This document shows positions 1-64,000 of a stretch of DNA of 64,000 bases, piece by piece. Position 1 is the first letter of the stretch. Every line of letters starts with the position of its first letter. The position numbers and the translations under genes are program-made. The notes beneath the pieces were generated by a model that saw only the letters and a list, made by a program, of their open reading frames with translations, was not told the origin of the DNA and did no database searches. The DNA is from Arthrobacter sp. DNA4 (GTDB lineage Bacteria; Actinomycetota; Actinomycetes; Actinomycetales; Micrococcaceae), in contig NZ_CP101466.1 of NCBI RefSeq assembly GCF_024362385.1, positions 1,674,001 to 1,738,000 of the forward strand, read 5' to 3'.

Positions 1-51
1 ACCACAGATTTCCCACACCACCCCCCACACGGGTTGGTGACGGGTAGAAGG

Positions 52-171
52 GTTACGGCGGTCATAGCGTGGGGGAAACGCCCGGTCCCATTCCGAACCC
101 GGAAGCTAAGACCCACAGCGCCGATGGTACTGCACCCGGGAGGGTGTGGGAGAGTAGGTCACCGCCGGAAC
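52..171 (+). rRNA. rrf: 5S ribosomal RNA
   Basis: The 5' end GTTACGGCGG pairs with the 3' end CCGCCGGAAC with one mismatch, closing helix I of a molecule of about 120 nt. Between them are the universal 5S blocks CCCGGTCCCATTCCGAACCC and GGAAGCTAAG, followed by GGGAGAGTAGGTCACCGCC. It is the last gene of an rRNA operon whose 16S and 23S genes must lie left of the window. A strong hairpin follows 14 nt downstream. Ends may be off by 1-3 nt. Confidence 0.95.
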
Positions 172-184
172 ATCATTCATGGTC

Positions 185-214
185 GAGGCCCCAACCACAC
201 ACGGTTGGGGCCTC
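185..214 (+). terminator. Terminator of the rRNA operon
   Basis: A perfect 12-bp inverted repeat (GAGGCCCCAACC / GGTTGGGGCCTC) with a 6-nt loop starts 14 nt after 5S rRNA. Only a short T stretch follows (ACATTTAAC), which is normal for actinobacterial terminators. Confidence 0.8.
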
Positions 215-497
215 CCACATTTAACAAACAAAACACCGCGCGCTGCCGGCGGTGTCTGGCGGCGAAGCTCATGCCTGCGGCTCGGTTGCAGCGCGCAGCG
301 GCTACGGCAGGCTGTCCCCGTTGTGAAGATGGCCACGATACCGGTCCCAGGGCCCGCACTGTCCCGGGGGATTTGGTTGCTCCACTAGAATTGATGAAGA
401 TGTACGGACTTCGAAGCGCTTGATTTCGGGTTGCGTAGGAAACGAAACGAGCGGCTGCAGTTGTGCCAGTGGTCGGCTCACAACAGGAGGAATCCAC
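215..497. other. Intergenic region, no gene seen
   Basis: Region between the rRNA terminator and the TPR-protein gene. Open frames on both strands are short and look like nothing known. It presumably holds the promoter of the downstream gene. The only clear signal is the ribosome binding site AGGAGG at 485-490. Confidence 0.5.
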
Positions 498-2435
498 ATG
501 GCCGAGCATAACGGTGGCAACCGCGGCAACGACCGGGGCGCGTTCCGCGGCAACAACAACTCCGGCGGTGAGCCCCGCGGATTCCGGTCCCGGTCCGACC
601 GCGATGGCAACAACTTCTCCCGCGGTGGCTCTGCCGGCGGTGGCGAGCGTAAGCCGTTTGGTGATCGTGAGCGCAAGCCGTTTGGTGACCGTCCCCGCCG
701 CGATGGCGAGGGCGACCGCCGCGGTTTTAGCGGCTCTGCTGGCGGTGGCGAGCGTAAGCCGTTCGGTGACCGTGACCGTAAGCCGTTCGGTGACCGTGAC
801 CGTAAGCCGTTTGGCGACCGTCCGCGCCGCGACGGTGAAGGCGACCGTAGCCAGTTTGGTGATCGTGACCGTAAGCCTTTCGGTGACCGTCCCCGTCGCG
901 AGGGTGAGGGTGACCGCCGTGGTTTTGCGGGCGGTGACCGTGACCGTAAGCCCTTTGGCGACCGTCCCCGTCGCGAGGGTGAGGGTGACCGCCGTGGTTT
1001 TGCGGGCGGTGACCGTGACCGTAAGCCCTTTGGCGACCGTCCCCGTCGCGAGGGTGAGGGTGACCGCCGTGGTTTTGCAGGCGGTGACCGCGACCGCAAG
1101 CCGTTTAATGACCGTCCGCGCCGCGACGGCGAAGGCGAGCGTCGCCAGTTCGGTGACCGTGACCGCAAGCCGTTTAATGACCGTCCGCGCCGCGACGGCG
1201 AAGGTGACCGCCGTGGTTTTGGTGGCGGCGATAACCGCAAGCCGTTCGGGGACCGGCAGGACCGGGCACCCCGCAGCTTCGACCGCGGTGACTCCCGCGC
1301 CGAGTCCGCCCGTGGCGCCGGCCCCCGCAGCTTTGGCCGCGACCGCCAGGAAGACCGTCCTGTCCGCGTGCCCAACGCCGCTGACCTCCGCAGCGCCAAC
1401 CGCCCGGACCGGGAACGCTCACCCGAAATCGATGAAGACGTTACGGGTAAAGAACTGGACCGCGCCACCCAGCACCAAATCAAGACCCTCGAAGCCAAGA
1501 GCTCGGAATGGGTGGCCCGCCACCTGGTGATGGTAAGCCGCCTCATCGATGACGAGCCGGAGCTTGCCTTCCAGCACGCCCTGGCAGCCAGCCGCCGCGG
1601 CGGCCGGCTCGCCGCTGTCCGTGAAGCCGTTGGCCTGACTGCCTACGCCGCCGGGCACTACGGTGAGGCGCTGCGCGAGTTCCGCACCTTCCGCCGTATC
1701 AGTGGTTCCAACGTCCACCTCCCCATCATGGCGGACTGCGAGCGTGGCCTGGGACGCCCCGACCGCGCCCTGGATGTGGCCCGCTCGGAGGAAGCCCAGG
1801 ACCTGGATGCCCCCGGCAAGGTGGAACTGGCAATCGTCGCGGCCGGTGCACGCACCGACCTGGGCCAGCTGGACGCGGCAGTAGCCGAACTTGAAATCCC
1901 GCAGCTGGACATGAACCGCGCGTTCTCATACAGCCCGCGCCTCTTCCGCGCCTACGCCGACGCGCTGGCTGCGGTGGGACGCGAAGACGAGTCGCAGAAG
2001 TGGAGCCGTCAGGCCGTCGTGGCAGAAAATGCCCTGGGCCTGGGCGCCGACGAGGAACCCGAAATCATCGACCTCGGCTGGGACGAGGAAGAGGAAGCCC
2101 GGGAAGAGGCAGAACGCCGCCGGATGCTGGACCGCGCCTCCACGGGCGCTGGGGCCGAAACGCCCGCAGCAGGTCCCACGGAGGCAACTGCCGGGAGCGC
2201 CCGCGCAGCCGAGGCGAAGTCCTCGCAGGACAGCAGCATCGACGACCAGGATGCCGACTACTTCGTTTCCGACGACGCAGAATCGGACCAGGACTCGGTG
2301 GAACACGACGAGCTCGACTCCGTGGCCGCCGACGACGCCGATGCTGACGACTCCGTGGCCGCCGACGACGCGGACGTTGCCGCTGCCCGGGACAACGCAG
2401 GCATCGAGCACGACGAAGACCGCCGGGAAGACTGA
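498..2435 (+). CDS. Arg/Gly/Asp-rich repeat protein with TPR-like C-terminal domain
   Basis: Predicted 645 aa. The ATG at 498 is chosen because AGGAGG lies 7 nt upstream. Residues about 50-250 are a low-complexity, highly charged region with 11 copies of KPF(G/N)DR, including three tandem 25-residue units (75 bp each, 861-1085). Residues about 310-560 are ordered and helical, with phrases such as HALAASRRGGRLAAVREAVG and AYAAGHYGEALREFRTFRRI that fit TPR repeats. The C-terminus is acidic, rich in DADDS-like sequence. By position (just before a HAD phosphatase, tlyA, nadK, recN) it matches M. tuberculosis Rv1691, a TPR protein of unknown role that lacks the long repeat region. The RG/RD-rich part suggests RNA or ribosome binding, but that is inference only. 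Confidence 0.85.
   Translation: MAEHNGGNRGNDRGAFRGNNNSGGEPRGFRSRSDRDGNNFSRGGSAGGGERKPFGDRERKPFGDRPRRDGEGDRRGFSGSAGGGERKPFGDRDRKPFGDRDRKPFGDRPRRDGEGDRSQFGDRDRKPFGDRPRREGEGDRRGFAGGDRDRKPFGDRPRREGEGDRRGFAGGDRDRKPFGDRPRREGEGDRRGFAGGDRDRKPFNDRPRRDGEGERRQFGDRDRKPFNDRPRRDGEGDRRGFGGGDNRKPFGDRQDRAPRSFDRGDSRAESARGAGPRSFGRDRQEDRPVRVPNAADLRSANRPDRERSPEIDEDVTGKELDRATQHQIKTLEAKSSEWVARHLVMVSRLIDDEPELAFQHALAASRRGGRLAAVREAVGLTAYAAGHYGEALREFRTFRRISGSNVHLPIMADCERGLGRPDRALDVARSEEAQDLDAPGKVELAIVAAGARTDLGQLDAAVAELEIPQLDMNRAFSYSPRLFRAYADALAAVGREDESQKWSRQAVVAENALGLGADEEPEIIDLGWDEEEEAREEAERRRMLDRASTGAGAETPAAGPTEATAGSARAAEAKSSQDSSIDDQDADYFVSDDAESDQDSVEHDELDSVAADDADADDSVAADDADVAAARDNAGIEHDEDRRED
642..1250 (+). repeat. 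In-frame coding repeats (KPFGDR motif)
   Basis: Eleven copies of a motif encoding KPF(G/N)DR with spacers such as PRREGEGDRRGFAGG. The most regular part is three near-identical 75-bp units starting at 861, 936 and 1011, with a more diverged fourth at 1086. All are multiples of 3, so copy-number change would keep the frame. Confidence 0.9.
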
Positions 2436-2441
2436 ACACAG

Positions 2442-3431
2442 ATGAGCGATGTTTCCCTGGTTTCCCGCTTCGACGCACTCCTCGCCGACCTGGACGGCGT
2501 GGTCTACGCCGGGCCCCACGCCATTCCCGGAGCTGTTGAGTCGCTGAAGCAGCTTTCCGGGCTGGGCATTGGCCTGGGCTATGTCACCAACAACGCCTCC
2601 CGATCACCGGCGGAAGTGGCAGCGCATCTCCGTGAGCTTGGAGCGCCGGCGGAGGACAACCAGGTGGTCAGTTCGTCCCAGGCGGCGGCCGAGCTGCTCG
2701 CCTCGATGCTGGCGCCGGGGTCAAGGATCCTCATCACCGGCAGCCCGGCCCTCGCCCGCGAAATTGAGCTGGCAGGCCTGGTGCCGGTGGCCGGCCAGGA
2801 CGAGGATCCGGTCGCCGTGGTCCAGGGTTTCAGCCCGGCCATTGGCTGGAAGGACCTGGCGGAAGCCACCTACGTGGTGAACGCCGGTGCTCTCTGGGTA
2901 GCTACAAACACAGACATGTCCATTCCCCAGGCGCGCGGCATCGCCCCCGGAAACGGCACCCTGGTGGCTGCAGTGGCTGCGGCCACCGGGCAGCAGCCGA
3001 AAGTCGCGGGTAAGCCGGAAGCGCCGCTTTTCCATTCGGCCGCCAAGCGGCTTGGCGCCGGGCGCCCCCTGGTGGTGGGCGACCGGCTGGATACGGACAT
3101 CCTGGGCGGCAATAATGCCGGCTTCGCCACCGTGGCTGTCCTGACCGGCGTCGACACGCGCGAGACCATCCTGGCGGCCCGCGCCCCGGAACGTCCCGCT
3201 TACATCATCGAAAACCTTACGGACCTGCACCGGCCGTACCCGGAGATAATGCACGACGACGGCACCTACACGTGCGGGCGGTCGACAGCGCGCGTGGCGA
3301 ACGGAGCAGTGGGCATCATCGGCAGCCAGGACGACCTCAACTCCTGGCGCGCGGCATGCGCGGCATGGTGGGCCATGACGCCTGACGCCTCAGCCCCGCA
3401 GGCGCCCAAGCTGGTGTGGCTGGATCACTAG
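2442..3431 (+). CDS. HAD superfamily (class IIA) sugar/glycerol phosphate phosphatase
   Basis: Predicted 329 aa, starting 6 nt after the previous stop. The N-terminus has the HAD motif I DLDGVVY (nucleophile D16, acid D18). Then come GYVTNNASRSP (motif II), the class IIA cap, a motif III lysine in VAGKPEAPLF, and motif IV VGDRLDTDILGGNNAG. This is the NagD/AraL-type layout. The positional equivalent in M. tuberculosis, Rv1692, is a glycerol-3-phosphate phosphatase, so a housekeeping phosphate-ester role is likely, but the substrate cannot be read from the sequence. Confidence 0.9.
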   Translation: MSDVSLVSRFDALLADLDGVVYAGPHAIPGAVESLKQLSGLGIGLGYVTNNASRSPAEVAAHLRELGAPAEDNQVVSSSQAAAELLASMLAPGSRILITGSPALAREIELAGLVPVAGQDEDPVAVVQGFSPAIGWKDLAEATYVVNAGALWVATNTDMSIPQARGIAPGNGTLVAAVAAATGQQPKVAGKPEAPLFHSAAKRLGAGRPLVVGDRLDTDILGGNNAGFATVAVLTGVDTRETILAARAPERPAYIIENLTDLHRPYPEIMHDDGTYTCGRSTARVANGAVGIIGSQDDLNSWRAACAAWWAMTPDASAPQAPKLVWLDH

Positions 3432-3440
3432 ACTGGTTCA

Positions 3441-3824
3441 ATGACCGAGCTGACCGAACCGGACCATCCGACAGCCCAGCCGGCCCCGGAGTGGCCGCAG
3501 GCCCCCGGGCAGGACATCAGGGATCCGCAGGTGGCACAGGCCATCGCCAGGCTTTTCGACCTGCCCGGGCTGCCGGCAGCGGAGCACGAAACCGTGTACA
3601 ACATGCTGCACGATGAACTGCTGGCGGCCCTCAACAGCGAACCGACAGACAGCGAACCCACAAGCAGCGAAAAAGCCGCGGGGCCGCCTGATGCCGGTCC
3701 GCCTCGACCAGGCATTGGTGGCCCGCGGACTGGCCAGGTCGCGGACGCACGCAGCCTCGCTGATCGCCGAGGGCAAGGTCACTTCCGGCGGCCAAGTCCT
3801 TTCCAAGGCCTCCCTGCAGGTTGA
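3441..3824 (+). CDS. Small conserved protein upstream of tlyA (Rv1693-like)
   Basis: Predicted 127 aa. The conserved core is residues about 27-70 (VAQAIARLFDLPGLPAAEH, then TVYNMLHDELLAALNS), which matches the helical small proteins found just before tlyA in many Actinobacteria. Function unknown. The rest is low-complexity, and the frame stays open 134 bp into tlyA. The tail may be translated, or an in-frame stop may have been lost; homologues that I recall are much shorter. Confidence 0.65.
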   Translation: MTELTEPDHPTAQPAPEWPQAPGQDIRDPQVAQAIARLFDLPGLPAAEHETVYNMLHDELLAALNSEPTDSEPTSSEKAAGPPDAGPPRPGIGGPRTGQVADARSLADRRGQGHFRRPSPFQGLPAG

Positions 3825-4506
3825 TGACAGCCGGGACCTGGCGGTCGAACACGATGACCGGGACACCTACGCCAGCCGTGCGGGGCACAAGCTGGCCGGC
3901 GCTCTGGACGCGTTCCCGGACGTATCGGCCCAAGGCAAAAGGTGCCTCGACGCCGGTGCCTCCACCGGCGGGTTCACGGACGTCCTGCTGAGGCGGGGGG
4001 CCGCACAGGTGGTGGCGGTCGACGTCGGGCACGGCCAACTGGTGCCGCACCTCCGGGACGACCCCCGCGTGGAGGTCCACGAGGGCATGAACGTCCGGTA
4101 CATGGCGCCCGCGGACATCGGCGGCCCGGCCGCCCTGACCGTCGCGGACCTCTCCTTCATCTCCCTCACCCTCGTGGTGCAGCCGCTGGCTGACTGCACC
4201 GAGCCCGGCGGCGACCTGGTGCTGATGGTCAAGCCACAGTTCGAGATCGGCAAGGACCGCCTGGGCCGCACCGGCGTCGTCACGTCGGAGCGCGAGCGGC
4301 GGATGGCGGTGGAGAAGGTGGCCAGGGCAGCGCTCGACGCCGGCCTGGACCTGTGCAGCCTGGCGGCCAGTCCGCTGCCCGGACAGGACGGAAACGTCGA
4401 ATACTTCCTGTGGATAAAACGCAGGATCACCCAAGAGTTGCCTAAGATCGAAGAGCGTGAGGCAGCAGCTGCTGCTTTGCTCGGACAAATCTGGCCGAAC
4501 CACTAG
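3691..4506 (+). CDS. tlyA: TlyA family rRNA (cytidine-2'-O)-methyltransferase
   Basis: Predicted 271 aa. It begins at ATG 3691, where the family sequence MPVRLDQALVARGLARSR starts; an upstream in-frame ATG (3613) adds 26 unrelated residues and was rejected. Residues 1-60 form an S4 RNA-binding domain. The rest is an RrmJ-like SAM-dependent domain with motif I LDAGASTGGFTDVLL and later KPQFEIGKDRLGRTG. In mycobacteria TlyA 2'-O-methylates 16S and 23S rRNA and its loss gives capreomycin resistance. It overlaps the upstream small gene and is followed 13 nt later by nadK. Confidence 0.93.
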   Translation: MPVRLDQALVARGLARSRTHAASLIAEGKVTSGGQVLSKASLQVDDSRDLAVEHDDRDTYASRAGHKLAGALDAFPDVSAQGKRCLDAGASTGGFTDVLLRRGAAQVVAVDVGHGQLVPHLRDDPRVEVHEGMNVRYMAPADIGGPAALTVADLSFISLTLVVQPLADCTEPGGDLVLMVKPQFEIGKDRLGRTGVVTSERERRMAVEKVARAALDAGLDLCSLAASPLPGQDGNVEYFLWIKRRITQELPKIEEREAAAAALLGQIWPNH

Positions 4507-4519
4507 AGAGCGGAACCTG

Positions 4520-5545
4520 ATGAGCAGGCGTGTACTGGTCCTTGCCCACACCGGCCGCGAGGAGTCACTGAAGGCCGCCTGGGAAGCCTGCGCCCTGCTG
4601 CATGCTTCAGGCATGGTCCCCGTGATGCAGGAGTCCGAACTGGGCGACATGGAACGCTTCTTCGGGCACCTGGCCCAGCCGGTGGAGGTGCTCCACGACC
4701 ATGTCCAGCTGCCCGATGTGGAACTGGTCATGGTCCTTGGCGGCGACGGAACCATCCTCCGGGCCGCTGAGCTGGTCCGCGAGGTGGACGTGCCGCTGCT
4801 GGGCGTCAACCTGGGCCATGTGGGCTTCCTGGCAGAGAGCGAGCGGGCAGACCTTGCCCAGACGGTGGAGTGGATCGCCAGCCGTGAGTACATCGTTGAA
4901 GAGCGGATGACCATCGATGTCCAGGTCTGGGTCCGCGGCCAGAAGATTTGGCACACCTGGGCTTTAAACGAGGCCGCCATCGAGAAAGCCAACCGCGAAC
5001 GGATGCTGGAAGTCGTGACCGAGGTGGACGAGCGCCCGCTGACGTCCTTCGGCTCCGACGGCATCGTGCTGGCCACCCCCACGGGCTCCACGGCCTACGC
5101 ATTCTCCGCCGGTGGCCCCGTGGTGTGGCCGGAGGTGGAGGCGCTGGTGATCGTGCCCATCAGCGCGCATGCGCTCTTCGCCAAGCCCCTGGTCGTATCG
5201 CCCCGGTCCAGGCTCGCTGTTGAGGTGCTGGGGCGGACCGACGCCCAGGGGGTCCTGTGGTGCGATGGCCGGCGCTCGGTGGACCTGCCGCCCGGCGCCC
5301 GCGTGGAAGTCACCAAATCGGCCACCCCGGTCCGCCTGGCCCGCACCCATCAGACCCCCTTCTCGGCCCGCCTGGTCCGCAAGTTCGAGCTGCCCATCCA
5401 CGGCTGGCGCGGCCCGGTGCCCAAGTCCGATGCCGTGCACACCGGTCCCATCCCCATCGTGCGGACGCCACGGCCCATGCCGCCGCTGCCGGTACCGCAT
5501 GCGGAGAATCCTGGCAGCGATCCCGATCCGTCGACTGCGAAGTGA
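4520..5545 (+). CDS. nadK: NAD kinase
   Basis: Predicted 341 aa; phosphorylates NAD to NADP in the cytoplasm. ATG 4520 is chosen because MSRRVLVLAHTGREESL is the family N-terminus. Diagnostic motifs are LGGDGTILRAAE (GGDG box), NLGHVGFLAE, ALNEAAIEKANRERM (NE motif) and FGSDGIVLATPTGSTAYAFS. The C-terminus has a Pro-rich tail of about 50 residues beyond the fold. It sits between tlyA and recN exactly as in M. tuberculosis and is probably co-transcribed with them. Confidence 0.95.
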   Translation: MSRRVLVLAHTGREESLKAAWEACALLHASGMVPVMQESELGDMERFFGHLAQPVEVLHDHVQLPDVELVMVLGGDGTILRAAELVREVDVPLLGVNLGHVGFLAESERADLAQTVEWIASREYIVEERMTIDVQVWVRGQKIWHTWALNEAAIEKANRERMLEVVTEVDERPLTSFGSDGIVLATPTGSTAYAFSAGGPVVWPEVEALVIVPISAHALFAKPLVVSPRSRLAVEVLGRTDAQGVLWCDGRRSVDLPPGARVEVTKSATPVRLARTHQTPFSARLVRKFELPIHGWRGPVPKSDAVHTGPIPIVRTPRPMPPLPVPHAENPGSDPDPSTAK

Positions 5546-5549
5546 AGCC

Positions 5550-7289
5550 ATGCTTGAAGAACTGAGAATCCGCGATCTGGGCGTCATCACCGACGCAACG
5601 CTGCCGCTCGGCCCTGGACTGAGCGTGGTAACCGGTGAAACCGGTGCGGGCAAGACCATGGTGGTCACCGCCGTCGGACTGCTGCTGGGAGCGCGTTCGG
5701 ATGCCGGTGCAGTCCGTAGCGGGGCGAAAAGTGCCACCGCGGAAGCGGTGCTCAAGCTTGACGCCGGACATCCGGCCATCGCCCGTGCGCTTGATGCCGG
5801 TGCCGAAGCCGAGGAGTTCGACGGCGGCGCTGAGCTCATCCTGGCCCGCCGCCTGGGTGCGGACGGCCGCAGCCGTGCGTTCCTCGGTGGGCGCGCTGCG
5901 CCGGTGGGCGTCCTGGCCGAGATCGGCGAGTCGCTGGTGGTGGTGCACGGCCAGTCGGACCAGATCAGGCTCAAAAGCGCCACGGCCCAGCGGGAAGCCC
6001 TGGACAAGTTCGCCGGGGACAGCCTGGCCGGACCGCTGTCCGCGTACCAGGAGCTGTACAACAGGTGGAAGGCCAGCCAGGCAGAACTGGACAGCCTGCA
6101 GAGCGCCGCACGGGACCGGCTCCGCGAAGCCGAATCCCTGGAGGCGGCCCTGGCCGAAATCGACGAGGTGGATCCGCAGCCGGGGGAGGACGAGCTTTTG
6201 AAGGCCGAGGCCGTCAAGCTCGCCAACGTGGAGGAACTGCGGATTGCCGCCAGCACGGCACACCAGGCCCTCATCGCCGAGGACTTCGGCGAGACCGGTG
6301 ACGCCACCACCCTGGTGGATTCCGCCAAACGCACCCTGGAGCATGTGGCCGAGCACGACGCCGAACTCGGTTCCGCCGCCGCGCGGCTGGCGGAAGTGGG
6401 CTTCCTGCTCAATGACATCGCCACCGAACTGGCCAGTTACCAGGCCGGCCTGGACTCGGAGGGCCCGGAACGGCTCGCCGAGATCGAGGACCGGCGGGCA
6501 GCTCTGGCCAAGCTGGTCCGCAAATACGCCCCAACCATCGACGAAGTGCTGGAGTGGGCCGAAAAGGCCCGCGCCCGGTACGACGAGCTGCAGGACGACT
6601 CCTCCCGCATCGAAGCCCTCGACGCGGAGGTGGTCCGCGCCGAAGCAGAACTGACCAAGCAGTCGGCGGCCATCAGCAAGATCCGGGCCAAGGCCGCCAA
6701 GGACCTCTCTGCCCGGGTAAGCGCCGAACTGAAGGCCCTGGCCATGGCCGACGCCACCTTGGTGATCAACCTCGAGCCCTCCGTGCAACTGGGCCTCCAC
6801 GGCGCGGACGAAATCACCTTCCTGCTGCAGCCGCACTCCGGTGCCCCGGCCCGGCCCCTGGGCAAGGGCGCGTCCGGTGGTGAATTGTCCCGGGTGATGC
6901 TTGCCATCGAGGTGGTGCTCGCCGCCGTCGACCCTGTTCCCACGTTTGTGTTCGACGAGGTCGACGCCGGTGTGGGCGGACGTGCCGCCGTCGAGATCGG
7001 CCGCCGGCTGGCCATGCTGGCACGCCACGTCCAGGTGCTCGTAGTCACGCACCTTCCCCAGGTGGCCGCCTTTGCCGACCAGCACATCACCGTGACCAAA
7101 ACGTCCGTCAGGGGAGCCGACGGCGGCACGGCCACCGGCTTCACCTCCAGTGACGTCCGCCTCCTTGACGGGCCGGAACGCGTGCGTGAGCTCGCCCGCA
7201 TGCTGGCCGGTCAGGAGGACTCCGAGTCCGCCCAGGCCCACGCCCAGGAACTGCTGGACGACGCCAAACTCCTGCCACAGCGGGCCTGA
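5550..7289 (+). CDS. recN: DNA repair protein RecN
   Basis: Predicted 579 aa, an SMC-like ATPase acting early in double-strand break repair. ATG 5550 lies 4 nt after nadK and begins MLEELRIRDLGVITDATL. Walker A is TGETGAGKTM (about residues 28-37). The middle is long helical coiled-coil sequence. The C-terminal head has the ABC signature KGASGGELSRVMLAIE and Walker B TFVFDEVDAGVGG. An upstream open extension in this frame overlaps nadK and is not coding. Length is typical. Confidence 0.96.
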   Translation: MLEELRIRDLGVITDATLPLGPGLSVVTGETGAGKTMVVTAVGLLLGARSDAGAVRSGAKSATAEAVLKLDAGHPAIARALDAGAEAEEFDGGAELILARRLGADGRSRAFLGGRAAPVGVLAEIGESLVVVHGQSDQIRLKSATAQREALDKFAGDSLAGPLSAYQELYNRWKASQAELDSLQSAARDRLREAESLEAALAEIDEVDPQPGEDELLKAEAVKLANVEELRIAASTAHQALIAEDFGETGDATTLVDSAKRTLEHVAEHDAELGSAAARLAEVGFLLNDIATELASYQAGLDSEGPERLAEIEDRRAALAKLVRKYAPTIDEVLEWAEKARARYDELQDDSSRIEALDAEVVRAEAELTKQSAAISKIRAKAAKDLSARVSAELKALAMADATLVINLEPSVQLGLHGADEITFLLQPHSGAPARPLGKGASGGELSRVMLAIEVVLAAVDPVPTFVFDEVDAGVGGRAAVEIGRRLAMLARHVQVLVVTHLPQVAAFADQHITVTKTSVRGADGGTATGFTSSDVRLLDGPERVRELARMLAGQEDSESAQAHAQELLDDAKLLPQRA

Positions 7290-7441
7290 CGCGGCAAAAA
7301 GCGGGGGAGCGGGCGGGCTGGCTTTGGACTATCCGGATGGACGCCTCTTGATTCAGTGGCCCCATCCCAGCAGACTGGAACGCTTGGGTGCAGGTTCGGC
7401 CCGATCCGTGGAAGGCTCAATTGATGATAGGCTCGAATTCC

Positions 7442-9214
7442 GTGGTGCAGCGATCAAATTCCCGTGTAAATTCCCGGTTCCCGGGCTCCTCCAAGATGAC
7501 CAAGCACATCTTCGTCACCGGCGGTGTGGCGTCCTCACTCGGTAAGGGACTGACGGCCTCCAGCCTCGGTCACCTGCTCCGGGCACGCGGCCTGTCCGTC
7601 ACGATGCAGAAGCTCGATCCTTACCTGAACGTGGATCCGGGCACGATGAACCCCTTCCAGCACGGTGAGGTCTTCGTCACCGACGACGGCGCCGAAACAG
7701 ACCTGGACATCGGGCACTACGAGCGCTTCCTCGACGAGAACCTTGAAGGTTCCGCGAACGTGACCACCGGCCAGGTGTACTCCACCGTGATCGCCAAGGA
7801 ACGGCGTGGCGAATACCTGGGTGACACCGTCCAGGTCATCCCGCACATCACGGACGAGATCAAGCGCCGCATGCGGCTGCCTGCCGAAGGCAAGAACGCC
7901 CCCGACGTCATCATCACCGAAATCGGCGGCACGGTTGGCGACATCGAATCCCAGCCGTTCCTCGAATCGGCCCGCCAGGTCCGCCAGGACGTGGGCCGCG
8001 GCAACGTCTTCTTCGTCCACGTGTCACTGGTCCCGTACATCGGACCCTCTCAGGAACTGAAAACCAAGCCCACCCAGCACTCGGTAGCGGCCCTGCGCTC
8101 CATCGGTATCCAGCCCGAAGCCATCGTCATCCGCTCCGACCGCGAGATCCCCGAAGCCATGCGCGCCAAGATCGGCCGCATGTGCGACGTCGACCTCGAA
8201 GCCGTCATCGGCTGCCCGGACGCCCCCAGCATTTACGACATCCCCAAGACCCTGCACGCCCAGGGCCTGGACTCCTACATCGTCCGTGCCCTGGACCTGC
8301 CGTTCAAGGACGTGGACTGGACCAGCTGGGACCGTCTCCTGGAAGCCGTCCACAACCCCAAGCACCAGGTCGAAATCGCATTGGTGGGCAAGTACATCGA
8401 CCTTCCGGACGCCTACCTCTCGGTGACCGAAGCCCTGCGTGCCGGCGGCTTCGCCAACGAGGCCAAGGTCAAGATCCGTTGGGTCCCCTCGGACGAGTGC
8501 GAGACCCGTGAGGGTGCCATGAAGGCGCTCGACGGCGTGGACGCCATCTGCGTGCCGGGCGGGTTCGGTATCCGTGGCCTCGAAGGCAAGCTGGGCGCCC
8601 TCAAGTTCGCCCGCGAGACCAAGCTGCCAGTGCTGGGCCTGTGCCTTGGCCTCCAGTGCATGGTCATCGAATACGCCCGCAACGTGGTTGGCCTGGAAGG
8701 TGCCTCCTCCAGCGAGTTCGAGCCGGATTCCAAGTACCCTGTCATCGCCACCATGGAGGAGCAGCTGGAGTTCGTTGAAGGCCGCGGCGACCTGGGCGGC
8801 ACCATGCGCCTTGGCCTCTACGAAGCCAAGCTGGACGAGGGCTCGGTCATCGCCGGTACCTACGGCAAGACCACGGTCAGCGAACGCCACCGGCACCGCT
8901 ACGAGGTCAACAACAAGTACCGCCAGCAGATTGCCGAAAAGGGCCTGGTCTTCTCCGGCACCTCCCCGGACGGCAAGCTCGTCGAATTCGTTGAGCTGCC
9001 GGTCGATGTCCACCCGTACTACGTGGCGACGCAGGCGCACCCCGAACTGAGCTCGCGGCCCACCCGCCCGCACCCGCTGTTCGCCGGACTGGTCAAGGCT
9101 GCCCTTGACCACCAGGGTGCAGGCCACCAGGGTGCTTACCATGAGGGCGCTGCCGACACGGCTGCGGCCGCGGCGGGGGAGCCTGCAGCATCAGGTACCC
9201 TTACCGCTAAGTAG
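7442..9214 (+). CDS. pyrG: CTP synthase
   Basis: Predicted 590 aa from GTG 7442; ATG 7424 and ATG 7496 are also possible, and none has a strong ribosome binding site. GTG 7442 gives [13 protein letters not shown], the N-terminal extension I recall in Arthrobacter CTP synthases, before the conserved [17 protein letters not shown]. Residues about 20-290 are the synthetase (amidoligase) domain that converts UTP to CTP. The glutamine amidotransferase domain has the nucleophile in GLCLGLQC and the catalytic His-Glu in QAHPEL. The tail carries a short repeat [12 protein letters not shown]. Position between recN and the NUDIX gene matches Rv1699. Confidence 0.93.
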
Positions 9215-9239
9215 TCAATAGAACAAAAAGGACGGCGCG

Positions 9240-9899
9240 ATGCCTGGTACACCTGAAGCCACCCCTGCCAAACAGGTTTCGGATGCACCAAGCCCGCGCC
9301 GTCTTTTGTCTACGGAGAAGGTCTACCAGGGCCGGATCTGGGACGTTGTCAGTGACACCTTCCAGCTCTCCGAGTCCGGGGACGCCCTCACCCGCGACTA
9401 CATCGACCACCCGGGCGCTGTCGCCGTCCTGCCCATGAATGGCGAAGGGCAGATCCTGCTGCTGAAGCAGTACCGGCACCCCGTGGGCATGGACCTTTGG
9501 GAAGTCCCCGCGGGCCTGCTGGACGTCGAAGGCGAAGACTTCGTGGTGGGGGCGGCGCGGGAACTCGCTGAGGAAGCGGACCTGGCAGCCGGGACATGGA
9601 ATGTCCTGGCCGATGTCTTCAATTCCCCCGGATCCTCCAGCGAGGCCATCCGGATCTATCTGGCCCGTGACCTCACCGAGGTGCCTCACCACGAGCGCCA
9701 CGAGCGGACGGACGAGGAAGCGGAGATCGAGTTCCACTGGATCAGCCTGGACGATGCCGTGGCCTCTGTCCTGGCAGGCCGCCTGCACAACCCGTCCGCC
9801 GTCGTCGGGATCCTTGCCGCCGCTGCGGCCCGGGCCGGCAACTATGAAGGACTTCGTCCAGCCGACGCCCCCTGGCCCGCACACCCCAGCCAGCGCTGA
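9240..9899 (+). CDS. NUDIX hydrolase, ADP-ribose pyrophosphatase type
   Basis: Predicted 219 aa. The NUDIX box is [20 protein letters not shown] followed by EAD; one extra residue between the G and the first E is usual for ADP-ribose pyrophosphatases. Upstream are [20 protein letters not shown] and WEVPAG, also typical of that group. Start ATG 9240 has AAAAAGGA about 8 nt upstream. The gene ends where xerD begins (ATGA overlap), so the two are translationally coupled. Equivalent to M. tuberculosis Rv1700. The exact substrate is inferred from the family. Confidence 0.9.
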
Positions 9900-10951
9900 T
9901 GGTTCCGGGTCCCTCGGCTGAAGCGGCTCCGGAGGTCGAACCGGCTCCGAACCCCGGCACTGCAAACGGTGGAGCGGCCGGAGCTGCCTTGGCCGGCGCT
10001 GTCCCGGCCGGAATACCGGCCGCGATCGACCGCGGAATCACTGACTATCTCCAGCACGTGGGCGTGGAACGGGGCCTTGCCGTGAACACGCTGGCAGCCT
10101 ACCGGCGGGACCTCGCCCGCTACGCCCGGTACCTCGCCGCCGCCGGCTGTACCAGTCCCGGCGATGTCACCCGGCATCACGTGACGGGATACGTCCGTGC
10201 CCTCTCGGACGGATCCGACGGCGGCTCCACCCTGGGCGTGCGCTCCGCGGCGCGGACGGTGGTGGCCGTCCGGGGCCTGCACAAGTTCTGGGCCCTGGAG
10301 GGGTACACGCCCACGGATCCCGCCAGCGAAGTGCACCCGCCGATGGTAAGCAAGAGGCTGCCCAAAGCCATCAGCGTTGACGAGGTGACCCGCATCCTCG
10401 AAGCCGCGGGAACTGACACCGCCACGGGACTGCGGGACCGCGCCCTGCTGGAATTCCTCTATTCCACCGGCGCCAGGATCAGCGAAGCGGTGGGCCTGGA
10501 CGTTGACGACATCTCCCTGGCCGCGCCGGAATCCGGGCCCGCCATTGTCCGCCTGTTCGGCAAGGGGTCCAAGGAACGGCTGGTGCCGCTGGGCTCGTAC
10601 GGGGCCCGGGCTTTGGATGCCTACCTGGTCCGCGGGCGTCCGTTGCTGGCCGCCAAGGGAAAGGGAACGCCGGCGCTGTTCCTCAATGCCCGGGGCGGCA
10701 GGATCAGCAGGCAGAGTGCCTGGACCATCCTGAAGGCGGCGGCGGAGAAGGCCAACATCACCCGCGATGTTTCGCCGCACACGCTGCGGCATTCATTCGC
10801 CACGCACCTGCTCGAAGGCGGCGCCGACGTCCGCGTGGTGCAGGAGCTGCTGGGCCATGCGTCGGTGACCACCACCCAGGTGTACACGCTGGTCACTGCC
10901 GACACACTCCGCGAGATCTACGCCGCGGCACATCCACGGGCGCTCGGCTAG
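9899..10951 (+). CDS. xerD: Site-specific tyrosine recombinase XerD
   Basis: Predicted 350 aa; with XerC it resolves chromosome dimers at dif. The start overlaps the preceding stop as ATGA. The first 45 residues are an Ala/Pro-rich extension not needed for the fold. Residues about 46-140 are the SAM-like core-binding domain ([20 protein letters not shown]). Catalytic residues are R193 ([11 protein letters not shown]), H294 and R297 ([16 protein letters not shown]), H320 (LLGHAS) and Y329 (TTQVYTLV). Position after pyrG and the NUDIX gene marks it as the housekeeping XerD rather than an element integrase. Confidence 0.93.
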
Positions 10952-11074
10952 CCGGGTCCTGCCCTGACGGTCGCAGCGATCCGCACAACGAATTTTCCCG
11001 CTGCTGTAAGAACCAGCCCCGCCCGGGACACTTAGTCTTCAAGAAGAAGTCACCAGTGTCCGGGGGGAAATACT

Positions 11075-11578
11075 ATGTTGGCAGCGGAAGAGCAGGCATT
11101 CATCGATCTGCATTCCCAGCATTCGGGGCGGGTCTACCGGTACATCGCGTGCCGCATCAGCGACTCGGGCCGGGCCGAGGAGTTGGCGGCCGACGTGTTC
11201 CGCATTGCCTGGCAGAAACAACTTCCGGAGCCGCCCGGCATCGGCTGGCTGCTCGCCACGGCCCGGCATGTGCTCGGTAATGAATACAGGGGCCGTCGCC
11301 GCCGCCAGGAACTTCTTGACCGGCTGCAGGACGAGGCACGCGGCAACGTCCTGCAGGAGGAAACCGGGGAACAGGCCGCGGTAGCGGAGGTCCTTGGCCG
11401 CCTTCGGGAACGGGACCGCGAGATCCTCATGCTCAGCTACTGGGATGACCTGACCCTCCCCGAACTCGGCCAGGCCCTTGAATGTTCTCCCTCAACTGCT
11501 GCCGTACGGCTGCACCGTGCACGCCGGGCTTTCGCCAAGGCGGCACCGGCACATCTCATGACCGAACGGAAGGACTAG
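11075..11578 (+). CDS. ECF-type RNA polymerase sigma factor
   Basis: Predicted 167 aa. ATG 11075 has GGGGGGAAA about 5 nt upstream. Sigma region 2 is residues about 10-70 (FIDLHSQHSGRVYRYIACRI, AEELAADVFRIAWQK). Region 4 is about 100-155 (LRERDREILMLSYWDDLTLP then a helix-turn-helix, STAAVRLHRARRAF). The next gene starts 2 nt after its stop and encodes a single-pass membrane protein, the usual partner arrangement. The inducing signal and promoter set are unknown. Confidence 0.9.
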   Translation: MLAAEEQAFIDLHSQHSGRVYRYIACRISDSGRAEELAADVFRIAWQKQLPEPPGIGWLLATARHVLGNEYRGRRRRQELLDRLQDEARGNVLQEETGEQAAVAEVLGRLRERDREILMLSYWDDLTLPELGQALECSPSTAAVRLHRARRAFAKAAPAHLMTERKD

Positions 11579-11580
11579 CC

Positions 11581-12369
11581 ATGGACCGCATTGAGCAGTT
11601 GATGAAGGCCGCCAAACCCCGGCCGTCGGCACCGAATAAGGTGGCCGCAGGCGATGCGGCCCAGGCCTTGGCGGCTTTTGGGGAAACCGAAGTCATCCGT
11701 CCGGCGCGGGCACCGGAACGCGGCAACCGGCGGGGACGGACAGCCGTCCGGACGACTGCTGCGACCGTGCTGGCAGCCGCAGCGGTGGCCGGCGCGGTGT
11801 ACGTGGGCGGGGCCATGACACAGCGGCCCATGCCCGGGCCCGGCCTGGCACCCCCGGAGGCAACCGGGAACCCTGCACCGGCCAGCCCGTCAGCCACACC
11901 GTCTGCCAGTGAACAACCCACTGCCACCGCGTCATCCTCCGCGGCTCCATCAGGGAGCCCTGCGGCCGGTGGCTTGAGCACCGGCGGTGTGCCCTGCACC
12001 ATGGACAACGTGGACCTGCAGCGAAGCGACCAGCAGCGCATCATCTTTCCGATTCCCGCAGACCAACAGCATCTCTACTCCGTCCTGGGTTGTGCCGGCG
12101 GTTGGCTGGCCTTCTCCATCTCGGATGAGGGAGCCAAGGCCCTTCAGCTCGATGGCGGCAACGCCTGGTACCAGATCGCGAAGCTGCAGGACGGCCGGTT
12201 CCTATGCGAGTTCCGCCAGCAGACTGCCAGCGTCCTGAACTGGGAGTTCCAGGCACTGAACAATCAAGGCCTCACGCCCCAGGAAGCGATGGACCGCGAC
12301 TTTGCCTCCAAAGGGCTTCCGGTGGAACTCCGGCAGCAACTGGTTGGCGACGGCCCGGCCGCCGGATAG
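11581..12369 (+). CDS. Single-pass membrane protein, probable anti-sigma factor
   Basis: Predicted 262 aa from ATG 11581, 2 nt after the sigma gene. Residues 1-55 are cytoplasmic and helical (MDRIEQLMKAAKP...). A transmembrane segment follows at about 60-78 (TTAATVLAAAAVAGAVYVGG). Then comes a Pro/Ala/Ser/Thr-rich linker of about 55 residues, and a C-terminal extracytoplasmic domain with two cysteines (VPCTMDNVD, VLGCAGGW) and a third in FLCEFRQQ. I see no zinc-binding HxxxCxxC motif, so the anti-sigma role is inferred from coupling and topology, not from family match. Confidence 0.7.
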   Translation: MDRIEQLMKAAKPRPSAPNKVAAGDAAQALAAFGETEVIRPARAPERGNRRGRTAVRTTAATVLAAAAVAGAVYVGGAMTQRPMPGPGLAPPEATGNPAPASPSATPSASEQPTATASSSAAPSGSPAAGGLSTGGVPCTMDNVDLQRSDQQRIIFPIPADQQHLYSVLGCAGGWLAFSISDEGAKALQLDGGNAWYQIAKLQDGRFLCEFRQQTASVLNWEFQALNNQGLTPQEAMDRDFASKGLPVELRQQLVGDGPAAG

Positions 12370-12404
12370 CTTCAGGGTCCGCCGGCAGCTATAGGGTTGT
12401 GCAC

Positions 12405-12887
12405 ATGGAATCCTCCCAGGTCACCCTCTGTTTCCTGCTCCGTGACGGGGACAACGGGGACGAAGTCCTCCTGGGACTCAAGCAGACCGGGTTCGGCAAA
12501 GGCAAAATCGTTGGCGTCGGCGGCCATGTGGAACCGGGAGAGACCGACGCGGAGGCCGTGATCAGGGAAGTCCTTGAGGAGACCGGGGTGGTGCTGCAGG
12601 TGGAGGACCTGGCAGATGCCGGATCGGTCCACTTCCTTTTTCCCGCCCGCCCGGAATGGAACATGAAGACCACGCTGTTCACCGCCCGTACCTGGGAGGG
12701 CGAACCGGAACCCAGCGACGAAATCCTGCCCGAGTGGTTCCGGGTGGACACCCTGCCGGTGGACCGCATGTGGCAGGACGCGGACCACTGGCTGCCCGTG
12801 GTGCTGGAGGGCCGCAGGGTGAACGTGGTGGTCACCATGCACACCGACAACGAGACCGTCGCGTCATCCCATAGCCTCCTGGGCTGA
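12405..12887 (+). CDS. NUDIX hydrolase, MutT/8-oxo-dGTP diphosphatase-like
   Basis: Predicted 160 aa. The canonical NUDIX box GX5EX7REXXEEXG is exact: GHVEPGETDAEAVIREVLEE then TGV. The N-terminus MESSQVTLCFLLRDGDNGDE and GFGKGKIVGVGGHVEPGE resemble MTH1/MutT proteins that clear oxidised purine nucleotides. Start ATG 12405 is preceded by only a weak ribosome binding site (AGGGTT). It is followed by a convergent terminator shared with prpC. Confidence 0.85.
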   Translation: MESSQVTLCFLLRDGDNGDEVLLGLKQTGFGKGKIVGVGGHVEPGETDAEAVIREVLEETGVVLQVEDLADAGSVHFLFPARPEWNMKTTLFTARTWEGEPEPSDEILPEWFRVDTLPVDRMWQDADHWLPVVLEGRRVNVVVTMHTDNETVASSHSLLG

Positions 12888-12915
12888 TGAGGCAGACTCC
12901 TGGTTGTTAAGAACC

Positions 12916-12951
12916 GACGGCGGGTCAGGCACCGAAGTGCCCCCCGCCGTC
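12916..12951. terminator. Bidirectional terminator between NUDIX gene and prpC
   Basis: Inverted repeat GACGGCGGG (12916-12924) / CCCGCCGTC (12943-12951) around an 18-nt loop, in the gap between convergent genes. No T run, but GC-rich stems like this are usual in this genome. Confidence 0.6.
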
Positions 12952-12969
12952 GCACGTTCCTGCCAAACG

Positions 12970-14109
12970 CTAGGGCAGGTGCCGTTCCTCCACCCCGTTG
13001 TATTCGCTCAGGGGCCGGATCAGCGAGTTGGCGTCCAGCTGCTCCATGATGTGCGCGGTCCAACCAGTGATCCGGCTGGCCACGAACAGGGGCGTGAACG
13101 TGGGCGTATCGAAGCCCATCAGGTGGTACGTGGGCCCGGCAGGGTAGTCCAGGTTCGGCTTGATGGCCTTCGCCTCGTCCATCGCCGTTTCCAGGCCGTT
13201 GTAGAGTCCCAGCAGCTCGGGACGGCCGTAGTGGGCGATCATCTTGTCCAGGGCCGCCTTCATGGTGGGAACCCGGGAATCGCCGTGCTTGTAGACGCGG
13301 TGGCCGAACCCCATGACCTTCTTCTTCTGCGCCAGGGCGTCCTCCATCCAGGCCTTCGCCCGTGCCGCTGCTTCCTCGAGGGACTCTTCCTGCCGGATGC
13401 CGATCTCGTCGAAGGTGTGCATCACGGCTTCGTTCGCGCCGCCATGCAATGGACCCTTGAGTGCCCCAATCGCTCCGGTCACTGCCGAATGCAGGTCAGA
13501 CAGCGTCGAGGTGATCACCCGGGCCGTGAAGGTGGACGCGTTGAAGGAGTGCTCGGCATAGAGGATCATCGAGACGTTGAAGGCCTCCACCACCTCGGGC
13601 ACCTGTTCCTCCCCGAAGGCCATCCACAGGAAGTTCGCCGAATAGCCCAGGTCATCGCGCGGCTCCACGAGCTCCTGGCCGTGGCGGCGGCGCTGGTCGT
13701 AGGCCACGACGGCCGGCATGGCGGCGAACAGGTCCACGGCTTTGGCCATGTTGGCCTCCCGCGAGGAGTCCTCGGCCAACGGGTGCCGGGCACCCATCAC
13801 CGAGGCCGCGGTCCGGCAGACATCCATCGGGTGCGAGGTCACCGGCAAGGCATCAATGACCTGCTTGACCACCGGGTCAAGGGCGCGTCCGGCGCGTTCC
13901 CGCGCGGTGAACTCCGCCAGCTGCTCTTTGGTGGGCAGTTCGCCGTTCCATAGCAGGTAGGCCACTTCCTCAAAGCTGCACCGGGCGGCCAGTTCCTGGA
14001 CGGGGTAGCCGCGGTAGAGCAGGGAGTTGGTGTCAGGGTTGACCTTGGAGACGGCGGTGTAGTCCACCACGACGCCGGCGAGGCCCTTTTTGATCTCATT
14101 TTCAGCCAT
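12970..14109 (-). CDS. prpC: 2-methylcitrate synthase / citrate synthase
   Basis: Predicted 379 aa. Condenses propionyl-CoA with oxaloacetate, the first committed step of the methylcitrate cycle. It opens MAENEIKKGLAGVVVDYTAV and has NSLLYRGYPVQELA, EHSFNASTFTARV (active-site His), GALKGPLHGGANEAVM and MGFGHRVYKHGDSR, the last two holding substrate- and CoA-binding His/Arg residues. The length and the N-terminus match the short bifunctional PrpC group. Last gene of gntR-prpD-prpB-prpC. The 115-nt gap before it holds an imperfect repeat (TTCCTAAAGCC/TTCCTGAAGCC) and a small hairpin but no clear promoter. Confidence 0.93.
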   Translation of the reverse strand: MAENEIKKGLAGVVVDYTAVSKVNPDTNSLLYRGYPVQELAARCSFEEVAYLLWNGELPTKEQLAEFTARERAGRALDPVVKQVIDALPVTSHPMDVCRTAASVMGARHPLAEDSSREANMAKAVDLFAAMPAVVAYDQRRRHGQELVEPRDDLGYSANFLWMAFGEEQVPEVVEAFNVSMILYAEHSFNASTFTARVITSTLSDLHSAVTGAIGALKGPLHGGANEAVMHTFDEIGIRQEESLEEAAARAKAWMEDALAQKKKVMGFGHRVYKHGDSRVPTMKAALDKMIAHYGRPELLGLYNGLETAMDEAKAIKPNLDYPAGPTYHLMGFDTPTFTPLFVASRITGWTAHIMEQLDANSLIRPLSEYNGVEERHLP

Positions 14110-14224
14110 GCTGAAACTCCTTTGTTCCTAAAGCCTGTGTTCCTGAAGCCGGTATTCCCAAGGCCTTGCTCCAACGGCCTTGTCCGGCAGATGCCGGCGT
14201 CCGGCGTGGTGTGCGGGCGGGATG

Positions 14225-15127
14225 TCAGCTTCCGGGGATCCGGAAATTGAACACCCCGGTGTCAAAGTGGTTGTAGGCCTCATAGTCAACGAGGTCGTAA
14301 AGCCGGGCACGGGTCAGCATGCTTGGAACCTGTGCCTCCTGGGTGCCGTCGGATTTGATCGATTCCAGAGTACGCTCAGCAGCGCCCATGGCACTACGGA
14401 GCAGCGTCACCGGGTAGATGACCATGTTGACGCCCACGCCCGCAAGTTCATCCACGGTGAAGAGTGCGCTCTTGCCGAACTCGGTCATGTTGGCCAGGAT
14501 CGGCACGTCCACCGCGTCCCGGATGGCCTTGAACTCGCCCAGGTCCTTCATGGCCTCGGGGAAGATTGCATCCGCGCCGGCTTCAACCAGGGCTTTGGCT
14601 CGCTGCTGCGCCGCCTCCAGCCCATCGGTGGCCCGGATGTCGGTGCGGGCCATGATGAGGAAGTTTGGGTCGCGGCGGGCGTCGGCGGCGGCCCTGATCC
14701 GCTTGGTGGCGGTGTCCAGGTCCACCACGTTCTTGCCGTCCAGATGGCCGCAGCGCTTGGGGTTGAACTGGTCTTCGATGTGGCATCCGGCCAGGCCGGC
14801 GTTCTCCAGCTCCTGCACGGTGCGGGCCACGTTCATCGGTTCACCGAAGCCGGTGTCGGCGTCGACGATCGAGGGCAGGTCCGTCATGCGGGCGATCTGC
14901 CCCGCCCGGGTGGCCACCTCGGTCAGCGTGGTCAGGCCGATGTCCGGCAGGCCCAGGTCGTTGGCCAGGACGGCGCCGGAGATGTAGACGCCGGCGAAGC
15001 CCTTCTCCTCGATCAGCCGGGCGGACAGCGGGTTGAATGCGCCCGGGAACTGCTGGATGGTCCCGGAGGACAGCAGCTCCCGGAACCGGATCCGCTTCTG
15101 CTCCGGGGTGGTCTTCGAATACAGCAT
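14225..15127 (-). CDS. prpB: 2-methylisocitrate lyase
   Basis: Predicted 300 aa; splits 2-methylisocitrate into pyruvate and succinate. The isocitrate lyase/PEP mutase signature is clear: the catalytic cysteine in KRCGH, DADTGFGEPMNVARTVQELE with metal-binding acids, and HIEDQFNPKRCGH. The start overlaps the prpD stop (TGATG on the minus strand), so the two are coupled. The product feeds pyruvate to central metabolism, which fits the downstream pyruvate carboxylase only in a general sense. Confidence 0.95.
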   Translation of the reverse strand: MLYSKTTPEQKRIRFRELLSSGTIQQFPGAFNPLSARLIEEKGFAGVYISGAVLANDLGLPDIGLTTLTEVATRAGQIARMTDLPSIVDADTGFGEPMNVARTVQELENAGLAGCHIEDQFNPKRCGHLDGKNVVDLDTATKRIRAAADARRDPNFLIMARTDIRATDGLEAAQQRAKALVEAGADAIFPEAMKDLGEFKAIRDAVDVPILANMTEFGKSALFTVDELAGVGVNMVIYPVTLLRSAMGAAERTLESIKSDGTQEAQVPSMLTRARLYDLVDYEAYNHFDTGVFNFRIPGS

Positions 15128-16647
15128 CAGAAGAGTCCCTTCGGTGCCGCCGCCAGGTCGATGACGCCGGGGGCGGCGGTGATGTTGAGCTGGTCCAGCT
15201 CACCGGCGGCGAGCTCGGGGAGGCGTTCGACGGCGGCCAGGAACCTTTCGATCTCGGCTTCCTCCACCAGCCCCGCGGCGAGGGTGCGGAACTTGTTGAC
15301 GTACTGCTCGCGGGCGAACGGGCGGGCGCCGAGGGGGTGGGCGTCGGCGACGGCGATCTGGTCGGTGATGACGGTGCCGTCCTTGAGCGTGATTTCCACG
15401 GAGCCGCCGAAGGCTTTCTCGGCAATGTCGAGGGAGTGGTAGCGGCGGGTCCATTCCGGATCCTCCACCGTGGTGACCTTGTGCCACAGCTCCACGGTGT
15501 CCGGGCGTGCGGCGCGGGCCGGGGCGTAGGAGTCCACGTGGTGCCAGGCGCCGTCCTGCAGGGCGACCGTGAAGATGTAGGGGATGGAGTGGTCCAGGGT
15601 TTCCCGGCTGGCGGTGGGGCTGTACTTTTGGGGGTCGTTGGCGCCGGAGCCGATCACGTAGTGGGTGTGGTGGCTGGTCTTGATCAGCACGGATTCGACG
15701 TTGGCCGGGTCGGTCACCTCGGGGTGTTCCCGGTGGAGCTTGCGGGCCAGGTCGATCCAGGCCTGCGCCTGGTATTCGGCGGAGTGTTCCTTGGTGTATG
15801 TGTCCAGGATGGCACGCTTGGCTTCGCCCGGAGTGGGGAGCGGGACCATGTAGGACGCGTCCGGACCGTCAAGCATCCAGGCGATGACGCCGTCTTCGCC
15901 TTCGTAGATCGGCACGGGTGAAGTCTGGCCGCGCATGGCCCGGTCCGCGGACTCGATGGCCATCTTGCCGGCAAACGCCGGGGCATGGGCCTTCCAGGTG
16001 GAGATCTCGCCCTTGCGGGACTGCCGGGTTGCGGTGGTGGTGTGCAGTGCCTGCCCGACCGACTGGAAAATGGTCTCGACGTCGAGGCCCAGCAGGGTGC
16101 CGATGCCGGCGGCGGCCGAGGGACCCAAGTGGGCTACGTGGTCGATCTTGTGCTTGTGCAGGCAGATGGCCTTGACCAGGTTGACCTGGATCTCATAGCC
16201 GGTGGCGATGCCGCGGATGAGGGCGTGCCCGCTGGCCCCAACGTGCTGGGCCACGGCGAGGATCGGGGGAATGTTGTCACCGGGGTGGGAGTAGTCGGCG
16301 GCGAGGAACGTGTCGTGGTAGTCGAGTTCCCGTACAGCCACGCCGTTGGCCCAGGCAGCCCATTCCGGTGCAACCCGTTCCTCGATGCCGAAGACCTTGG
16401 AGCCCTTGCCGCCGGTGCTGGGACCATGGGTGAGCGCCTGGGCCCGGGCTGCGACGATCGGGGCGCGGTTAAGGGAAGCAATGGCCACCGAGGCGTTGTC
16501 GATGACGCGGTTGATGACCATGTCAGTGACTTCGTCGGAGACGGCCACGGGATCGGCGGCGACCTGGGCGATCTTGTAGGCGAGCTGGTCCTCGCGGGGC
16601 AGGTTCTCTTCGCTCTTGTAGACGCGGACGTGGTGTTCCTTAACCAT
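15127..16647 (-). CDS. prpD: 2-methylcitrate dehydratase
   Basis: Predicted 506 aa. MmgE/PrpD family; dehydrates 2-methylcitrate to methylaconitate. The start is ATG at 16645-16647 ([20 protein letters not shown]); an upstream open stretch runs through gntR in another frame and is rejected. Recognisable family sequences include [31 protein letters not shown] and [20 protein letters not shown]. It begins inside the end of gntR (8-nt overlap) and ends on the prpB start, so all three are one coupled transcript. Confidence 0.94.
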
Positions 16648-17296
16648 GGTGCTCCTTCGGATGGGATGCGTGGATTGCTTTGACGTGGGAGAGGCTTCGG
16701 TGCAGGTGGACGATCGTCGCCGCCTCGGCGAGCTTCGGGTTGCCTGCCGCGATGGCCTCGGCGATGGCGGCGTGTTCGGCTGCTGCGGCGGTGAGGCGGC
16801 GGGCGTCGTCCGCTGCGAGCCGTCGGATCCGGACCAGGTGCACGCGCAGGCTTCGCATGGCCTGGGCCAGGTAGGAGTTGGAGATGGCGGCGTCGATGGC
16901 TGTGTCCAGCCTGCCCACCAGTTCGTAATAGTCATGCAGGGCGGGGTCCCCGCCGCTGATCAGCGCGGGGGCATTGAGCAGTTCGCGCTGCAGGTGCTCG
17001 AACGTGGCAGCGTCACCGCGCCGGGCGGCCAGGGCGGCGGCCTTGCCCTCAAGGGTTTCGCGCAGTTCGAACAGTTCGTCGATGTCCTCGAGGGAGATGT
17101 CGGTGACCACGACGCCGCGGCCGCCCGCCGTCGTCAGCCCTTCCGCCGTCAGGCGGCCAAGTGCTTCGCGGAGGGGCGTGCGCGACACACCAAGGCGTTC
17201 GGACTGTTCCACCTCGGCCAGGACGGTACCGGGAGCGAGGCGCCATTCGATGATGTCGTCCCGCAGGGCCGCGTAGGCCTTGTCGCTGGCGCGCAT
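16640..17296 (-). CDS. GntR family regulator of the propionate genes
   Basis: Predicted 218 aa. An N-terminal winged helix (residues about 5-70, with [20 protein letters not shown]) is followed by an all-helical FCD effector domain with candidate metal-binding residues ([42 protein letters not shown]). ATG 17296 is used because GGAGAG lies upstream and [15 protein letters not shown] is a normal FadR-type start. It is the first gene of the prpDBC operon and divergent from prpE. The two TGTATACA-type palindromes upstream are its probable operators. A methylcitrate-cycle intermediate as effector is inference. Confidence 0.9.
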
Positions 17297-17325
17297 GCTG
17301 CTCTCCTTCCTCAGTGACAGCATCA

Positions 17326-17335
17326 GTGTATACAC
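17326..17335. promoter_or_regulatory. Probable GntR operator 1
   Basis: Perfect 10-bp palindrome GTGTATACAC about 30 bp upstream of the gntR start. The core GTATAC is repeated at 17391. FadR-subfamily regulators bind such short A/T-centred palindromes, often near their own promoter. Confidence 0.65.
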
Positions 17336-17388
17336 AAGCGGGAGTAGATAACAGCAAAACGCGCAAACCTTTAGACTTCAGCAAAAGT

Positions 17389-17400
17389 TTGTATACACAG
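17389..17400. promoter_or_regulatory. Probable GntR operator 2
   Basis: TTGTATACACAG contains the palindrome TGTATACA and shares GTATACACA with the site at 17326. The two centres are 63 bp apart, close to six helical turns. This copy lies nearer the divergent prpE, so one regulator could control both directions. Confidence 0.65.
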
Positions 17401-17469
17401 CCCTTGTGGCTGGCACACTCTGCCCGCTACCATGAGCTGCATCACAACGTCGTGGACGGGATACCCCTC

Positions 17470-19374
17470 ATGGTCACCAAAAGCTACCGGGACAGCTACC
17501 AGCGCAGCCTCGAACAGCCCGAAGATTTTTGGCTGGAGGCAGCGCAGAAGATTTCCTGGACCTCTCCACCGGGGCGGGCCCTGGACTCCAGCCGGGCACC
17601 GCTTTACAGCTGGTTCCCCGACGGCGCCCTGAATACCTGCTATAACGCGCTGGACCGGCACGTCGCCGAGGGCCGCGGAGGGCAGGATGCCCTCATCCAT
17701 GACTCCGCCATGCTGGGTACACAGCAGCGCTACACCTACGCGGAACTGACGGACCTCGTGGCCCGCTTTGCCGGCGTGCTGCGGCGCCACGGCGTTGGCA
17801 AGGGCGACCGCGTGGTGATCTACATGCCCATGATCCCGGAAGCCGCCATCGCCATGCTGGCCACTGCCCGGCTGGGTGCGGTCCACTCGGTGGTCTTTGG
17901 CGGCTTCGCGCCCAAGGAGCTCGCCGCGCGCATCCGCGATGCCGCCCCCGCCGCCGTGGTCACAGCCTCCGGCGGGATCGAGCCGGCCCGGCGCATCGAA
18001 TACCTGCCGGCGGTCGCGGAGGCCCTCGGGCTGGCCGGCGCGCCCGGCATTCCCGTGGTGTTCAAGGCGCGCGACGGCTTCGCGTCGGCGGCCGGGGACC
18101 ATGCTGGGTGGCTGGACTGGGATTCGGCCATGGCTTCGGCCGACCCCGTGGCCCCTGTCGCCGTGCAGGCCACGGACCCGCTGTATATCCTCTACACCTC
18201 CGGAACAACGGGCGCGCCCAAGGGCGTGGTGCGGGACAACGGAGGGCACGCCGTCGCCCTGCGCTGGACGCTGGAAAACATTTACGGCATCGGCCCCGGC
18301 GACGTGATGTGGACGGCGTCCGACGTTGGCTGGGTGGTGGGGCACTCATACATCGTTTATGGTCCGTTGCTGGCCGGAGCCACCACCGTGATGTACGAGG
18401 GCAAGCCGGTGGGCACTCCCGACGCCGGGGCGTTCTGGCGCGTGGTCCAGGACCATAAGGTCAACGTGCTGTTCACCGCTCCCACGGCACTGCGGGCCAT
18501 CCGCAAGGCCGATCCGGAGGCATCGTTGCTGCAAAACTACGACGTCTCCAGCCTGCAGACGCTGTTCGCCGCCGGCGAGCGGCTGGACACGGACACGTTC
18601 CATTGGGCATCCCGGGTTTTGGGCGTGCCCGTGGTGGACCACTGGTGGCAGACCGAGACAGGTTGGGCCATTTGCGCCAATCCGCGTGGACTGGAGCCAT
18701 TGCCCATCAAAGCCGGCTCCCCGAGCGTTCCGATGCCCGGGTTCCGGCTGCGGATCCTCGACGGCGCGGGCGGGGAAGTGGAGCCCGGCACCGAAGGCAA
18801 CATCGTCCTGGAGCTGCCGTTACCGCCGGGCACCCTCACCACCCTGTGGGGAAACGATGAACGCTTCATCTCGTCCTACCTGCAAGCCTTCGAGGGGTGC
18901 TACGCAACGGGCGATTCGGGCTACCGCGACGAGGACGGGTACCTGTTCGTCATGGGCCGCACCGACGACATCATCAATGTTGCCGGACACCGGCTGTCCA
19001 CCGGCGCCATGGAGCAGGTGATCGGCCAGCACCCGGCGGTTGCCGAGTGCGCCGTGATCGGCCTCGCCGACCCCCTCAAGGGCCAGCGCCCCAGCGGCTA
19101 CGTGGTGCTCAAATCCGGCGTCGACATCCCCGAAGACGTCCTGGCCAAGGATCTTGTGGCACTGGTCCGGCGGGACATTGGTGCGGTTGCGGACTTCAAG
19201 CATGTGACGGTGGTGGACGCGCTGCCCAAGACCCGGTCGGGGAAGATCCTCCGCAAGACCATGCGCCAGATCGCAGACGGCGAGGAGTACACGGTGCCCT
19301 CCACCATTGAGGATCCCGGGGTCATTGACCAGCTGATCGGCGCCCTTCGGGTGGGCGGGGCAGAAGCGCGCTGA
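17470..19374 (+). CDS. prpE: Propionyl-CoA synthetase
   Basis: Predicted 634 aa, the usual PrpE length; activates propionate to propionyl-CoA. ATG 17470 (MVTKSYRDSYQRSLEQPEDF) fits homologues. An in-frame ATG at 17314 would run through both operators and is rejected; GTG 17452 is a lesser alternative. The AMP-binding motif is YTSGTTGAPKGVVRDNGGH, whose RDNGGH is typical of PrpE rather than acetyl-CoA synthetase. The C-terminal lysine regulated by acetylation in this family is in KTRSGKILRKTMRQIADGE. Divergent from gntR-prpDBC, supplying their substrate. Confidence 0.92.
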   Translation: MVTKSYRDSYQRSLEQPEDFWLEAAQKISWTSPPGRALDSSRAPLYSWFPDGALNTCYNALDRHVAEGRGGQDALIHDSAMLGTQQRYTYAELTDLVARFAGVLRRHGVGKGDRVVIYMPMIPEAAIAMLATARLGAVHSVVFGGFAPKELAARIRDAAPAAVVTASGGIEPARRIEYLPAVAEALGLAGAPGIPVVFKARDGFASAAGDHAGWLDWDSAMASADPVAPVAVQATDPLYILYTSGTTGAPKGVVRDNGGHAVALRWTLENIYGIGPGDVMWTASDVGWVVGHSYIVYGPLLAGATTVMYEGKPVGTPDAGAFWRVVQDHKVNVLFTAPTALRAIRKADPEASLLQNYDVSSLQTLFAAGERLDTDTFHWASRVLGVPVVDHWWQTETGWAICANPRGLEPLPIKAGSPSVPMPGFRLRILDGAGGEVEPGTEGNIVLELPLPPGTLTTLWGNDERFISSYLQAFEGCYATGDSGYRDEDGYLFVMGRTDDIINVAGHRLSTGAMEQVIGQHPAVAECAVIGLADPLKGQRPSGYVVLKSGVDIPEDVLAKDLVALVRRDIGAVADFKHVTVVDALPKTRSGKILRKTMRQIADGEEYTVPSTIEDPGVIDQLIGALRVGGAEAR

Positions 19375-19435
19375 CGGTCAAGGCGGGGCGTCCAGCCTTC
19401 GCACGTACAACCCCCGCACGTTTAATCCCGGCGCG

Positions 19436-20149
19436 TCAGCGCGCGTTCCAGCGGTACTCGTTCTCCGGCCTCCCCGGGGTGCCGTAGCGGGCGGTCCGGG
19501 AAACGGTGCCGGCGTCGGCAAGGTATTCCAGATAGCGCCGCGCAGTTACCCGGGACATGCCCAGGGCATCCATGACCTCGGTGGCGGACACTGCCTCGGG
19601 CTGCCGGCGCAGGAACTCCTGGACCGAGCCGAGCGTCGAGGTGGACAGGCCCTTGGGAAGCGGAAGTTCGGACGGCGCACGGAGGCTCGCAAAAGCCTGG
19701 TCCACCTCGCTTTGTGAGGCACCCCCCTTGCCCGGACCGCCGTGGGAACCCGCCAGCTGCTGCCGGAACTGGCGGTAGTTTTCCAGCTTGTCCGAGAACG
19801 TAGCGAACGTGAAGGGCTTGATCAGGTACTGGACCACGCCGATGGCGACGGCGCTGCGGACGATTGCCAGCTCGCGCACGGCGGTGATGGCGATGATGTC
19901 CGCGAGGATCCCGGCGGAGCGCATGCGCCGGGCGATGTCCAGGCCATGCAGGTCGGGCAGGTTCATATCCAGCAGGACCAGTTCCACCGGCTCTCCCGCA
20001 GCCACGAATTCATTGAGGAGCCGCAGGGCGGACTGGCCATCGGGTGCAGTCCCCGCGAGCTCAAACCCTTCCAGCCGCCCCACGTACGCGGCATGGGCCG
20101 CGGAAGCGATGGCCTCGTCTTCGACGACGAGGACCCGGATGTTGCTCAC
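19436..20149 (-). CDS. Response regulator, CitB/DctR/DcuR type
   Basis: Predicted 237 aa. Receiver domain (residues 1-125) has VVEDEAIA acidic residues, the phospho-acceptor D61 in LVLLDMNLPDLHG, and the conserved lysine in IKPFTFA. The C-terminal part has a winged helix-turn-helix (ATEVMDALGMSRVTARRYLE) typical of regulators paired with CitA/DcuS kinases. The start overlaps the kinase stop by 4 nt. The adjacent divergent dicarboxylate symporter gene is its probable target. Confidence 0.92.
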   Translation of the reverse strand: MSNIRVLVVEDEAIASAAHAAYVGRLEGFELAGTAPDGQSALRLLNEFVAAGEPVELVLLDMNLPDLHGLDIARRMRSAGILADIIAITAVRELAIVRSAVAIGVVQYLIKPFTFATFSDKLENYRQFRQQLAGSHGGPGKGGASQSEVDQAFASLRAPSELPLPKGLSTSTLGSVQEFLRRQPEAVSATEVMDALGMSRVTARRYLEYLADAGTVSRTARYGTPGRPENEYRWNAR

Positions 20150-21780
20150 TGTCTGTGCTCCTTATCCGCGGACAACGCCGCAGGCAGGAATACTTCGAAC
20201 TTGGCGCCGCGCCGGCCGTTAATGGCCAGCGTACCGCCCAAACGCTGCACAGCCTGCCGGACCAGCGCCAGTCCAATGCCCCGGCCCCCCATCCCCGCGG
20301 GCTTGGTGCTGAATCCATGCCGGAAGATCTTTTCCGAGTCCGCAGGGTCGATGGCCGCCCCGGAATCGTTGACGGCCATGTCCAGTCCTTCCTCGTCCGC
20401 CTCCAGCGTCAGCACCACCCGCCGCGGAGGGGGTGCGTCGGCAGCAGCATCAATCGCGTTGTCCAGCAGGTTGCCCAGGATAGTCACCAAGTCCTGGACG
20501 GCCACCCCGGGTGCGGCGCCGGATCCGAGGGTGGAAACATCCAGTTGGACGCCGCGCTCGTGGGCCTCGGCCACCTTGCCCATGACCAGCGCGCCCACCA
20601 CCGGTTCATCAATCGAGCTCACCATGTCGTCCGTCAGTTGCTGGCTCATGGCCAGGTCCTGGGTGGCGAAATCGAGGGCTTCGCCTGTCCGGCCAAGCTC
20701 CAGGAGCGAGACCATGGTGTGGAGCCGGTTGGCGTGTTCGTGGGTCTGGGCCCGCAGCGCGTCCGAAAGGGTCCGCATGGTCTGCAATTCGTTGCCCAGT
20801 GCCTCGATTTCCGTCCGGTCCCTGAGCGTGGCCACTGTTCCGTACACGGGGACCTTCCCTCGCGACCCGGGGGACTCGGGGCCCCGGGCCGGCCCCTGGT
20901 TGACCACCAGCACGCGGGAGCCGGTCAGCACCATCTCGTCCTTGGTGGTGCGTCCCGAATCGAACAGGCTGCGCAGCTCGCTGTCCAGGGGGAGGTCTGC
21001 CAGGGATGGGGGCCGCGTGGGATCGTTGCTGCCTGTTTCGGCCAGGCCCAGCAGCTCGGCAGCCTGGTCGTTGTACATCACCACGCGCTTTTTGGCATCG
21101 ATGAGGATCAGCCCTTCGCGCACCGAGTGCAGGACTGATTCGTAGTAAGTGAACAACTGCGCCAGCTGTTCGGGCCCCCAGCCGCGCGTCACCCGTCGCA
21201 GATACCTGCCAAGCAGCCACGACGCAAGGGATCCGCCCACCAGCAGGGCGATGCCGACGGCGAGCAGGACCGGCAGGCGGCCGGTGAAGGCCACGTCCAC
21301 GCTGCGGACGGTTACACCCGCCGCCACCAGCGCCTTCACGGTCCCTTGGGCGTCCTTGACAGGAACGATGGTCCGGACCGAGGGGCCCAGGGTGCCGGCG
21401 GTGACTTCGGTGAAGGCCCGGCCCTGCAATGCAGCGTCGATGGAGCCGATGTACGGGCGGCCCAGTTCCTCGTCCCGCGGATGCGTCCAACGGGTCCGGT
21501 CAGGAGCCATGATGGTGATGAAATCGATGTGGGCAGCGCTGGTGACGTCCTTGGCGTAAGGCTGCAGCAGGGCGGACGGGTCCGGCGTGGCAGCGGCCTG
21601 GAGCACCAGGGGATTGGCGGCGATGGAGGCAGCCACTCCTTCCATGCGGCGCCCCGCTTCGTCATACGTACGGTCCCGGGCGTCCACGTAGGCCGCAGTC
21701 CCCACAATGGCGATGAAGGATACGACGATCAGCAGGTTCGCCAGGAAGAGCCGGCGGGCGATACTCCAGCGGTGGATCAT
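20146..21780 (-). CDS. Sensor histidine kinase, CitA/DcuS type
   Basis: Predicted 544 aa. Transmembrane helices are at about 13-33 (LFLANLLIVVSFIAIVGTAA) and 175-196 (LLAVGIALLVGGSLASWLLG). They flank a periplasmic sensor domain containing IDFITIMAPDRTRWTHPR and RPYIGSID, as in citrate/C4-dicarboxylate sensors. Then come a cytoplasmic PAS domain (SVREGLILIDAKKRVVMYND), the H-box in THEHANRLHTMVSLLELG, the N-box NLLDNAIDAA and the G-box GMGGRGIGLALVRQA. ATG 21780 is chosen because further upstream the frame only shadows the symporter gene. Ligand inferred to be a C4-dicarboxylate or citrate. Confidence 0.93.
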   Translation of the reverse strand: MIHRWSIARRLFLANLLIVVSFIAIVGTAAYVDARDRTYDEAGRRMEGVAASIAANPLVLQAAATPDPSALLQPYAKDVTSAAHIDFITIMAPDRTRWTHPRDEELGRPYIGSIDAALQGRAFTEVTAGTLGPSVRTIVPVKDAQGTVKALVAAGVTVRSVDVAFTGRLPVLLAVGIALLVGGSLASWLLGRYLRRVTRGWGPEQLAQLFTYYESVLHSVREGLILIDAKKRVVMYNDQAAELLGLAETGSNDPTRPPSLADLPLDSELRSLFDSGRTTKDEMVLTGSRVLVVNQGPARGPESPGSRGKVPVYGTVATLRDRTEIEALGNELQTMRTLSDALRAQTHEHANRLHTMVSLLELGRTGEALDFATQDLAMSQQLTDDMVSSIDEPVVGALVMGKVAEAHERGVQLDVSTLGSGAAPGVAVQDLVTILGNLLDNAIDAAADAPPPRRVVLTLEADEEGLDMAVNDSGAAIDPADSEKIFRHGFSTKPAGMGGRGIGLALVRQAVQRLGGTLAINGRRGAKFEVFLPAALSADKEHRQ

Positions 21781-21939
21781 GCCTGCCTCCTTCAGAACCC
21801 CGGGGGTGCCGCGACCAATATGAACGCAACGGTGAGCTGGATCACGGGGTGCCCAATGATGGATATCACATTGCACGGACGTGTTGAGCCCAGAGACTGC
21901 GCCGCAGCGTCTATCAGAATATCCACAAGGAGACACATC

Positions 21940-23283
21940 ATGGCTTCTCAACGAGGAGAGTCGCTCGAGACCGCGACGCCGCGGCGCAAGGGACTGGACA
22001 AGTCCCACTACCTTTACATTGCCGTTATCGCCGCCGTCGTCCTCGGCGCGGTGGTTGGCCTGCTCTTCCCGGAGGTGGGCAAGTCCCTCAAGCCCCTGGG
22101 AGACGGGTTCGTCAAGCTCATCAAGATGATGATCGCACCGGTCATCTTCTGCACCATCGTCCTGGGCATTGGATCCATCGCCAAGGCAGCCACCGTCGGC
22201 AAGGTGGGCGGCCTCGCGCTGGGCTACTTCATCATCATGTCCACCTTCGCGCTGGCCATCGGCCTGGTAGTGGGCAACATCATCCACCCCGGCGAAGGCC
22301 TGAAGCTGACGCCCTACGACCCCAACAAGAAGGCCGCCACTGACAGCACCGTGGACTTCCTGATGGGCATCATCCCGGGTGACATCCCTGTCCTGCCCAC
22401 CCTGCTGGCCGCCATCCTGGTGGGCTTCGCCCTGCAGAAGATGGGCACGCAGGGGACCCCCATCCTCAAGGCCATCGGCCACGCCCAGGGCCTCGTCTTC
22501 CGCATCCTCATCATGATCATGTGGCTCGCTCCGATTGGTGCCTTCGGCGCCATCGCCGCCGTCGTCGGTGCAACCGGCGTCCAGGCCATCGTGAGCATGT
22601 TCACCCTGATGATCGCCTTCTACATCACCTGCGCACTGTTCATCGTGGTCATCCTGGGCGGCCTCCTCCAGGTCGTTGCCGGCGTGAACATCTTCAAGCT
22701 GATGAAGTACCTGGCCCGCGAGTACCTCATCATCTTCTCCACCTCCTCCTCGGAAGCGGCACTGCCCCGCCTGATCGCCAAGATGGAACACCTCGGCGTT
22801 TCCAAGCCGGTTGTGGGCGTCACCGTTCCCACGGGCTACTCCTTCAACCTGGACGGAACGGCCATCTACCTGACCATGGCGTCCCTCTTCGTGGCCAACG
22901 CCATGGGGACCCCGCTTGACCTCGGCGCCCAGATCTCCCTGCTGGTCTTCATGATCATCGCCTCCAAGGGTGCCGCCGGCGTGACCGGCGCCGGCCTGGC
23001 AACCCTCGCAGCAGGCCTGCAGGCACACCGTCCCGAGCTGCTGGGCGGCGTGGGCATGATTGTGGGAATCGACCGGTTCATGTCCGAGGCCCGCGCCCTG
23101 ACCAACTTCACTGGCAACGCCGTGGCCACGGTCCTGGTGGGCACCTGGGTCAAGGAGATCGACGGCGGCCAGGTTGCCCGCGTCCTCTCCGGCGAAGTCC
23201 CCTTCGACGAGCAGACCATGATCGCGGGCCACGGCGAGATGGCACCGAAGGAAGAAGGCGCACGCGAGGCCGCCAAGGCCTAG
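21940..23283 (+). CDS. dctA: Dicarboxylate:cation symporter (DctA family)
   Basis: Predicted 447 aa, multi-pass inner-membrane protein of the dicarboxylate/amino acid:cation symporter family. AAGGAGA lies 7 nt before ATG 21940. Motifs include GFVKLIKMMIAPVIFCTIV near the N-terminus, the serine-rich loop FSTSSSEAALPRLI, TGYSFNLDGTAIYLTMASLF and KGAAGVTGAGLATLAA, all diagnostic of this family. It likely takes up succinate, fumarate or malate with protons or sodium. Divergent from the CitA/CitB-type system, which probably activates it. A strong terminator follows. Confidence 0.92.
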   Translation: MASQRGESLETATPRRKGLDKSHYLYIAVIAAVVLGAVVGLLFPEVGKSLKPLGDGFVKLIKMMIAPVIFCTIVLGIGSIAKAATVGKVGGLALGYFIIMSTFALAIGLVVGNIIHPGEGLKLTPYDPNKKAATDSTVDFLMGIIPGDIPVLPTLLAAILVGFALQKMGTQGTPILKAIGHAQGLVFRILIMIMWLAPIGAFGAIAAVVGATGVQAIVSMFTLMIAFYITCALFIVVILGGLLQVVAGVNIFKLMKYLAREYLIIFSTSSSEAALPRLIAKMEHLGVSKPVVGVTVPTGYSFNLDGTAIYLTMASLFVANAMGTPLDLGAQISLLVFMIIASKGAAGVTGAGLATLAAGLQAHRPELLGGVGMIVGIDRFMSEARALTNFTGNAVATVLVGTWVKEIDGGQVARVLSGEVPFDEQTMIAGHGEMAPKEEGAREAAKA

Positions 23284-23304
23284 CTTCTGTCCCAAAGGAT
23301 ACGT

Positions 23305-23341
23305 AAAACCGCCCCTGCAGCCCTGCTGCGGGGGCGGTTTT
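23305..23341 (+). terminator. Rho-independent terminator after dctA
   Basis: Perfect 11-bp stem AAAACCGCCCC / GGGGCGGTTTT with a 15-nt loop. Stem ends in four T residues; 22 nt after the dctA stop. Confidence 0.88.
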
Positions 23342-23502
23342 GCGTTGCCCTGCAGCTCAACCTTCGACCTCAGCTAGAGGGTCAAGGCTCAACATTCGCG
23401 GAAAGTCAAGTTCCGTCGAATACCGTGTCGGGCGCTGTAACCTAGGGAGCAGAACGAACGGCGCTGGTCAGCCAGCGGCAGGAAATCACCGTCATCGAAA
23501 GT

Positions 23503-24414
23503 GTGGACAGATACGTGAGCAGCGAACAGGGTTCAGCAACTCTGGAGGGCACGGAATTCGACCTGGAAAACGCGGTGATGGGCCCCACGGGTCGCCCATA
23601 CCGCGAGTTCCCGGAACCCGCGCCGCTGTCCTCCCACGGTCCGGCCCGCGTCATCGCCATGGTCAACCAGAAGGGCGGCGTCGGGAAGACCACCTCCACC
23701 ATTAACCTGGCTGCGGCACTCGCCGAATACGGCCGGCGTGTCCTGCTGGTGGACTTCGACCCCCAGGGTGCGCTGTCGGCGGGCCTGGGCGTGAACCCGC
23801 ACGAACTCGACCTCACCGTGTACAACGTCCTGATGGACCGCAAGGTGGACATCCGCGACGCCATCCACCAGACCGGCGTCGAGAACGTCGACCTGCTGCT
23901 TACCAACATCGACCTCTCCGCGGCGGAAGTGCAGCTGGTGAACGAGGTGGCGCGCGAACAGGTCCTGGACCGTGCGCTGAAGAAGGTCGAAGACGACTAC
24001 GACGTCGTCCTCATCGACTGCCAGCCGTCCCTGGGCCTCCTGACCGTCAACGCCCTCACCGCGGCCCATGGCGTCATCATCCCGCTCATCTGCGAGTTCT
24101 TCGCGCTCCGCGCCGTGGCCCTCCTCGTTGAAACCATCGACAAGGTCCAGGACAGGCTGAACCCGCGGCTGCAGGTGGACGGCGTGCTGGCCACCATGTA
24201 CGACGCACGCACGCTGCACAGCCGCGAAGTGATCACCCGGCTGGTGGAGGCGTTCGGGGACAAGGTCTTTGAAACCGTGATCAAGCGCTCCATCAAGTTC
24301 GCGGATGCCACCGTGGCTGCGGAGCCCATCACCAGCTACGCCGGAAACCATGTGGGTGCTGACGCCTACCGCCGGCTCGCCAAGGAGCTGATCTCCCGCG
24401 GCGGCGCACCCTAA
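23503..24414 (+). CDS. ParA/Soj family ATPase (Rv1708-like)
   Basis: Predicted 303 aa from GTG 23503; GTG 23515 is equally possible. A 45-residue N-terminal tail precedes the deviant Walker A NQKGGVGKTTSTINLAAALA, followed by LLVDFDPQGALSAGLG and DVVLIDCQPSLGLLTVNA. No parB is adjacent. It lies directly before scpA and scpB, as in M. tuberculosis Rv1708, so it is the scp-linked ParA paralogue rather than the origin-proximal ParA of parABS. Role in segregation or positioning is inferred. Confidence 0.9.
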   Translation: MDRYVSSEQGSATLEGTEFDLENAVMGPTGRPYREFPEPAPLSSHGPARVIAMVNQKGGVGKTTSTINLAAALAEYGRRVLLVDFDPQGALSAGLGVNPHELDLTVYNVLMDRKVDIRDAIHQTGVENVDLLLTNIDLSAAEVQLVNEVAREQVLDRALKKVEDDYDVVLIDCQPSLGLLTVNALTAAHGVIIPLICEFFALRAVALLVETIDKVQDRLNPRLQVDGVLATMYDARTLHSREVITRLVEAFGDKVFETVIKRSIKFADATVAAEPITSYAGNHVGADAYRRLAKELISRGGAP

Positions 24415-24421
24415 CCACGCC

Positions 24422-25237
24422 GTGGCCGAATCCAAACCCGGCTTCGAGGTGCGGCTGGCCAACTTCACGGGTCCGTTCGACCTCCTCCTGGGACTGATCG
24501 CCAAGCACCAGCTGGACATCACCGAAGTTGCCATCGCCACGGTCACTGATGAGTTCATCAAGTACATCCGCAGGCTGCAGGAGCTCGGTGAAGAATGGGC
24601 CCTGGACGAGGCCAGCGAGTTCCTGGTGATTGCCGCCACCCTGCTTGACCTCAAGGCAGCGCGGCTCCTCCCGGCCGGTGAAGTCGAGGACGACGAGGAC
24701 ATCGCCCTGCTGGAGGCGCGGGACCTCCTGTTTGCCCGGCTGCTACAGTACAAGGCCTTCAAGCAGGTGGCAGGCATCATGGGTGAAACCCTCCACCAGG
24801 AGGGCCGCCGCTTTCCACGGCAGGTGGCGCTCGAGGAACATTTCGCAGCCATGCTTCCCGAGCTCGTCTGGAAACATACGCCCCGGCAGTTCGCTGCACT
24901 GGCAGAAGCCGCGCTTCGGCCGAAGGTGCCGGCGCAGCCACCGCAGGTTGCCCTCGGCCACCTGCACGGCGGCAATGTCAGCGTCAAGGAGCAGGCCGAA
25001 GTGCTGGGCCTCAGGCTCCAGCAGGAGTCACCGCTGACCTTCCGTTCACTGATTGCCGACGCGGAGTCCACGCTGGTGGTGGTGGCCCGGTTCCTGGCCC
25101 TGCTGGAGTTGTTCCGGGACCGCGCTGTCTCGTTCGACCAGCTCTCCCCGCTGGCGGACCTTGCCGTCCACTGGACGGCCGACCGCCGGGACTGGTCGGC
25201 GGAAAACCTAAGCGAAGAATTCGAGGAGCAACTGTGA
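24422..25237 (+). CDS. scpA: Segregation and condensation protein A
   Basis: Predicted 271 aa, the kleisin that bridges SMC heads. GTG 24422 starts VAESKPGFEVRLANFTGPFD, and FTGPFDLLLGLIAKHQLDIT is the conserved N-terminal signature. The C-terminal winged helix that binds the SMC cap follows FRDRAVSFDQLSPLADLAV. The stop overlaps the scpB start (GTGA), so subunits are translated together. Confidence 0.94.
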   Translation: MAESKPGFEVRLANFTGPFDLLLGLIAKHQLDITEVAIATVTDEFIKYIRRLQELGEEWALDEASEFLVIAATLLDLKAARLLPAGEVEDDEDIALLEARDLLFARLLQYKAFKQVAGIMGETLHQEGRRFPRQVALEEHFAAMLPELVWKHTPRQFAALAEAALRPKVPAQPPQVALGHLHGGNVSVKEQAEVLGLRLQQESPLTFRSLIADAESTLVVVARFLALLELFRDRAVSFDQLSPLADLAVHWTADRRDWSAENLSEEFEEQL

Positions 25238-25920
25238 ACCCGTCGCAGGAAACGCATCAACAGCAGGCCCAACGGGAGGACGTCGCCGAGCACGGTTCCG
25301 AATTCGCAGACCTTCCCGGTGGCGCCAAGGCTGCCCTGGAAGCCGTCCTCATGGTCTTGGACGAGCCGGCAACGGAAGAAGAGCTGGCGGCAGGGGTGGG
25401 GCTGACGGTGGACTCGGTCCGCGCCCTGCTGGCAGAACTGCAGCGCGATTATAACGGCTATACTGTTAAAGCCCCGGAGGTGGAGAGTGCCAGCAGCGCT
25501 GGCATCGGTTCCAGTCCCCGGGGTTTTGAATTGCGGAACATCGCCGGTGGCTGGCGCATCTACTCCCGCACGGAATTTGCCGACATTGTGGGCAAATACG
25601 TGCTTGAGGGGCAGACTGCCAGGCTTACCCAGGCGGCGTTGGAAACACTGGCGGTCATCGCGTACCGCCAGCCCGTTTCCCGGGCGCGCGTGTCTGCAAT
25701 TCGCGGGGTCAATGTTGACTCTGTCGTACGGACGCTGGCCCAGCGCGGGCTGATCGAGGACGCGGGAACAGATCCCGAGTCCGGCGCAATCCTTTACCGG
25801 ACTACCTCGTATTTCCTCGAACGGATGGGAATCAGTTCAGTGGAGGACCTGCCCCAACTGTCGCCGCACCTTCCGGGGCTCGACGGGATCGCAGAGTTCT
25901 ACGACGCCGGGACGATGTAG
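25234..25920 (+). CDS. scpB: Segregation and condensation protein B
   Basis: Predicted 228 aa. Two winged-helix domains; conserved phrases are GAKAALEAVLMVLDEPATEE, GGWRIYSRTEFADIV, LTQAALETLAVIAYRQPVSR, IRGVNVDSVVRTLAQRGLIE and YRTTSYFLERMGI. Binds ScpA in the condensin complex. GTG 25234 start is coupled to scpA. The first 30 residues are a variable acidic tail. Confidence 0.94.
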   Translation: MNPSQETHQQQAQREDVAEHGSEFADLPGGAKAALEAVLMVLDEPATEEELAAGVGLTVDSVRALLAELQRDYNGYTVKAPEVESASSAGIGSSPRGFELRNIAGGWRIYSRTEFADIVGKYVLEGQTARLTQAALETLAVIAYRQPVSRARVSAIRGVNVDSVVRTLAQRGLIEDAGTDPESGAILYRTTSYFLERMGISSVEDLPQLSPHLPGLDGIAEFYDAGTM

Positions 25921-26047
25921 GCAGGACACCCCTGCCCGCAACAGTCCATCCAGCACGGTTATTAATCAGGGCAGACGAAGTCTGCGCGGCTGGCTAAGGT
26001 TGTCCTTGGACATCTCAGCTTACCAAAACACATTTGAAGGACGGGTC

Positions 26048-27256
26048 ATGACACAGGCGGGACGCCAGGGTTCACCACGTAACGGTTCGGGACGCGGCGG
26101 GAACGAACGCAACAGTTCACAGCGCAACCCGGCACAGGGCGGCAGCTTCAGCGGGGGCTCCCGCGGGGGAGCAGGCAAGCGTGCCTCGGGATTCGGCGGG
26201 GACCGCCCGCACCGTGCCCCCAAGCCGCGCGAAGAGCGCTTCATTGACCCCGATCTCGCAGGGGACCAGCAGGGACGCGGAGCCGAGGCCGCCAGGGGTG
26301 CCAAGCCGTCGTCGCGCAAGCCCGCGGCCCGCAAGCCCGGTGCCGGGAAAGCTCCCGGAACTCCCGGTGCGCTCAAGCCAAAGCCGCGTACGGGCGCTCC
26401 CGGAGCAGCCGCTTCCCGTGCTTTTGGCAGCGAACGCTTTGGCCAGAACCTGGGGCCGGTCCGCAAGCCCGCACGGAAGAAGGGTCCCCGGGGCAACGTT
26501 CCCCAGTCCGAACTCCACGATGCCGACGGCGTGCGCCTCCAGAAGGTGATGGCCTCCGCAGGAGTCGCCTCCCGGCGCGTCTGCGAAGAGATGATCGCCG
26601 AGGGCCGCGTCGAAGTTGACGGCCAGGTAGTCACCGAACTGGGTGTCCGCGTAGACCCCAAGACTGCCGTGATCCACGTTGACGGGCTGCGGATCCAGCT
26701 GGACGAAAACCTGGTCTACATGGTGTTCAACAAGCCCAAGGGCGTGGTGTCCACCATGGAGGACCCCGAGGGCCGGCCCTGCATCAGCGACTTCCTGAAG
26801 AACAACAAGAACACCGGGGAACGCCTCTTCCACGTTGGTAAGCTCGACGTCGCCACCGAAGGCCTGCTGCTGCTGACCAACGACGGCGAACTCGCCAACC
26901 GGCTCACCCACCCGTCCTACGAGGTTCCCAAGACCTACCTGGTGCAGGTGCGCGGACCGTTCCCGCAGGGCGTCGGCGCCCAGTTGAAGGCCGGCGTCGA
27001 GCTGGAGGACGGCTTCGCTTCCGTTGACTCCTTCCGCCTGGTGGACTCCACCCCGGGCCACGTGCTGATTGAGGTTGTGCTCCACTCCGGCAAGAACCGG
27101 ATTGTCCGGCGCCTCTTCGACGCTGTTGGCTTCCCGGTCCAGCGGCTGGTCCGCGTCAAGGTGGGCCCCATCGGGCTCGGCGACCAGCGCCAGGGCAGTA
27201 TCCGCAACCTGGGCAAGCAGGAAGTCGGCCACCTGCTGGCATCCGTAGGGCTCTGA
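26048..27256 (+). CDS. rluB: Ribosomal large subunit pseudouridine synthase B type
   Basis: Predicted 402 aa. ATG 26048 has GAAGGA about 7 nt upstream. Residues 1-150 are a basic disordered extension rich in Gly, Arg, Lys and Pro. The S4 RNA-binding domain follows (RLQKVMASAGVASRRVCEEM, GRVEVDGQVV). The catalytic domain has the active-site aspartate in GKLDVATEGLLLLTNDG and later KNRIVRRLFDAVGFPVQRLV. By family it isomerises a uridine in 23S rRNA helix 80. Same position as Rv1711. Confidence 0.92.
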   Translation: MTQAGRQGSPRNGSGRGGNERNSSQRNPAQGGSFSGGSRGGAGKRASGFGGDRPHRAPKPREERFIDPDLAGDQQGRGAEAARGAKPSSRKPAARKPGAGKAPGTPGALKPKPRTGAPGAAASRAFGSERFGQNLGPVRKPARKKGPRGNVPQSELHDADGVRLQKVMASAGVASRRVCEEMIAEGRVEVDGQVVTELGVRVDPKTAVIHVDGLRIQLDENLVYMVFNKPKGVVSTMEDPEGRPCISDFLKNNKNTGERLFHVGKLDVATEGLLLLTNDGELANRLTHPSYEVPKTYLVQVRGPFPQGVGAQLKAGVELEDGFASVDSFRLVDSTPGHVLIEVVLHSGKNRIVRRLFDAVGFPVQRLVRVKVGPIGLGDQRQGSIRNLGKQEVGHLLASVGL

Positions 27257-27259
27257 GGC

Positions 27260-28369
27260 ATGTCCGCGTTCAAAAGCCAGGGCCGCGGCCACCTGGATGG
27301 TCCGGTGGTGGTCATCGGCACCGGGTTGCTGGGCACCAGCATTGGGCTGGGCCTGCGGGGGCGCGGCGTACCCGTGTTCCTTTCGGACCCGTCGCCCACC
27401 AACCAGGCGGTGGCCGTGGACATCGGTGCCGGCCGCCCGCTGCCGGAACTGGGCGATACAGCGCCGCAGCTGGTGGTGGTGGCCGCTCCGCCGGACGTCA
27501 CGGCCGACGTCGTCCTTGCTGCGCTGTCCAACTACCCGGACGCTGTGGTCATCGATATCGCCAGCGTGAAGGCGGACATCCTGGCCCGGCTGCGGGAATC
27601 GGGCGTCGACCTGTCCCGCTACGTGGGGACCCACCCCATGGCGGGCCGCGAAAAGTCCGGCCCGGTGGCGGCGCGCGGTGAGCTTTTCACCTCCATGCCC
27701 TGGGTGCTCTGCCCCTCGGAGGAGACGTCCGGCGCCGCCCTGCAGGTGGCCCGCTCGCTCGCCTCGGACCTGGGGGCCGTTGTCTCGCAGTTCACGGCGG
27801 ACGAACACGATGAAGCGGTGGCACTGGTCTCGCACCTGCCCCAGGTGATGTCCTCGCTGCTGGCCAGCCGGCTGCAGGGAACTCCGCTGCATGCGCTGTC
27901 CCTGGCAGGCAACGGACTGCGCGACGTCACCAGGATCGCGGCCAGCGACCCCACCCTGTGGGTCCAGATCCTCGGGGGCAACGCGGACAAGGTGGTGGAG
28001 ATCCTCTACGGTGTCCGGGAAGACCTGAACCGGCTGATTGGAACCCTGGAGAACCCCACCGCACCCGGGGCCCGGCTGGACCTCGCGCAGCTGATCAGCG
28101 AGGGCAACGCCGGCCAGGCGCGGATCCCCGGGAAACACGGCGGTCCGCCGCAGGCTTACGCGTGGCTTACCGTCCTGGTGGATGACAAGCCTGGCCAGAT
28201 CGCCCGGCTGCTCACCGAGATCGGGGAGATTGGTGTCAACCTGGAGGACATGCGGCTTGACCACTCGTCGGGCCAAAACGTGGGTATGGTGGAAATCTCC
28301 GTGTTGCCGAACAAGCACGACCACTTGATCGAAGCTCTCAACGACCGCGGATGGCGGGTACTTCAGTAA
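27260..28369 (+). CDS. tyrA: Prephenate dehydrogenase
   Basis: Predicted 369 aa; oxidises prephenate to 4-hydroxyphenylpyruvate in tyrosine synthesis. Starts 3 nt after rluB. Rossmann motif VVVIGTGLLGTSIGLGLRGR at residues about 15-34; active-site region GTHPMAGREKSGPVAARGEL; a C-terminal ACT domain from about residue 295 (YAWLTVLVDDKPGQIARLLT) suggests feedback control by tyrosine. Stop overlaps the cmk start by 1 nt. Confidence 0.93.
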   Translation: MSAFKSQGRGHLDGPVVVIGTGLLGTSIGLGLRGRGVPVFLSDPSPTNQAVAVDIGAGRPLPELGDTAPQLVVVAAPPDVTADVVLAALSNYPDAVVIDIASVKADILARLRESGVDLSRYVGTHPMAGREKSGPVAARGELFTSMPWVLCPSEETSGAALQVARSLASDLGAVVSQFTADEHDEAVALVSHLPQVMSSLLASRLQGTPLHALSLAGNGLRDVTRIAASDPTLWVQILGGNADKVVEILYGVREDLNRLIGTLENPTAPGARLDLAQLISEGNAGQARIPGKHGGPPQAYAWLTVLVDDKPGQIARLLTEIGEIGVNLEDMRLDHSSGQNVGMVEISVLPNKHDHLIEALNDRGWRVLQ

Positions 28370-29082
28370 TGACACAGGAACTCCTCGAATCCATGCGCGC
28401 CCTGCGCATCGGCCGGTCGCTGGTGGTTGCCATCGACGGGCCTTCAGGCTCCGGAAAGTCGAGCGTGAGCAAGGAAGTTGCCCGCAGGCTCCGGCTGGCC
28501 TACCTGGACACCGGCGCCATGTACCGTGCCCTGACCTGGTACTGCTTGACCGAAGGCATCGATCTTGAGGACGGCGCGGCGGTGGAGCAGGCATCCAGGG
28601 ACTTCGTCCTGGAACTGAGCACCAGCCCCCTGGAGGAATATGTCCGGGTGGGCGGCGTGGACGTCACGGACGCCATCCGAGAGCCGGCCATCTCTTCCGC
28701 CGTCAGTGCCGTCGCCACCACCCTGGGCGCCCGGACCGAACTGATCCGGCGGCAGCGGGACCTCATCGAAAAGCACCACCGCCGGATGGTGGTGGAAGGC
28801 AGGGACATCACCACCGTCGTCGCGCCCGGAGCCGAGGTGCGCATGCTCCTCACTGCCAGCGAGGAAGCCCGCCTGCGCCGGCGCGGCATCCAGCTGGGCG
28901 GAACGCAGAACGCCGAGCAACTGGCGGCCCAGGTCACGCACCGCGATGCCAAGGACTCCACCGTGGTGAACTTCACCCAGGCCGCTTCCGGGGTGGTGAC
29001 GCTGGACTCCTCGGACCTCGACTTCGAACAGACCGTGGATGCCGCCCTCGTGATCGTTACCAAGGTCCTGAACCGTGACTGA
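28369..29082 (+). CDS. cmk: Cytidylate kinase
   Basis: Predicted 237 aa; phosphorylates CMP and dCMP. ATG 28369 overlaps the tyrA stop (TAATG). The P-loop is AIDGPSGSGKSSVSKEVARR, followed by LAYLDTGAMYRALTWYC, with LIEKHHRRMVVEGRDITTVV and DSTVVNFTQA near the C-terminus. A start at 28351 inside tyrA would add six residues and seems less likely. Matches Rv1712, just before der. Confidence 0.94.
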   Translation: MTQELLESMRALRIGRSLVVAIDGPSGSGKSSVSKEVARRLRLAYLDTGAMYRALTWYCLTEGIDLEDGAAVEQASRDFVLELSTSPLEEYVRVGGVDVTDAIREPAISSAVSAVATTLGARTELIRRQRDLIEKHHRRMVVEGRDITTVVAPGAEVRMLLTASEEARLRRRGIQLGGTQNAEQLAAQVTHRDAKDSTVVNFTQAASGVVTLDSSDLDFEQTVDAALVIVTKVLNRD

Positions 29083-29785
29083 CGCCGGGGCCGGCCTGCC
29101 GTCCGGGCTGACCACGGCATGGAGCAGGCCGGTGGGCTGGATCCTTGACCACCTGGTCTACCGGACCACCGTGACCGGCAGGACGAATGTCCCCACCGGC
29201 GGACCGGTGATCTTCGCAGGGAACCACATCAGCTTCCTTGACGGGCCGGTGATGTTTGGCGCCGCGCCGCGGCCGATGCACATCCTGGTGAAGCAGGAGA
29301 TGTTCAAGGGTTTCCTTGGCCGCGTGCTCACCGCGTCCGGGCAGCTGCCCGTGGACCGCCGCGGTGACCGTGCAGCGCTCCAGCGCTGCAAGGACGTGCT
29401 CGACGCCGGGCGCTGCGTTGGGATTCTTCCGGAAGGGACGCGGGGGAGCGGCGCAGCAGCGGATATCAACGGTGGGGTGGCCTGGCTGGCGCTGAATTCC
29501 GGAGCCCCTGTGGTGCCGGTAGCCATCCTGGGCACCCGCCAGGGCGATGAGCACCTGGACTTCGTTCCACCGCCCGGGCGGCGCTTCCACGTCAGCTTCG
29601 GATCAGCCCTGACCCTGGCCCGCCGGGCCGGTGAAACCGGCCGTGCTTCAATGGACAGGGCCGCGCAGGACATACGTGCAGCGCTGGCAGGGCACGTCCA
29701 GGACACCATCCAACTCAGCGGGCAGCCCCTGCCCTTCGCTGACCATAAAGACTTGACAGCAGTAGCCGGGGACGCCGGCAGATGA
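29075..29785 (+). CDS. plsC: 1-acyl-sn-glycerol-3-phosphate acyltransferase family protein
   Basis: Predicted 236 aa. The acyltransferase signature NHxxxxD is present as [11 protein letters not shown], with EGTRGSGAA as motif III and [14 protein letters not shown] as motif II. It probably transfers an acyl chain in phospholipid synthesis at the membrane; other substrates are possible. It overlaps cmk by 8 nt and der by 4 nt. Insertion of this gene between cmk and der differs from M. tuberculosis. Confidence 0.88.
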
Positions 29786-31350
29786 CCACTAAGGACAGTG
29801 CAATGAGCGACACCACCCAGGCTTCCGGGCACCCCGGCGCCGACGACGAATACACCCCCACCGGCACCGACCAGGTTGCAGAGCGCCTGGCGGCGATCGG
29901 CGACGACGAAGCCGAGCTCCGCGCCGCCTCCCTCCGGGCCGGCCTGGAGGACTACGAGCTGGACGAGGACGACGCCGCCCTGCTGAGCGGCGAATACGGC
30001 GACGAGGACCTCGAAGGTCCCCTCAAGCTGGACCCCGTCCTGGCCATCATCGGACGTCCGAACGTGGGCAAGTCCACCCTGGTGAACCGTATCCTGGGCC
30101 GCCGCGAAGCGGTGGTGGAGGATACTCCGGGCGTGACCCGCGACCGCGTGATGTACTCCGCGAACTGGAACGGACGCAACTTCACCCTGGTGGACACCGG
30201 GGGATGGGAGCACGACGCCCGCGGTATCCACGCCAGGGTCGCTGAGCAGGCCGAGATGGCCGTGGAACTCGCCGACGCCGTCCTCTTCGTGGTGGACTCC
30301 GCCGTCGGTGCCACCGCCACGGACGAAGGCGTCATGAAGATGCTGCGCCGCAGCAAGAAGCCGGTCATCATGGTGGCCAACAAAGTGGACGACTTTGCCC
30401 AGGAAGCCGACAGCGCAGCACTGTGGGGCCTTGGCTTCGGTGAGCCCTACCCGGTGTCCGCCCTGCACGGACGCGGCGTGGCCGACCTCCTGGACCACGT
30501 CATGGATGTCCTGCCCGAGTTCTCCACCGTTGAAGGCGTGGAACGCTCCGGCGGTCCGCGGCGTATCGCCCTGATCGGCCGCCCGAACGTGGGCAAGTCC
30601 TCGCTGCTGAACAAGCTCGCCGGATCCGAGCGCGTGGTGGTGGACAACACCGCCGGCACCACCCGTGATCCCGTGGACGAATTCATCGAACTCGGCGGCC
30701 GCACCTGGCGCTTCGTGGACACCGCCGGCATCCGTCGCCGCCAGCACATGGCACAGGGCGCGGACTACTACGCCTCACTCCGGACGCAGGCCGCGCTCGA
30801 AAAGGCGGAGGTCGCCGTCGTGCTCCTCGCCGTGGACGAGGTCCTCAGCGAACAGGACGTCCGCATCCTCCAGCTGGCCATCGAGTCCGGCCGCGCCCTT
30901 GTCCTGGCCTTCAACAAGTGGGACCTGCTCGACGACGAACGCCGCCGCTACCTCGAGCGCGAAATCGAACAGGACCTGGCACACGTTGACTGGGCGCCGC
31001 GGGTCAACATCTCGGCAAAGACCGGCTGGCACAAGGACCGCCTGGTCCCGGCCCTGGACCTGGCACTGGAGAACTGGGACCGGCGCATCCCGACCGGGCG
31101 CCTCAACGCCTTCCTGGGCGAGCTGGTCGCCGCACACCCGCACCCGGTCCGCGGCGGCAAGCAGCCCCGTATCCTCTTCGGCACCCAGGCCTCCAGCCGG
31201 CCGCCGAAGTTCGTGCTGTTCACCACCGGGTTCCTGGATCCCGGGTACCGCCGGTTCATTACGCGGCGCCTGCGCGAGACCTTCGGATTCGAGGGCACGC
31301 CCATCGAGGTGAGCATGCGCGTCCGCGAGAAGCGTGGCCGGAAGCGTTAA
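29782..31350 (+). CDS. der: Ribosome biogenesis GTPase Der (EngA)
   Basis: Predicted 522 aa, needed for 50S assembly. Two tandem G domains: first P-loop [16 protein letters not shown] at about 91, second [16 protein letters not shown] at about 267, each with a DTxG motif ([20 protein letters not shown]) and NKxD ([16 protein letters not shown]). The C-terminal KH-like domain ends in basic residues KRGRKR. About 85 acidic residues precede the first G domain. The start is 29782 (ATGA overlap with plsC) or 29803, the latter having AAGGAC upstream. Confidence 0.95.
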
Positions 31351-31486
31351 TTGCGACACACCTTGGGCCGATCACCGGAAAGTGTCACTGGCACCCCTCC
31401 GGATCGTGTAAGCTCTTCTAGGTGGTTCGGCCGGACTGCTGATGAAAATCTTCGGGTTTGAGTTCAGCGGAGAACGGCGGAACCAG

Positions 31487-31565
<79 letters not shown>

Positions 31566-31577
31566 GAAACCGCAGGT

Positions 31578-31615
31578 CAGAGGCCGTTTCCGGAGAAATC
31601 CGGAGGCGGCCTCTG
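31578..31615. terminator. Hairpin between tRNA-Pro and integrase
   Basis: Two nested stems: CAGAGGCCG / CGGCCTCTG outside and TCCGGA / TCCGGA inside with loop GAAA. It lies between the tRNA (+) and integrase (-), so it could end transcription in both directions. It was brought by the element; the tRNA's own terminator now lies at 50043. Confidence 0.7.
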
Positions 31616-31632
31616 CTGTTTAACGGGCCGGG

Positions 31633-31654
31633 TGTAGCAACGGGTGTAGCAACG
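31633..31654 (+). repeat. Tandem 11-mer, probable integrase arm site (left)
   Basis: Two direct copies of an 11-mer, TGTAGCAACGG then TGTAGCAACG, spanning 22 bp. The same 22 bp recur in the same orientation at 49869-49890 inside the right end. Confidence 0.75.
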
Positions 31655-31669
31655 CCCGGAAATCCATGC

Positions 31670-32857
31670 TCAGAACCCCATGGCGTCGGACAGCTTGGAG
31701 ATCGCGGCGCGTGCACTGTCATCGGATGTGTGCCCGTAGATGTCGCCGGTGATGCTCACCGATTGGTGCCCCAGCAGGTCCGACACGGCTTTGATGTTCA
31801 CTCCTGCTTCCAGCATGGCCGTTGCCGCGGAGTGACGCAGTGAGTGAACGCCCACGTCCTTGAGCCCGGCCCGTGCCGCCGCCGTCTGCACCACCCGGTA
31901 AAGATTTCGCGGGTCCACCGGCTGGCCGCTCTCCGTGGTGAAGACGTGCCCGGTGTCCATCCAAGCACTCCCTGCATGCAGCCGCTCCGCGACCTGGGCC
32001 TTCCGCTGCGCCGTCAGCAGGACAGCTGTGACGGGGGAGACCGGCAGCACCCGGCGGGACCGATCCGTCTTGGGTTCCGTCACCGTGAGCTTTCCGCCGA
32101 TACGGGAGAGGGTGCCCCTGACCTTTAGTATTCCGGCATCGAAGTCAACGTCTGCCCAGCGCAATGCCAAGCACTCACCACGGCGGATCCCGGTTGCGGC
32201 TATCACTACGAGGGCACTGTGGTACCGGGAGGACTCGGCAGCACTCAGGAGACGGCGAACCTCGGCGGGGGACAGATGCCGCGCTTCGGTGCGCTCGACC
32301 CCGGGCCGACGTATCACCGCCGCTGGATTACGGGCAAGCAGTCCATCCCGGACAGCGCCGTCCAGGGCGGAGCGCAGGACCGTGTACGTGGTCCGGATGG
32401 TCGAGTCGGAGAGTGCGCGGACTTCTACTTCGCCGCCGTCCTCCGCCCGCGCTTGGCGTGTCCTGGCCCGGAGGCGGAGGACCAACGCTTCGATGTCTGA
32501 CGGCTTGAGCTTGTCCAGCCTCAGAGCGCCGAAGGGCTCTGGCATCAAGTGCTTGGCCGCGAGGGTCCGGTATAGCGAACGGGTGGACTCCTTGCGGTCG
32601 CTCGCGGCCAGCGTCGTCGCGGCCCAGTGCTGGAGCCACTGGGAAACCGTGGCTTTCGAGTCGCTGACCGGTCGGCCTTCCTCGAGCCGGTCGCTGGCTT
32701 CGCGTAGCCTTGTCCGAACCTCGGCGCGGGTCTTGCCGTAGAACACTTTCCTGCTGTTCTTCCCCGTCGCAGGGTCCTCGTAACTGAGTGCCCCGACATA
32801 GCGTCCGTCAGATTCGCGCTTGTATATAGAACCTTCGCCGTTTGCCCGTTTGCTCAT
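31670..32857 (-). CDS. int: Phage-type tyrosine recombinase (integrase)
   Basis: Predicted 395 aa. N-terminal arm-binding (AP2-like) domain, residues 1-60 (GEGSIYKRESDGRYVGALSY); SAM-like core-binding domain about 70-175; catalytic domain with Arg in TGIRRGECLALRW, H338 and R341 in HSLRHS, H364 in LLGHQS and Y374 in TGDIYGH. All catalytic residues present, so probably active. It faces the tRNA-Pro attL, the usual arrangement. The start overlaps the upstream gene's stop (ATGA), so integrase depends on translation of that gene. Confidence 0.95.
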   Translation of the reverse strand: MSKRANGEGSIYKRESDGRYVGALSYEDPATGKNSRKVFYGKTRAEVRTRLREASDRLEEGRPVSDSKATVSQWLQHWAATTLAASDRKESTRSLYRTLAAKHLMPEPFGALRLDKLKPSDIEALVLRLRARTRQARAEDGGEVEVRALSDSTIRTTYTVLRSALDGAVRDGLLARNPAAVIRRPGVERTEARHLSPAEVRRLLSAAESSRYHSALVVIAATGIRRGECLALRWADVDFDAGILKVRGTLSRIGGKLTVTEPKTDRSRRVLPVSPVTAVLLTAQRKAQVAERLHAGSAWMDTGHVFTTESGQPVDPRNLYRVVQTAAARAGLKDVGVHSLRHSAATAMLEAGVNIKAVSDLLGHQSVSITGDIYGHTSDDSARAAISKLSDAMGF

Positions 32858-33549
32858 GGCTGCTGCTGCCTCCTGCCTGGCTTCGCTGACTCCGTGACGT
32901 ACCCGGCTTCGCGCGCCAATCGTATGTACTTCTCGGACGTACTCTTTGATATTCCTAGGCGTTCGCGGACCGCCTTGAGTGGCGTGCCGTCAATGTGCTG
33001 GTTGTAGATCGTGGCGGCTTTGAATATGAGGTCCGGCTTGACCGCGTTAGAGCGCCGTTCAATGCTCCGCGCAGTTCGGCGCTGCGTGGGCTGGTCCGCT
33101 GTGAGCGAGTGCAGTTGTGTGAAGTACTCGATCGCGCGTCGCCGAACGCGGTCAATCTCGGCGTGTTTGAACAATCCCGTCGTCATGTCTTCCGTCGTCG
33201 GCGACTCTCCAGCCGCGGGGTCTTCAGTGATGGAGAACTGAACGCCCACGCACCGCACAGCTGTGTCCCAGGCAGCGAAGGTGTACCAGACGTGAAGCGT
33301 CAGACCTGACTCGCCTGTGCGTGCACGCTCAATAGCGCCGAGGAGGTCTCTGGGGTCTTCTGCGGCACCTTTAAGCCGGACGCGGTCGATGACCTCAAAT
33401 CCTCCGGGGAAGGGCACGCCCTCGATGGGGACCCACTTGCGGGGTGCTTCGGGGTCAGGCCATAGCTCAAGGACAAGTGGGCGCTCGTGATTTTTCGTCG
33501 GTTGGATCACGCGGCTTTCAAGCTGGTGCCCCTTGGGAAGTGCTTTCAC
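32854..33549 (-). CDS. Element protein with C-terminal helix-turn-helix, unknown function
   Basis: Predicted 231 aa from GTG 33549 with AAAGGAAG 8 nt upstream. I do not recognise the N-terminal two thirds (ERPLVLELWPDPEAPRKWVP, TLHVWYTFAAWDTAVRCVGV). The last 60 residues have a helix-turn-helix (TPLKAVRERLGISKSTSEKY) with IRLAREAGYVT after it. Coupled to integrase and divergent from the excisionase gene, it may be a control protein of integration or a repressor; that is inferred from position only. Confidence 0.7.
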   Translation of the reverse strand: MKALPKGHQLESRVIQPTKNHERPLVLELWPDPEAPRKWVPIEGVPFPGGFEVIDRVRLKGAAEDPRDLLGAIERARTGESGLTLHVWYTFAAWDTAVRCVGVQFSITEDPAAGESPTTEDMTTGLFKHAEIDRVRRRAIEYFTQLHSLTADQPTQRRTARSIERRSNAVKPDLIFKAATIYNQHIDGTPLKAVRERLGISKSTSEKYIRLAREAGYVTESAKPGRRQQQP

Positions 33550-33638
33550 TAATGCTTCCTTTCGTGTGCTTTTAGCTTACGCAGGTTTCAAGCAAGGTGG
33601 AAGTACAAGCACATAATGACAAACGAAGGCGGCTACCC

Positions 33639-33839
33639 ATGGAACGTGTACTAGTGACCATAGATGAGGCGGCGACGGCCCTAGGGGTGGGGCGGTCCAC
33701 CATCTACAAACTGATGAACACCGGGGAGTTGATCCCTGCGAAGATAGGCCGACGGTCGCTACTCACGGCCGAGAGCGTCCGGGCTTACGCAGCCAAGGTC
33801 AGCGGGGCGAACGTGGCGGTAGGCGGTGGCCGCGAGTGA
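33639..33839 (+). CDS. Excisionase-like MerR/AlpA-type DNA-binding protein
   Basis: Predicted 66 aa. ATG 33639 is preferred over 33597 because AAGGCGG is upstream and MERVLVTIDEAATALGVGRS is the family start. The fold is a single winged helix: DEAATALGVGRSTIYKLMNT then GELIPAKIGRRSLLTAESV. Such proteins act as recombination directionality factors or transcription regulators. Divergent from the integrase operon, it is the first gene of the rightward operon and overlaps the next gene by 4 nt. Confidence 0.82.
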   Translation: MERVLVTIDEAATALGVGRSTIYKLMNTGELIPAKIGRRSLLTAESVRAYAAKVSGANVAVGGGRE

Positions 33840-34087
33840 GGGCCGCACTTGAACCGTCCATGGGTCTCCGCCGCCGCCAGGCTTCGCTGCGTTGTCCGCC
33901 TATGGACTGTGGACGCCGGGACCCTATGGACACCTACCCGGAGGGTTTCCTGGCGGCCCCGGTAGTGATGGGCCTGGAACCGTGGGAATTGCTGGCCGAA
34001 GCCAAGCGCCTTGAGCGGGCCGGGTGGTGGCCGTGGGAAATCCGGACGCGGCTCGGTCTGACCTGGGGCGGGGGTGGCAGGCCATGA
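33836..34087 (+). CDS. Small element protein, unknown
   Basis: Predicted 83 aa from GTG 33836, overlapping the excisionase stop (GTGA) and the next gene's ATG (ATGA). The recognisable part is the C-terminal half, a Trp-rich helical segment (LEPWELLAEAKRLERAGWWP, WEIRTRLGLTW), perhaps a small DNA-binding or adaptor helix. ATG 33926 could be an alternative start (MDTYPEGFLAAP). No family recognised; coupling on both sides argues that it is real. Confidence 0.6.
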   Translation: MRAALEPSMGLRRRQASLRCPPMDCGRRDPMDTYPEGFLAAPVVMGLEPWELLAEAKRLERAGWWPWEIRTRLGLTWGGGGRP

Positions 34088-35502
34088 GGGACCTGTTCGC
34101 GGCGTTGACGGATTCGGAGTGGGGCCAAGCCGTTACCCCTGTTACCGCTGTTGCCGATTACGACACCAGTGGGCGGGCGGTTCATGCCGTGCTGCTGGAC
34201 GACGTCCAACGGTTCCTTGAGCGGTTCATTGCTTACCCGTCGCCCGAAGCGGCGACCGCCCACGCGCTGTGGATCGCCCACGCCCACCTGATCGAGGCGT
34301 TCGAGAACACGCCGCGGCTGGCGTTCCTGTCACCGGAACCCGGCAGCGGCAAGAGCAGATGCATGGAACTGACGGAGGCATTGGTGCCGCGCCCGGTGCT
34401 GTCCGTGAACGCAACGGTTGCGTATATCTTCCGCAAGATCAGCGACGAGGCCGGAAAGCCGACCCTGCTTATGGACGAAATCGACGCCGTGTTCAGCGGC
34501 GGGAAGTCCGAGAACAACGAGGACTTGCGCGGGCTGCTGAATTCCGGCTACCGAAAGGGCGCGACCGCCGGGCGTGCCGCCATACGCGGCAAGGAAATAG
34601 TCACGCAGGAATGGCCGTCGTTCTCCGCTGTGGCGCTGGCTGGCTTGAATCAGCTACCGGACACACTCATGACGCGCTCAATCGTTATTCCCATGAAGCG
34701 CCGGCGGCAGGGGCAGCGAGTGGAACCGTACCGCCGCCGGGTCAACGGCCCGGAGGCCGCGGGACTGCTTGACCGGCTGGCGGAATTCGCCACCGAAGTC
34801 CGCGCCGAAGTTACCGACGTGTTCCCAGACCTTCCGGAGGGCATCGAAGACCGGGATGCCGATATCTGGGAACCGCTGCTCGCTATCGCGGACGCCGCCG
34901 GCGGTCACTGGCCGGACACAGCACGAGCCGCCGCCGTCGTCATGGTTACCAAGTCCAAAGACAAACCGGCCACCCTGGGTATTCGGCTGCTGACCGACAT
35001 TCGGACCGTCCTGGGCGACCGGGACCGCATTACTACGGCCGGACTCCTTGACGCGCTGCACGGGCTGGAAAACAGCCCATGGGGCAACATCAAGGGCGAA
35101 CCCATCGACTCCCGGTTCCTGGCGCGGACCCTGGGCAAGTACGAGATACCGACGAACAACACGATCCGGACGGAAGCCGGAACGGCCAAGGGCTACCGGC
35201 GGCACGATTTCGCGGACGCTTTTGACAGGTATCTGCCCCCTGTTACCTCTGTTACCGATCCCGGGACGGACGGAAGGGAAGAATATGGCCAGCGTTACCG
35301 GAATGACCAAAACAACACACACCTTGACTCAGTCATTCTCAATAGTGTGGGTTTCATTCTCAATAATGAACCTGCTGACGCTGCCGCGCCCGTCTCCCCG
35401 GAAATCGGTAACAGCGGTAACAGCAGTAACAGTGAGCGGTGCCTGAAGCACGGTACTCCAGCTCACAAGGGCATGTGCGGGCGCTGCGACGCGGGCGCGT
35501 GA
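34084..35502 (+). CDS. DUF3631-type P-loop ATPase (element replication protein)
   Basis: Predicted 472 aa from ATG 34084 (ATGA overlap); 34024 would add 20 residues inside the previous gene. Walker A is SPEPGSGKSRCMELTEAL (about residues 82-90) and Walker B is TLLMDEIDAVFSGG, followed by RGLLNSGYRKGATAGRA and an arginine in DTLMTRSIVIPMKRRRQG. This is the ATPase core seen in DUF3631 proteins of actinobacterial prophages and plasmids, often fused to primase domains; no primase motif is seen here. The low-complexity C-terminus ends in a CxxC-type segment (HGTPAHKGMCGRCDAGA). Likely role is element replication, by family and context. Confidence 0.8.
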   Translation: MRDLFAALTDSEWGQAVTPVTAVADYDTSGRAVHAVLLDDVQRFLERFIAYPSPEAATAHALWIAHAHLIEAFENTPRLAFLSPEPGSGKSRCMELTEALVPRPVLSVNATVAYIFRKISDEAGKPTLLMDEIDAVFSGGKSENNEDLRGLLNSGYRKGATAGRAAIRGKEIVTQEWPSFSAVALAGLNQLPDTLMTRSIVIPMKRRRQGQRVEPYRRRVNGPEAAGLLDRLAEFATEVRAEVTDVFPDLPEGIEDRDADIWEPLLAIADAAGGHWPDTARAAAVVMVTKSKDKPATLGIRLLTDIRTVLGDRDRITTAGLLDALHGLENSPWGNIKGEPIDSRFLARTLGKYEIPTNNTIRTEAGTAKGYRRHDFADAFDRYLPPVTSVTDPGTDGREEYGQRYRNDQNNTHLDSVILNSVGFILNNEPADAAAPVSPEIGNSGNSSNSERCLKHGTPAHKGMCGRCDAGA

Positions 35503-35675
35503 TGGGTGGCAAGCCGGAGCGTCTAAAGGACGCTCAAGGCCACAAATGGCCAATTACGGGCTACTGGTGCGAGGCGTGCGGAATGCCGCTTCACAGCAGC
35601 CTTCTAAGCGGCGGCGTGCATCCATGTTGCGACGATCAACGACACCGCGAGCCCGCGTCGAAAGGCACAACGTGA
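35502..35675 (+). CDS. Tiny zinc-ribbon-like protein
   Basis: Predicted 57 aa from ATG 35502, overlapping the previous stop (TGATG). It contains WCEACGMPLH and GVHPCCDD, giving two Cys pairs suited to bind one zinc. Coupling and the Cys pattern support a real gene; function unknown. Confidence 0.5.
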   Translation: MGGKPERLKDAQGHKWPITGYWCEACGMPLHSSLLSGGVHPCCDDQRHREPASKGTT

Positions 35676-35881
35676 TCCACGCAAGAGATCTTCGGGGTCA
35701 ACGTCATAACGCCGAGGGGGTACGGGGCGGGGTATCTGCCAGGGATGAGGAAGGTGCCGGGGAGGGGGCGTCCAAATCGCTAGAACTTCTGCAAAGGGAC
35801 CCCTTTGCCAGCAGTAGTTCATATCCCCCCGAAAATTTTTGCCCACCCAACCGAGCTTGAGATTGCAAGGAGAAGAAACTT

Positions 35882-36193
35882 ATGGACAGACAACGGGAAG
35901 CGCTTGAACGGACCATCGCTGCGGGGGGCGGTGTCCTCACTGACAAGCACGCGGCATTACTGGCTTTGTGTCGGGAGCTCGCAGAACAGATGGATGGGGA
36001 ACCTGCGGAGTCCCCGCCGTCAACCCGCCTGATTGCGGCATACCTTTCAGCGCTAAAAGATCTTGGACGGGCACTTAACTCCAAAGAGGAGAAGCGGACG
36101 GGTGGGAAGCTCTCTGAGCTCCGGAGTATCAGAAGTGGTGCAGCCACCGGAACGCGGCGTGCCCGGAAAAGCTTAAGCATCGAGGGATTATGA
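35882..36193 (+). CDS. Small helical element protein, possibly terminase-small-subunit-like
   Basis: Predicted 103 aa. AAGGAGAAG lies about 9 nt before ATG 35882. Residues 18-65 form helices with LTDKHAALLALCRELAEQMD and TRLIAAYLSALKDLGRALNS. I recall this pattern in small proteins of actinobacterial prophages, some labelled small terminase subunits, but the match is weak and no large terminase follows. In phage satellites a lone small terminase redirects packaging, so the possibility is worth testing. Confidence 0.5.
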   Translation: MDRQREALERTIAAGGGVLTDKHAALLALCRELAEQMDGEPAESPPSTRLIAAYLSALKDLGRALNSKEEKRTGGKLSELRSIRSGAATGTRRARKSLSIEGL

Positions 36194-36330
36194 GCACCAA
36201 TACAGACAAAGTTAGCGAGCATCGCCGAGGCTGTGATTGCTGCGCGTTGGTGCTGGCCGAACTTGAGGCGCTCCGATACGAAGTGGGGCAGCTCACGGGG
36301 CTTATTGTGATCGGGAGCATTGGCAGCTAG
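36190..36330 (+). CDS. Very short coupled ORF, unknown
   Basis: Predicted 46 aa, starting on the previous gene's stop (ATGA). Sequence contains a Cys cluster, HRRGCDCCALVLAELEAL, then a hydrophobic end (LTGLIVIGSIGS). Tight coupling is the only support; it may be non-coding. Confidence 0.35.
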   Translation: MSTNTDKVSEHRRGCDCCALVLAELEALRYEVGQLTGLIVIGSIGS

Positions 36331-36483
36331 CACGTGTGTAGGGTGTCGCACCTCCTAGCAGGCTGCTGAGGAGGAGTTTCCGAAGGCGGCAATCTTGCAA
36401 CCCGGCGCACCAGGTAACGGAGGCCGAGACCGACAGGATATAAACGTCAGGGTGCACTGCAACAACGCCGAAGGAAGAATCAA

Positions 36484-37035
36484 TTGCCGAACTACGCCGA
36501 GAGCGTTTCAACCATTTCCCTCCTAGTGTCTTTGGGCACCCTCGGCTGGACAATGTCACGGGCGGTGAGGGACCAGCCGAGAATCATGGTCCGGGGCGAT
36601 TGGCTCTTTGCCTCCCAAGGATTCCCCATGACTCGGAGCAACTCAGCCTGGGAACTCACTGTGCAGGCCACGAATGATGGAGACAAGCCTGTCACCTTGA
36701 CCTATGTCGGATGGTTGTTGATGCTTCCCATGGGCGACGTGCTTGTCTCGTGCCGTCCCTCTCATATAGGTGGCCGACCTGGTGAAGAGGCAGAGATGAC
36801 GTTCCCTCCGACGGAACCCGAAGAGGACTGGGCATTTCCGCGAAGGCTGGAGGCGCACGATACCCGCACATGGACGATTCGTATTCCGATGGACGCCGCA
36901 AGGTGGGAGGGGGTTGCCGCTGTGCCTATCGTCAGGTTTGCCAAGCGCCGAGGGCTCTTCGATAAGTCGAACCACGATTTACACTACAAACAGGTCGTGG
37001 GCGAATGGCAGACCCTCAACAGCGACTTGGAGTAG
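36484..37035 (+). CDS. Membrane-anchored hypothetical protein
   Basis: Predicted 183 aa from TTG 36484 with GAAGGAAGA 7 nt upstream. A single hydrophobic helix lies at residues 8-24 (VSTISLLVSLGTLGWTM). The rest is probably beta-rich (WELTVQATNDGDKPVTLTYV, HDTRTWTIRIPMD). No family recognised. Composition is less GC-rich than the chromosome. It starts the cargo portion of the element with its own ribosome binding site. Confidence 0.65.
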   Translation: MPNYAESVSTISLLVSLGTLGWTMSRAVRDQPRIMVRGDWLFASQGFPMTRSNSAWELTVQATNDGDKPVTLTYVGWLLMLPMGDVLVSCRPSHIGGRPGEEAEMTFPPTEPEEDWAFPRRLEAHDTRTWTIRIPMDAARWEGVAAVPIVRFAKRRGLFDKSNHDLHYKQVVGEWQTLNSDLE

Positions 37036-37216
37036 TCCACGCTTCCCTCGCGACGACGCCGGTAGTCGTCCAGCTTGTACTCGCTCGTAATGCAAGCACG
37101 TTCTGCCCGACTGCGAGGGCATTGGGACCTTCGTCGCCGTTCGAGTAGGGCCGAGGAGCCGCGTAACCCGGGTCTATTGTCCATCCAAGATGGTCGCAGG
37201 TCGCTAACGTGGATTT

Positions 37217-38050
37217 GTGAAACTAACAGAGGCAACCCGCGAACCAAAACGCAAGACAGCCCGTGCCAGGAAGCTCTTTCAAGAAGCAGAAGCTGAACTT
37301 GATGCGTGGTCCTCAGCGAACCCGATCGTCGCCCGGCTCGTGCCGCACGATAGCCGAATGAAGATCGACATTGTCGTAGAGGCGGGCACAGAGCCACCCC
37401 TAGATGCCGTTGCCCTAACAGTTGGCGACGCGGTCCACAATCTTAGATCCGCTTTGGACAACTTGGCATGGACGCTGGCTCACCTGCCGGGCCTCCCAAA
37501 AAACCCAAAGAGTATTTATTTTCCTGTTTGTGAAAAGCTCAGCGCATGGGACAAAGCCACCAAGGATTTGGCATCAATCCCTAAACCGATTTTGGAAAGA
37601 GTTAAGACACTTCAGCCGTTCACCTTTCCCAAGAACGAAGAGTGCTTTCTTTGGCAACTCCACAAATTGGACATCGCTGACAAGCACCGGTCGTACTTGT
37701 CGGCTCTGGCACAGTGGCAAGGGTCCGACATAGAAGGCCTAGCGCTAGATGTCGAAGCCGATACCACTGTCCGGACTTTAGCGGCGAATCCCCGGCTAAG
37801 CACGATGAGGAATCAAGTAATCGGTTCAATTGAGCTTTCCAAGCCGTATCACAATCAGACTCCGATCCGGGCGACCGTTGGTGTGGATACCCTCTTCGTG
37901 GTTACCTACGAAGAAGGCGGACCAGCCTTCTCCGTAGGCGACATGGCCAAGTCCTTCCCCGCAATCGTAGATGGCATGATTGATTTGGTTTGCCTAGGGG
38001 AAGTAGGGCCGGACCAGATCACGGAAGAGAGACACTTCATCGGTCCTTAG
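37217..38050 (+). CDS. Hypothetical cargo protein with HNLRSALDxLAW motif
   Basis: Predicted 277 aa from GTG 37217. Residues 70-90 read LTVGDAVHNLRSALDNLAWT, a motif I recall in many uncharacterised bacterial accessory proteins, with HKLDIADKHRSYLSAL later. This suggests a helical bundle with conserved His, Asn, Arg and Asp, possibly an enzyme. No name or activity is known to me. The DNA is visibly A/T-richer than the flanks (for example around 37500), so recent transfer is likely. Confidence 0.65.
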   Translation: MKLTEATREPKRKTARARKLFQEAEAELDAWSSANPIVARLVPHDSRMKIDIVVEAGTEPPLDAVALTVGDAVHNLRSALDNLAWTLAHLPGLPKNPKSIYFPVCEKLSAWDKATKDLASIPKPILERVKTLQPFTFPKNEECFLWQLHKLDIADKHRSYLSALAQWQGSDIEGLALDVEADTTVRTLAANPRLSTMRNQVIGSIELSKPYHNQTPIRATVGVDTLFVVTYEEGGPAFSVGDMAKSFPAIVDGMIDLVCLGEVGPDQITEERHFIGP

Positions 38051-38291
38051 CCGGTCGTTGGCCGCATCGATGACCGCAGCCAGGCCACACGCAGAACGAG
38101 CTGACGTAAGATTTGTCCTTCGCCTCTGGGTGCTGCGAAATCAGGAGAACGACGTTTGCCGTTAATGTGTTGAAAGCGGTCAGATCTTTACTCGCCCGAA
38201 TTTAGGTGGCTCATAGCAGTGCCTGCAACAGCTGTGACGGCGGACTGCGAACCAACGCGGCTACACTTTCGGCTATGAGGATGGCATTGGC

Positions 38292-39038
38292 ATGAGCCAA
38301 GATGAAGAACTGCGCTACGTGCGACGCCGCGAGGGGACGCACCGCTCAAGTTCCAGAGAGACCCCCGGCTATGAACGAGACCTCCTCCGCGAAAACGACA
38401 CTGAAAACCTCCTAGGACCGACCGAATCACGTCCAGCAAATATCGACGAGATTATTCGATCGCACACCCCAGCCATGCCGCCCCGCCCATCAATAGCCCA
38501 GCAGATCGCTGGCCAGGTCGCCATTGACATCATGGACGCGCTCAGGCCACATATGATGCATGGTGTCGACGTTGCAGTCGACACCAAGCTCGGCATTCCC
38601 AAACTGGTTAAATGGGCCAAGACCAAGGCGGAGCAACGAAGGAACGAGGTTCGCAACCAAAGCCCATCCGCCGGTGCCCGACTAGACGCGGTGCCCGCAA
38701 AGGCAACTTCCGATATCGACGATGAAACCGGCACTCTCGAGGTACAAATGCCCAGCGTCACCGCCGAACAGTACCAGGCGGCCCTCCACTCGGCTCTTGA
38801 GGCCGAGCAGTACGCGGCACAGATGAGGCAGGTGCTTGCTCAAGTAACAGTTCGTGATGGTGCGGAGAGTGCGACACAGACGGCCTTGGAGGAAACCACT
38901 TCCTCGATCGACGAGGCGACACTCAGGCGTGCAGTGGAGCGGTTGGACAGCAGTCGCTCGGTCGATGGCGAGTTCATGCTTATCAGGAACCAGGACGCTG
39001 ACACGCCGCCACGGACGGTCGACGGGCAGTTGTCATAG
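38292..39038 (+). CDS. Hypothetical cargo protein, mostly disordered
   Basis: Predicted 248 aa. Charged N-terminus (RYVRRREGTHRSSSRETPGY), a helical middle (IAQQIAGQVAIDIMDALRPH, KLVKWAKTKAEQRRNEV) and a coiled-coil-prone C-terminal part (AEQYQAALHSALEAEQYAAQ). No motif or family recognised. It stands alone, over 100 bp from its neighbours on either side. Start ATG 38292 lacks a strong ribosome binding site, so the start is uncertain. Confidence 0.55.
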   Translation: MSQDEELRYVRRREGTHRSSSRETPGYERDLLRENDTENLLGPTESRPANIDEIIRSHTPAMPPRPSIAQQIAGQVAIDIMDALRPHMMHGVDVAVDTKLGIPKLVKWAKTKAEQRRNEVRNQSPSAGARLDAVPAKATSDIDDETGTLEVQMPSVTAEQYQAALHSALEAEQYAAQMRQVLAQVTVRDGAESATQTALEETTSSIDEATLRRAVERLDSSRSVDGEFMLIRNQDADTPPRTVDGQLS

Positions 39039-39165
39039 CCCCCAACTGGGGACTCCAGCGGTCGATGCGCCGACCTCGACTACACCCTGAAATGCGAAGA
39101 GCCATTTATGCTCCATTGCCGCTAGTCTGCATTTGGTATTAGTCGCAAGGAATAGAGGGGGAAGC

Positions 39166-39570
39166 GTGCCATATAACCGCACCGAAGAACAATGGGAACA
39201 GCTCATCGACGCAGCAATGGCAAACCTGACGGCCGTCGCGGAGCAACGAAGCCAGAAGTCCTACTCGAAGCTCAATGCAGAGCTTGCCGACGAAACAGGC
39301 CAACCTGCATTTAACTTCCGCAACCCGGGCGATTTAGCAGGAATGAGCCGCCTGCTGGCAAATGTCGGGGAACGAGGCCTAATTGCACATCCAGATTTCC
39401 TTATCACTTCGTTGGTAACCGGGAAGCATAGCGGCGAGCCTGGCCTCGGTTTCTACAGTCTTGGCGAGAGCGCGGGGCTACTCCAACCCGGCGGCGACAA
39501 GGAACAATTCTGGGTTGAGCAGACAAATGCGGCGCATGCCTATTATTCGCCTAAACGCAACGTTAGGTGA
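39166..39570 (+). CDS. Small protein paired with GIY-YIG-like gene
   Basis: Predicted 134 aa from GTG 39166, which has GAGGGGGAAG directly upstream; GTG 39133 is poorer. Helical N-terminus (TEEQWEQLIDAAMANLTAVA) and a winged-helix-like middle (SYSKLNAELADETGQPAFNF, LAGMSRLLANVGERGLIAHP) followed by a beta part (GFYSLGESAGLL). It may bind DNA or act as antitoxin/immunity partner of the following nuclease-like gene, 93 nt downstream on the same strand; this is inferred from pairing only. Confidence 0.6.
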   Translation: MPYNRTEEQWEQLIDAAMANLTAVAEQRSQKSYSKLNAELADETGQPAFNFRNPGDLAGMSRLLANVGERGLIAHPDFLITSLVTGKHSGEPGLGFYSLGESAGLLQPGGDKEQFWVEQTNAAHAYYSPKRNVR

Positions 39571-39663
39571 TCGGCCAGAGCCAGGCGGCGGGATCAAACA
39601 TCAAGCGTCAGCGCCCCGGGAGGAATATTCCACAAAGCCCCAGGCAAATCCGAAAGAGCTGTC

Positions 39664-40203
39664 ATGACCTTGTTTACCGCCGCTGGACTCCGTGAGGCTG
39701 GATTTGTCGTTCCGATTCCATTTAGGGACATAGAACGGACTGACGTCCTCTCCTACCGCGGCGCTTCCGACGTCCAAGGCGTCTACATCGTGCTGCACGA
39801 ACCCGCACCACAACCAGATTTCCTAGCCCCCGATCACCCCAAACACCAAAAGGTGACGGCGACAGCCTGCTTGGCTGAAAGATGGGTTCCTGAAGCTTCC
39901 GTCCTCTACATAGGCAAAGCCCCACTTCGCGCTCCTAATAAGCGTGGCAAGCGTGCTGGCCTGTGGCAGCGCATCAAAGAGTATCGGGGTTTCGTATACA
40001 GATCCCGAACCAATCACCAAGGTGGGGAGGACCTGCGACGACTGCCTGACCGGGACTCTTTTATGGTCACCTGGAAGGATGTGCCGAACCCCTCCGGAAC
40101 TGAGCGGGATCTCATTCTTGAATTTTCGGGGGTCTACGGTCGAAGGCCGTTCGGCAATCGGGATGATGGCGATGGCCCGCTAGTCGGGGCAAAGTCCTGT
40201 TAG
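39664..40203 (+). CDS. GIY-YIG superfamily nuclease-like protein
   Basis: Predicted 179 aa. The GIY-YIG pattern is readable in order: GVYIVLHE (first strand), VLYIGKAPL (YIG strand), GLWQRIKEY (helix with the conserved Arg), a HQGGEDLRRLPD loop, then ERDLILEFSGVYGRRPFGNR supplying the catalytic Glu and the conserved Asn. Spacing between GVYIV and LYIG is longer than in UvrC or homing enzymes. It could be a restriction-type or repair nuclease. Assignment is by motif reading only. Confidence 0.7.
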   Translation: MTLFTAAGLREAGFVVPIPFRDIERTDVLSYRGASDVQGVYIVLHEPAPQPDFLAPDHPKHQKVTATACLAERWVPEASVLYIGKAPLRAPNKRGKRAGLWQRIKEYRGFVYRSRTNHQGGEDLRRLPDRDSFMVTWKDVPNPSGTERDLILEFSGVYGRRPFGNRDDGDGPLVGAKSC

Positions 40204-40488
40204 GGCGTGTCTCCCAATTCGTGGGTGAGACGCGCGGCACGGTCTCGGTGTGGGTTCGTCCCGCTTCTGGTCGTTGACCAACGCGCAGTGGGAGCGGGAT
40301 TGGTGCCTCTCATTGTCCGTTGTCGGCTGATGAACCGCGGTCAGGAGACCGCTTCGTCTGAGCTGTGAGGGTAATCGGTCGTCGCGGGCGATGTCGGTGG
40401 ATCGGAAAGCGGCCGGATCCTCAGCATGGACCGGATACACTTGCACACGGCTTGCGAAACTTGGTTCAACCCTGACAGAAGGGTGATG
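40204..40488. other. Intergenic stretch before the RM cassette
   Basis: No convincing gene on either strand. Starts with an imperfect hairpin (GTCTCCCA, ATTCG, TGGGTGAGAC; 40208-40230) that may terminate the GIY-YIG gene. The rest presumably holds the promoter of the cassette; no consensus boxes stand out. Confidence 0.4.
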
Positions 40489-40669
40489 ATGCGGGTGTCC
40501 TGCCTGTCCGATGAAGGGCTTGCCGGGCATCTGGGCGTAATCAAGGACACCGTCTAGTCCTGGATTGCTATCAAGGGCGTGCCCTCGCACAAGGTTGGCC
40601 GCGCTGTGGAAGTTCCAAATCAGTGAAGTTGATGAGTGGGTGCGCAGTGACGGTGCGGCCGAAGAATAA
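40489..40669 (+). pseudogene. Decayed HTH (excisionase-family) regulator of the RM cassette
   Basis: From ATG 40489 the frame reads LSDEGLAGHLGVIKDTV and then stops at TAG 40555-40557, where homologues have Tyr. Past the stop it continues SWIAIKGVPSHKVGR, then needs a 1-nt deletion near 40605 to read LWKFQISEVDEWVRSDGAAE before TAA at 40667. Intact proteins of this type are about 65-75 aa single winged helices often found just upstream of restriction or defence operons. Two separate lesions make a sequencing error unlikely. The helicase gene starts 23 nt later. Confidence 0.75.
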
Positions 40670-40692
40670 CCGACTTCGTCGGACAAGGGGGA

Positions 40693-43600
40693 ATGACGGA
40701 CGTGCGGATCATCGACAACGTTAATGAGCTGCTGGGTGATGATCTTAAGGCAGAGATTGTCAGGGGTTCGAGGTTGCGCATCGCGGCGTCCTCCTTCTCA
40801 ATTTTCGCGTTTGAGGCGCTACGCAAAGAGCTGGAGCACCTTGAGGAGTTGCAGTTCATCTTTACCTCGCCCTCTTTCGTAACCGCCAGAGCAACTGACC
40901 GACTCCCGAAGGAACAGCGCGAGTTCTTCATCCCGCATGGCCAGAACGGCGAGTCGACGTTGTACGGCTCAGAGTTTGAGATTCGGCTGCGCAACAAGAT
41001 GACTCAGCGGGCCATCGCGCGCGAGTGCGCTGAGTGGGTGCGGCGAAAGGTGCGGTTCCGGTCGAACAAGACGGCCGCGCCGATGCAGCAGTTCGCCATC
41101 GTTGACGATACGGCCGCATACCTGCCGCTCCAAGGTTTCACATCTGCGGATCTGGGCTACGAGCGCGGCAACGCCGTGTCCAACATGGTCACCAAGCTTG
41201 ACGAAGCGCCGATGACGTCGCAGTACATGCAGCTCTTCGACCAGATCTGGCACAACTCTGCGCAGCTAGAAGACGTGACCGAGGCAGTACACGACCACAT
41301 TGCGTCGGTGTACGCAGAAAACTCACCAGCCCGCGTCTACTTCCTGATCCTGTTCAATTTGTTCTCGGAGTTCCTCGACGACGTTAACGAGGACGTGTTG
41401 CCCAACGACCTGACCGGGTACCAGGACAGTGCGATCTGGAAGAGCCTATACAACTTCCAGCGCGACGCCGCGACGGGCCTGATCAACAAGTTGGAGACCT
41501 ACAACGGCTGCATCCTCGCTGACAGCGTAGGCCTGGGCAAGACGTTCACGGCGCTGGCGGTCATCAAGTACTACGAGCTGCGCAACAAATCCGTGCTCGT
41601 GCTCGCGCCGAAGAAGCTGGCTGAGAACTGGACGAACTACAACGCGAACCTGACCACGAATATCTTTGCGTCCGACCGCTTCAACTATGACGTGCTCGCC
41701 CACACCGACCTCTCGCGCACTCGGGGTGAGTCCCTGGGTATCCCGCTGGACCGCGTGAACTGGGGAAACTATGACCTCGTTGTGATCGACGAGTCGCACA
41801 ATTTTCGCAACGCTGACTTCACCACCGAAAAAGAGACCCGCTACGGGCGACTTATGCGGCAGGTCATCCAGCAGGGTGTGAAGACCAAGGTGCTCATGCT
41901 GTCGGCGACGCCGGTTAACAACCACTTCACCGACCTTCGTAATCAACTCGCGCTGGCCTACGAAGGCAACTCGCAGAATCTGTCGGCCAAACTCAACATC
42001 TCCACGAGCATTGAGGAAGTATTCCGGCAGACTCAGCGCGTGTTTAACGAATGGTCAAAGCTCCCTGCAGAGCAGCGCACTACCGATGCGATCCTCTCCC
42101 GGCTGGACTTCGACTTCTTCGAGCTGCTCGACGCGGTAACCATCGCCCGCTCCCGCAAACAAATTCAAGCGTTCTACGACACATCTGACATAGGGGCGTT
42201 CCCCGAACGGTTACCGCCGGAGTCTGTGCGGTCGCCGCTGACCGACCTAGACGGGGTCCCATCATTCAACGAAATGTTCGAGCGGCTGTCGTCACTAACC
42301 CTCGCGGTGTACGCACCGCTGACGTACGTTTTCCCGAGCAGGATGGGGAAGTACGAGCTGCTCTACGACCCGGCAACAAGCGGAAGCATGGCCAACCTGG
42401 GGCACGCGAACCGTGAGCGTGGCCTCCAGAAGCTCATGACGGTGAACCTACTTAAACGGCTCGAGAGCTCCATCGAGGCATTCCGCATCACCCTTACCAA
42501 GCTCGTAAGCACAGTTGACCAAGGACTCTCTGCGATAGACAATCACGTCGGTTCGGTAGCCGATCTCGCGGCGGCCATCGGTGACCTCGAAGCCGATGAC
42601 GACGATTTTGAGTTCCCCTCCAGCGGCACCGTCGGCACAAAGGTACGGATCGACCTCGCCGACATGGACATCGAATCCTGGCGGCAGGACCTCGCTCACG
42701 ACGCAGGCGTGATTGCCGAACTGTTGGCAGGGGTCAGCGTCGTCACTCCGCAGCATGACCTGAAGCTCCAGGCACTGAAGCAGCGCATCCAAAGCAAGAT
42801 CGCCACCCCAATCAACGTGGGCAACCGCAAGGTGCTCATCTTCTCAGCGTTCGCCGACACCGCCGCTTACCTCTACCGCGAACTCGCCCCGCAACTCGCA
42901 CAGCAGGGCTTGCACACGGCAGTGGTGACCGGCCAGGGCAACCCCCGCACCACGCTCGGCAAGGGCTTCGCCTTCCAGCAAGTGCTCACCCTGTTCTCCC
43001 CAAGGTCGAAGTCCCGCCACCTTGCCATGCCGAGCGAGCAGCGCGACATCGATGTACTCATCGGCACCGACTGCATCAGCGAGGGACAGAACCTCCAAGA
43101 CTGCGACTACTTGGTCAACTACGACATCCACTGGAACCCGGTGCGGATCATCCAGCGGTTCGGTCGCATTGACCGCATCGGCTCTATCAATGCGCAGATC
43201 CAACTTGTGAATTTCTGGCCAGATATCTCCCTAGACGAGTACATAAACCTCAAAGAGCGCGTCGAGAACCGCATGGTCATCGCCGACCTCGCCGCGACCG
43301 CCGACGACAACGTCCTCACCCAGGAGTCAAGTGACACCGCTTTCCGCAAGGAACAGCTTCGCAAGCTTCAGGACGAGGTAATCGAACTGGAAGACGTGCG
43401 CACCGGCGTGTCCATCACCGACCTCGGTCTTAATGAATTCCGCATGGACCTGCTGGGTTACGTCAAGGAGTACGGCGACCTCGCCGCAGCCCCCAAGGGC
43501 CTGCACGCAGTCGTACCCGCACGGCCCGAGATTGGCCTGCGTCCCGGCGTCCTCTTCGCACTCCGCAACGTCAACGCCGACGAGACAATCAACCGCGGAA

Positions 43601-43980
43601 ACCGCCTGCACCCGCACTACCTCATCTACCTCGACAATGACGGCAACGTGATTGCCGACCATACCGAGGTCAAGCACATGCTCGATCTCATCCGTGCGGG
43701 ATCCCGTGTCCATGACAAACCCGTCGCCGACGTCTGCCGGATCTTCAACGCCGCCACCCTCGAGGGCTCCGACATGAGCCGCTACTCTGACCTGCTTACT
43801 GTCGCGATCCGCTCCATGATCGACGTCACCGAGGAACGTGACCTCGACAGCCTGTTCACCGTCGGGCACACGACGGCGCTCACCCAAACCATCGCTGGAC
43901 TCGACGACTTTGAACTCATCGCTTTCCTCGTCATCCTTGACCCGTCCGATCATCCTTCCACTGCGGAGGCGAGACAATGA
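40693..43980 (+). CDS. SNF2-type helicase with PLD-like N-terminal domain
   Basis: Predicted 1095 aa from ATG 40693; GTG 40702 has better spacing to AGGGGGAA. Residues 1-150 resemble the PLD-like N-terminal domain of such helicases (RGSRLRIAASSFSIFAFEAL, LYGSEFEIRLRNKMTQRAIA), but I see no HxKxxxxD motif. Helicase domain 1: Q-motif region FQRDAATGLINKLE, Walker A ADSVGLGKT (276-284), DESH box 366-369, SAT 404-406. Domain 2, about 750-850, has motif V GTDCISEGQNLQ and motif VI WNPVRIIQRFGRIDRIGS. Overlaps the DUF4391 gene by 4 nt. Likely a DNA translocase acting with the RM enzymes; role inferred. Confidence 0.88.
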   Translation: MTDVRIIDNVNELLGDDLKAEIVRGSRLRIAASSFSIFAFEALRKELEHLEELQFIFTSPSFVTARATDRLPKEQREFFIPHGQNGESTLYGSEFEIRLRNKMTQRAIARECAEWVRRKVRFRSNKTAAPMQQFAIVDDTAAYLPLQGFTSADLGYERGNAVSNMVTKLDEAPMTSQYMQLFDQIWHNSAQLEDVTEAVHDHIASVYAENSPARVYFLILFNLFSEFLDDVNEDVLPNDLTGYQDSAIWKSLYNFQRDAATGLINKLETYNGCILADSVGLGKTFTALAVIKYYELRNKSVLVLAPKKLAENWTNYNANLTTNIFASDRFNYDVLAHTDLSRTRGESLGIPLDRVNWGNYDLVVIDESHNFRNADFTTEKETRYGRLMRQVIQQGVKTKVLMLSATPVNNHFTDLRNQLALAYEGNSQNLSAKLNISTSIEEVFRQTQRVFNEWSKLPAEQRTTDAILSRLDFDFFELLDAVTIARSRKQIQAFYDTSDIGAFPERLPPESVRSPLTDLDGVPSFNEMFERLSSLTLAVYAPLTYVFPSRMGKYELLYDPATSGSMANLGHANRERGLQKLMTVNLLKRLESSIEAFRITLTKLVSTVDQGLSAIDNHVGSVADLAAAIGDLEADDDDFEFPSSGTVGTKVRIDLADMDIESWRQDLAHDAGVIAELLAGVSVVTPQHDLKLQALKQRIQSKIATPINVGNRKVLIFSAFADTAAYLYRELAPQLAQQGLHTAVVTGQGNPRTTLGKGFAFQQVLTLFSPRSKSRHLAMPSEQRDIDVLIGTDCISEGQNLQDCDYLVNYDIHWNPVRIIQRFGRIDRIGSINAQIQLVNFWPDISLDEYINLKERVENRMVIADLAATADDNVLTQESSDTAFRKEQLRKLQDEVIELEDVRTGVSITDLGLNEFRMDLLGYVKEYGDLAAAPKGLHAVVPARPEIGLRPGVLFALRNVNADETINRGNRLHPHYLIYLDNDGNVIADHTEVKHMLDLIRAGSRVHDKPVADVCRIFNAATLEGSDMSRYSDLLTVAIRSMIDVTEERDLDSLFTVGHTTALTQTIAGLDDFELIAFLVILDPSDHPSTAEARQ

Positions 43981-44684
43981 CGGCCTCGCTGTATCGCTGG
44001 CCCCAAGCAGCAGCCTTCGGACGCGTGGTTCCCAAGACAAAGTTCTACGAGCACACTACGATCTCTACTCAGGTGCGGGAGAAGTTCACCTCACAGGTAC
44101 AGCGCATCACCTGGGCATACAAGCTCGCCGAGGCGACAGTCCGGCTTCGCGGCGACACGGGGGTGCCCGAGATGCAGGTGTTCGTCATCGATGCCAAGGA
44201 CGACGACGTCAGCGACGAGGTGCTCATCGCCGTCGACAAGGCTGTACAGTTCCCTGTCATCTTCGAGATCAACCGTGGCCTAGACTTCAATGCCCGCACG
44301 CGCATGACCGCCGCGTACAAGAAGCCCGGCGCTGGGGTCATGAAGGTGAGCGCGTACTTCACATCTGAATGGCTGCCCGCGGACTCACCTCGAGTGCCGC
44401 TACCCCCAGCGGTCGACCTGGCTGGTCTCTACGGCAGCCTTCTGACGCCGATGATGCCAATCGCCGTGCGGCTCGGCGAGACTTTGTCTGCGGTCACCGA
44501 CAGGATGGACCAGGTCCGCAAGCTCGACCGCGAGATCGTGAAACTGGAAAAGAGACTTCGAAGCGAACCCCAGCTCAACCGCAAGGTCGAGCTGCGGCGG
44601 CAGCTTCGAATGCAAACTGCCCTACTCAGCGCGCTTACCGACACCGCTACACCCGAAACCGAGGACATCACGTGGAGAAGCTGA
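43977..44684 (+). CDS. DUF4391 domain protein
   Basis: Predicted 235 aa. Resembles DUF4391 proteins: a start of YRWPQAAAFGRVVPKTKFYE, then VREKFTSQVQRITWAYKLAE, EMQVFVIDAKD, KAVQFPVIFEINR and TAAYKKPG. The last 60 residues are a coiled coil (VRKLDREIVKLEKRLRSEPQ). Function unknown; the family is commonly annotated next to helicases and type III methyltransferases. Coupled on both sides (ATGA at the helicase, 13-nt overlap with mod), so it is expected in stoichiometric amounts with them. Confidence 0.85.
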   Translation: MTASLYRWPQAAAFGRVVPKTKFYEHTTISTQVREKFTSQVQRITWAYKLAEATVRLRGDTGVPEMQVFVIDAKDDDVSDEVLIAVDKAVQFPVIFEINRGLDFNARTRMTAAYKKPGAGVMKVSAYFTSEWLPADSPRVPLPPAVDLAGLYGSLLTPMMPIAVRLGETLSAVTDRMDQVRKLDREIVKLEKRLRSEPQLNRKVELRRQLRMQTALLSALTDTATPETEDITWRS

Positions 44685-46747
44685 CGATGCATTCATCCGA
44701 TCTGACCGAACGGAACATCGGCAAGATCGCCGAGTTGTTCCCCACCGTCATCACTGAGGGCGTCGATGACGAGGGCAATCCTACGCGCGCGATCGACTTC
44801 GACCTCCTGCGGCAGGAACTCTCACCCCACATCATTGAGGGGCCGCAGGAGCGGTACCAGCTCGACTGGCCCGAGAAGCGCGAGGCGCTCTTCGCCGCGA
44901 ACGCACCCATCGCGAAAACCCTGCGTCCTGTGCGCGGGGAATCACTCAACTTCGACACCACCCAGAACCTCTTTATCGAGGGTGACAACCTCGACGTGCT
45001 CAAGCTGCTCCAAGAGTCCTACCTCGGCAAGGTCAAGCTAATCTACATCGACCCGCCCTACAACACGGGTTCCGATCTGGTCTACAAGGACGACTTCTCC
45101 GCAACGAAAGCGGAGTATCTCGCGAAGTCCGGGCAGGTTGACGCGGCTGGCAACCGGCTGGTCGTCAACACGGAATCCAACGGACGATTCCACTCAGACT
45201 GGCTCACCATGATCTATCCGCGCCTAAAGCTCGCCCGGAGGCTGTTGACCGATGACGGGCTGATCCTCATGAGCATTGACGATGCAGAGCAGGCATCACT
45301 GCGGCGAGTTGCGGACGAGATTTTCGGGGAGCGCAACTTCATCGCGCAACTGGTGTGGGAAAAAGGGCGCAAGAACGACGCAAAGTTCTTCTCATCGGGT
45401 CACGAGTACGTCCTCGTCTACGCGAAATCGAAGGCTCTATTGAGAGAGCGGGGGACAGAATGGCGCGAGGAAAAGCCTGGTGCGCGTGAGATCTGGGAAG
45501 AGTATGTGCGTCTTCGAGAGATTCACGGCATCGACGACGAGGCAATCGAGAAAGACATCACCAAGTGGTTTGCGGATCTCCCGAAATCCGAACCGGCGAA
45601 GAAGTGGTCCCGGTATCGGCGTATCGACGCGTCGGGACCGTGGCGCGACCGCGACATCTCTTGGCCCGGCGGCGACGGACCACGGTACGACGTCATCCAC
45701 CCAGTCACCGGCCAGCCGTGCAAGGTGCCGGAAGCTGGATGGAGATACTCGACCTCTCAAGAAATGCAGCGACAGATCGCCCTCGGACTTGTGGTCTTCC
45801 GCGAAGACCACACTGAGCCTCCCTTCCGTAAGGCGCATCTGAGGCCAGTCACCGGAGAACTGGACTCCGAGTCGGAAGGCGAATCAGATGATGTAGAACT
45901 TGCCAATCAGGTTCGCGGTTCGTATTTCTACAAGCAATCACAAGCTGCCGTAGGTCACCTTCGCGACTTAATGGGGGCGAAGGTCTTCAATAATCCGAAA
46001 GACCACGTAGAGCTTTCGCGCTTGTTCGAGTACGTCCTGAATGGAGCGGAAGGCATTGTCATGGACTTCTTCGCTGGGTCAGGCTCGACCGCGGAGGCCG
46101 TGTTTGATTTGTGCGCTCGTACCGGCCAGAACTGCCCGGTCATCCTGGTGCAATTGCCTGAACGTCTCGAAGACAATCTCGTGACTGCCAAGGGCTCGGC
46201 GAAGACGACAATCTTGAACGCCATCAAGTACCTCCAACAGCGGCAGAAGCCGACGGTTATCGCGGAACTCACCAAGGTCCGGCTTGAATTGGCGGGTGAA
46301 CGCGTCGTTGCAGAAAAAGCTCATCCAAAGTGGTTGCAAGATGTCGGATATCGTGTCCTGAAGGTTGATTCGTCAAATCTTTTCGACTTGCTTCGCACAC
46401 CTGATGACCTCTTGCAGAGCGAACTTGATCTCTTCACCGACAACGTGAAGCCAGATCGGACGGGCGAGGACTTGTTGTTTCAGGTCTTGCTTGACTGGGG
46501 TCTCGAGCTAACCATGCCGATCGCCGTCGAGCTGATCGGCGAGCAAGAGGTGTTCGTCGTCGAGGACGGCGCGCTCATCGCATGCTTCGCGGAATCGGTC
46601 GGACCCGCACTCGTGCGCGAGATCGCGAGCCGCGCGCCGTTGCGTGCCGTGTTCCGCGACTCTAGCTTCGCTACTGACGCCGAGCGGATTAATGCCCAGC
46701 AAGTCTTTGCTGAGGTCTCGCCCGCGACTGATGTGAAGGCGATCTAA
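44672..46747 (+). CDS. mod: Type III restriction-modification DNA methyltransferase (Mod)
   Basis: Predicted 691 aa from GTG 44672 (MEKLTMHSSDLTERNIGKIA), preceded by GAGGA; ATG 44687 is the alternative. Methyltransferase motif IV is DPPYNTG (about residue 127) and SAM motif I is DFFAGSGST (about 466). This IV-before-I order marks the beta class used by type III Mods, which make N6-methyladenine. The stretch between about 220 and 420 is the likely target-recognition domain. All key residues are intact. Res begins 6 nt after its stop. Recognition sequence cannot be predicted. Confidence 0.93.
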   Translation: MEKLTMHSSDLTERNIGKIAELFPTVITEGVDDEGNPTRAIDFDLLRQELSPHIIEGPQERYQLDWPEKREALFAANAPIAKTLRPVRGESLNFDTTQNLFIEGDNLDVLKLLQESYLGKVKLIYIDPPYNTGSDLVYKDDFSATKAEYLAKSGQVDAAGNRLVVNTESNGRFHSDWLTMIYPRLKLARRLLTDDGLILMSIDDAEQASLRRVADEIFGERNFIAQLVWEKGRKNDAKFFSSGHEYVLVYAKSKALLRERGTEWREEKPGAREIWEEYVRLREIHGIDDEAIEKDITKWFADLPKSEPAKKWSRYRRIDASGPWRDRDISWPGGDGPRYDVIHPVTGQPCKVPEAGWRYSTSQEMQRQIALGLVVFREDHTEPPFRKAHLRPVTGELDSESEGESDDVELANQVRGSYFYKQSQAAVGHLRDLMGAKVFNNPKDHVELSRLFEYVLNGAEGIVMDFFAGSGSTAEAVFDLCARTGQNCPVILVQLPERLEDNLVTAKGSAKTTILNAIKYLQQRQKPTVIAELTKVRLELAGERVVAEKAHPKWLQDVGYRVLKVDSSNLFDLLRTPDDLLQSELDLFTDNVKPDRTGEDLLFQVLLDWGLELTMPIAVELIGEQEVFVVEDGALIACFAESVGPALVREIASRAPLRAVFRDSSFATDAERINAQQVFAEVSPATDVKAI

Positions 46748-46753
46748 CCCCAA

Positions 46754-49700
46754 ATGAAACTTCAGTTCAAGGTTCATCAGTACCAAACGGACGCAGTCGA
46801 CTCGGTGGTCGGATGCTTCGCAGGGCAGCCACGCGATGACGGGGTAAGCTACCGAATTGACCCTGGACGGCAGACGCAGCAGGCACTGACGGAGGATTCG
46901 GGCCTGCGCAACGCCGAGATCGTGCTGAGCCCGACGCAGGTCCTGGCAAATATTCAGGCTGTACAGCGCAGCCGCAATCTGCCCTTGTCTTCTGCGCTCG
47001 TGCCGAGCAAGGCAGGGCCGATCAATCTGGACATCGAGATGGAGACCGGGACGGGCAAGACCTACGTCTACATCAAGACGATCATGGAGCTGAAGAAGCT
47101 TTACGGATGGTCGAAGTTCATCATTGTGGTGCCGAGCGTGGCGATTCGCGAGGGTGTAAAGAAGTCGTTCGACATCACAGCTGAGCATTTCCAACAGATC
47201 TACGGCACCAAGCCTCGCTCGTTTATCTATAACTCCTCGCAGCTGCACGAACTGGAGCGGTTCAGCTCCGACGCCGGCGTCCAGGTGATGATTATCAACA
47301 TCCAGGCGTTCAACGCCGTAAGCAAGGACAACCGGCGCATCTACGACGTGCTCGACGACTTCCAGTCCAGGAAGCCGATCGACGTGATCAGTGCGAATCG
47401 CCCGATCGTTATCATCGATGAGCCGCAGAAGATCGGTGCCGCTAAGTCCTTGGAAGCGCTGTCGCGATTCCGGGCACTGATGGTGCTGCGCTACTCAGCC
47501 ACGCATAAGGTCGAGCACAACAAAGTGCACCGGCTCGATGCAATAGATGCCTACAACCAGAAGCTCGTGAAAAAGATCGCCGTGCGCGGCATCACGGTCA
47601 AGGGTCTGGCGGGGAGCACCGCCTACCTGTATCTGGACGCGATTGAGATCGCGAAGGGGGCAGGGCCCCGTGCGCGGGTTGAGCTGGAGGTGCAGACGAA
47701 GAGCGGCATCAAGCGGCAGGTCAAACGGCTCGACCGCGGAGCTCGGCTCCATGACATCTCCGGTGGGATCGAGGCATACAAGGACCTCATAATCACCGAC
47801 ATCGACGCTAACCGCGACGTCATCGAGCTTAGCGATGGCAGCATCGTGGCCTCCGGGCAGATCACTGCGGACGTGACCGAAGAGGCTAAGCGCCGCATCC
47901 AGATTCGTGAGGTCATCCGCGCTCATCTGGACAAGGAGCGCGAGCTCTTCGCGCAAGGCATCAAGGTGCTATCGCTGTTCTTCATCGACGAGGTGGCCAA
48001 ATACCGCGACTACGAGCGTGGCGACACGCTCGGGGACTATGCACGCGTCTTTGAGGAGGAGTACCGGGCACTGGCGGCCGACGAGCTGAGCCAGCTGGAC
48101 TTCGACATCGAGGCGGAGGCATACCGTCACCATCTGGGATCAATCCTTGTAGAGAAAACGCATCAGGGCTATTTCTCAATCGACAAGAAGACCAAGCAGC
48201 TGGTCGACCCAAGCGTGACCACACGCGGCGAGGATGCGGGCCAGTCCGCGGATGTCGGGGCCTACGACCTGATCCTTAAGAACAAGGAGCGACTGCTCTC
48301 GTTCGACGAGCCCGTGCGGTTTATCTTCAGCCACTCGGCGCTGCGCGAAGGCTGGGACAACCCCAACGTCTTTGTCATGGGCATGCTCAAGAAGAGCGAT
48401 AATACGGTCTCCCGCCGCCAGGAGATCGGTCGCGGCCTGCGACTCGCCGTCGACCAGCACGGCGAGCGGATGGACAACCCCGTCACCGTGCACGATATCA
48501 ACGAGCTGACCGTCGTCACTGACGAGTCCTACACCGACTTCGTGGCGGGCCTACAAAAGGAGATCAGCGAGTCGCTCGCCTCTCGCCCCCGGAAGGCGAG
48601 CGTTAAGTACTTCGTGGGCAAGACGTTCGCCACCGAATCCGGCGAGAGCCTCGTCGAGGAACCACTGGCAGCAGCGCTGTACAAGTACCTCGTCAAGAAT
48701 GACTACATCAACGACGACGACAGCATCTCCGACGCCTACAAGACCGCCCGGGATGCAGGCACTCTCGCCGAGCCGAACTCGGACGTACTCAAGCCGGTTA
48801 TTGACTACCTCTGGCCGCTCATTGACGGGCTTTACATTGGCGTTCCAGTGCCGGATGACGGGCGCAAGCCAAAGCGCATCCCGCTGAACGAACAGAACTT
48901 CGCCAAGAAGGAGTTCAAGGATCTCTGGAACCGCATCAGCCAAAAGGCCGTCTATCAAGTCGAGTTTGAATCGAACGAACTGATCGACAAGTGCGTCGCG
49001 GCGCTTGACGCCCACCTGAAGGTCAACGCGATGCAGTACGTCGTGCAGTCCGGCGAGCAACGTGCCGAGCTCGACTCAGACGATCTGGCGGCCGGGACCG
49101 TTTTTTCTGTTAGCTCGACGAGCACACATGCGGGGACGATCTCGGCGGGGTCCCAAGTCAAGTACGACCTCCTCGGCGAGATCACAGAAAAGACCCAGCT
49201 CACGCGCCGGACGGCCGGTTCGGTCCTGCGAAGGATCAACCCCTCGACGTTTGCGAAATACCGGCAAAACCCCGAGCACTTCATCGCAGAGGCCACGCGG
49301 CTTATTAACGAGCAGAAGGCCACCGTGATCGTTCAGCACCTGACCTACGACACGCTTGCCGAGCGGCACGATACCGCAATCTTTACCGCAAACCAGACTA
49401 AGCAGGACTTCGTCAAGGCGGGGGAGAAGCTGAAGAAGCACATCTACGACTACGTCGTCACCGATTCCAAGGGCGAACGCGCCTTCGTCACGGAGTTGGA
49501 TACCAGCGACGAGGTTGTCGTCTACGCTAAGCTCCCACGCGGCTTCTTCATTCCAACTCCGGTTGGTGACTATAACCCCGACTGGGCCATTGCCTTCCGG
49601 GAAGGCGCAGTTCGGCACGTCTACTTCGTGGCGGAGACCAAGGGCTCGTTGTCCTCGATGCAGCTTCGCGGGGTTGAGGAGGCCAAGATCGAATGCGCCC

Positions 49701-49798
49701 GAAAGTTCTTCGCCGAGCTGAGCCGCAAGCATGATGAGACCGTGACTTATGACGTTGTGACCGACTATAGCCAGCTCATGCAGCTCGTCGGGGGATAG
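46754..49798 (+). CDS. res: Type III restriction endonuclease subunit (Res)
   Basis: Predicted 1014 aa. SF2 helicase core: N-terminal KLQFKVHQYQTDAVDSVVGC, Walker A METGTGKTYVYIK (about 96), motif Ia VVPSVAIREGVKKSF, Walker B as DEPQK (about 222) instead of DEAH, SAT-like YSATHK, and motif VI SRRQEIGRGLRLAVDQHGER. The C-terminus holds a PD-(D/E)XK nuclease: D in VGDYNPDWAI (about 938) and ETK (about 961) in YFVAETKGS. DEPQ and the C-terminal nuclease are typical of type III Res. No truncation seen. Last gene of the cassette. Confidence 0.92.
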   Translation: MKLQFKVHQYQTDAVDSVVGCFAGQPRDDGVSYRIDPGRQTQQALTEDSGLRNAEIVLSPTQVLANIQAVQRSRNLPLSSALVPSKAGPINLDIEMETGTGKTYVYIKTIMELKKLYGWSKFIIVVPSVAIREGVKKSFDITAEHFQQIYGTKPRSFIYNSSQLHELERFSSDAGVQVMIINIQAFNAVSKDNRRIYDVLDDFQSRKPIDVISANRPIVIIDEPQKIGAAKSLEALSRFRALMVLRYSATHKVEHNKVHRLDAIDAYNQKLVKKIAVRGITVKGLAGSTAYLYLDAIEIAKGAGPRARVELEVQTKSGIKRQVKRLDRGARLHDISGGIEAYKDLIITDIDANRDVIELSDGSIVASGQITADVTEEAKRRIQIREVIRAHLDKERELFAQGIKVLSLFFIDEVAKYRDYERGDTLGDYARVFEEEYRALAADELSQLDFDIEAEAYRHHLGSILVEKTHQGYFSIDKKTKQLVDPSVTTRGEDAGQSADVGAYDLILKNKERLLSFDEPVRFIFSHSALREGWDNPNVFVMGMLKKSDNTVSRRQEIGRGLRLAVDQHGERMDNPVTVHDINELTVVTDESYTDFVAGLQKEISESLASRPRKASVKYFVGKTFATESGESLVEEPLAAALYKYLVKNDYINDDDSISDAYKTARDAGTLAEPNSDVLKPVIDYLWPLIDGLYIGVPVPDDGRKPKRIPLNEQNFAKKEFKDLWNRISQKAVYQVEFESNELIDKCVAALDAHLKVNAMQYVVQSGEQRAELDSDDLAAGTVFSVSSTSTHAGTISAGSQVKYDLLGEITEKTQLTRRTAGSVLRRINPSTFAKYRQNPEHFIAEATRLINEQKATVIVQHLTYDTLAERHDTAIFTANQTKQDFVKAGEKLKKHIYDYVVTDSKGERAFVTELDTSDEVVVYAKLPRGFFIPTPVGDYNPDWAIAFREGAVRHVYFVAETKGSLSSMQLRGVEEAKIECARKFFAELSRKHDETVTYDVVTDYSQLMQLVGG

Positions 49799-49868
49799 GG
49801 ATGCGGAGATCGCGCTGCCCTATCGCTGGATCGGTAAGGTAGCGGCACCCCTGCCCTCGGCCCTGAAG

Positions 49869-49890
49869 TGTAGCAACGGGTGTAGCAACG
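49869..49890 (+). repeat. Tandem 11-mer, probable integrase arm site (right)
   Basis: Exact copy, same orientation, of the 22 bp at 31633-31654 (TGTAGCAACGG, TGTAGCAACG). Located 104 bp inside attR, as the left copy is 67 bp inside attL. Confidence 0.75.
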
Positions 49891-49918
49891 CTACTGAAAT
49901 CGCGGGTGTTCGCTAGGG

Positions 49919-49970
49919 TCCGCCACCGTCCGGGTTCCGCGGAATGTTGCGGGTTTTGGACGGTGGCGGA
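49919..49970. repeat. Inverted repeat near attR
   Basis: Perfect 13-bp arms TCCGCCACCGTCC and GGACGGTGGCGGA with a 26-nt loop and no T run. Could end transcription after res or be part of the right attachment complex. Confidence 0.6.
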
Positions 49971-49994
49971 TCTCGGTGAACCCCGTGCCTCTGC

Positions 49995-50041
49995 CTGGGG
50001 GTCAAGGGGTCGCAGGTTCAAATCCTGTCAGCCCGACCAAA
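49995..50041 (+). repeat. attR, 47-bp direct repeat
   Basis: Copy of the tRNA-Pro 3' half including the GGG anticodon, T arm and CCA. The 5' half of a tRNA is absent, so it is the remnant left after integration, not a second tRNA gene. Confidence 0.92.
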
Positions 50042-50042
50042 A

Positions 50043-50087
50043 AGCGGAAAGCGCCGGAGAATTTCTCCGGCGCTTTCCGCTTTTTTG
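50043..50087 (+). terminator. Original terminator of tRNA-Pro, displaced by the element
   Basis: An 18-bp perfect stem (AGCGGAAAGCGCCGGAGA / TCTCCGGCGCTTTCCGCT) with a 3-nt loop, followed by a run of T. It directly follows attR, so before integration it stood just after tRNA-Pro. Confidence 0.88.
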
Positions 50088-50198
50088 GGTTCGTGGTGTT
50101 TCCTGGCCGCGCACCAACATTCGGACAACCCACCCCGGGAGCCGGAGGTGATTTGTCCGGTTGGGGATGTCCTGGGCGGCGCCGGGCACAGCGGCCAG

Positions 50199-51963
50199 TC
50201 AGCCGAGGGCGGCGTCGAGGGTGACGAAGCCGTAGCCTGCAGCCCGGAGCTGGGAGATCACTTGGGGGAGGGCCGCAGCGTCGAGCGTTGAGCCGTCGTC
50301 CGGGTTCGAGCCGAGGTGCATCAGGACGATCTCACCGGGCTGCGCGGAAGCCATGACGCGCTGGACAATAAAGTCCGGGCCGCGCGTTCCGTTCATAGTG
50401 CCCTGCCAGCCAAGGGTGTCGACGGTCCACCGGACCGCCGCGTAGCCGGCGCCGTTGACATCGGCGATCGTGCGCGAATCGCGGGCGCCGAACGGGAAGC
50501 GGAAGAACGGGAGCGGGTCGCCTCCTGCGGCCTCGATGGCCCTCTGCGCGCCGCCGATCTCGGCCGCGATCTGGGCATCGGTCAGGGTGGTGAAGTCCGG
50601 GTGGGTCATGGAGTGGTTGCCGATTCGATTCCCCGCGTTGTAGATCAGGGCCGGGTCGGAGGGGAACTGGTTGACCCAGTTTCCGGTGAGGAAGAACGTG
50701 CCTGGGACCCCGTTGGCTGCGAGGGTGCTGAGGATCGATCGCAGGCCGGCGTCGTTGGCGCCGGCGTCGAACGTGAGCGCGACAACTTTCTGCGTGGTCG
50801 GAATGCGCTCGAGGTCCACGCCCAAAAGTGAAGCCGGGATAGTGGCATGGATGACCTCAATCCTGCTGCTGGCCTCATGCCACAGGATCGAACCGTGCTG
50901 GAAGTCGCTGCGGCGTCCGCCCGTGATGCCGTACTCGTCGCTGGTCGGGTAGCCGAGCCTGCTGTGCTCCCAACCGAGGGCCGCCCACTGGGCCCGGATG
51001 GCTCCATGCACCTCGTGGGCTCCGGTGGCGGGGCTCCAGTAGATCGAGCCCCCGGCGAAGTGATTGAACCTGCCAACGCCGTCGGGGGTTCCGGTCTCGT
51101 CGGTGAGGGGGAAGCCGAGGAATCCGGCGGGGCCGCCGAGTTCCGCGTAGTGTCCGCGGATTGAGCCATGTATTTCGTGGGCTCCGGTGGCGGGGCTCCA
51201 GTAGATGGCCCCTCCGGCGAAGTTGTTGTAGCGGGCGGTGCCCGGGGTGGCGGTCTCGTCGGTGAGGGGGAAGCCGAGGAATCCGGCTGGGCCGCCGAGT
51301 TCCGCGTAGTGTCCGCGGATTGAGCCGTGTATTTCGTGGGCTCCGGTGGCGGGGCTCCAGTAGATGGCCCCTCCGGCGAAGTTGTTGTAGCGGTAGCGGC
51401 GCCCGGGGTGCCGGTCTCGTCGGTGAGGGGGAAGCCGAGGAATCCTGACGGGCCGCCGAGCTCCGCGTAGTGTCCGCGGATTGAGCCGTGTATTTCGTGG
51501 GCTCCGGTGGCGGGGCTCCAGTAGATGGCCCCTCCGGCGAAGTTGTTGTAGCGGTAGCGGCGCCCGGGGTGCCGGTCTCGTCGGTGAGGGGGAAGCCGAG
51601 GAATCCTGACGGGCCGCCGAGCTCCAGGTAGTGTCCCCCGATTGAGCCGTGTACTTCGTGGGCTCCGGTGGCGGGGCTCCAGTAGATCGTTCCGCCCGTG
51701 TAGTCCTGCGCACGGCCCCCTGCGATGTCGTAGGGGCTGCCGACGGGCGTACCGAGGAACGATGCGGCGCCGCCCAGCTGCTCATAGTGCTGGATGATCG
51801 CGTCGTCGCCAACCTGTTCGACTGCCATCGACGCCGGAACGCTCCGCGGTGCGGCTACCGCTGACGCCGCGGCCGCGGGCGGCCCCAGAGCTGTACCCCA
51901 GAGGCCACCGCCGAGGGCGAGGGCCAAAGCCATTCCGAGGACGGCGGGTCGGGACCGGCGCAT
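50199..51963 (-). pseudogene. Secreted LGFP-repeat polysaccharide deacetylase, frame broken twice
   Basis: The start at 51963 gives a signal peptide (MRRSRPAVLGMALALALGGG, cleavage near AAAASA) and then LGFP repeats ([20 protein letters not shown]). Repeat spacing on the DNA is 162, 159, 161 and 161 bp, so two adjacent units each carry 2 extra nt and shift the frame. After both, net +4, the C-terminal half reads in a single frame: further LGFP units, then a NodB deacetylase domain with [48 protein letters not shown] and [10 protein letters not shown]. By family it would bind and trim cell-wall glycan outside the membrane. Either a pseudogene or an assembly error in repeats. Confidence 0.8.
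51030..51725 (-). repeat. LGFP-coding tandem repeats
   Basis: The marker CTCCAGTAGAT (plus strand) occurs at 51034, 51196, 51355, 51516 and 51677. The units starting at 51355 and 51516 are 161 bp, each with TAGCGGTAGCGG where the 159-bp unit has TAGCGGGCGG. Confidence 0.9.
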
Positions 51964-52096
51964 TGTGACCCCTTCGTACTGACTAAGACATGCGAGCCTT
52001 GATCAAAACGCTACGCTCCGGGGGCTTGGCCCGGCAGGACCGGAAGTCCCGAATCTTCCCGGGCAGGCAGCGTGACGCCCCGCGTGCCGGATCTTC

Positions 52097-52966
52097 CTAC
52101 TTCAGGAACTTCGAGGTCCGCCGGTCAGCCAGGATCTTGCCCTTGGTCTGGCATGTGGGGCAGTACTGCAGTGCGGTGTCCGCAAACGACACTTCGCGGA
52201 CGGTGTCACCGCAGACCGGGCAGGGCTGGTAAGCCCGGGCGTGGACCCTCATATGGCTGCGTTTGACGTCCTTAAGATCCTTTGGCGGCTTGCCGGCCGC
52301 CTCCGCGAGTGCTTCGCCCAGCACGCTGTGGATGGCGTCGTACAGAACCTGCACAGTCTCCCGGTCCAGGGATTTCGCGATGGCGAACGGCGAGATGCGG
52401 GCCGCGTGCAGGATCTCGTCGCTGTAAGCGTTGCCGATCCCCGCGATAACGCTCTGGCTGCGCAGGAGGCCCTTGATCTGCTGCGAACTGCCGGCGAGGA
52501 TCTCAGCCAACATGCCGGCGTCGAACGCTTCCGTGAAAGGGTCCGGGCCCAGCGCGGCGATGCCTGGCACCTGCTGCGGATCACGCACTACGTAGACAGC
52601 CAGGCTCTTCTTGGTGCCCGCTTCCGTCAGGTCCAGTCCGCGCGGGCCATCCGGTCCGGAGAATGCGCCCCGGACCGCGATGAGGCCCTTGCCCATCCGG
52701 AGCTGGCTGTCGGCGGGAGAGTCGGTGAAACGCACCCATCCGGCCCGTGCCAGGTGGAACACCAGGGATATGCCGTCGGTGTCGATGCTGATGAACTTCC
52801 CGAACCGCCGGACGCCGGACACAGTGCGGCCCTCGATGGCGTTATAGGGAGGATCGGCCGTCTTGAGCACGGCGAAGGAGACAACCTGCAGTTTGGTGAC
52901 CACGCAGCCGCGCAGCTGTTCATCAAGGAACGCGGCCAGGCCTGCGACTTCCGGCAGTTCCGGCAT
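52097..52966 (-). CDS. Fpg/Nei family DNA glycosylase
   Basis: Predicted 289 aa. N-terminal MPELPEVAGLAAFLDEQLRG supplies the catalytic Pro2 and Glu3 after Met removal. A helix-two-turn-helix domain (QSVIAGIGNAYSDEILHAAR) contacts DNA. The C-terminal zinc finger is CPVCGD then YCPTCQ, closing with KGKILADRRTSKFLK and its conserved Arg. The loop that reads oxidised guanine cannot be judged, so Fpg versus Nei specificity stays open. ATG 52966 start; 152 nt from divergent gcvH. Confidence 0.9.
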   Translation of the reverse strand: MPELPEVAGLAAFLDEQLRGCVVTKLQVVSFAVLKTADPPYNAIEGRTVSGVRRFGKFISIDTDGISLVFHLARAGWVRFTDSPADSQLRMGKGLIAVRGAFSGPDGPRGLDLTEAGTKKSLAVYVVRDPQQVPGIAALGPDPFTEAFDAGMLAEILAGSSQQIKGLLRSQSVIAGIGNAYSDEILHAARISPFAIAKSLDRETVQVLYDAIHSVLGEALAEAAGKPPKDLKDVKRSHMRVHARAYQPCPVCGDTVREVSFADTALQYCPTCQTKGKILADRRTSKFLK

Positions 52967-53133
52967 GACCTACCCGACCTTCCCCAAGGATGCTGCACCG
53001 GTGCTTGCACTCATGGGTTCCATCTTGTCAGAAAGGCCCGTGCCGACCCTGGCAGTTATGCCTATACTTTCAGCGGCGGCCCGATTTTCGGGCCCCTTGT
53101 GACATTGGCGCGTACCCCGATGAAAGGCCCCCC

Positions 53134-53520
53134 ATGAGCAACATTCCCGAAGACCTGTCCTACACCGCCGAACACGAGTGGGTCACCGCCCCGAATACCG
53201 ACGGCGTGGTCCGCGTGGGAATCACGGATTTTGCCCAGGACGCGCTCGGAGACGTCGTCTACGCCCAGATGCCCGAGGTCGGCACGAAGATTACGGCAAA
53301 CGAAGTGGTGGGTGAGGTCGAGTCCACCAAGAGCGTGAGCGACATTTACGCACCGGTTTCCGGCGAAGTGGTGGCCCGCAACGACTCCCTGGACAGCGAT
53401 TCGGCCCTGATCAACACCGATCCCTACGGCGACGGCTGGCTCATCGAGATCAAACTGGCCGAACCTGACGCCGTTGAGTCTTTGCTCAGTGCATCGGAGT
53501 ACGAACAACAGGTAGGCTAA
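53134..53520 (+). CDS. gcvH: Glycine cleavage system H protein
   Basis: Predicted 128 aa. Starts MSNIPEDLSYTAEHEWV. The lipoyl-lysine is K66 in GEVESTKSVSDIYAPVSGEV; the C-terminal WLIEIKLAEPD closes the barrel. It shuttles the methylamine group between GcvP, GcvT and Lpd; gcvP and gcvT are not in this window. Followed by garA as in M. tuberculosis Rv1826-Rv1827. AAAGGCCCCCC lies before ATG 53134. Confidence 0.95.
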   Translation: MSNIPEDLSYTAEHEWVTAPNTDGVVRVGITDFAQDALGDVVYAQMPEVGTKITANEVVGEVESTKSVSDIYAPVSGEVVARNDSLDSDSALINTDPYGDGWLIEIKLAEPDAVESLLSASEYEQQVG

Positions 53521-53677
53521 AGCTAACCGGTATTTCCGGTCCGGCCCCGGGTCGCGGGCATGGCGTCTGCGCACGTCAGAGCCCGGATCGGGAGCCGGCG
53601 CCGGACCTGCCGGACAGGACCGGCGAGTAACCGTTGGTTGCGGGTTGAATGCCCGCAACGTCTAAGAGGAGGAATCC

Positions 53678-54154
53678 ATGGCTGGCCACAGACACAACCC
53701 TGCCGATGGGGAATACGGCACGGGTGCGGCTAGGTCGTCGGAGACCACCTCGATCCATCTCACCCCCGTCACTGACGAACCCATCATCGCCCCCAAGCTG
53801 TCCTCGGAAGAGCGCAACTCGGTCGAGGCCTTGCCTGCCGGCTCGGCGCTGCTCGTTGCCCACAGCGGCCCGAACGCCGGTGCCCGGTTCCTGCTGGATT
53901 CGGATGTGACCACCGCGGGGCGCCACCCGGACGCCGACATCTTCCTGGACGACGTCACGGTATCGCGGCGCCACGTGGAGTTCCGGCGCACCGCCCGCAG
54001 CTTCGAAGTGGTGGACAAGAACAGCCTCAATGGCACGTACGTCAACCATGACCGCGTGGACAGCGTGGAGCTGAAGTCCGGCAGCGAAGTCCAGATCGGC
54101 AAGTTCCGCCTCACCTTCTACCTGAGCCCTGCCACGGCTGCAGGCCGCAGCTGA
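53678..54154 (+). CDS. garA: FHA-domain regulator GarA
   Basis: Predicted 158 aa. AGAGGAGGAA lies 6 nt before ATG 53678. Residues 22-25 are ETTS, the tail motif phosphorylated by PknG/PknB in GarA/OdhI (T23, T24). The FHA domain (about 55-140) shows GRHPDADIFLDD, VSRRHVEFRR and NSLNGTYVNHDRV. In relatives the unphosphorylated form inhibits 2-oxoglutarate dehydrogenase and controls glutamate enzymes; phosphorylation closes the FHA on its own tail. Order gcvH-garA-merR supports the assignment. Confidence 0.93.
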   Translation: MAGHRHNPADGEYGTGAARSSETTSIHLTPVTDEPIIAPKLSSEERNSVEALPAGSALLVAHSGPNAGARFLLDSDVTTAGRHPDADIFLDDVTVSRRHVEFRRTARSFEVVDKNSLNGTYVNHDRVDSVELKSGSEVQIGKFRLTFYLSPATAAGRS

Positions 54155-54171
54155 ACCGGGGACCGCTGCCT

Positions 54172-54894
54172 GTGGCAATGGCACAACCGGAACGCCGGGG
54201 CCCCCAGGTCCTGAACATTGGTGAAGTCCTCGCCCAGCTGAGCGCCGACTTCCCGGGCATGACCGCGTCGAAGATCCGCTTCCTGGAGGAAAAGGGACTG
54301 ATCAACCCGCGGCGCACCCCTGCCGGCTACCGGCAGTATTCCGACGGCGACGTGGAGCGGCTGCGGTTCGTGCTGGCCCTGCAGCGGGACCAGTACTTGC
54401 CCCTGAAAGTGATCAAGGACTACCTTGACGCCATCGACAGGGGAGAGCGGCCGGAAAACCTGCCGCCCGGCGTCGTGGTTTCCCCCCGCATCGTCTCCGA
54501 TGAACTGGCTGCCGAGCTGCAGAACCGTGGCCGCAAGCTGAGCGAGGAGCAGCTCCGTACCGAGTCCGGCGCCAGCGTACCCCTGCTGCAGTCCCTGCTG
54601 AGCTTCGGCCTCATCAGCCACAGCAACGGCCAGTTCGACGAGCACGCCCTCCAGGTGGCCCGCGCCTGCGTCCAGCTGGAAAGCCACGGCCTGGAACCAC
54701 GCCACCTGAGGCCCTTCCAGGCAGCAGCCGAACGGGAATTCGGCCTGGTGGAACGCGCTGTCGCGCCCCTTGCCTCACGCAAGGACTCGGCATCCCAGGC
54801 ACGCGCGGCAGAGGCGGCCCGCGAGATCAGCGATCTTTGCCTCACCCTGCACCGGGCCCTGGTGCAGGACCACATCTCACGCATGGACATCTGA
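54172..54894 (+). CDS. ftsR: MerR family regulator, FtsR-like (Rv1828)
   Basis: Predicted 240 aa from GTG 54172 or ATG 54178. N-terminal MerR helix-turn-helix variant (LNIGEVLAQLSADFPGMTAS, RFLEEKGLINPRRTPAGYRQ, YSDGDVERLRFVLALQRDQY), then a long helical domain. The equivalent in Corynebacterium, FtsR, activates ftsZ, and M. tuberculosis Rv1828 is its orthologue. No effector-binding Cys is seen. Stop overlaps the next gene by TGATG. Confidence 0.85.
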   Translation: MAMAQPERRGPQVLNIGEVLAQLSADFPGMTASKIRFLEEKGLINPRRTPAGYRQYSDGDVERLRFVLALQRDQYLPLKVIKDYLDAIDRGERPENLPPGVVVSPRIVSDELAAELQNRGRKLSEEQLRTESGASVPLLQSLLSFGLISHSNGQFDEHALQVARACVQLESHGLEPRHLRPFQAAAEREFGLVERAVAPLASRKDSASQARAAEAAREISDLCLTLHRALVQDHISRMDI

Positions 54895-55397
54895 TGATCG
54901 AAGTCGAGATTGTAGGCGTTCGCATCGAACTGCCTTCCAACCAGCCGCTGGTCCTGCTCAAAGAGATGCACGGCGAACGCCACGTCCCCATCTGGATCGG
55001 CACCCCGGAAGCCAGCGCCATCGCCCTGGCCCAGCAGGGCGTGGTCCCGCCCCGGCCCATGACCCACGATCTCCTGGTGGACGTGGTGGAGTCGCTGGGC
55101 CACTCCGTGGTCAGCGTCAACATTGTTGCCGTGGAGGACAACATCTTCTACGGGCAGCTGCAGTTCGAGAACGGCACCACCGTGAGCTCCCGCGCCTCGG
55201 ACGCGCTTGCGGTCGCGCTGCGCGCCAAGTGCCGGATCTGGTGTGCCGATTCCGTGATGGACGAGGCAGGCGTCCGCATCACGGAGCACGACGAGGGAGA
55301 AGACGCCGAGCCGGGACCCACCGTGGACGAGGAGCGCGAACTGCGGCGCTTCCGTGAATTCCTGGATGACGTGGAACCAGAGGACTTCGACGGCTAA
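54894..55397 (+). CDS. Bifunctional nuclease family protein (Rv1829-like)
   Basis: Predicted 167 aa. ATG 54894 overlaps the merR stop. BFN/DUF151 signature: IEVEIVGVRIELPSNQPLVL, VPIWIGTPEASAIALAQQG, RPMTHDLLVDVVESLGHSVV and RASDALAVALRAKCRIWCAD. Plant members have RNase and DNase activity, but the bacterial role is not settled. The acidic C-terminal tail (EHDEGEDAEPGPTVDEER) is extra. Position matches Rv1829. Confidence 0.9.
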   Translation: MIEVEIVGVRIELPSNQPLVLLKEMHGERHVPIWIGTPEASAIALAQQGVVPPRPMTHDLLVDVVESLGHSVVSVNIVAVEDNIFYGQLQFENGTTVSSRASDALAVALRAKCRIWCADSVMDEAGVRITEHDEGEDAEPGPTVDEERELRRFREFLDDVEPEDFDG

Positions 55398-55462
55398 GGT
55401 CACGTTAAGGTTAAAGTTAAGGCTGAAAGTTTCGACACGCCTCTTTGAAGCCCCCTAGGTCT

Positions 55463-55491
55463 TTGACCTCGGGACCCGCCGGGCCTAACGT
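55463..55491 (+). promoter_or_regulatory. Probable promoter of the downstream merR gene
   Basis: TTGACC (55463-55468), a 17-nt spacer, then TAACGT (55486-55491), close to the housekeeping sigma consensus. Leaves a leader of about 130 nt before GTG 55631. Confidence 0.55.
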
Positions 55492-55630
55492 CGAAGTATC
55501 AAGTTCCCTTGCTTACGGCAGCCGCGCAAGTCACACTGGAAAGTGCGCCCCGCGGAGAAATTACACCCATGGTCTTCATGCCAAGGCTGCTGTATCAGTT
55601 CCGGGGGAGCGTAAGACAAGGAGGATCCAG

Positions 55631-56224
55631 GTGAGTCCCAAAGGCGAAGCAGGCGGGCTTAAACAGCCCACGGCTGGTGTTGCTGTGCCCGTGAGCGGTG
55701 CCCAAGGCCTCCTGTTCACCGAAGACCTGCCGGTACTGGACGAGGACGCCGGCTACCGGGGCCCCACTGCCTGCAAGGCCGCAGGCATCACCTACCGCCA
55801 GCTCGATTACTGGGCCCGCACCGGCCTTGTTGAACCGGCCGTCCGCGGCGCGGCCGGCTCAGGCTCGCAGCGGCTCTACGGATTCCGCGACATCCTGGTC
55901 CTCAAGGTGGTCAAACGGCTCCTGGACACCGGAGTTTCCCTCCAGCAGATCCGCACCGCCGTGGAACACCTGCGGGAGCGCGGCGTTGAGGACCTGGCAC
56001 AGATTACGCTCATGAGCGACGGCGCCAGCGTCTACGAGTGCACGTCCGCCGATGAGGTCATTGACCTGGTGCAGGGCGGCCAGGGCGTGTTCGGCATCGC
56101 AGTGGGACGCGTATGGCGCGAGGTCGAGGGCAGCCTCGCATCGCTGCCCAGCGAGCACGCCGCCGAACAGTCCTTTCCGGACGACGAACTGAGCAAGCGC
56201 CGGGCAGCGCGGAAGATCAGCTGA
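55631..56224 (+). CDS. MerR family regulator (Rv1830-like)
   Basis: Predicted 197 aa. GTG 55631 is chosen because AAGGAGG lies 7 nt upstream; longer upstream frames lack homology. The helix-turn-helix region is GYRGPTACKAAGITYRQLDY then WARTGLVEPAVRGAAG and GSQRLYGFRDILVLKVVKRL, followed by TGVSLQQIRTAVEHLRERG. In mycobacteria the equivalent affects cell division and antibiotic recovery; the role here is inferred. It has its own promoter and a strong terminator. Confidence 0.88.
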   Translation: MSPKGEAGGLKQPTAGVAVPVSGAQGLLFTEDLPVLDEDAGYRGPTACKAAGITYRQLDYWARTGLVEPAVRGAAGSGSQRLYGFRDILVLKVVKRLLDTGVSLQQIRTAVEHLRERGVEDLAQITLMSDGASVYECTSADEVIDLVQGGQGVFGIAVGRVWREVEGSLASLPSEHAAEQSFPDDELSKRRAARKIS

Positions 56225-56240
56225 CCCGCCCGCATCCATA

Positions 56241-56284
56241 CGAATCAGGGGCCGCCCTCCAGCTGGAGGGCGGCCCCTGATTCG
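56241..56284. terminator. Bidirectional terminator, perfect palindrome
   Basis: 44 bp, 22-bp arms without a spacer: left arm starts CGAATCAGGGGCCGCC, right arm ends GGCGGCCCCTGATTCG. Lies between convergent merR and parA-like genes. Confidence 0.85.
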
Positions 56285-56324
56285 TTTAAGCGCAGTGGTT
56301 CCCGCGCCCTGCAGAGCGTCCCGG

Positions 56325-57143
56325 TCAGCGGGCGCGGCTGCGGAGCCCGCTGCCGGCCGCCATCAGGCTGGACAGCAGGTCGTCAAACAAGCCTGCCGCG
56401 GACTTCGCCGAATCACCCGGCCAATGGTGGACGGGGTGGGCTGCGCCCTGGATCTGCTGCCAGTTGGCCTGCTCGGGAATACGCGGGCTCAGCAGGAGTT
56501 CGCCGAACATGGACTCCATCTCCGCAAGCCGGTAGGTGTGCTCGGAGGAGCCGCTCCGGACCCGGTTGGCCACGATTCCCGCCGGTGAAAGATTGGGCGC
56601 AAACTCCTGCTTGAACAGCTGGATGGCCCGCATGGTGCGTTCGGTGCCGGCAACCGAGAACAGGCCCGGCTCGGCAACCAGGGCCACCTTGTTACTCGCC
56701 CCCCAGGCCATGCGCGTCAGGCCATTGAGGGAGGGCGGGCAGTCGACCAGGACCAGCTGGTAGTCCGCAGCTCCGGCAAGCACGGCGGAAAGCCGCCGGA
56801 GATCGCGCCGGCCAAGGTCCGGCCGGTCGTAGATACCGGTGTAGGCAGAGCCGACGGCGACATCCAGGACCGCGGGCCCGGAACCGTTGGAAGGGGCCCG
56901 GTCAGCCCAACTGCTCCGCACCACGTTCTCAGCCAGTTTCGCCCTGCGCGGGCTCTTCAGCATCCTGCCGATATCCAGCTGGTCACCCGGCTGTACGCCA
57001 AGGGCCGTGGTGGCGTCGGCGTGCGGATCCAGGTCCACCACCAGCGTGCGCACTCCTGCGGCCAGCGCCGCAGACGCCAATCCTGTGGTGACGGAAGTCT
57101 TGCCGACTCCACCCTTGAGGCTGCTGATGCTGACTACTTGCAC
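56325..57143 (-). CDS. ParA family ATPase, second copy
   Basis: Predicted 272 aa from GTG 57143; TTG 57155 would add 4 residues. Deviant Walker A SSLKGGVGKTSVTTGLASAA, then LVVDLDPHADATTALGVQPG, and LVLVDCPPSLNGLTRMAWG. It has no ParB partner and clusters with garA-merR and pyc, so it is a MinD/ParA-like orphan that may position protein cargo. Function unknown. It ends facing merR across a shared terminator. Confidence 0.85.
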   Translation of the reverse strand: MQVVSISSLKGGVGKTSVTTGLASAALAAGVRTLVVDLDPHADATTALGVQPGDQLDIGRMLKSPRRAKLAENVVRSSWADRAPSNGSGPAVLDVAVGSAYTGIYDRPDLGRRDLRRLSAVLAGAADYQLVLVDCPPSLNGLTRMAWGASNKVALVAEPGLFSVAGTERTMRAIQLFKQEFAPNLSPAGIVANRVRSGSSEHTYRLAEMESMFGELLLSPRIPEQANWQQIQGAAHPVHHWPGDSAKSAAGLFDDLLSSLMAAGSGLRSRAR

Positions 57144-57444
57144 TTGAGAGACCAAAACCTAACGCCGGATGCCGTGTTGGGGGTAATGTTTGCCTCGGCA
57201 GAGCCGAAGCCGGACGGTCCTGCCGCCCTACTCATCATATGTTGATGCGTCGGCGAATCCTGCTTTATCGGGCGTCGGCATGGCACCGACTGTGCTGCCG
57301 GGGCGGTTTCCGCCAGCCAGGCTGAAAGCGTTCGGGACATGACGGGAAAATCTGTGACCGTGGCCACAAAGATTTGTGTTTGTCCTTGCAGGTCCTAGAC
57401 ACTGTGACCACTCATCGATCCACCCGCAATGATGCAGGAGAAGT
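57144..57444. other. Intergenic region upstream of pyc
   Basis: About 300 bp between divergent parA-like and pyc. It must hold both promoters; no clear -35/-10 pair stands out. No gene seen. Confidence 0.4.
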
Positions 57445-60400
57445 ATGTTTTCCAAAGTTCTGGTGGCCAACCGCGGCGAAATCGCGATCAGGGCCTTCCG
57501 CGCCGGCTACGAGCTGGGCGCTAAGACCGTTGCCGTTTTTCCCCAAGAGGACCGTAACTCGATCCACCGCCAGAAAGCGGACGAGGCCTACCTGATTGGC
57601 GAGGAAGGACACCCCGTCCGGGCATACCTGGACGTAGCGGAGGTGGTGCGCGTCGCGAAGGAGTCCAGCGCTGACGCCATCTACCCGGGCTACGGTTTCC
57701 TCTCCGAGAACCCGGAACTGGCACGTGCAGCGAAGGAAGCCGGCATCACTTTCGTGGGTCCGCCCGCCGAAGTTCTGGAGCTTGCCGGCAACAAGGTGGC
57801 GGCCCTGAAGGCCGCCCGCGAGGCCGGTGTGCCGGTCCTGAAGTCCAGCGAGCCGTCCAAAGACCTGGACGAGCTCCTGGCTGCGGCCGATGAGATCGGG
57901 TTCCCCATTTTCGCTAAGGCCGTGGCCGGTGGCGGCGGGCGCGGCATGCGGCGGGTGGACACCCGCGAGGCCCTCCCGGAAGCCCTGAAGTCGGCCATGC
58001 GCGAAGCCGACGCTGCGTTCGGTGATCCCACCATGTTCCTGGAGCAGGCGGTCCTTCGCCCGCGGCACATCGAAGTGCAGATCCTCGCGGACGCCGAGGG
58101 CAACGTCATGCACCTCTTCGAGCGTGACTGCTCCATCCAGCGGCGGCACCAGAAAGTCATCGAGATCGCTCCTGCCCCCAACCTGGACGACACCATCCGC
58201 CAGGCCCTGTACCGGGATGCCGTGAAGTTCGCGCAGGCACTGAAGTACGTCAACGCCGGTACTGTCGAGTTCCTCGTTGACACCGAGGGCGAGCGGGCTG
58301 GCCAGCACGTCTTCATCGAAATGAACCCGCGCATCCAGGTGGAGCACACGGTCACCGAGGAAGTCACGGACGTGGACCTGGTCCAGGCCCAGATGCGGAT
58401 TGCCTCCGGAGAGACACTGGCCGATCTTGGCCTCTCCCAGGACACCGTCAGGCTTCGCGGCGCCGCCCTCCAGAGCCGCATCACCACCGAAGACCCCGCC
58501 AACGGGTTCCGCCCCGACGTCGGAAAGATCACCGGGTACCGTTCGGCAGGCGGCGCCGGTGTCCGCCTGGACGGCGGCACGGTCTACTCCGGTGCCGAAA
58601 TCAGCCCCCACTTCGACTCCATGCTGGTCAAGCTCACCTGCCGCGGCAGGGATTACCCCGCCGCGGTTGCCCGCGCCCGCCGCGCACTTGCGGAGTTCCG
58701 CATCCGCGGCGTCTCCACAAACATCCCCTTTCTCCAGGCTGTGCTGGATGACCCGGACTTCATCGCCGGGGATGTGGCCACGAACTTCATCGACCAGCGC
58801 CCGGAGCTGCTCAAGGCCCGCGTCTCGGCCGACCGCGGCACCAAACTCTTGACCTGGCTGGCCGACGTTACCGTCAACAAGCCCAACGGCGACCTGACCG
58901 TGCATTCGGACCCGGCCCACAAGCTGCCCGACGTCAAGGACGTGCAGGCAGGACCCGGTTCGCGCCAGAAGCTTCTTGAGCTGGGCCCGGAAGGCTTCGC
59001 GAGGGCACTGCGCGAGCAGAATGCCGTTGCCGTCACCGACACCACCTTCCGTGACGCGCACCAGTCCCTGCTGGCCACGCGTGTCCGCACCCGCGACCTC
59101 GTCGCGGTAAGCCCCGCCGTTACGGCACTCATGCCGCAGCTGCTGTCCGTCGAGGCCTGGGGCGGCGCCACCTATGACGTGGCACTGCGCTTCCTGGGCG
59201 AGGACCCCTGGGACCGGCTCGCCGCCCTGCGCAAGGCCATGCCCAATGTCTGCATCCAGATGCTGCTGCGCGGCCGCAACACCGTGGGCTACACCCCTTA
59301 CCCCGAGGAAGTCACGGAAGCTTTCGTCAACGAGGCTGCCGCCACGGGCATTGACATCTTCCGCATCTTCGACGCCCTGAACGACGTCAACCAGATGGCT
59401 CCTGCCATCCGCGCAGTCCGGGCCACCGGAACCGCCGTCGCAGAGGTTGCGCTCTGCTACACCGGCGACATGCTGGACCCGGAAGAGACGCTCTACACCC
59501 TGGACTACTACCTGGGGCTGGCGCAGAAGATTGTCGACGCCGGAGCCCACATCCTGGCGATCAAGGACATGGCCGGGCTGCTTCGTCCCGCTGCCGCCGC
59601 CAAGCTCGTCGCGGCGCTGCGTGAACGCTTCGACCTGCCCGTCCACCTGCACACCCACGACACCGCCGGTGGCCAGCTGGCTACGCTCCTGGCGGCTGTC
59701 GACGCCGGCGTGGATGCCGTGGACGTGGCCTCCGCATCGCTGGCAGGCACCACCAGCCAGCCCTCGGCGTCGGCCCTTGTTGCCGCCCTGGCCCACACTC
59801 CGCGGGACACTGGCCTCAGCCTGGACGCGGTCAGCTCGCTTGAGCCGTACTGGGAGGCCGTCCGCCGCGTCTACGCGCCGTTCGAGTCCGGCCTGCCCGG
59901 CCCCACCGGCCGCGTGTACAAGCACGAAATCCCGGGCGGCCAGCTGTCCAACCTGCGCCAGCAGGCCATGGCCCTGGGCCTGGGGGAGCGCTTCGAAGCC
60001 ATCGAGGACATGTACACGGCAGCGGACCGGATCCTTGGCCACTTGGTCAAGGTGACGCCGTCCTCCAAGGTGGTGGGCGACCTCGCCCTGCACCTCGTGG
60101 GACTCAACGCGGACCCCGCTGACTTTGAGGCGAACCCGCAGAACTATGACATCCCCGACTCCGTGATCGGGTTCCTGTCCGGCGAGCTGGGTGATCCTCC
60201 CGGAGGCTGGCCGGAGCCCTTCCGCACCAAGGCCTTGCAGGGCAGGAGCGTCAAGGTCCGCGACGTCGAGCTCAGCGCCGAGGACAGCGCAGCGCTCAAG
60301 TCCGACTCCAAGACCCGGCAGCACACGCTGAACCGGCTGCTTTTCGACGGGCCCACCAAGGACTACCTGAAGAGCGTGGAGACGTACGGCAACATTTCGG

Positions 60401-60843
60401 TGCTGGATACCCGTGATTACCTCTACGGCCTCCAGCGCGGCACTGAGCACGAGATCCAGCTGGAACGCGGCGTGAGGTTGATTGCCTCCCTGGAGGCCGT
60501 GTCGGAGCCGGACGAGAAGGGCATGCGTACCGTCATGTGTACCCTGAACGGCCAATCCCGTCCCGTGGTGGTGCGCGACCGTTCCGTGGTGAGCAACGTC
60601 AAGGCCGCTGAGAAGGCCGATCCCGCCCAGCCCGGACAGGTGGCCGCCCCCTTCGCCGGGGCCGTCACCGTGACGGTCAAGCCAGGGGAGACGGTCAAGG
60701 CCGGAGACACCGTGGCCACCATCGAGGCAATGAAGATGGAAGCGTCCATTACGACGCCGGTAGCCGGCAAGGTGTCCCGCCTCGCCATCTCCGCCGTGGA
60801 ACAGGTCCAGGGCGGAGACCTGCTGCTGGTCATCGACCAGTAG
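57445..60843 (+). CDS. pyc: Pyruvate carboxylase
   Basis: Predicted 1132 aa, full single-chain length. AGGAGAAGT precedes ATG 57445. Biotin carboxylase domain 1-450 (SKVLVANRGEIAIRAFRAGY, ATP grasp with GGGGRGMRRVD, FIEMNPRIQVEHTVTEE). Carboxyltransferase domain about 530-800 (TDTTFRDAHQSLLATRVRT; RIFDALNDVNQM; VHLHTHDTAGGQLATLLA). The biotin carrier at the end has K1097 in IEAMKMEASI. Makes oxaloacetate from pyruvate, the main anaplerotic step, which also feeds PrpC. Own transcript with a terminator after it. Confidence 0.97.
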   Translation: MFSKVLVANRGEIAIRAFRAGYELGAKTVAVFPQEDRNSIHRQKADEAYLIGEEGHPVRAYLDVAEVVRVAKESSADAIYPGYGFLSENPELARAAKEAGITFVGPPAEVLELAGNKVAALKAAREAGVPVLKSSEPSKDLDELLAAADEIGFPIFAKAVAGGGGRGMRRVDTREALPEALKSAMREADAAFGDPTMFLEQAVLRPRHIEVQILADAEGNVMHLFERDCSIQRRHQKVIEIAPAPNLDDTIRQALYRDAVKFAQALKYVNAGTVEFLVDTEGERAGQHVFIEMNPRIQVEHTVTEEVTDVDLVQAQMRIASGETLADLGLSQDTVRLRGAALQSRITTEDPANGFRPDVGKITGYRSAGGAGVRLDGGTVYSGAEISPHFDSMLVKLTCRGRDYPAAVARARRALAEFRIRGVSTNIPFLQAVLDDPDFIAGDVATNFIDQRPELLKARVSADRGTKLLTWLADVTVNKPNGDLTVHSDPAHKLPDVKDVQAGPGSRQKLLELGPEGFARALREQNAVAVTDTTFRDAHQSLLATRVRTRDLVAVSPAVTALMPQLLSVEAWGGATYDVALRFLGEDPWDRLAALRKAMPNVCIQMLLRGRNTVGYTPYPEEVTEAFVNEAAATGIDIFRIFDALNDVNQMAPAIRAVRATGTAVAEVALCYTGDMLDPEETLYTLDYYLGLAQKIVDAGAHILAIKDMAGLLRPAAAAKLVAALRERFDLPVHLHTHDTAGGQLATLLAAVDAGVDAVDVASASLAGTTSQPSASALVAALAHTPRDTGLSLDAVSSLEPYWEAVRRVYAPFESGLPGPTGRVYKHEIPGGQLSNLRQQAMALGLGERFEAIEDMYTAADRILGHLVKVTPSSKVVGDLALHLVGLNADPADFEANPQNYDIPDSVIGFLSGELGDPPGGWPEPFRTKALQGRSVKVRDVELSAEDSAALKSDSKTRQHTLNRLLFDGPTKDYLKSVETYGNISVLDTRDYLYGLQRGTEHEIQLERGVRLIASLEAVSEPDEKGMRTVMCTLNGQSRPVVVRDRSVVSNVKAAEKADPAQPGQVAAPFAGAVTVTVKPGETVKAGDTVATIEAMKMEASITTPVAGKVSRLAISAVEQVQGGDLLLVIDQ

Positions 60844-60881
60844 GTTTCACCGGAGACGGCGAAAGGGTCCTCCCGTTCGTG

Positions 60882-60940
60882 AACTGCTCCCCGGAAGTTG
60901 GACTGAAGAATTCAGGTCTGGCCTTCGGGGAGCAGTTTTT
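60882..60940 (+). terminator. Rho-independent terminator after pyc
   Basis: 12-bp perfect stem AACTGCTCCCCG / CGGGGAGCAGTT with a 32-nt loop, ending in five T. Lies 39 nt after the pyc stop. Confidence 0.75.
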
Positions 60941-60996
60941 GCGTGGATACGGAAAGTCCGCCATCCCGGGAACAGTGCGAAGCGGCAGTGGTCCGG

Positions 60997-62034
60997 TCAG
61001 GCCAGCCAGCGCCACCAGCGTGGCTGCTCCGGTTCCGGCGCCGGTTCAGGCTCCGGCTCCTCGCCGAGGGCCAGGGCGGCCTCGACGATATCGTCCGCGG
61101 TGAGGGTCATGACGGCTTCGCGATCGAGCGCGTCGAGGCTTTGTTCCTCATCGAGCGAGAGCCGCAGCGCCTGGCGGTTGAGTGCCTGCTCGAACAGCGT
61201 ACGGGCGAACCGCGCGTTGCCGGAGTCCTCGCCCGCGTGGAGTCCGGTGAAGATGCGGCGCAGCATCTGGTCCGCACCCGGCTCCAACATGTACTCGTGC
61301 TGGGCCAGCATCTGGTGGAAGATCGTCTGGAGCGCGTCCACCGAGTAATCGGGGAAGGTGATCTCACGGGCGAACCGGGAGCGCAGCCCGGGGTTGGAGA
61401 GCAGGAAGGACTCCATCAGCGCCGGATACCCTGCCACAATCACCACCAGGCGGTGGCGGTGGTCCTCCATCCGCTTGAGCAGGACCTCGATTGCCTCCGG
61501 GCCGAAGTCCATCCGGCCGTCCTCCGGGGCCAGCGCGTAGGCCTCATCGATGAACAGGACACCATCCAGCGCGCGCCGGATCACCCGGTCCGTCTTGATG
61601 GCGGTCTGCCCGACGTACTGGCCCACCAGGCCCGAACGGTCCACCTCGACCAGGTGGCCTTTCTGCAGCAGGCCGACCGCGCGGTACATCTCGGCCAGGA
61701 GCCGCGCCACGGTGGTTTTCCCCGTGCCCGGGTTTCCCAGGAACACCAGGTGCTGTGATGTGGCCACCTCCGGAAGGCCGTGCGCCTTGCGGCGGGCCTG
61801 GACCTGGAGCAGTGCGACGAGGGCCCGCACCTGTTCCTTCACGGTCTCCAGTCCGACCAGCGCGTCGAGTTCGGCCTGCACCTCGGACAGCGGCCGGGCC
61901 GGCCCGGGCCTCGCGCCCATGAGATCGCCCACGAGGTCGTCGACGCGCTCCGAACCGCCGGGCAGCTTGAGCTGATCGGCGAGGTGGCCGATGGTTTCGC
62001 GCAGGTCATCGAGCGGTTTCCGGCTGGCAGCCAT
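60997..62034 (-). CDS. CbbX/CfqX-like AAA+ ATPase
   Basis: Predicted 345 aa. N-terminal helical part, then [20 protein letters not shown], Walker [21 protein letters not shown] (about 97-116), pore loop [10 protein letters not shown], Walker [12 protein letters not shown] and sensor [14 protein letters not shown]. This is the CbxX/CfqX family, shared by Rubisco activase CbbX and the C-terminal domain of type VII secretion EccA. No Rubisco or ESX gene is nearby, so the substrate is unknown. The C-terminus is a short Glu/Pro-rich tail ending PRWWRWLA. Confidence 0.85.
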
Positions 62035-62085
62035 GCAACCACTGTAGTACCCGATGCCCGGCCAGGGGTGGTCATTCGAACAGGA

Positions 62086-62114
62086 AAGGGTCCTCCCGCC
62101 ATGGGAGGACCCTT
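62086..62114 (-). terminator. Terminator after the acyl-CoA ligase gene
   Basis: Stem AAGGGTCCTCCC / GGGAGGACCCTT, loop of 5 nt, 13 bp beyond the ligase stop on the minus strand. Confidence 0.8.
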
Positions 62115-62127
62115 CCAGTTACCGGCT

Positions 62128-63936
62128 TCAGGAGCGCGGGGCGGAGTACATTTCCTCGATAACGCTTTCGAAGTCCTTCATGACCTGTGACCTTTTGACC
62201 TTCATTGACGGCGTGAGGTGCCCGGAGGCTTCCGTGAAGTCGGCCGGGACAATGCGGAAGGACTTGATGGCCTCGGCCTGGGAGACGGACGAGTTTGCCG
62301 CGGTAATGAGGTCCTGCACTGCTGCCTTCACCACTGGATTGGCCGCTGCCTGCTCCAGGGTGGTGTCGGCCGGAAGGCCGTGGCGCTGGAGCCAGCCCGG
62401 CAGGGCTTCCTGGTCCAGGGTTACCAGGGCCCCGATGAAGGGCCTGTTGTCGCCCACCACGAGAACCTGCGACACCAGGGCGTCGGCACGGATCTGGTCC
62501 TCCAGCAGGGCCGGGATGACGTTCTTGCCGCCGGCAGTGACGATGATTTCCTTCTTGCGGCCGGTGATCCAGACGAAACCGTCGTCATCCAGCTTGCCGA
62601 TGTCCCCGGTATGGAACCAGCCATCCGTGAACGCTTCCGCCGTGAGGTCGTCCCGCCCGTAGTAGCCGCGCATGACGCAGACTCCCTTGGCCAGGATCTC
62701 GCCGTCGTCGGCAATCTTGACGGAGTTCCCCGGGAGGGGCTTGCCCACGGAGCCGATCTTGATCCGGGACGGGGTGTTGACCGTAATGGGGGCCGTGGTC
62801 TCGGTGAGCCCGTAACCCTCCAGCACCTGCAGGCCGATGCCCTGGAAGAAGTGGCCCAGCCGCTCGCCCAGGGGGCCGCCGCCGGACACGGCATGGGCAA
62901 CGTGTCCACCCATGGCAGCCCGGAGCTTGCCGTAGACCAGCTTGTCGAATAACGCGTGCCGCAGCTTCAGGCCCAGTCCCACCCGTCCGTCCTGCCGCGC
63001 CTTCGAGAAGGCGATGGCAGTTTCGGCGGCCCGGTGGAAGATGGCGCCCTTGCCGCCGTCCTCGGCCTTGGTCAGCGCGGAATTGTAGACCTTCTCGAAG
63101 ACCCTGGGCACCGCCAGGATGAACGTCGGTTCGTAGCTCTGCAGGTCCGCCAGGAGGTTCTTGATGTCCGGGGTGTGGGCCACCGTGGTTCCGGCTGCCA
63201 TCGCCAGCACCGAGATGTACCGGGCAAATACGTGGGCCAGCGGCAGGAACATGATGGTCTTGGCATGCTCGTGGACAATTTCGCCGATGATGGCCAGGGC
63301 ATTGTCCGAGAGTTCCACGAAGTTGCCGTGCGTCAGCTCACAGCCCTTGGGGCGTCCCGTGGTTCCGGAGGTGTAGATGATGGTGGCAACGTCCTGCAGT
63401 CCCGCCGCGCTGCGGCGGGACTCGAGTTCCTCGTCGCTGACGCCCCGGCCTGCTTCCCGGAGGCTGTCCAGGCCCTGGCCCTCAAGCTGCCACACGTGCT
63501 GCACTTCCGTCAGGCCTTCGGCGGTGACGGCCTGGCGGATAACGTTCTCGTGCTGGGCGGACTCGCCGAACGCGGCCACCGCACCGGAGTCACCCAGGTT
63601 CCAGGCCACCTGGGAAGGGGAGGAGGTTTCATAAATGGGGACCGAGACCGCTCCTGCGAACCAGATGGAAAAGTCCACGAGAGACCACTCGTAGCGGGTG
63701 CGGGACATGATGCCGACCCGGTCACCGGCGCCGACTCCACTCGCGATGAGCCCCTTGGCCAAAGCCTTGACGTCGGCCAGGAATTCGGTGGCGGACACGT
63801 TGCGCCACGCACCCGAGGCGTCCAGGCGGGAAAACAGTGCCGGGTTGCTGGGCTTGGCCGCCTGCCGCAGCACCAGGTCGGTGATGTTGGTTTCGGGCGG
63901 GACAACAACCAGGGGCGGAACACTGAATTCGCGCAC
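62128..63936 (-). CDS. Long-chain fatty acid-CoA ligase, FadD15-like
   Basis: Predicted 602 aa from GTG 63936, with AAAGGAGC 6 nt upstream. AMP-binding motif IIYTSGTTGRPKGCELTHGN at about residue 189; adenylate motif GYGLTETTAPITVNTPSRIK; FTDGWFHTGDIGKLDDDGFV and the C-terminal ITGRKKEIIVTAGGKNV. Activates long-chain fatty acids to acyl-CoA. The length and C-terminal ending (MKVKRSQVMKDFE) fit FadD15-type ligases. Upstream 63937-64000 holds its promoter region. Confidence 0.93.
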   Translation of the reverse strand: MREFSVPPLVVVPPETNITDLVLRQAAKPSNPALFSRLDASGAWRNVSATEFLADVKALAKGLIASGVGAGDRVGIMSRTRYEWSLVDFSIWFAGAVSVPIYETSSPSQVAWNLGDSGAVAAFGESAQHENVIRQAVTAEGLTEVQHVWQLEGQGLDSLREAGRGVSDEELESRRSAAGLQDVATIIYTSGTTGRPKGCELTHGNFVELSDNALAIIGEIVHEHAKTIMFLPLAHVFARYISVLAMAAGTTVAHTPDIKNLLADLQSYEPTFILAVPRVFEKVYNSALTKAEDGGKGAIFHRAAETAIAFSKARQDGRVGLGLKLRHALFDKLVYGKLRAAMGGHVAHAVSGGGPLGERLGHFFQGIGLQVLEGYGLTETTAPITVNTPSRIKIGSVGKPLPGNSVKIADDGEILAKGVCVMRGYYGRDDLTAEAFTDGWFHTGDIGKLDDDGFVWITGRKKEIIVTAGGKNVIPALLEDQIRADALVSQVLVVGDNRPFIGALVTLDQEALPGWLQRHGLPADTTLEQAAANPVVKAAVQDLITAANSSVSQAEAIKSFRIVPADFTEASGHLTPSMKVKRSQVMKDFESVIEEMYSAPRS

Positions 63937-64000
63937 TTTAGCTCCTTTGATAACTGAAGTCCCGCGCAGGGGATTTGCCTAAAGACTAATACCCCGGACG

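What the first reader, a model, noticed from the sequence alone, without database searches (positions are those of the whole stretch)
40693..49798. Four-gene helicase-DUF4391-Mod-Res cassette, an extended type III restriction system
Classical type III systems need only Mod and Res. Here a 1095-aa SNF2-type helicase and a DUF4391 protein precede them in one unit: 4-nt overlap, 13-nt overlap, then a 6-nt gap. Two separate SF2 motors (helicase with DESH, Res with DEPQ) in one operon suggest the helicase adds a step such as DNA translocation, phage-specific activation or removal of bound proteins. I recall this order from database annotation but know of no experimental description of it as a distinct defence system.
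Basis: partly seen in the sequence, partly recalled or inferred. Interest (0 to 1): 0.8.

Follow-up and report, generated by a model that had tools for sequence, protein, structure and literature searches.

The report
Four-gene motor-equipped type III restriction system
A mobile DNA element in a bacterium carries what looks like an anti-virus system in which a standard two-gene DNA-cutting system travels with two further genes, a molecular motor and an adaptor-like protein; this set of four recurs in many phyla, and our searches found no description of it as one system.

Summary
It is cargo of an 18,476-bp element in tRNA-Pro; four congeners show the empty site.

The genes belong together. Of 80 loci found by helicase alone, 74 have all four recognisable in this order. 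Of 396 genomes of its phylum 13 have DUF4391 and 12 of these, no others, have HEL. HEL, DUF4391, Res and the Mod ends co-diverge; Mod's middle does not.

New points: HEL begins with a phospholipase-D fold whose catalytic His and Lys are absent in 73 of 73. Five distant cousins keep both; the four with visible neighbours sit near a type IIG-like methyltransferase, not Mod-Res, whose family often carries a DUF4391 domain.

Best reading, inferred: HEL is a non-cutting motor coupled by DUF4391 to Mod-Res. Some plasmids lost both genes and keep Mod-Res, so the motor is probably not essential. New variant of a known kind.

The parts
31519..31565 (.). left 47-bp direct repeat (attL), overlaps the 3' end of tRNA-Pro(GGG) 31487-31563
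31670..32857 (-). tyrosine integrase of the element
   Evidence: Pfam PF00589 1.5e-28; PHROG integrase
34024..35502 (+). DUF3631 protein of the element (role in replication is recalled, not tested)
   Evidence: PF12307 7.6e-57
40693..43980 (+). HEL: N-terminal degenerate phospholipase-D-like domain (about residues 1-200) plus SNF2-type SF2 motor
43977..44684 (+). DUF4391 protein: alpha/beta part plus C-terminal helical hairpin in the model; proposed adaptor
44672..46747 (+). Mod: type III N6-adenine-type methyltransferase; the variable middle (about residues 240-450) is taken as the exchangeable target-recognition part
46754..49798 (+). Res: type III restriction subunit, SF2 domain plus C-terminal PD...ETK endonuclease domain
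49995..50041 (.). right 47-bp direct repeat (attR)

Best explanation
A mobile type III restriction-modification system with a built-in motor module. Mod recognises and methylates an asymmetric target, and Res is the ATP-switched nuclease (established for type III enzymes; shown here by homology only). HEL and DUF4391 belong to the constant machine: they co-diverge with Res and the Mod ends, not with the variable middle of Mod (shown; that the middle reads the target is taken from the family). HEL has an intact SNF2-type ATPase and a PLD-fold domain without the catalytic His and Lys (shown by sequence and model), so it most likely moves along or remodels DNA rather than cutting it (inferred). 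DUF4391 most likely couples HEL to the site-bound methyltransferase complex: in the cousin loci a DUF4391-like domain is part of the methyltransferase near HEL (shown at sequence level; coupling inferred). Proposed step: at unmodified sites Mod-Res recruits HEL through DUF4391, and the motor drives complexes together or clears bound proteins, which would make cleavage less dependent on passive sliding between two inverted sites (inferred, untested).
Against: Mod-Res without HEL: L133, L134, L135, L138, L143, of which L134 and L135 keep only a 55- and 58-residue piece with a weak DUF4391 score; Res of L134 stays open with dN 0.011, dS 0.153 against its four-gene relative L124 (the time of loss is unknown). 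HEL is split by IS712 in L147 and in pieces in L148. The Res tree needs 7 changes of the HEL label, at least 5 on well-supported branches. No interaction, activity or phage data. DUF4391 has no confident structural match, its Pfam matches in the cousin methyltransferases are below the curated cut-off, and hhalign is weak (probability 5.5 and 11.7, P 0.007 and 0.0025; nothing with an untrimmed alignment). Whether the DUF4391-bearing type IIG family usually has a HEL neighbour was not tested beyond four loci. Helicase-led searches favour loci that have HEL.
Confidence: 0.5

Rival explanations
1. HEL-DUF4391 is a turnover or safety device: like RapA or Mot1 it strips Mod-Res from DNA after cutting or from half-methylated host DNA, protecting the host rather than strengthening attack.
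For: Closest solved relatives of the HEL profile are RapA; the nuclease residues are lost; HEL tracks Res closely.
Against: Several plasmids keep Mod-Res without HEL and with an open Res, which a needed safety device would hinder. RapA similarity is of the motor core only (48 bits).
Confidence: 0.2
2. HEL-DUF4391 is a second, independent defence layer that shares an operon and is fired by phage DNA without Mod-Res.
For: After C3a139 the best PADLOC families of HEL are DrmD, PLD_Helicase and BrxHI-type helicases; other defence genes sit inside some of these operons.
Against: In the 80 and 76 loci only L245 has HEL and DUF4391, 7 kb of room and no Mod found; HEL co-diverges tightly with Res.
Confidence: 0.12
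3. HEL and DUF4391 are passengers kept by linkage.
For: They can be lost.
Against: Order kept from the window's phylum to an archaeal plasmid; HEL 63% mean identity with its motifs kept.
Confidence: 0.05
4. Plain two-gene type III R-M; the two genes before it are unrelated.
For: Mod and Res look complete.
Against: The co-occurrence counts.
Confidence: 0.03

Closest known systems
Type III restriction-modification (EcoP15I, EcoPI)
   Same: Mod and Res homologous to the EcoP15I subunits; order mod-res.
   Different: EcoP15-type loci have two genes (PMC12707154, passage); here HEL and DUF4391 precede them. The EcoP1-like E. coli plasmid locus inspected (L140) has neither.
SauUSI (type IV, PLD nuclease + SF2 ATPase + TRD; PMC7913695, passages read)
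   Different: HEL lacks HxK; no target-recognition domain was identified in HEL; it sits with a separate methyltransferase and nuclease.
Type IIG-like (Eco57I) methyltransferase near an HKD-SNF2 helicase (loci L230, L232, L233, L244)
   Same: Helicase of the same family (39-41% identical) and a DUF4391-like stretch in the methyltransferase.
   Different: HKD intact; DUF4391-like part within the methyltransferase; no Mod-Res found. I saw no name for this arrangement.
PADLOC model PDLC01075 'C3a139, HKD+Snf2'
   Same: HEL matches at 418 bits over residues 180-1080.
   Different: The match leaves out the PLD part; the label is of one gene, not of the four-gene system.
DISARM DrmD, BREX BrxH, PbeA (PMC10853773, passages read)
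   Same: SNF2 or HKD+SF2 helicases that go with DNA-modifying genes.
   Different: HEL scores far below the curated cut-off (DrmD 152 against 610 bits).

Membership tests
Type III R-M | Mod: N6/N4-type methyltransferase of the type III Mod family | tested here: met
   PF01555 7e-25; PADLOC MTase_III 679 bits; DPPYNTG 73 of 73
Type III R-M | Res: SF2 domain plus C-terminal PD-(D/E)xK-type endonuclease | tested here: met
   PADLOC REase_III 1078 bits; PF19778; exact NPDWAI in 61 and exact FVAETKG in 52 of 73, two rows with a gap there
Type III R-M | ATP-dependent cleavage needing two inverted unmodified sites; one-strand methylation | not testable with these tools
   needs biochemistry and methylome data
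Type III R-M | two-gene locus (usual arrangement, not a definition) | tested here: not met
   four genes in 74 of 80 loci; hence filed as a variant
Active PLD (HKD) nuclease-helicase | PLD fold | tested here: met
   (model mean pLDDT 71)
Active PLD (HKD) nuclease-helicase | HxK catalytic residues | tested here: not met
   no H at 131, no K at 133 in 73 of 73; no PLD family in the Pfam scan of 22 N-termini
DISARM | DrmD over the curated cut-off | tested here: not met
   151.6 bits against 610
DISARM | DrmA, DrmB, DrmC nearby | tested here: inconclusive
   eight element proteins scanned with Pfam only, no such match; no DISARM profile was run on them
PD-(D/E)xK nuclease (DUF4391) | conserved D...(D/E)xK | tested here: inconclusive
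   the K after the E-strand is not conserved in A1; no confident fold match

The most novel reading that the evidence does not exclude
HEL and DUF4391 turn a type III enzyme, whose own ATPase is known only as a switch for passive sliding, into a translocating one: a nuclease-dead SauUSI-like motor recruited through a methyltransferase-docking domain. Such systems would restrict phages whose sites all point the same way (as in T7 against EcoP15I), which classical type III enzymes cannot. The same motor-plus-DUF4391 pair, with a live nuclease and the adaptor built into the methyltransferase, equips type IIG systems.
Probability: 0.3. Interest if true: 0.82.

Novelty: new variant of a known kind. 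Interest (0 to 1): 0.62.

Why it matters
Type III enzymes are the standard case of an SF2 domain used as a switch, not a motor, and their need for two inverted sites lets some phages escape. A widespread clade that carries its own second motor and a candidate adaptor gives a direct test of what limits type III restriction. It also suggests a role for DUF4391, a domain without known function, and shows one motor family beside two kinds of R-M methyltransferase, with the nuclease residues lost in one of them. Annotation that looks only for Mod and Res misses half of the system.

Tried and rejected
1. Is HEL an HKD nuclease, as the PADLOC label says? Fold yes, catalytic residues no. Rejected for the type III-linked family; kept for the cousins.

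2. Is DUF4391 matched to the target motif? Not supported: partial correlation DUF-Mod given HEL and Res is -0.04.

3. DUF4391 by fold search: Foldseek gave no match at E 0.001, and the second look filled with matches to its helical hairpin.

4. LlaFI: recalled as a characterised two-gene Lactococcus type III enzyme; seen only in a reference list and two tables. Its sequence was not compared.

5. hhalign of the untrimmed 83-locus DUF alignment against the IIG part found nothing, so its decoys say nothing either. The first correlation run gave no value for Res; ten loci with a short ORF (L042, L047, L049, L064, L066, L067, L079, L089, L100, L101) were then left out.

6. A scan for more HKD-type cousins gave the same four loci plus one weak hit. 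On plasmids the cousin query returned 92 records; the 15 listed are 40-41% identical. In the window's phylum it returned only the 12 known genomes.

7. DUF4391 alone: G039 (L015) has a PF14335 match with no HEL, Mod or Res found in 20 kb. Left unexplained.
Full report
Observation. Pfam assigns SNF2-rel_dom/Helicase_C, DUF4391, N6_N4_Mtase and ResIII/RE_endonuc. Mod and Res are type III by PADLOC (679 and 1078 bits) and match the two EcoP15I subunits of 4zcf.

Setting. A 47-bp direct repeat (31519-31565 and 49995-50041) begins inside tRNA-Pro and frames 18,476 bp, with a tyrosine integrase near one end and the cassette near the other. G+C is 0.597 inside against 0.66-0.67 outside. In four of 36 congeners searched (G034, G011, G003, G017) matches to the two chromosomal flanks lie 2-4 bases apart, so the site is empty there; the other 32 were not settled. 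Of the other element proteins scanned only the integrase and a DUF3631 protein have a Pfam match over its cut-off, and only the integrase has a firm PHROG match.

Do the four genes belong together? From the helicase: 80 named loci in GTDB genomes, 57-83% identical, from Actinomycetota, Pseudomonadota, Acidobacteriota, Verrucomicrobiota, Bacteroidota and others (581 relatives were found, the best 80 kept). In 74 all four are recognisable in this order and strand; in ten of these at least one gene is short, by contig end or break. L061, L077, L084, L096 and L099 run off their contig; L065 has a Mod fragment followed by an IstB-like frame. From DUF4391 in the window's phylum (Actinomycetota, judged by the named relatives): 13 of 396 genomes. 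The same-sized sample, with the same handles, gives HEL in 12 of 396, all among the 13; G434 is the exception. With G039 there are 13 loci outside the window: HEL adjoins in 11 (one with an internal stop, G355), Mod in 12, Res was found in 10, all four in 9. From Res: 12 of 296 genomes at E 1e-30; six including our own have HEL and DUF4391, six weaker ones show neither, one of these on a 6-kb contig. From Res on plasmids: the 60 rows listed of 171 include 34 with at least 97% coverage. Of these, 31 have HEL within 7.5 kb (25 by listed coordinates, six in fetched loci), in pieces in at least three; L133, L134 and L143 do not. Of the next eight rows (59-80% coverage) five have it. Of the last 18 rows I looked at three (L140, L144, L145) and found none, but L144 is cut at the record start. 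A viral set with more distant helicases (38-83%) gave 45 of 76 complete, 19 with under 7 kb of contig left, 12 incomplete with room. Full sets also occur on an archaeal plasmid, a Listeria plasmid and phage phi1605, and matches to an E. coli plasmid cassette in 10 of 5426 complete E. coli genomes, ten places on plasmids and one on a chromosome.

What varies together. On 73 complete loci (10 of 83 left out for short ORFs) pairwise distances correlate 0.905 for HEL-Res, 0.87 HEL-DUF, 0.825 DUF-Res, 0.754 HEL-Mod, 0.741 Mod-Res, 0.654 DUF-Mod. Along Mod, windows between residues 121 and 570 correlate 0.0-0.27 with HEL and Res, the window 61-150 0.45-0.47, the first 90 and the last 150 residues 0.68-0.86. 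So Mod's middle, where a target-recognition domain is expected, is exchanged while HEL, DUF4391, Res and the Mod ends are inherited together. Two cautions: the most variable part of the middle is 24% identical on average, so poor alignment also lowers its values; and all correlations share a tree and do not prove contact. Close plasmid relatives show the same: L124 and L134 share 97.5% of Res but 63.5% of Mod.

Cousins. Four viral-set loci (L230, L232, L233, L244) with helicases 39-41% identical to ours have no Mod-Res found but a 1200-1570-aa Eco57I/type IIG-like methyltransferase next to HEL or one gene away. A RecF/SMC-like ATPase follows in L244 and L233 and, by eye only, in L232. These four, and L237 whose contig ends, have HGK...GSSNF; none of the other 74 of 79 rows matches that pattern, and their H and K fall exactly on window columns 131 and 133. 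One branch separates the two groups on a 47-row tree (quick method). In these methyltransferases Pfam finds weak DUF4391 matches at one N-terminal place, below the curated cut-off (E 0.028, 8.6e-5, 9.7e-5, 0.001), and 49 of the 120 listed relatives (2,248 found) carry a precomputed PF14335. Profile comparison agrees in register but is weak. I take DUF4391 to be a stand-alone form of a methyltransferase-attached domain that works with this helicase family; the neighbours of the 120 relatives were not examined.

Natural losses. L133, L134, L135, L138 and L143 are plasmid loci with Mod and Res but no HEL; L134 and L135 keep a 55- and 58-residue piece with weak DUF4391 scores (16-27 bits). On the Res tree L134 and L143 are nearly identical to the four-gene L124; the tree of 95 rows needs 7 changes of the HEL label, at least 5 on starred branches, and long branches make parts of it unsure. 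In G434 HEL is reduced to 42 codons in frame while DUF4391, Mod and Res stay open. In L147 an IS21-type element splits HEL. So HEL looks dispensable for keeping Mod-Res.

Accessory slots. In 40 of 74 loci at least one gap exceeds 250 nt, mostly between Mod and Res (35). A Schlafen-AlbA_2 protein lies inside 17 of 74 operons; among the other inserts scanned are RhuM, DinD-like, Fic, GmrSD, SIR2-HerA and AAA genes. None is in the window's cassette.

Mechanism. Type III cutting needs two inverted unmodified sites, and the Res ATPase starts passive sliding (PMC12707154 and PMC4678819, passages); T7 escapes EcoP15I because its sites all point one way. A true motor that is not specific for the target would add what the core lacks. 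That is my preferred reading; turnover or safety (RapA-like) is the main rival. Neither is tested.

Known or new. DUF4391 appears in one paper of the held 5.39 million, seen in the listing only. Searches combining type III restriction with SNF2, HKD, PLD, SauUSI or helicase terms found no description of the four-gene set in titles, abstracts or the passages I read. Most subscription papers, and bioRxiv preprints, are not held, so absence is limited to that library.

Noticed in passing
window 31519-50041: 18.5-kb integrative element in tRNA-Pro with a DUF3631 gene and several proteins without a Pfam or PHROG match.
   Followed up: partly
window 39664-40203: Protein just upstream of the cassette that looks GIY-YIG-like to the eye (recalled motif); no Pfam or PHROG match.
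   Followed up: no
L048, L059, L062, L097 and 13 other loci, mostly between mod and res: Recurrent SLFN_AlbA_2-type gene embedded in the type III operon (17 of 74 loci; Pfam run on two of them).
   Followed up: partly
L095:13981-17038: A SIR2-HerA pair embedded between DUF4391 and mod.
   Followed up: partly
L065:13180-15438: DUF4391 in one open frame with a PADLOC PDC-M61A candidate defence protein; mod downstream is only a fragment.
   Followed up: partly
L244:7270-15816, L233:2046-11054: HKD-SNF2 helicase, type IIG-like methyltransferase with DUF4391-like stretch and RecF/SMC-like ATPase: a possible separate defence system.
   Followed up: partly
L016, L032, L033, L050, L097: Two Mod genes in tandem in one cassette.
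   Followed up: no
L126:8253-17208: Mod-Res near a different SNF2 helicase (66 bits to HEL) without a DUF4391 match.
   Followed up: no
L015 (G039), about 9659-10456: PF14335 match with no helicase, mod or res found nearby.
   Followed up: no
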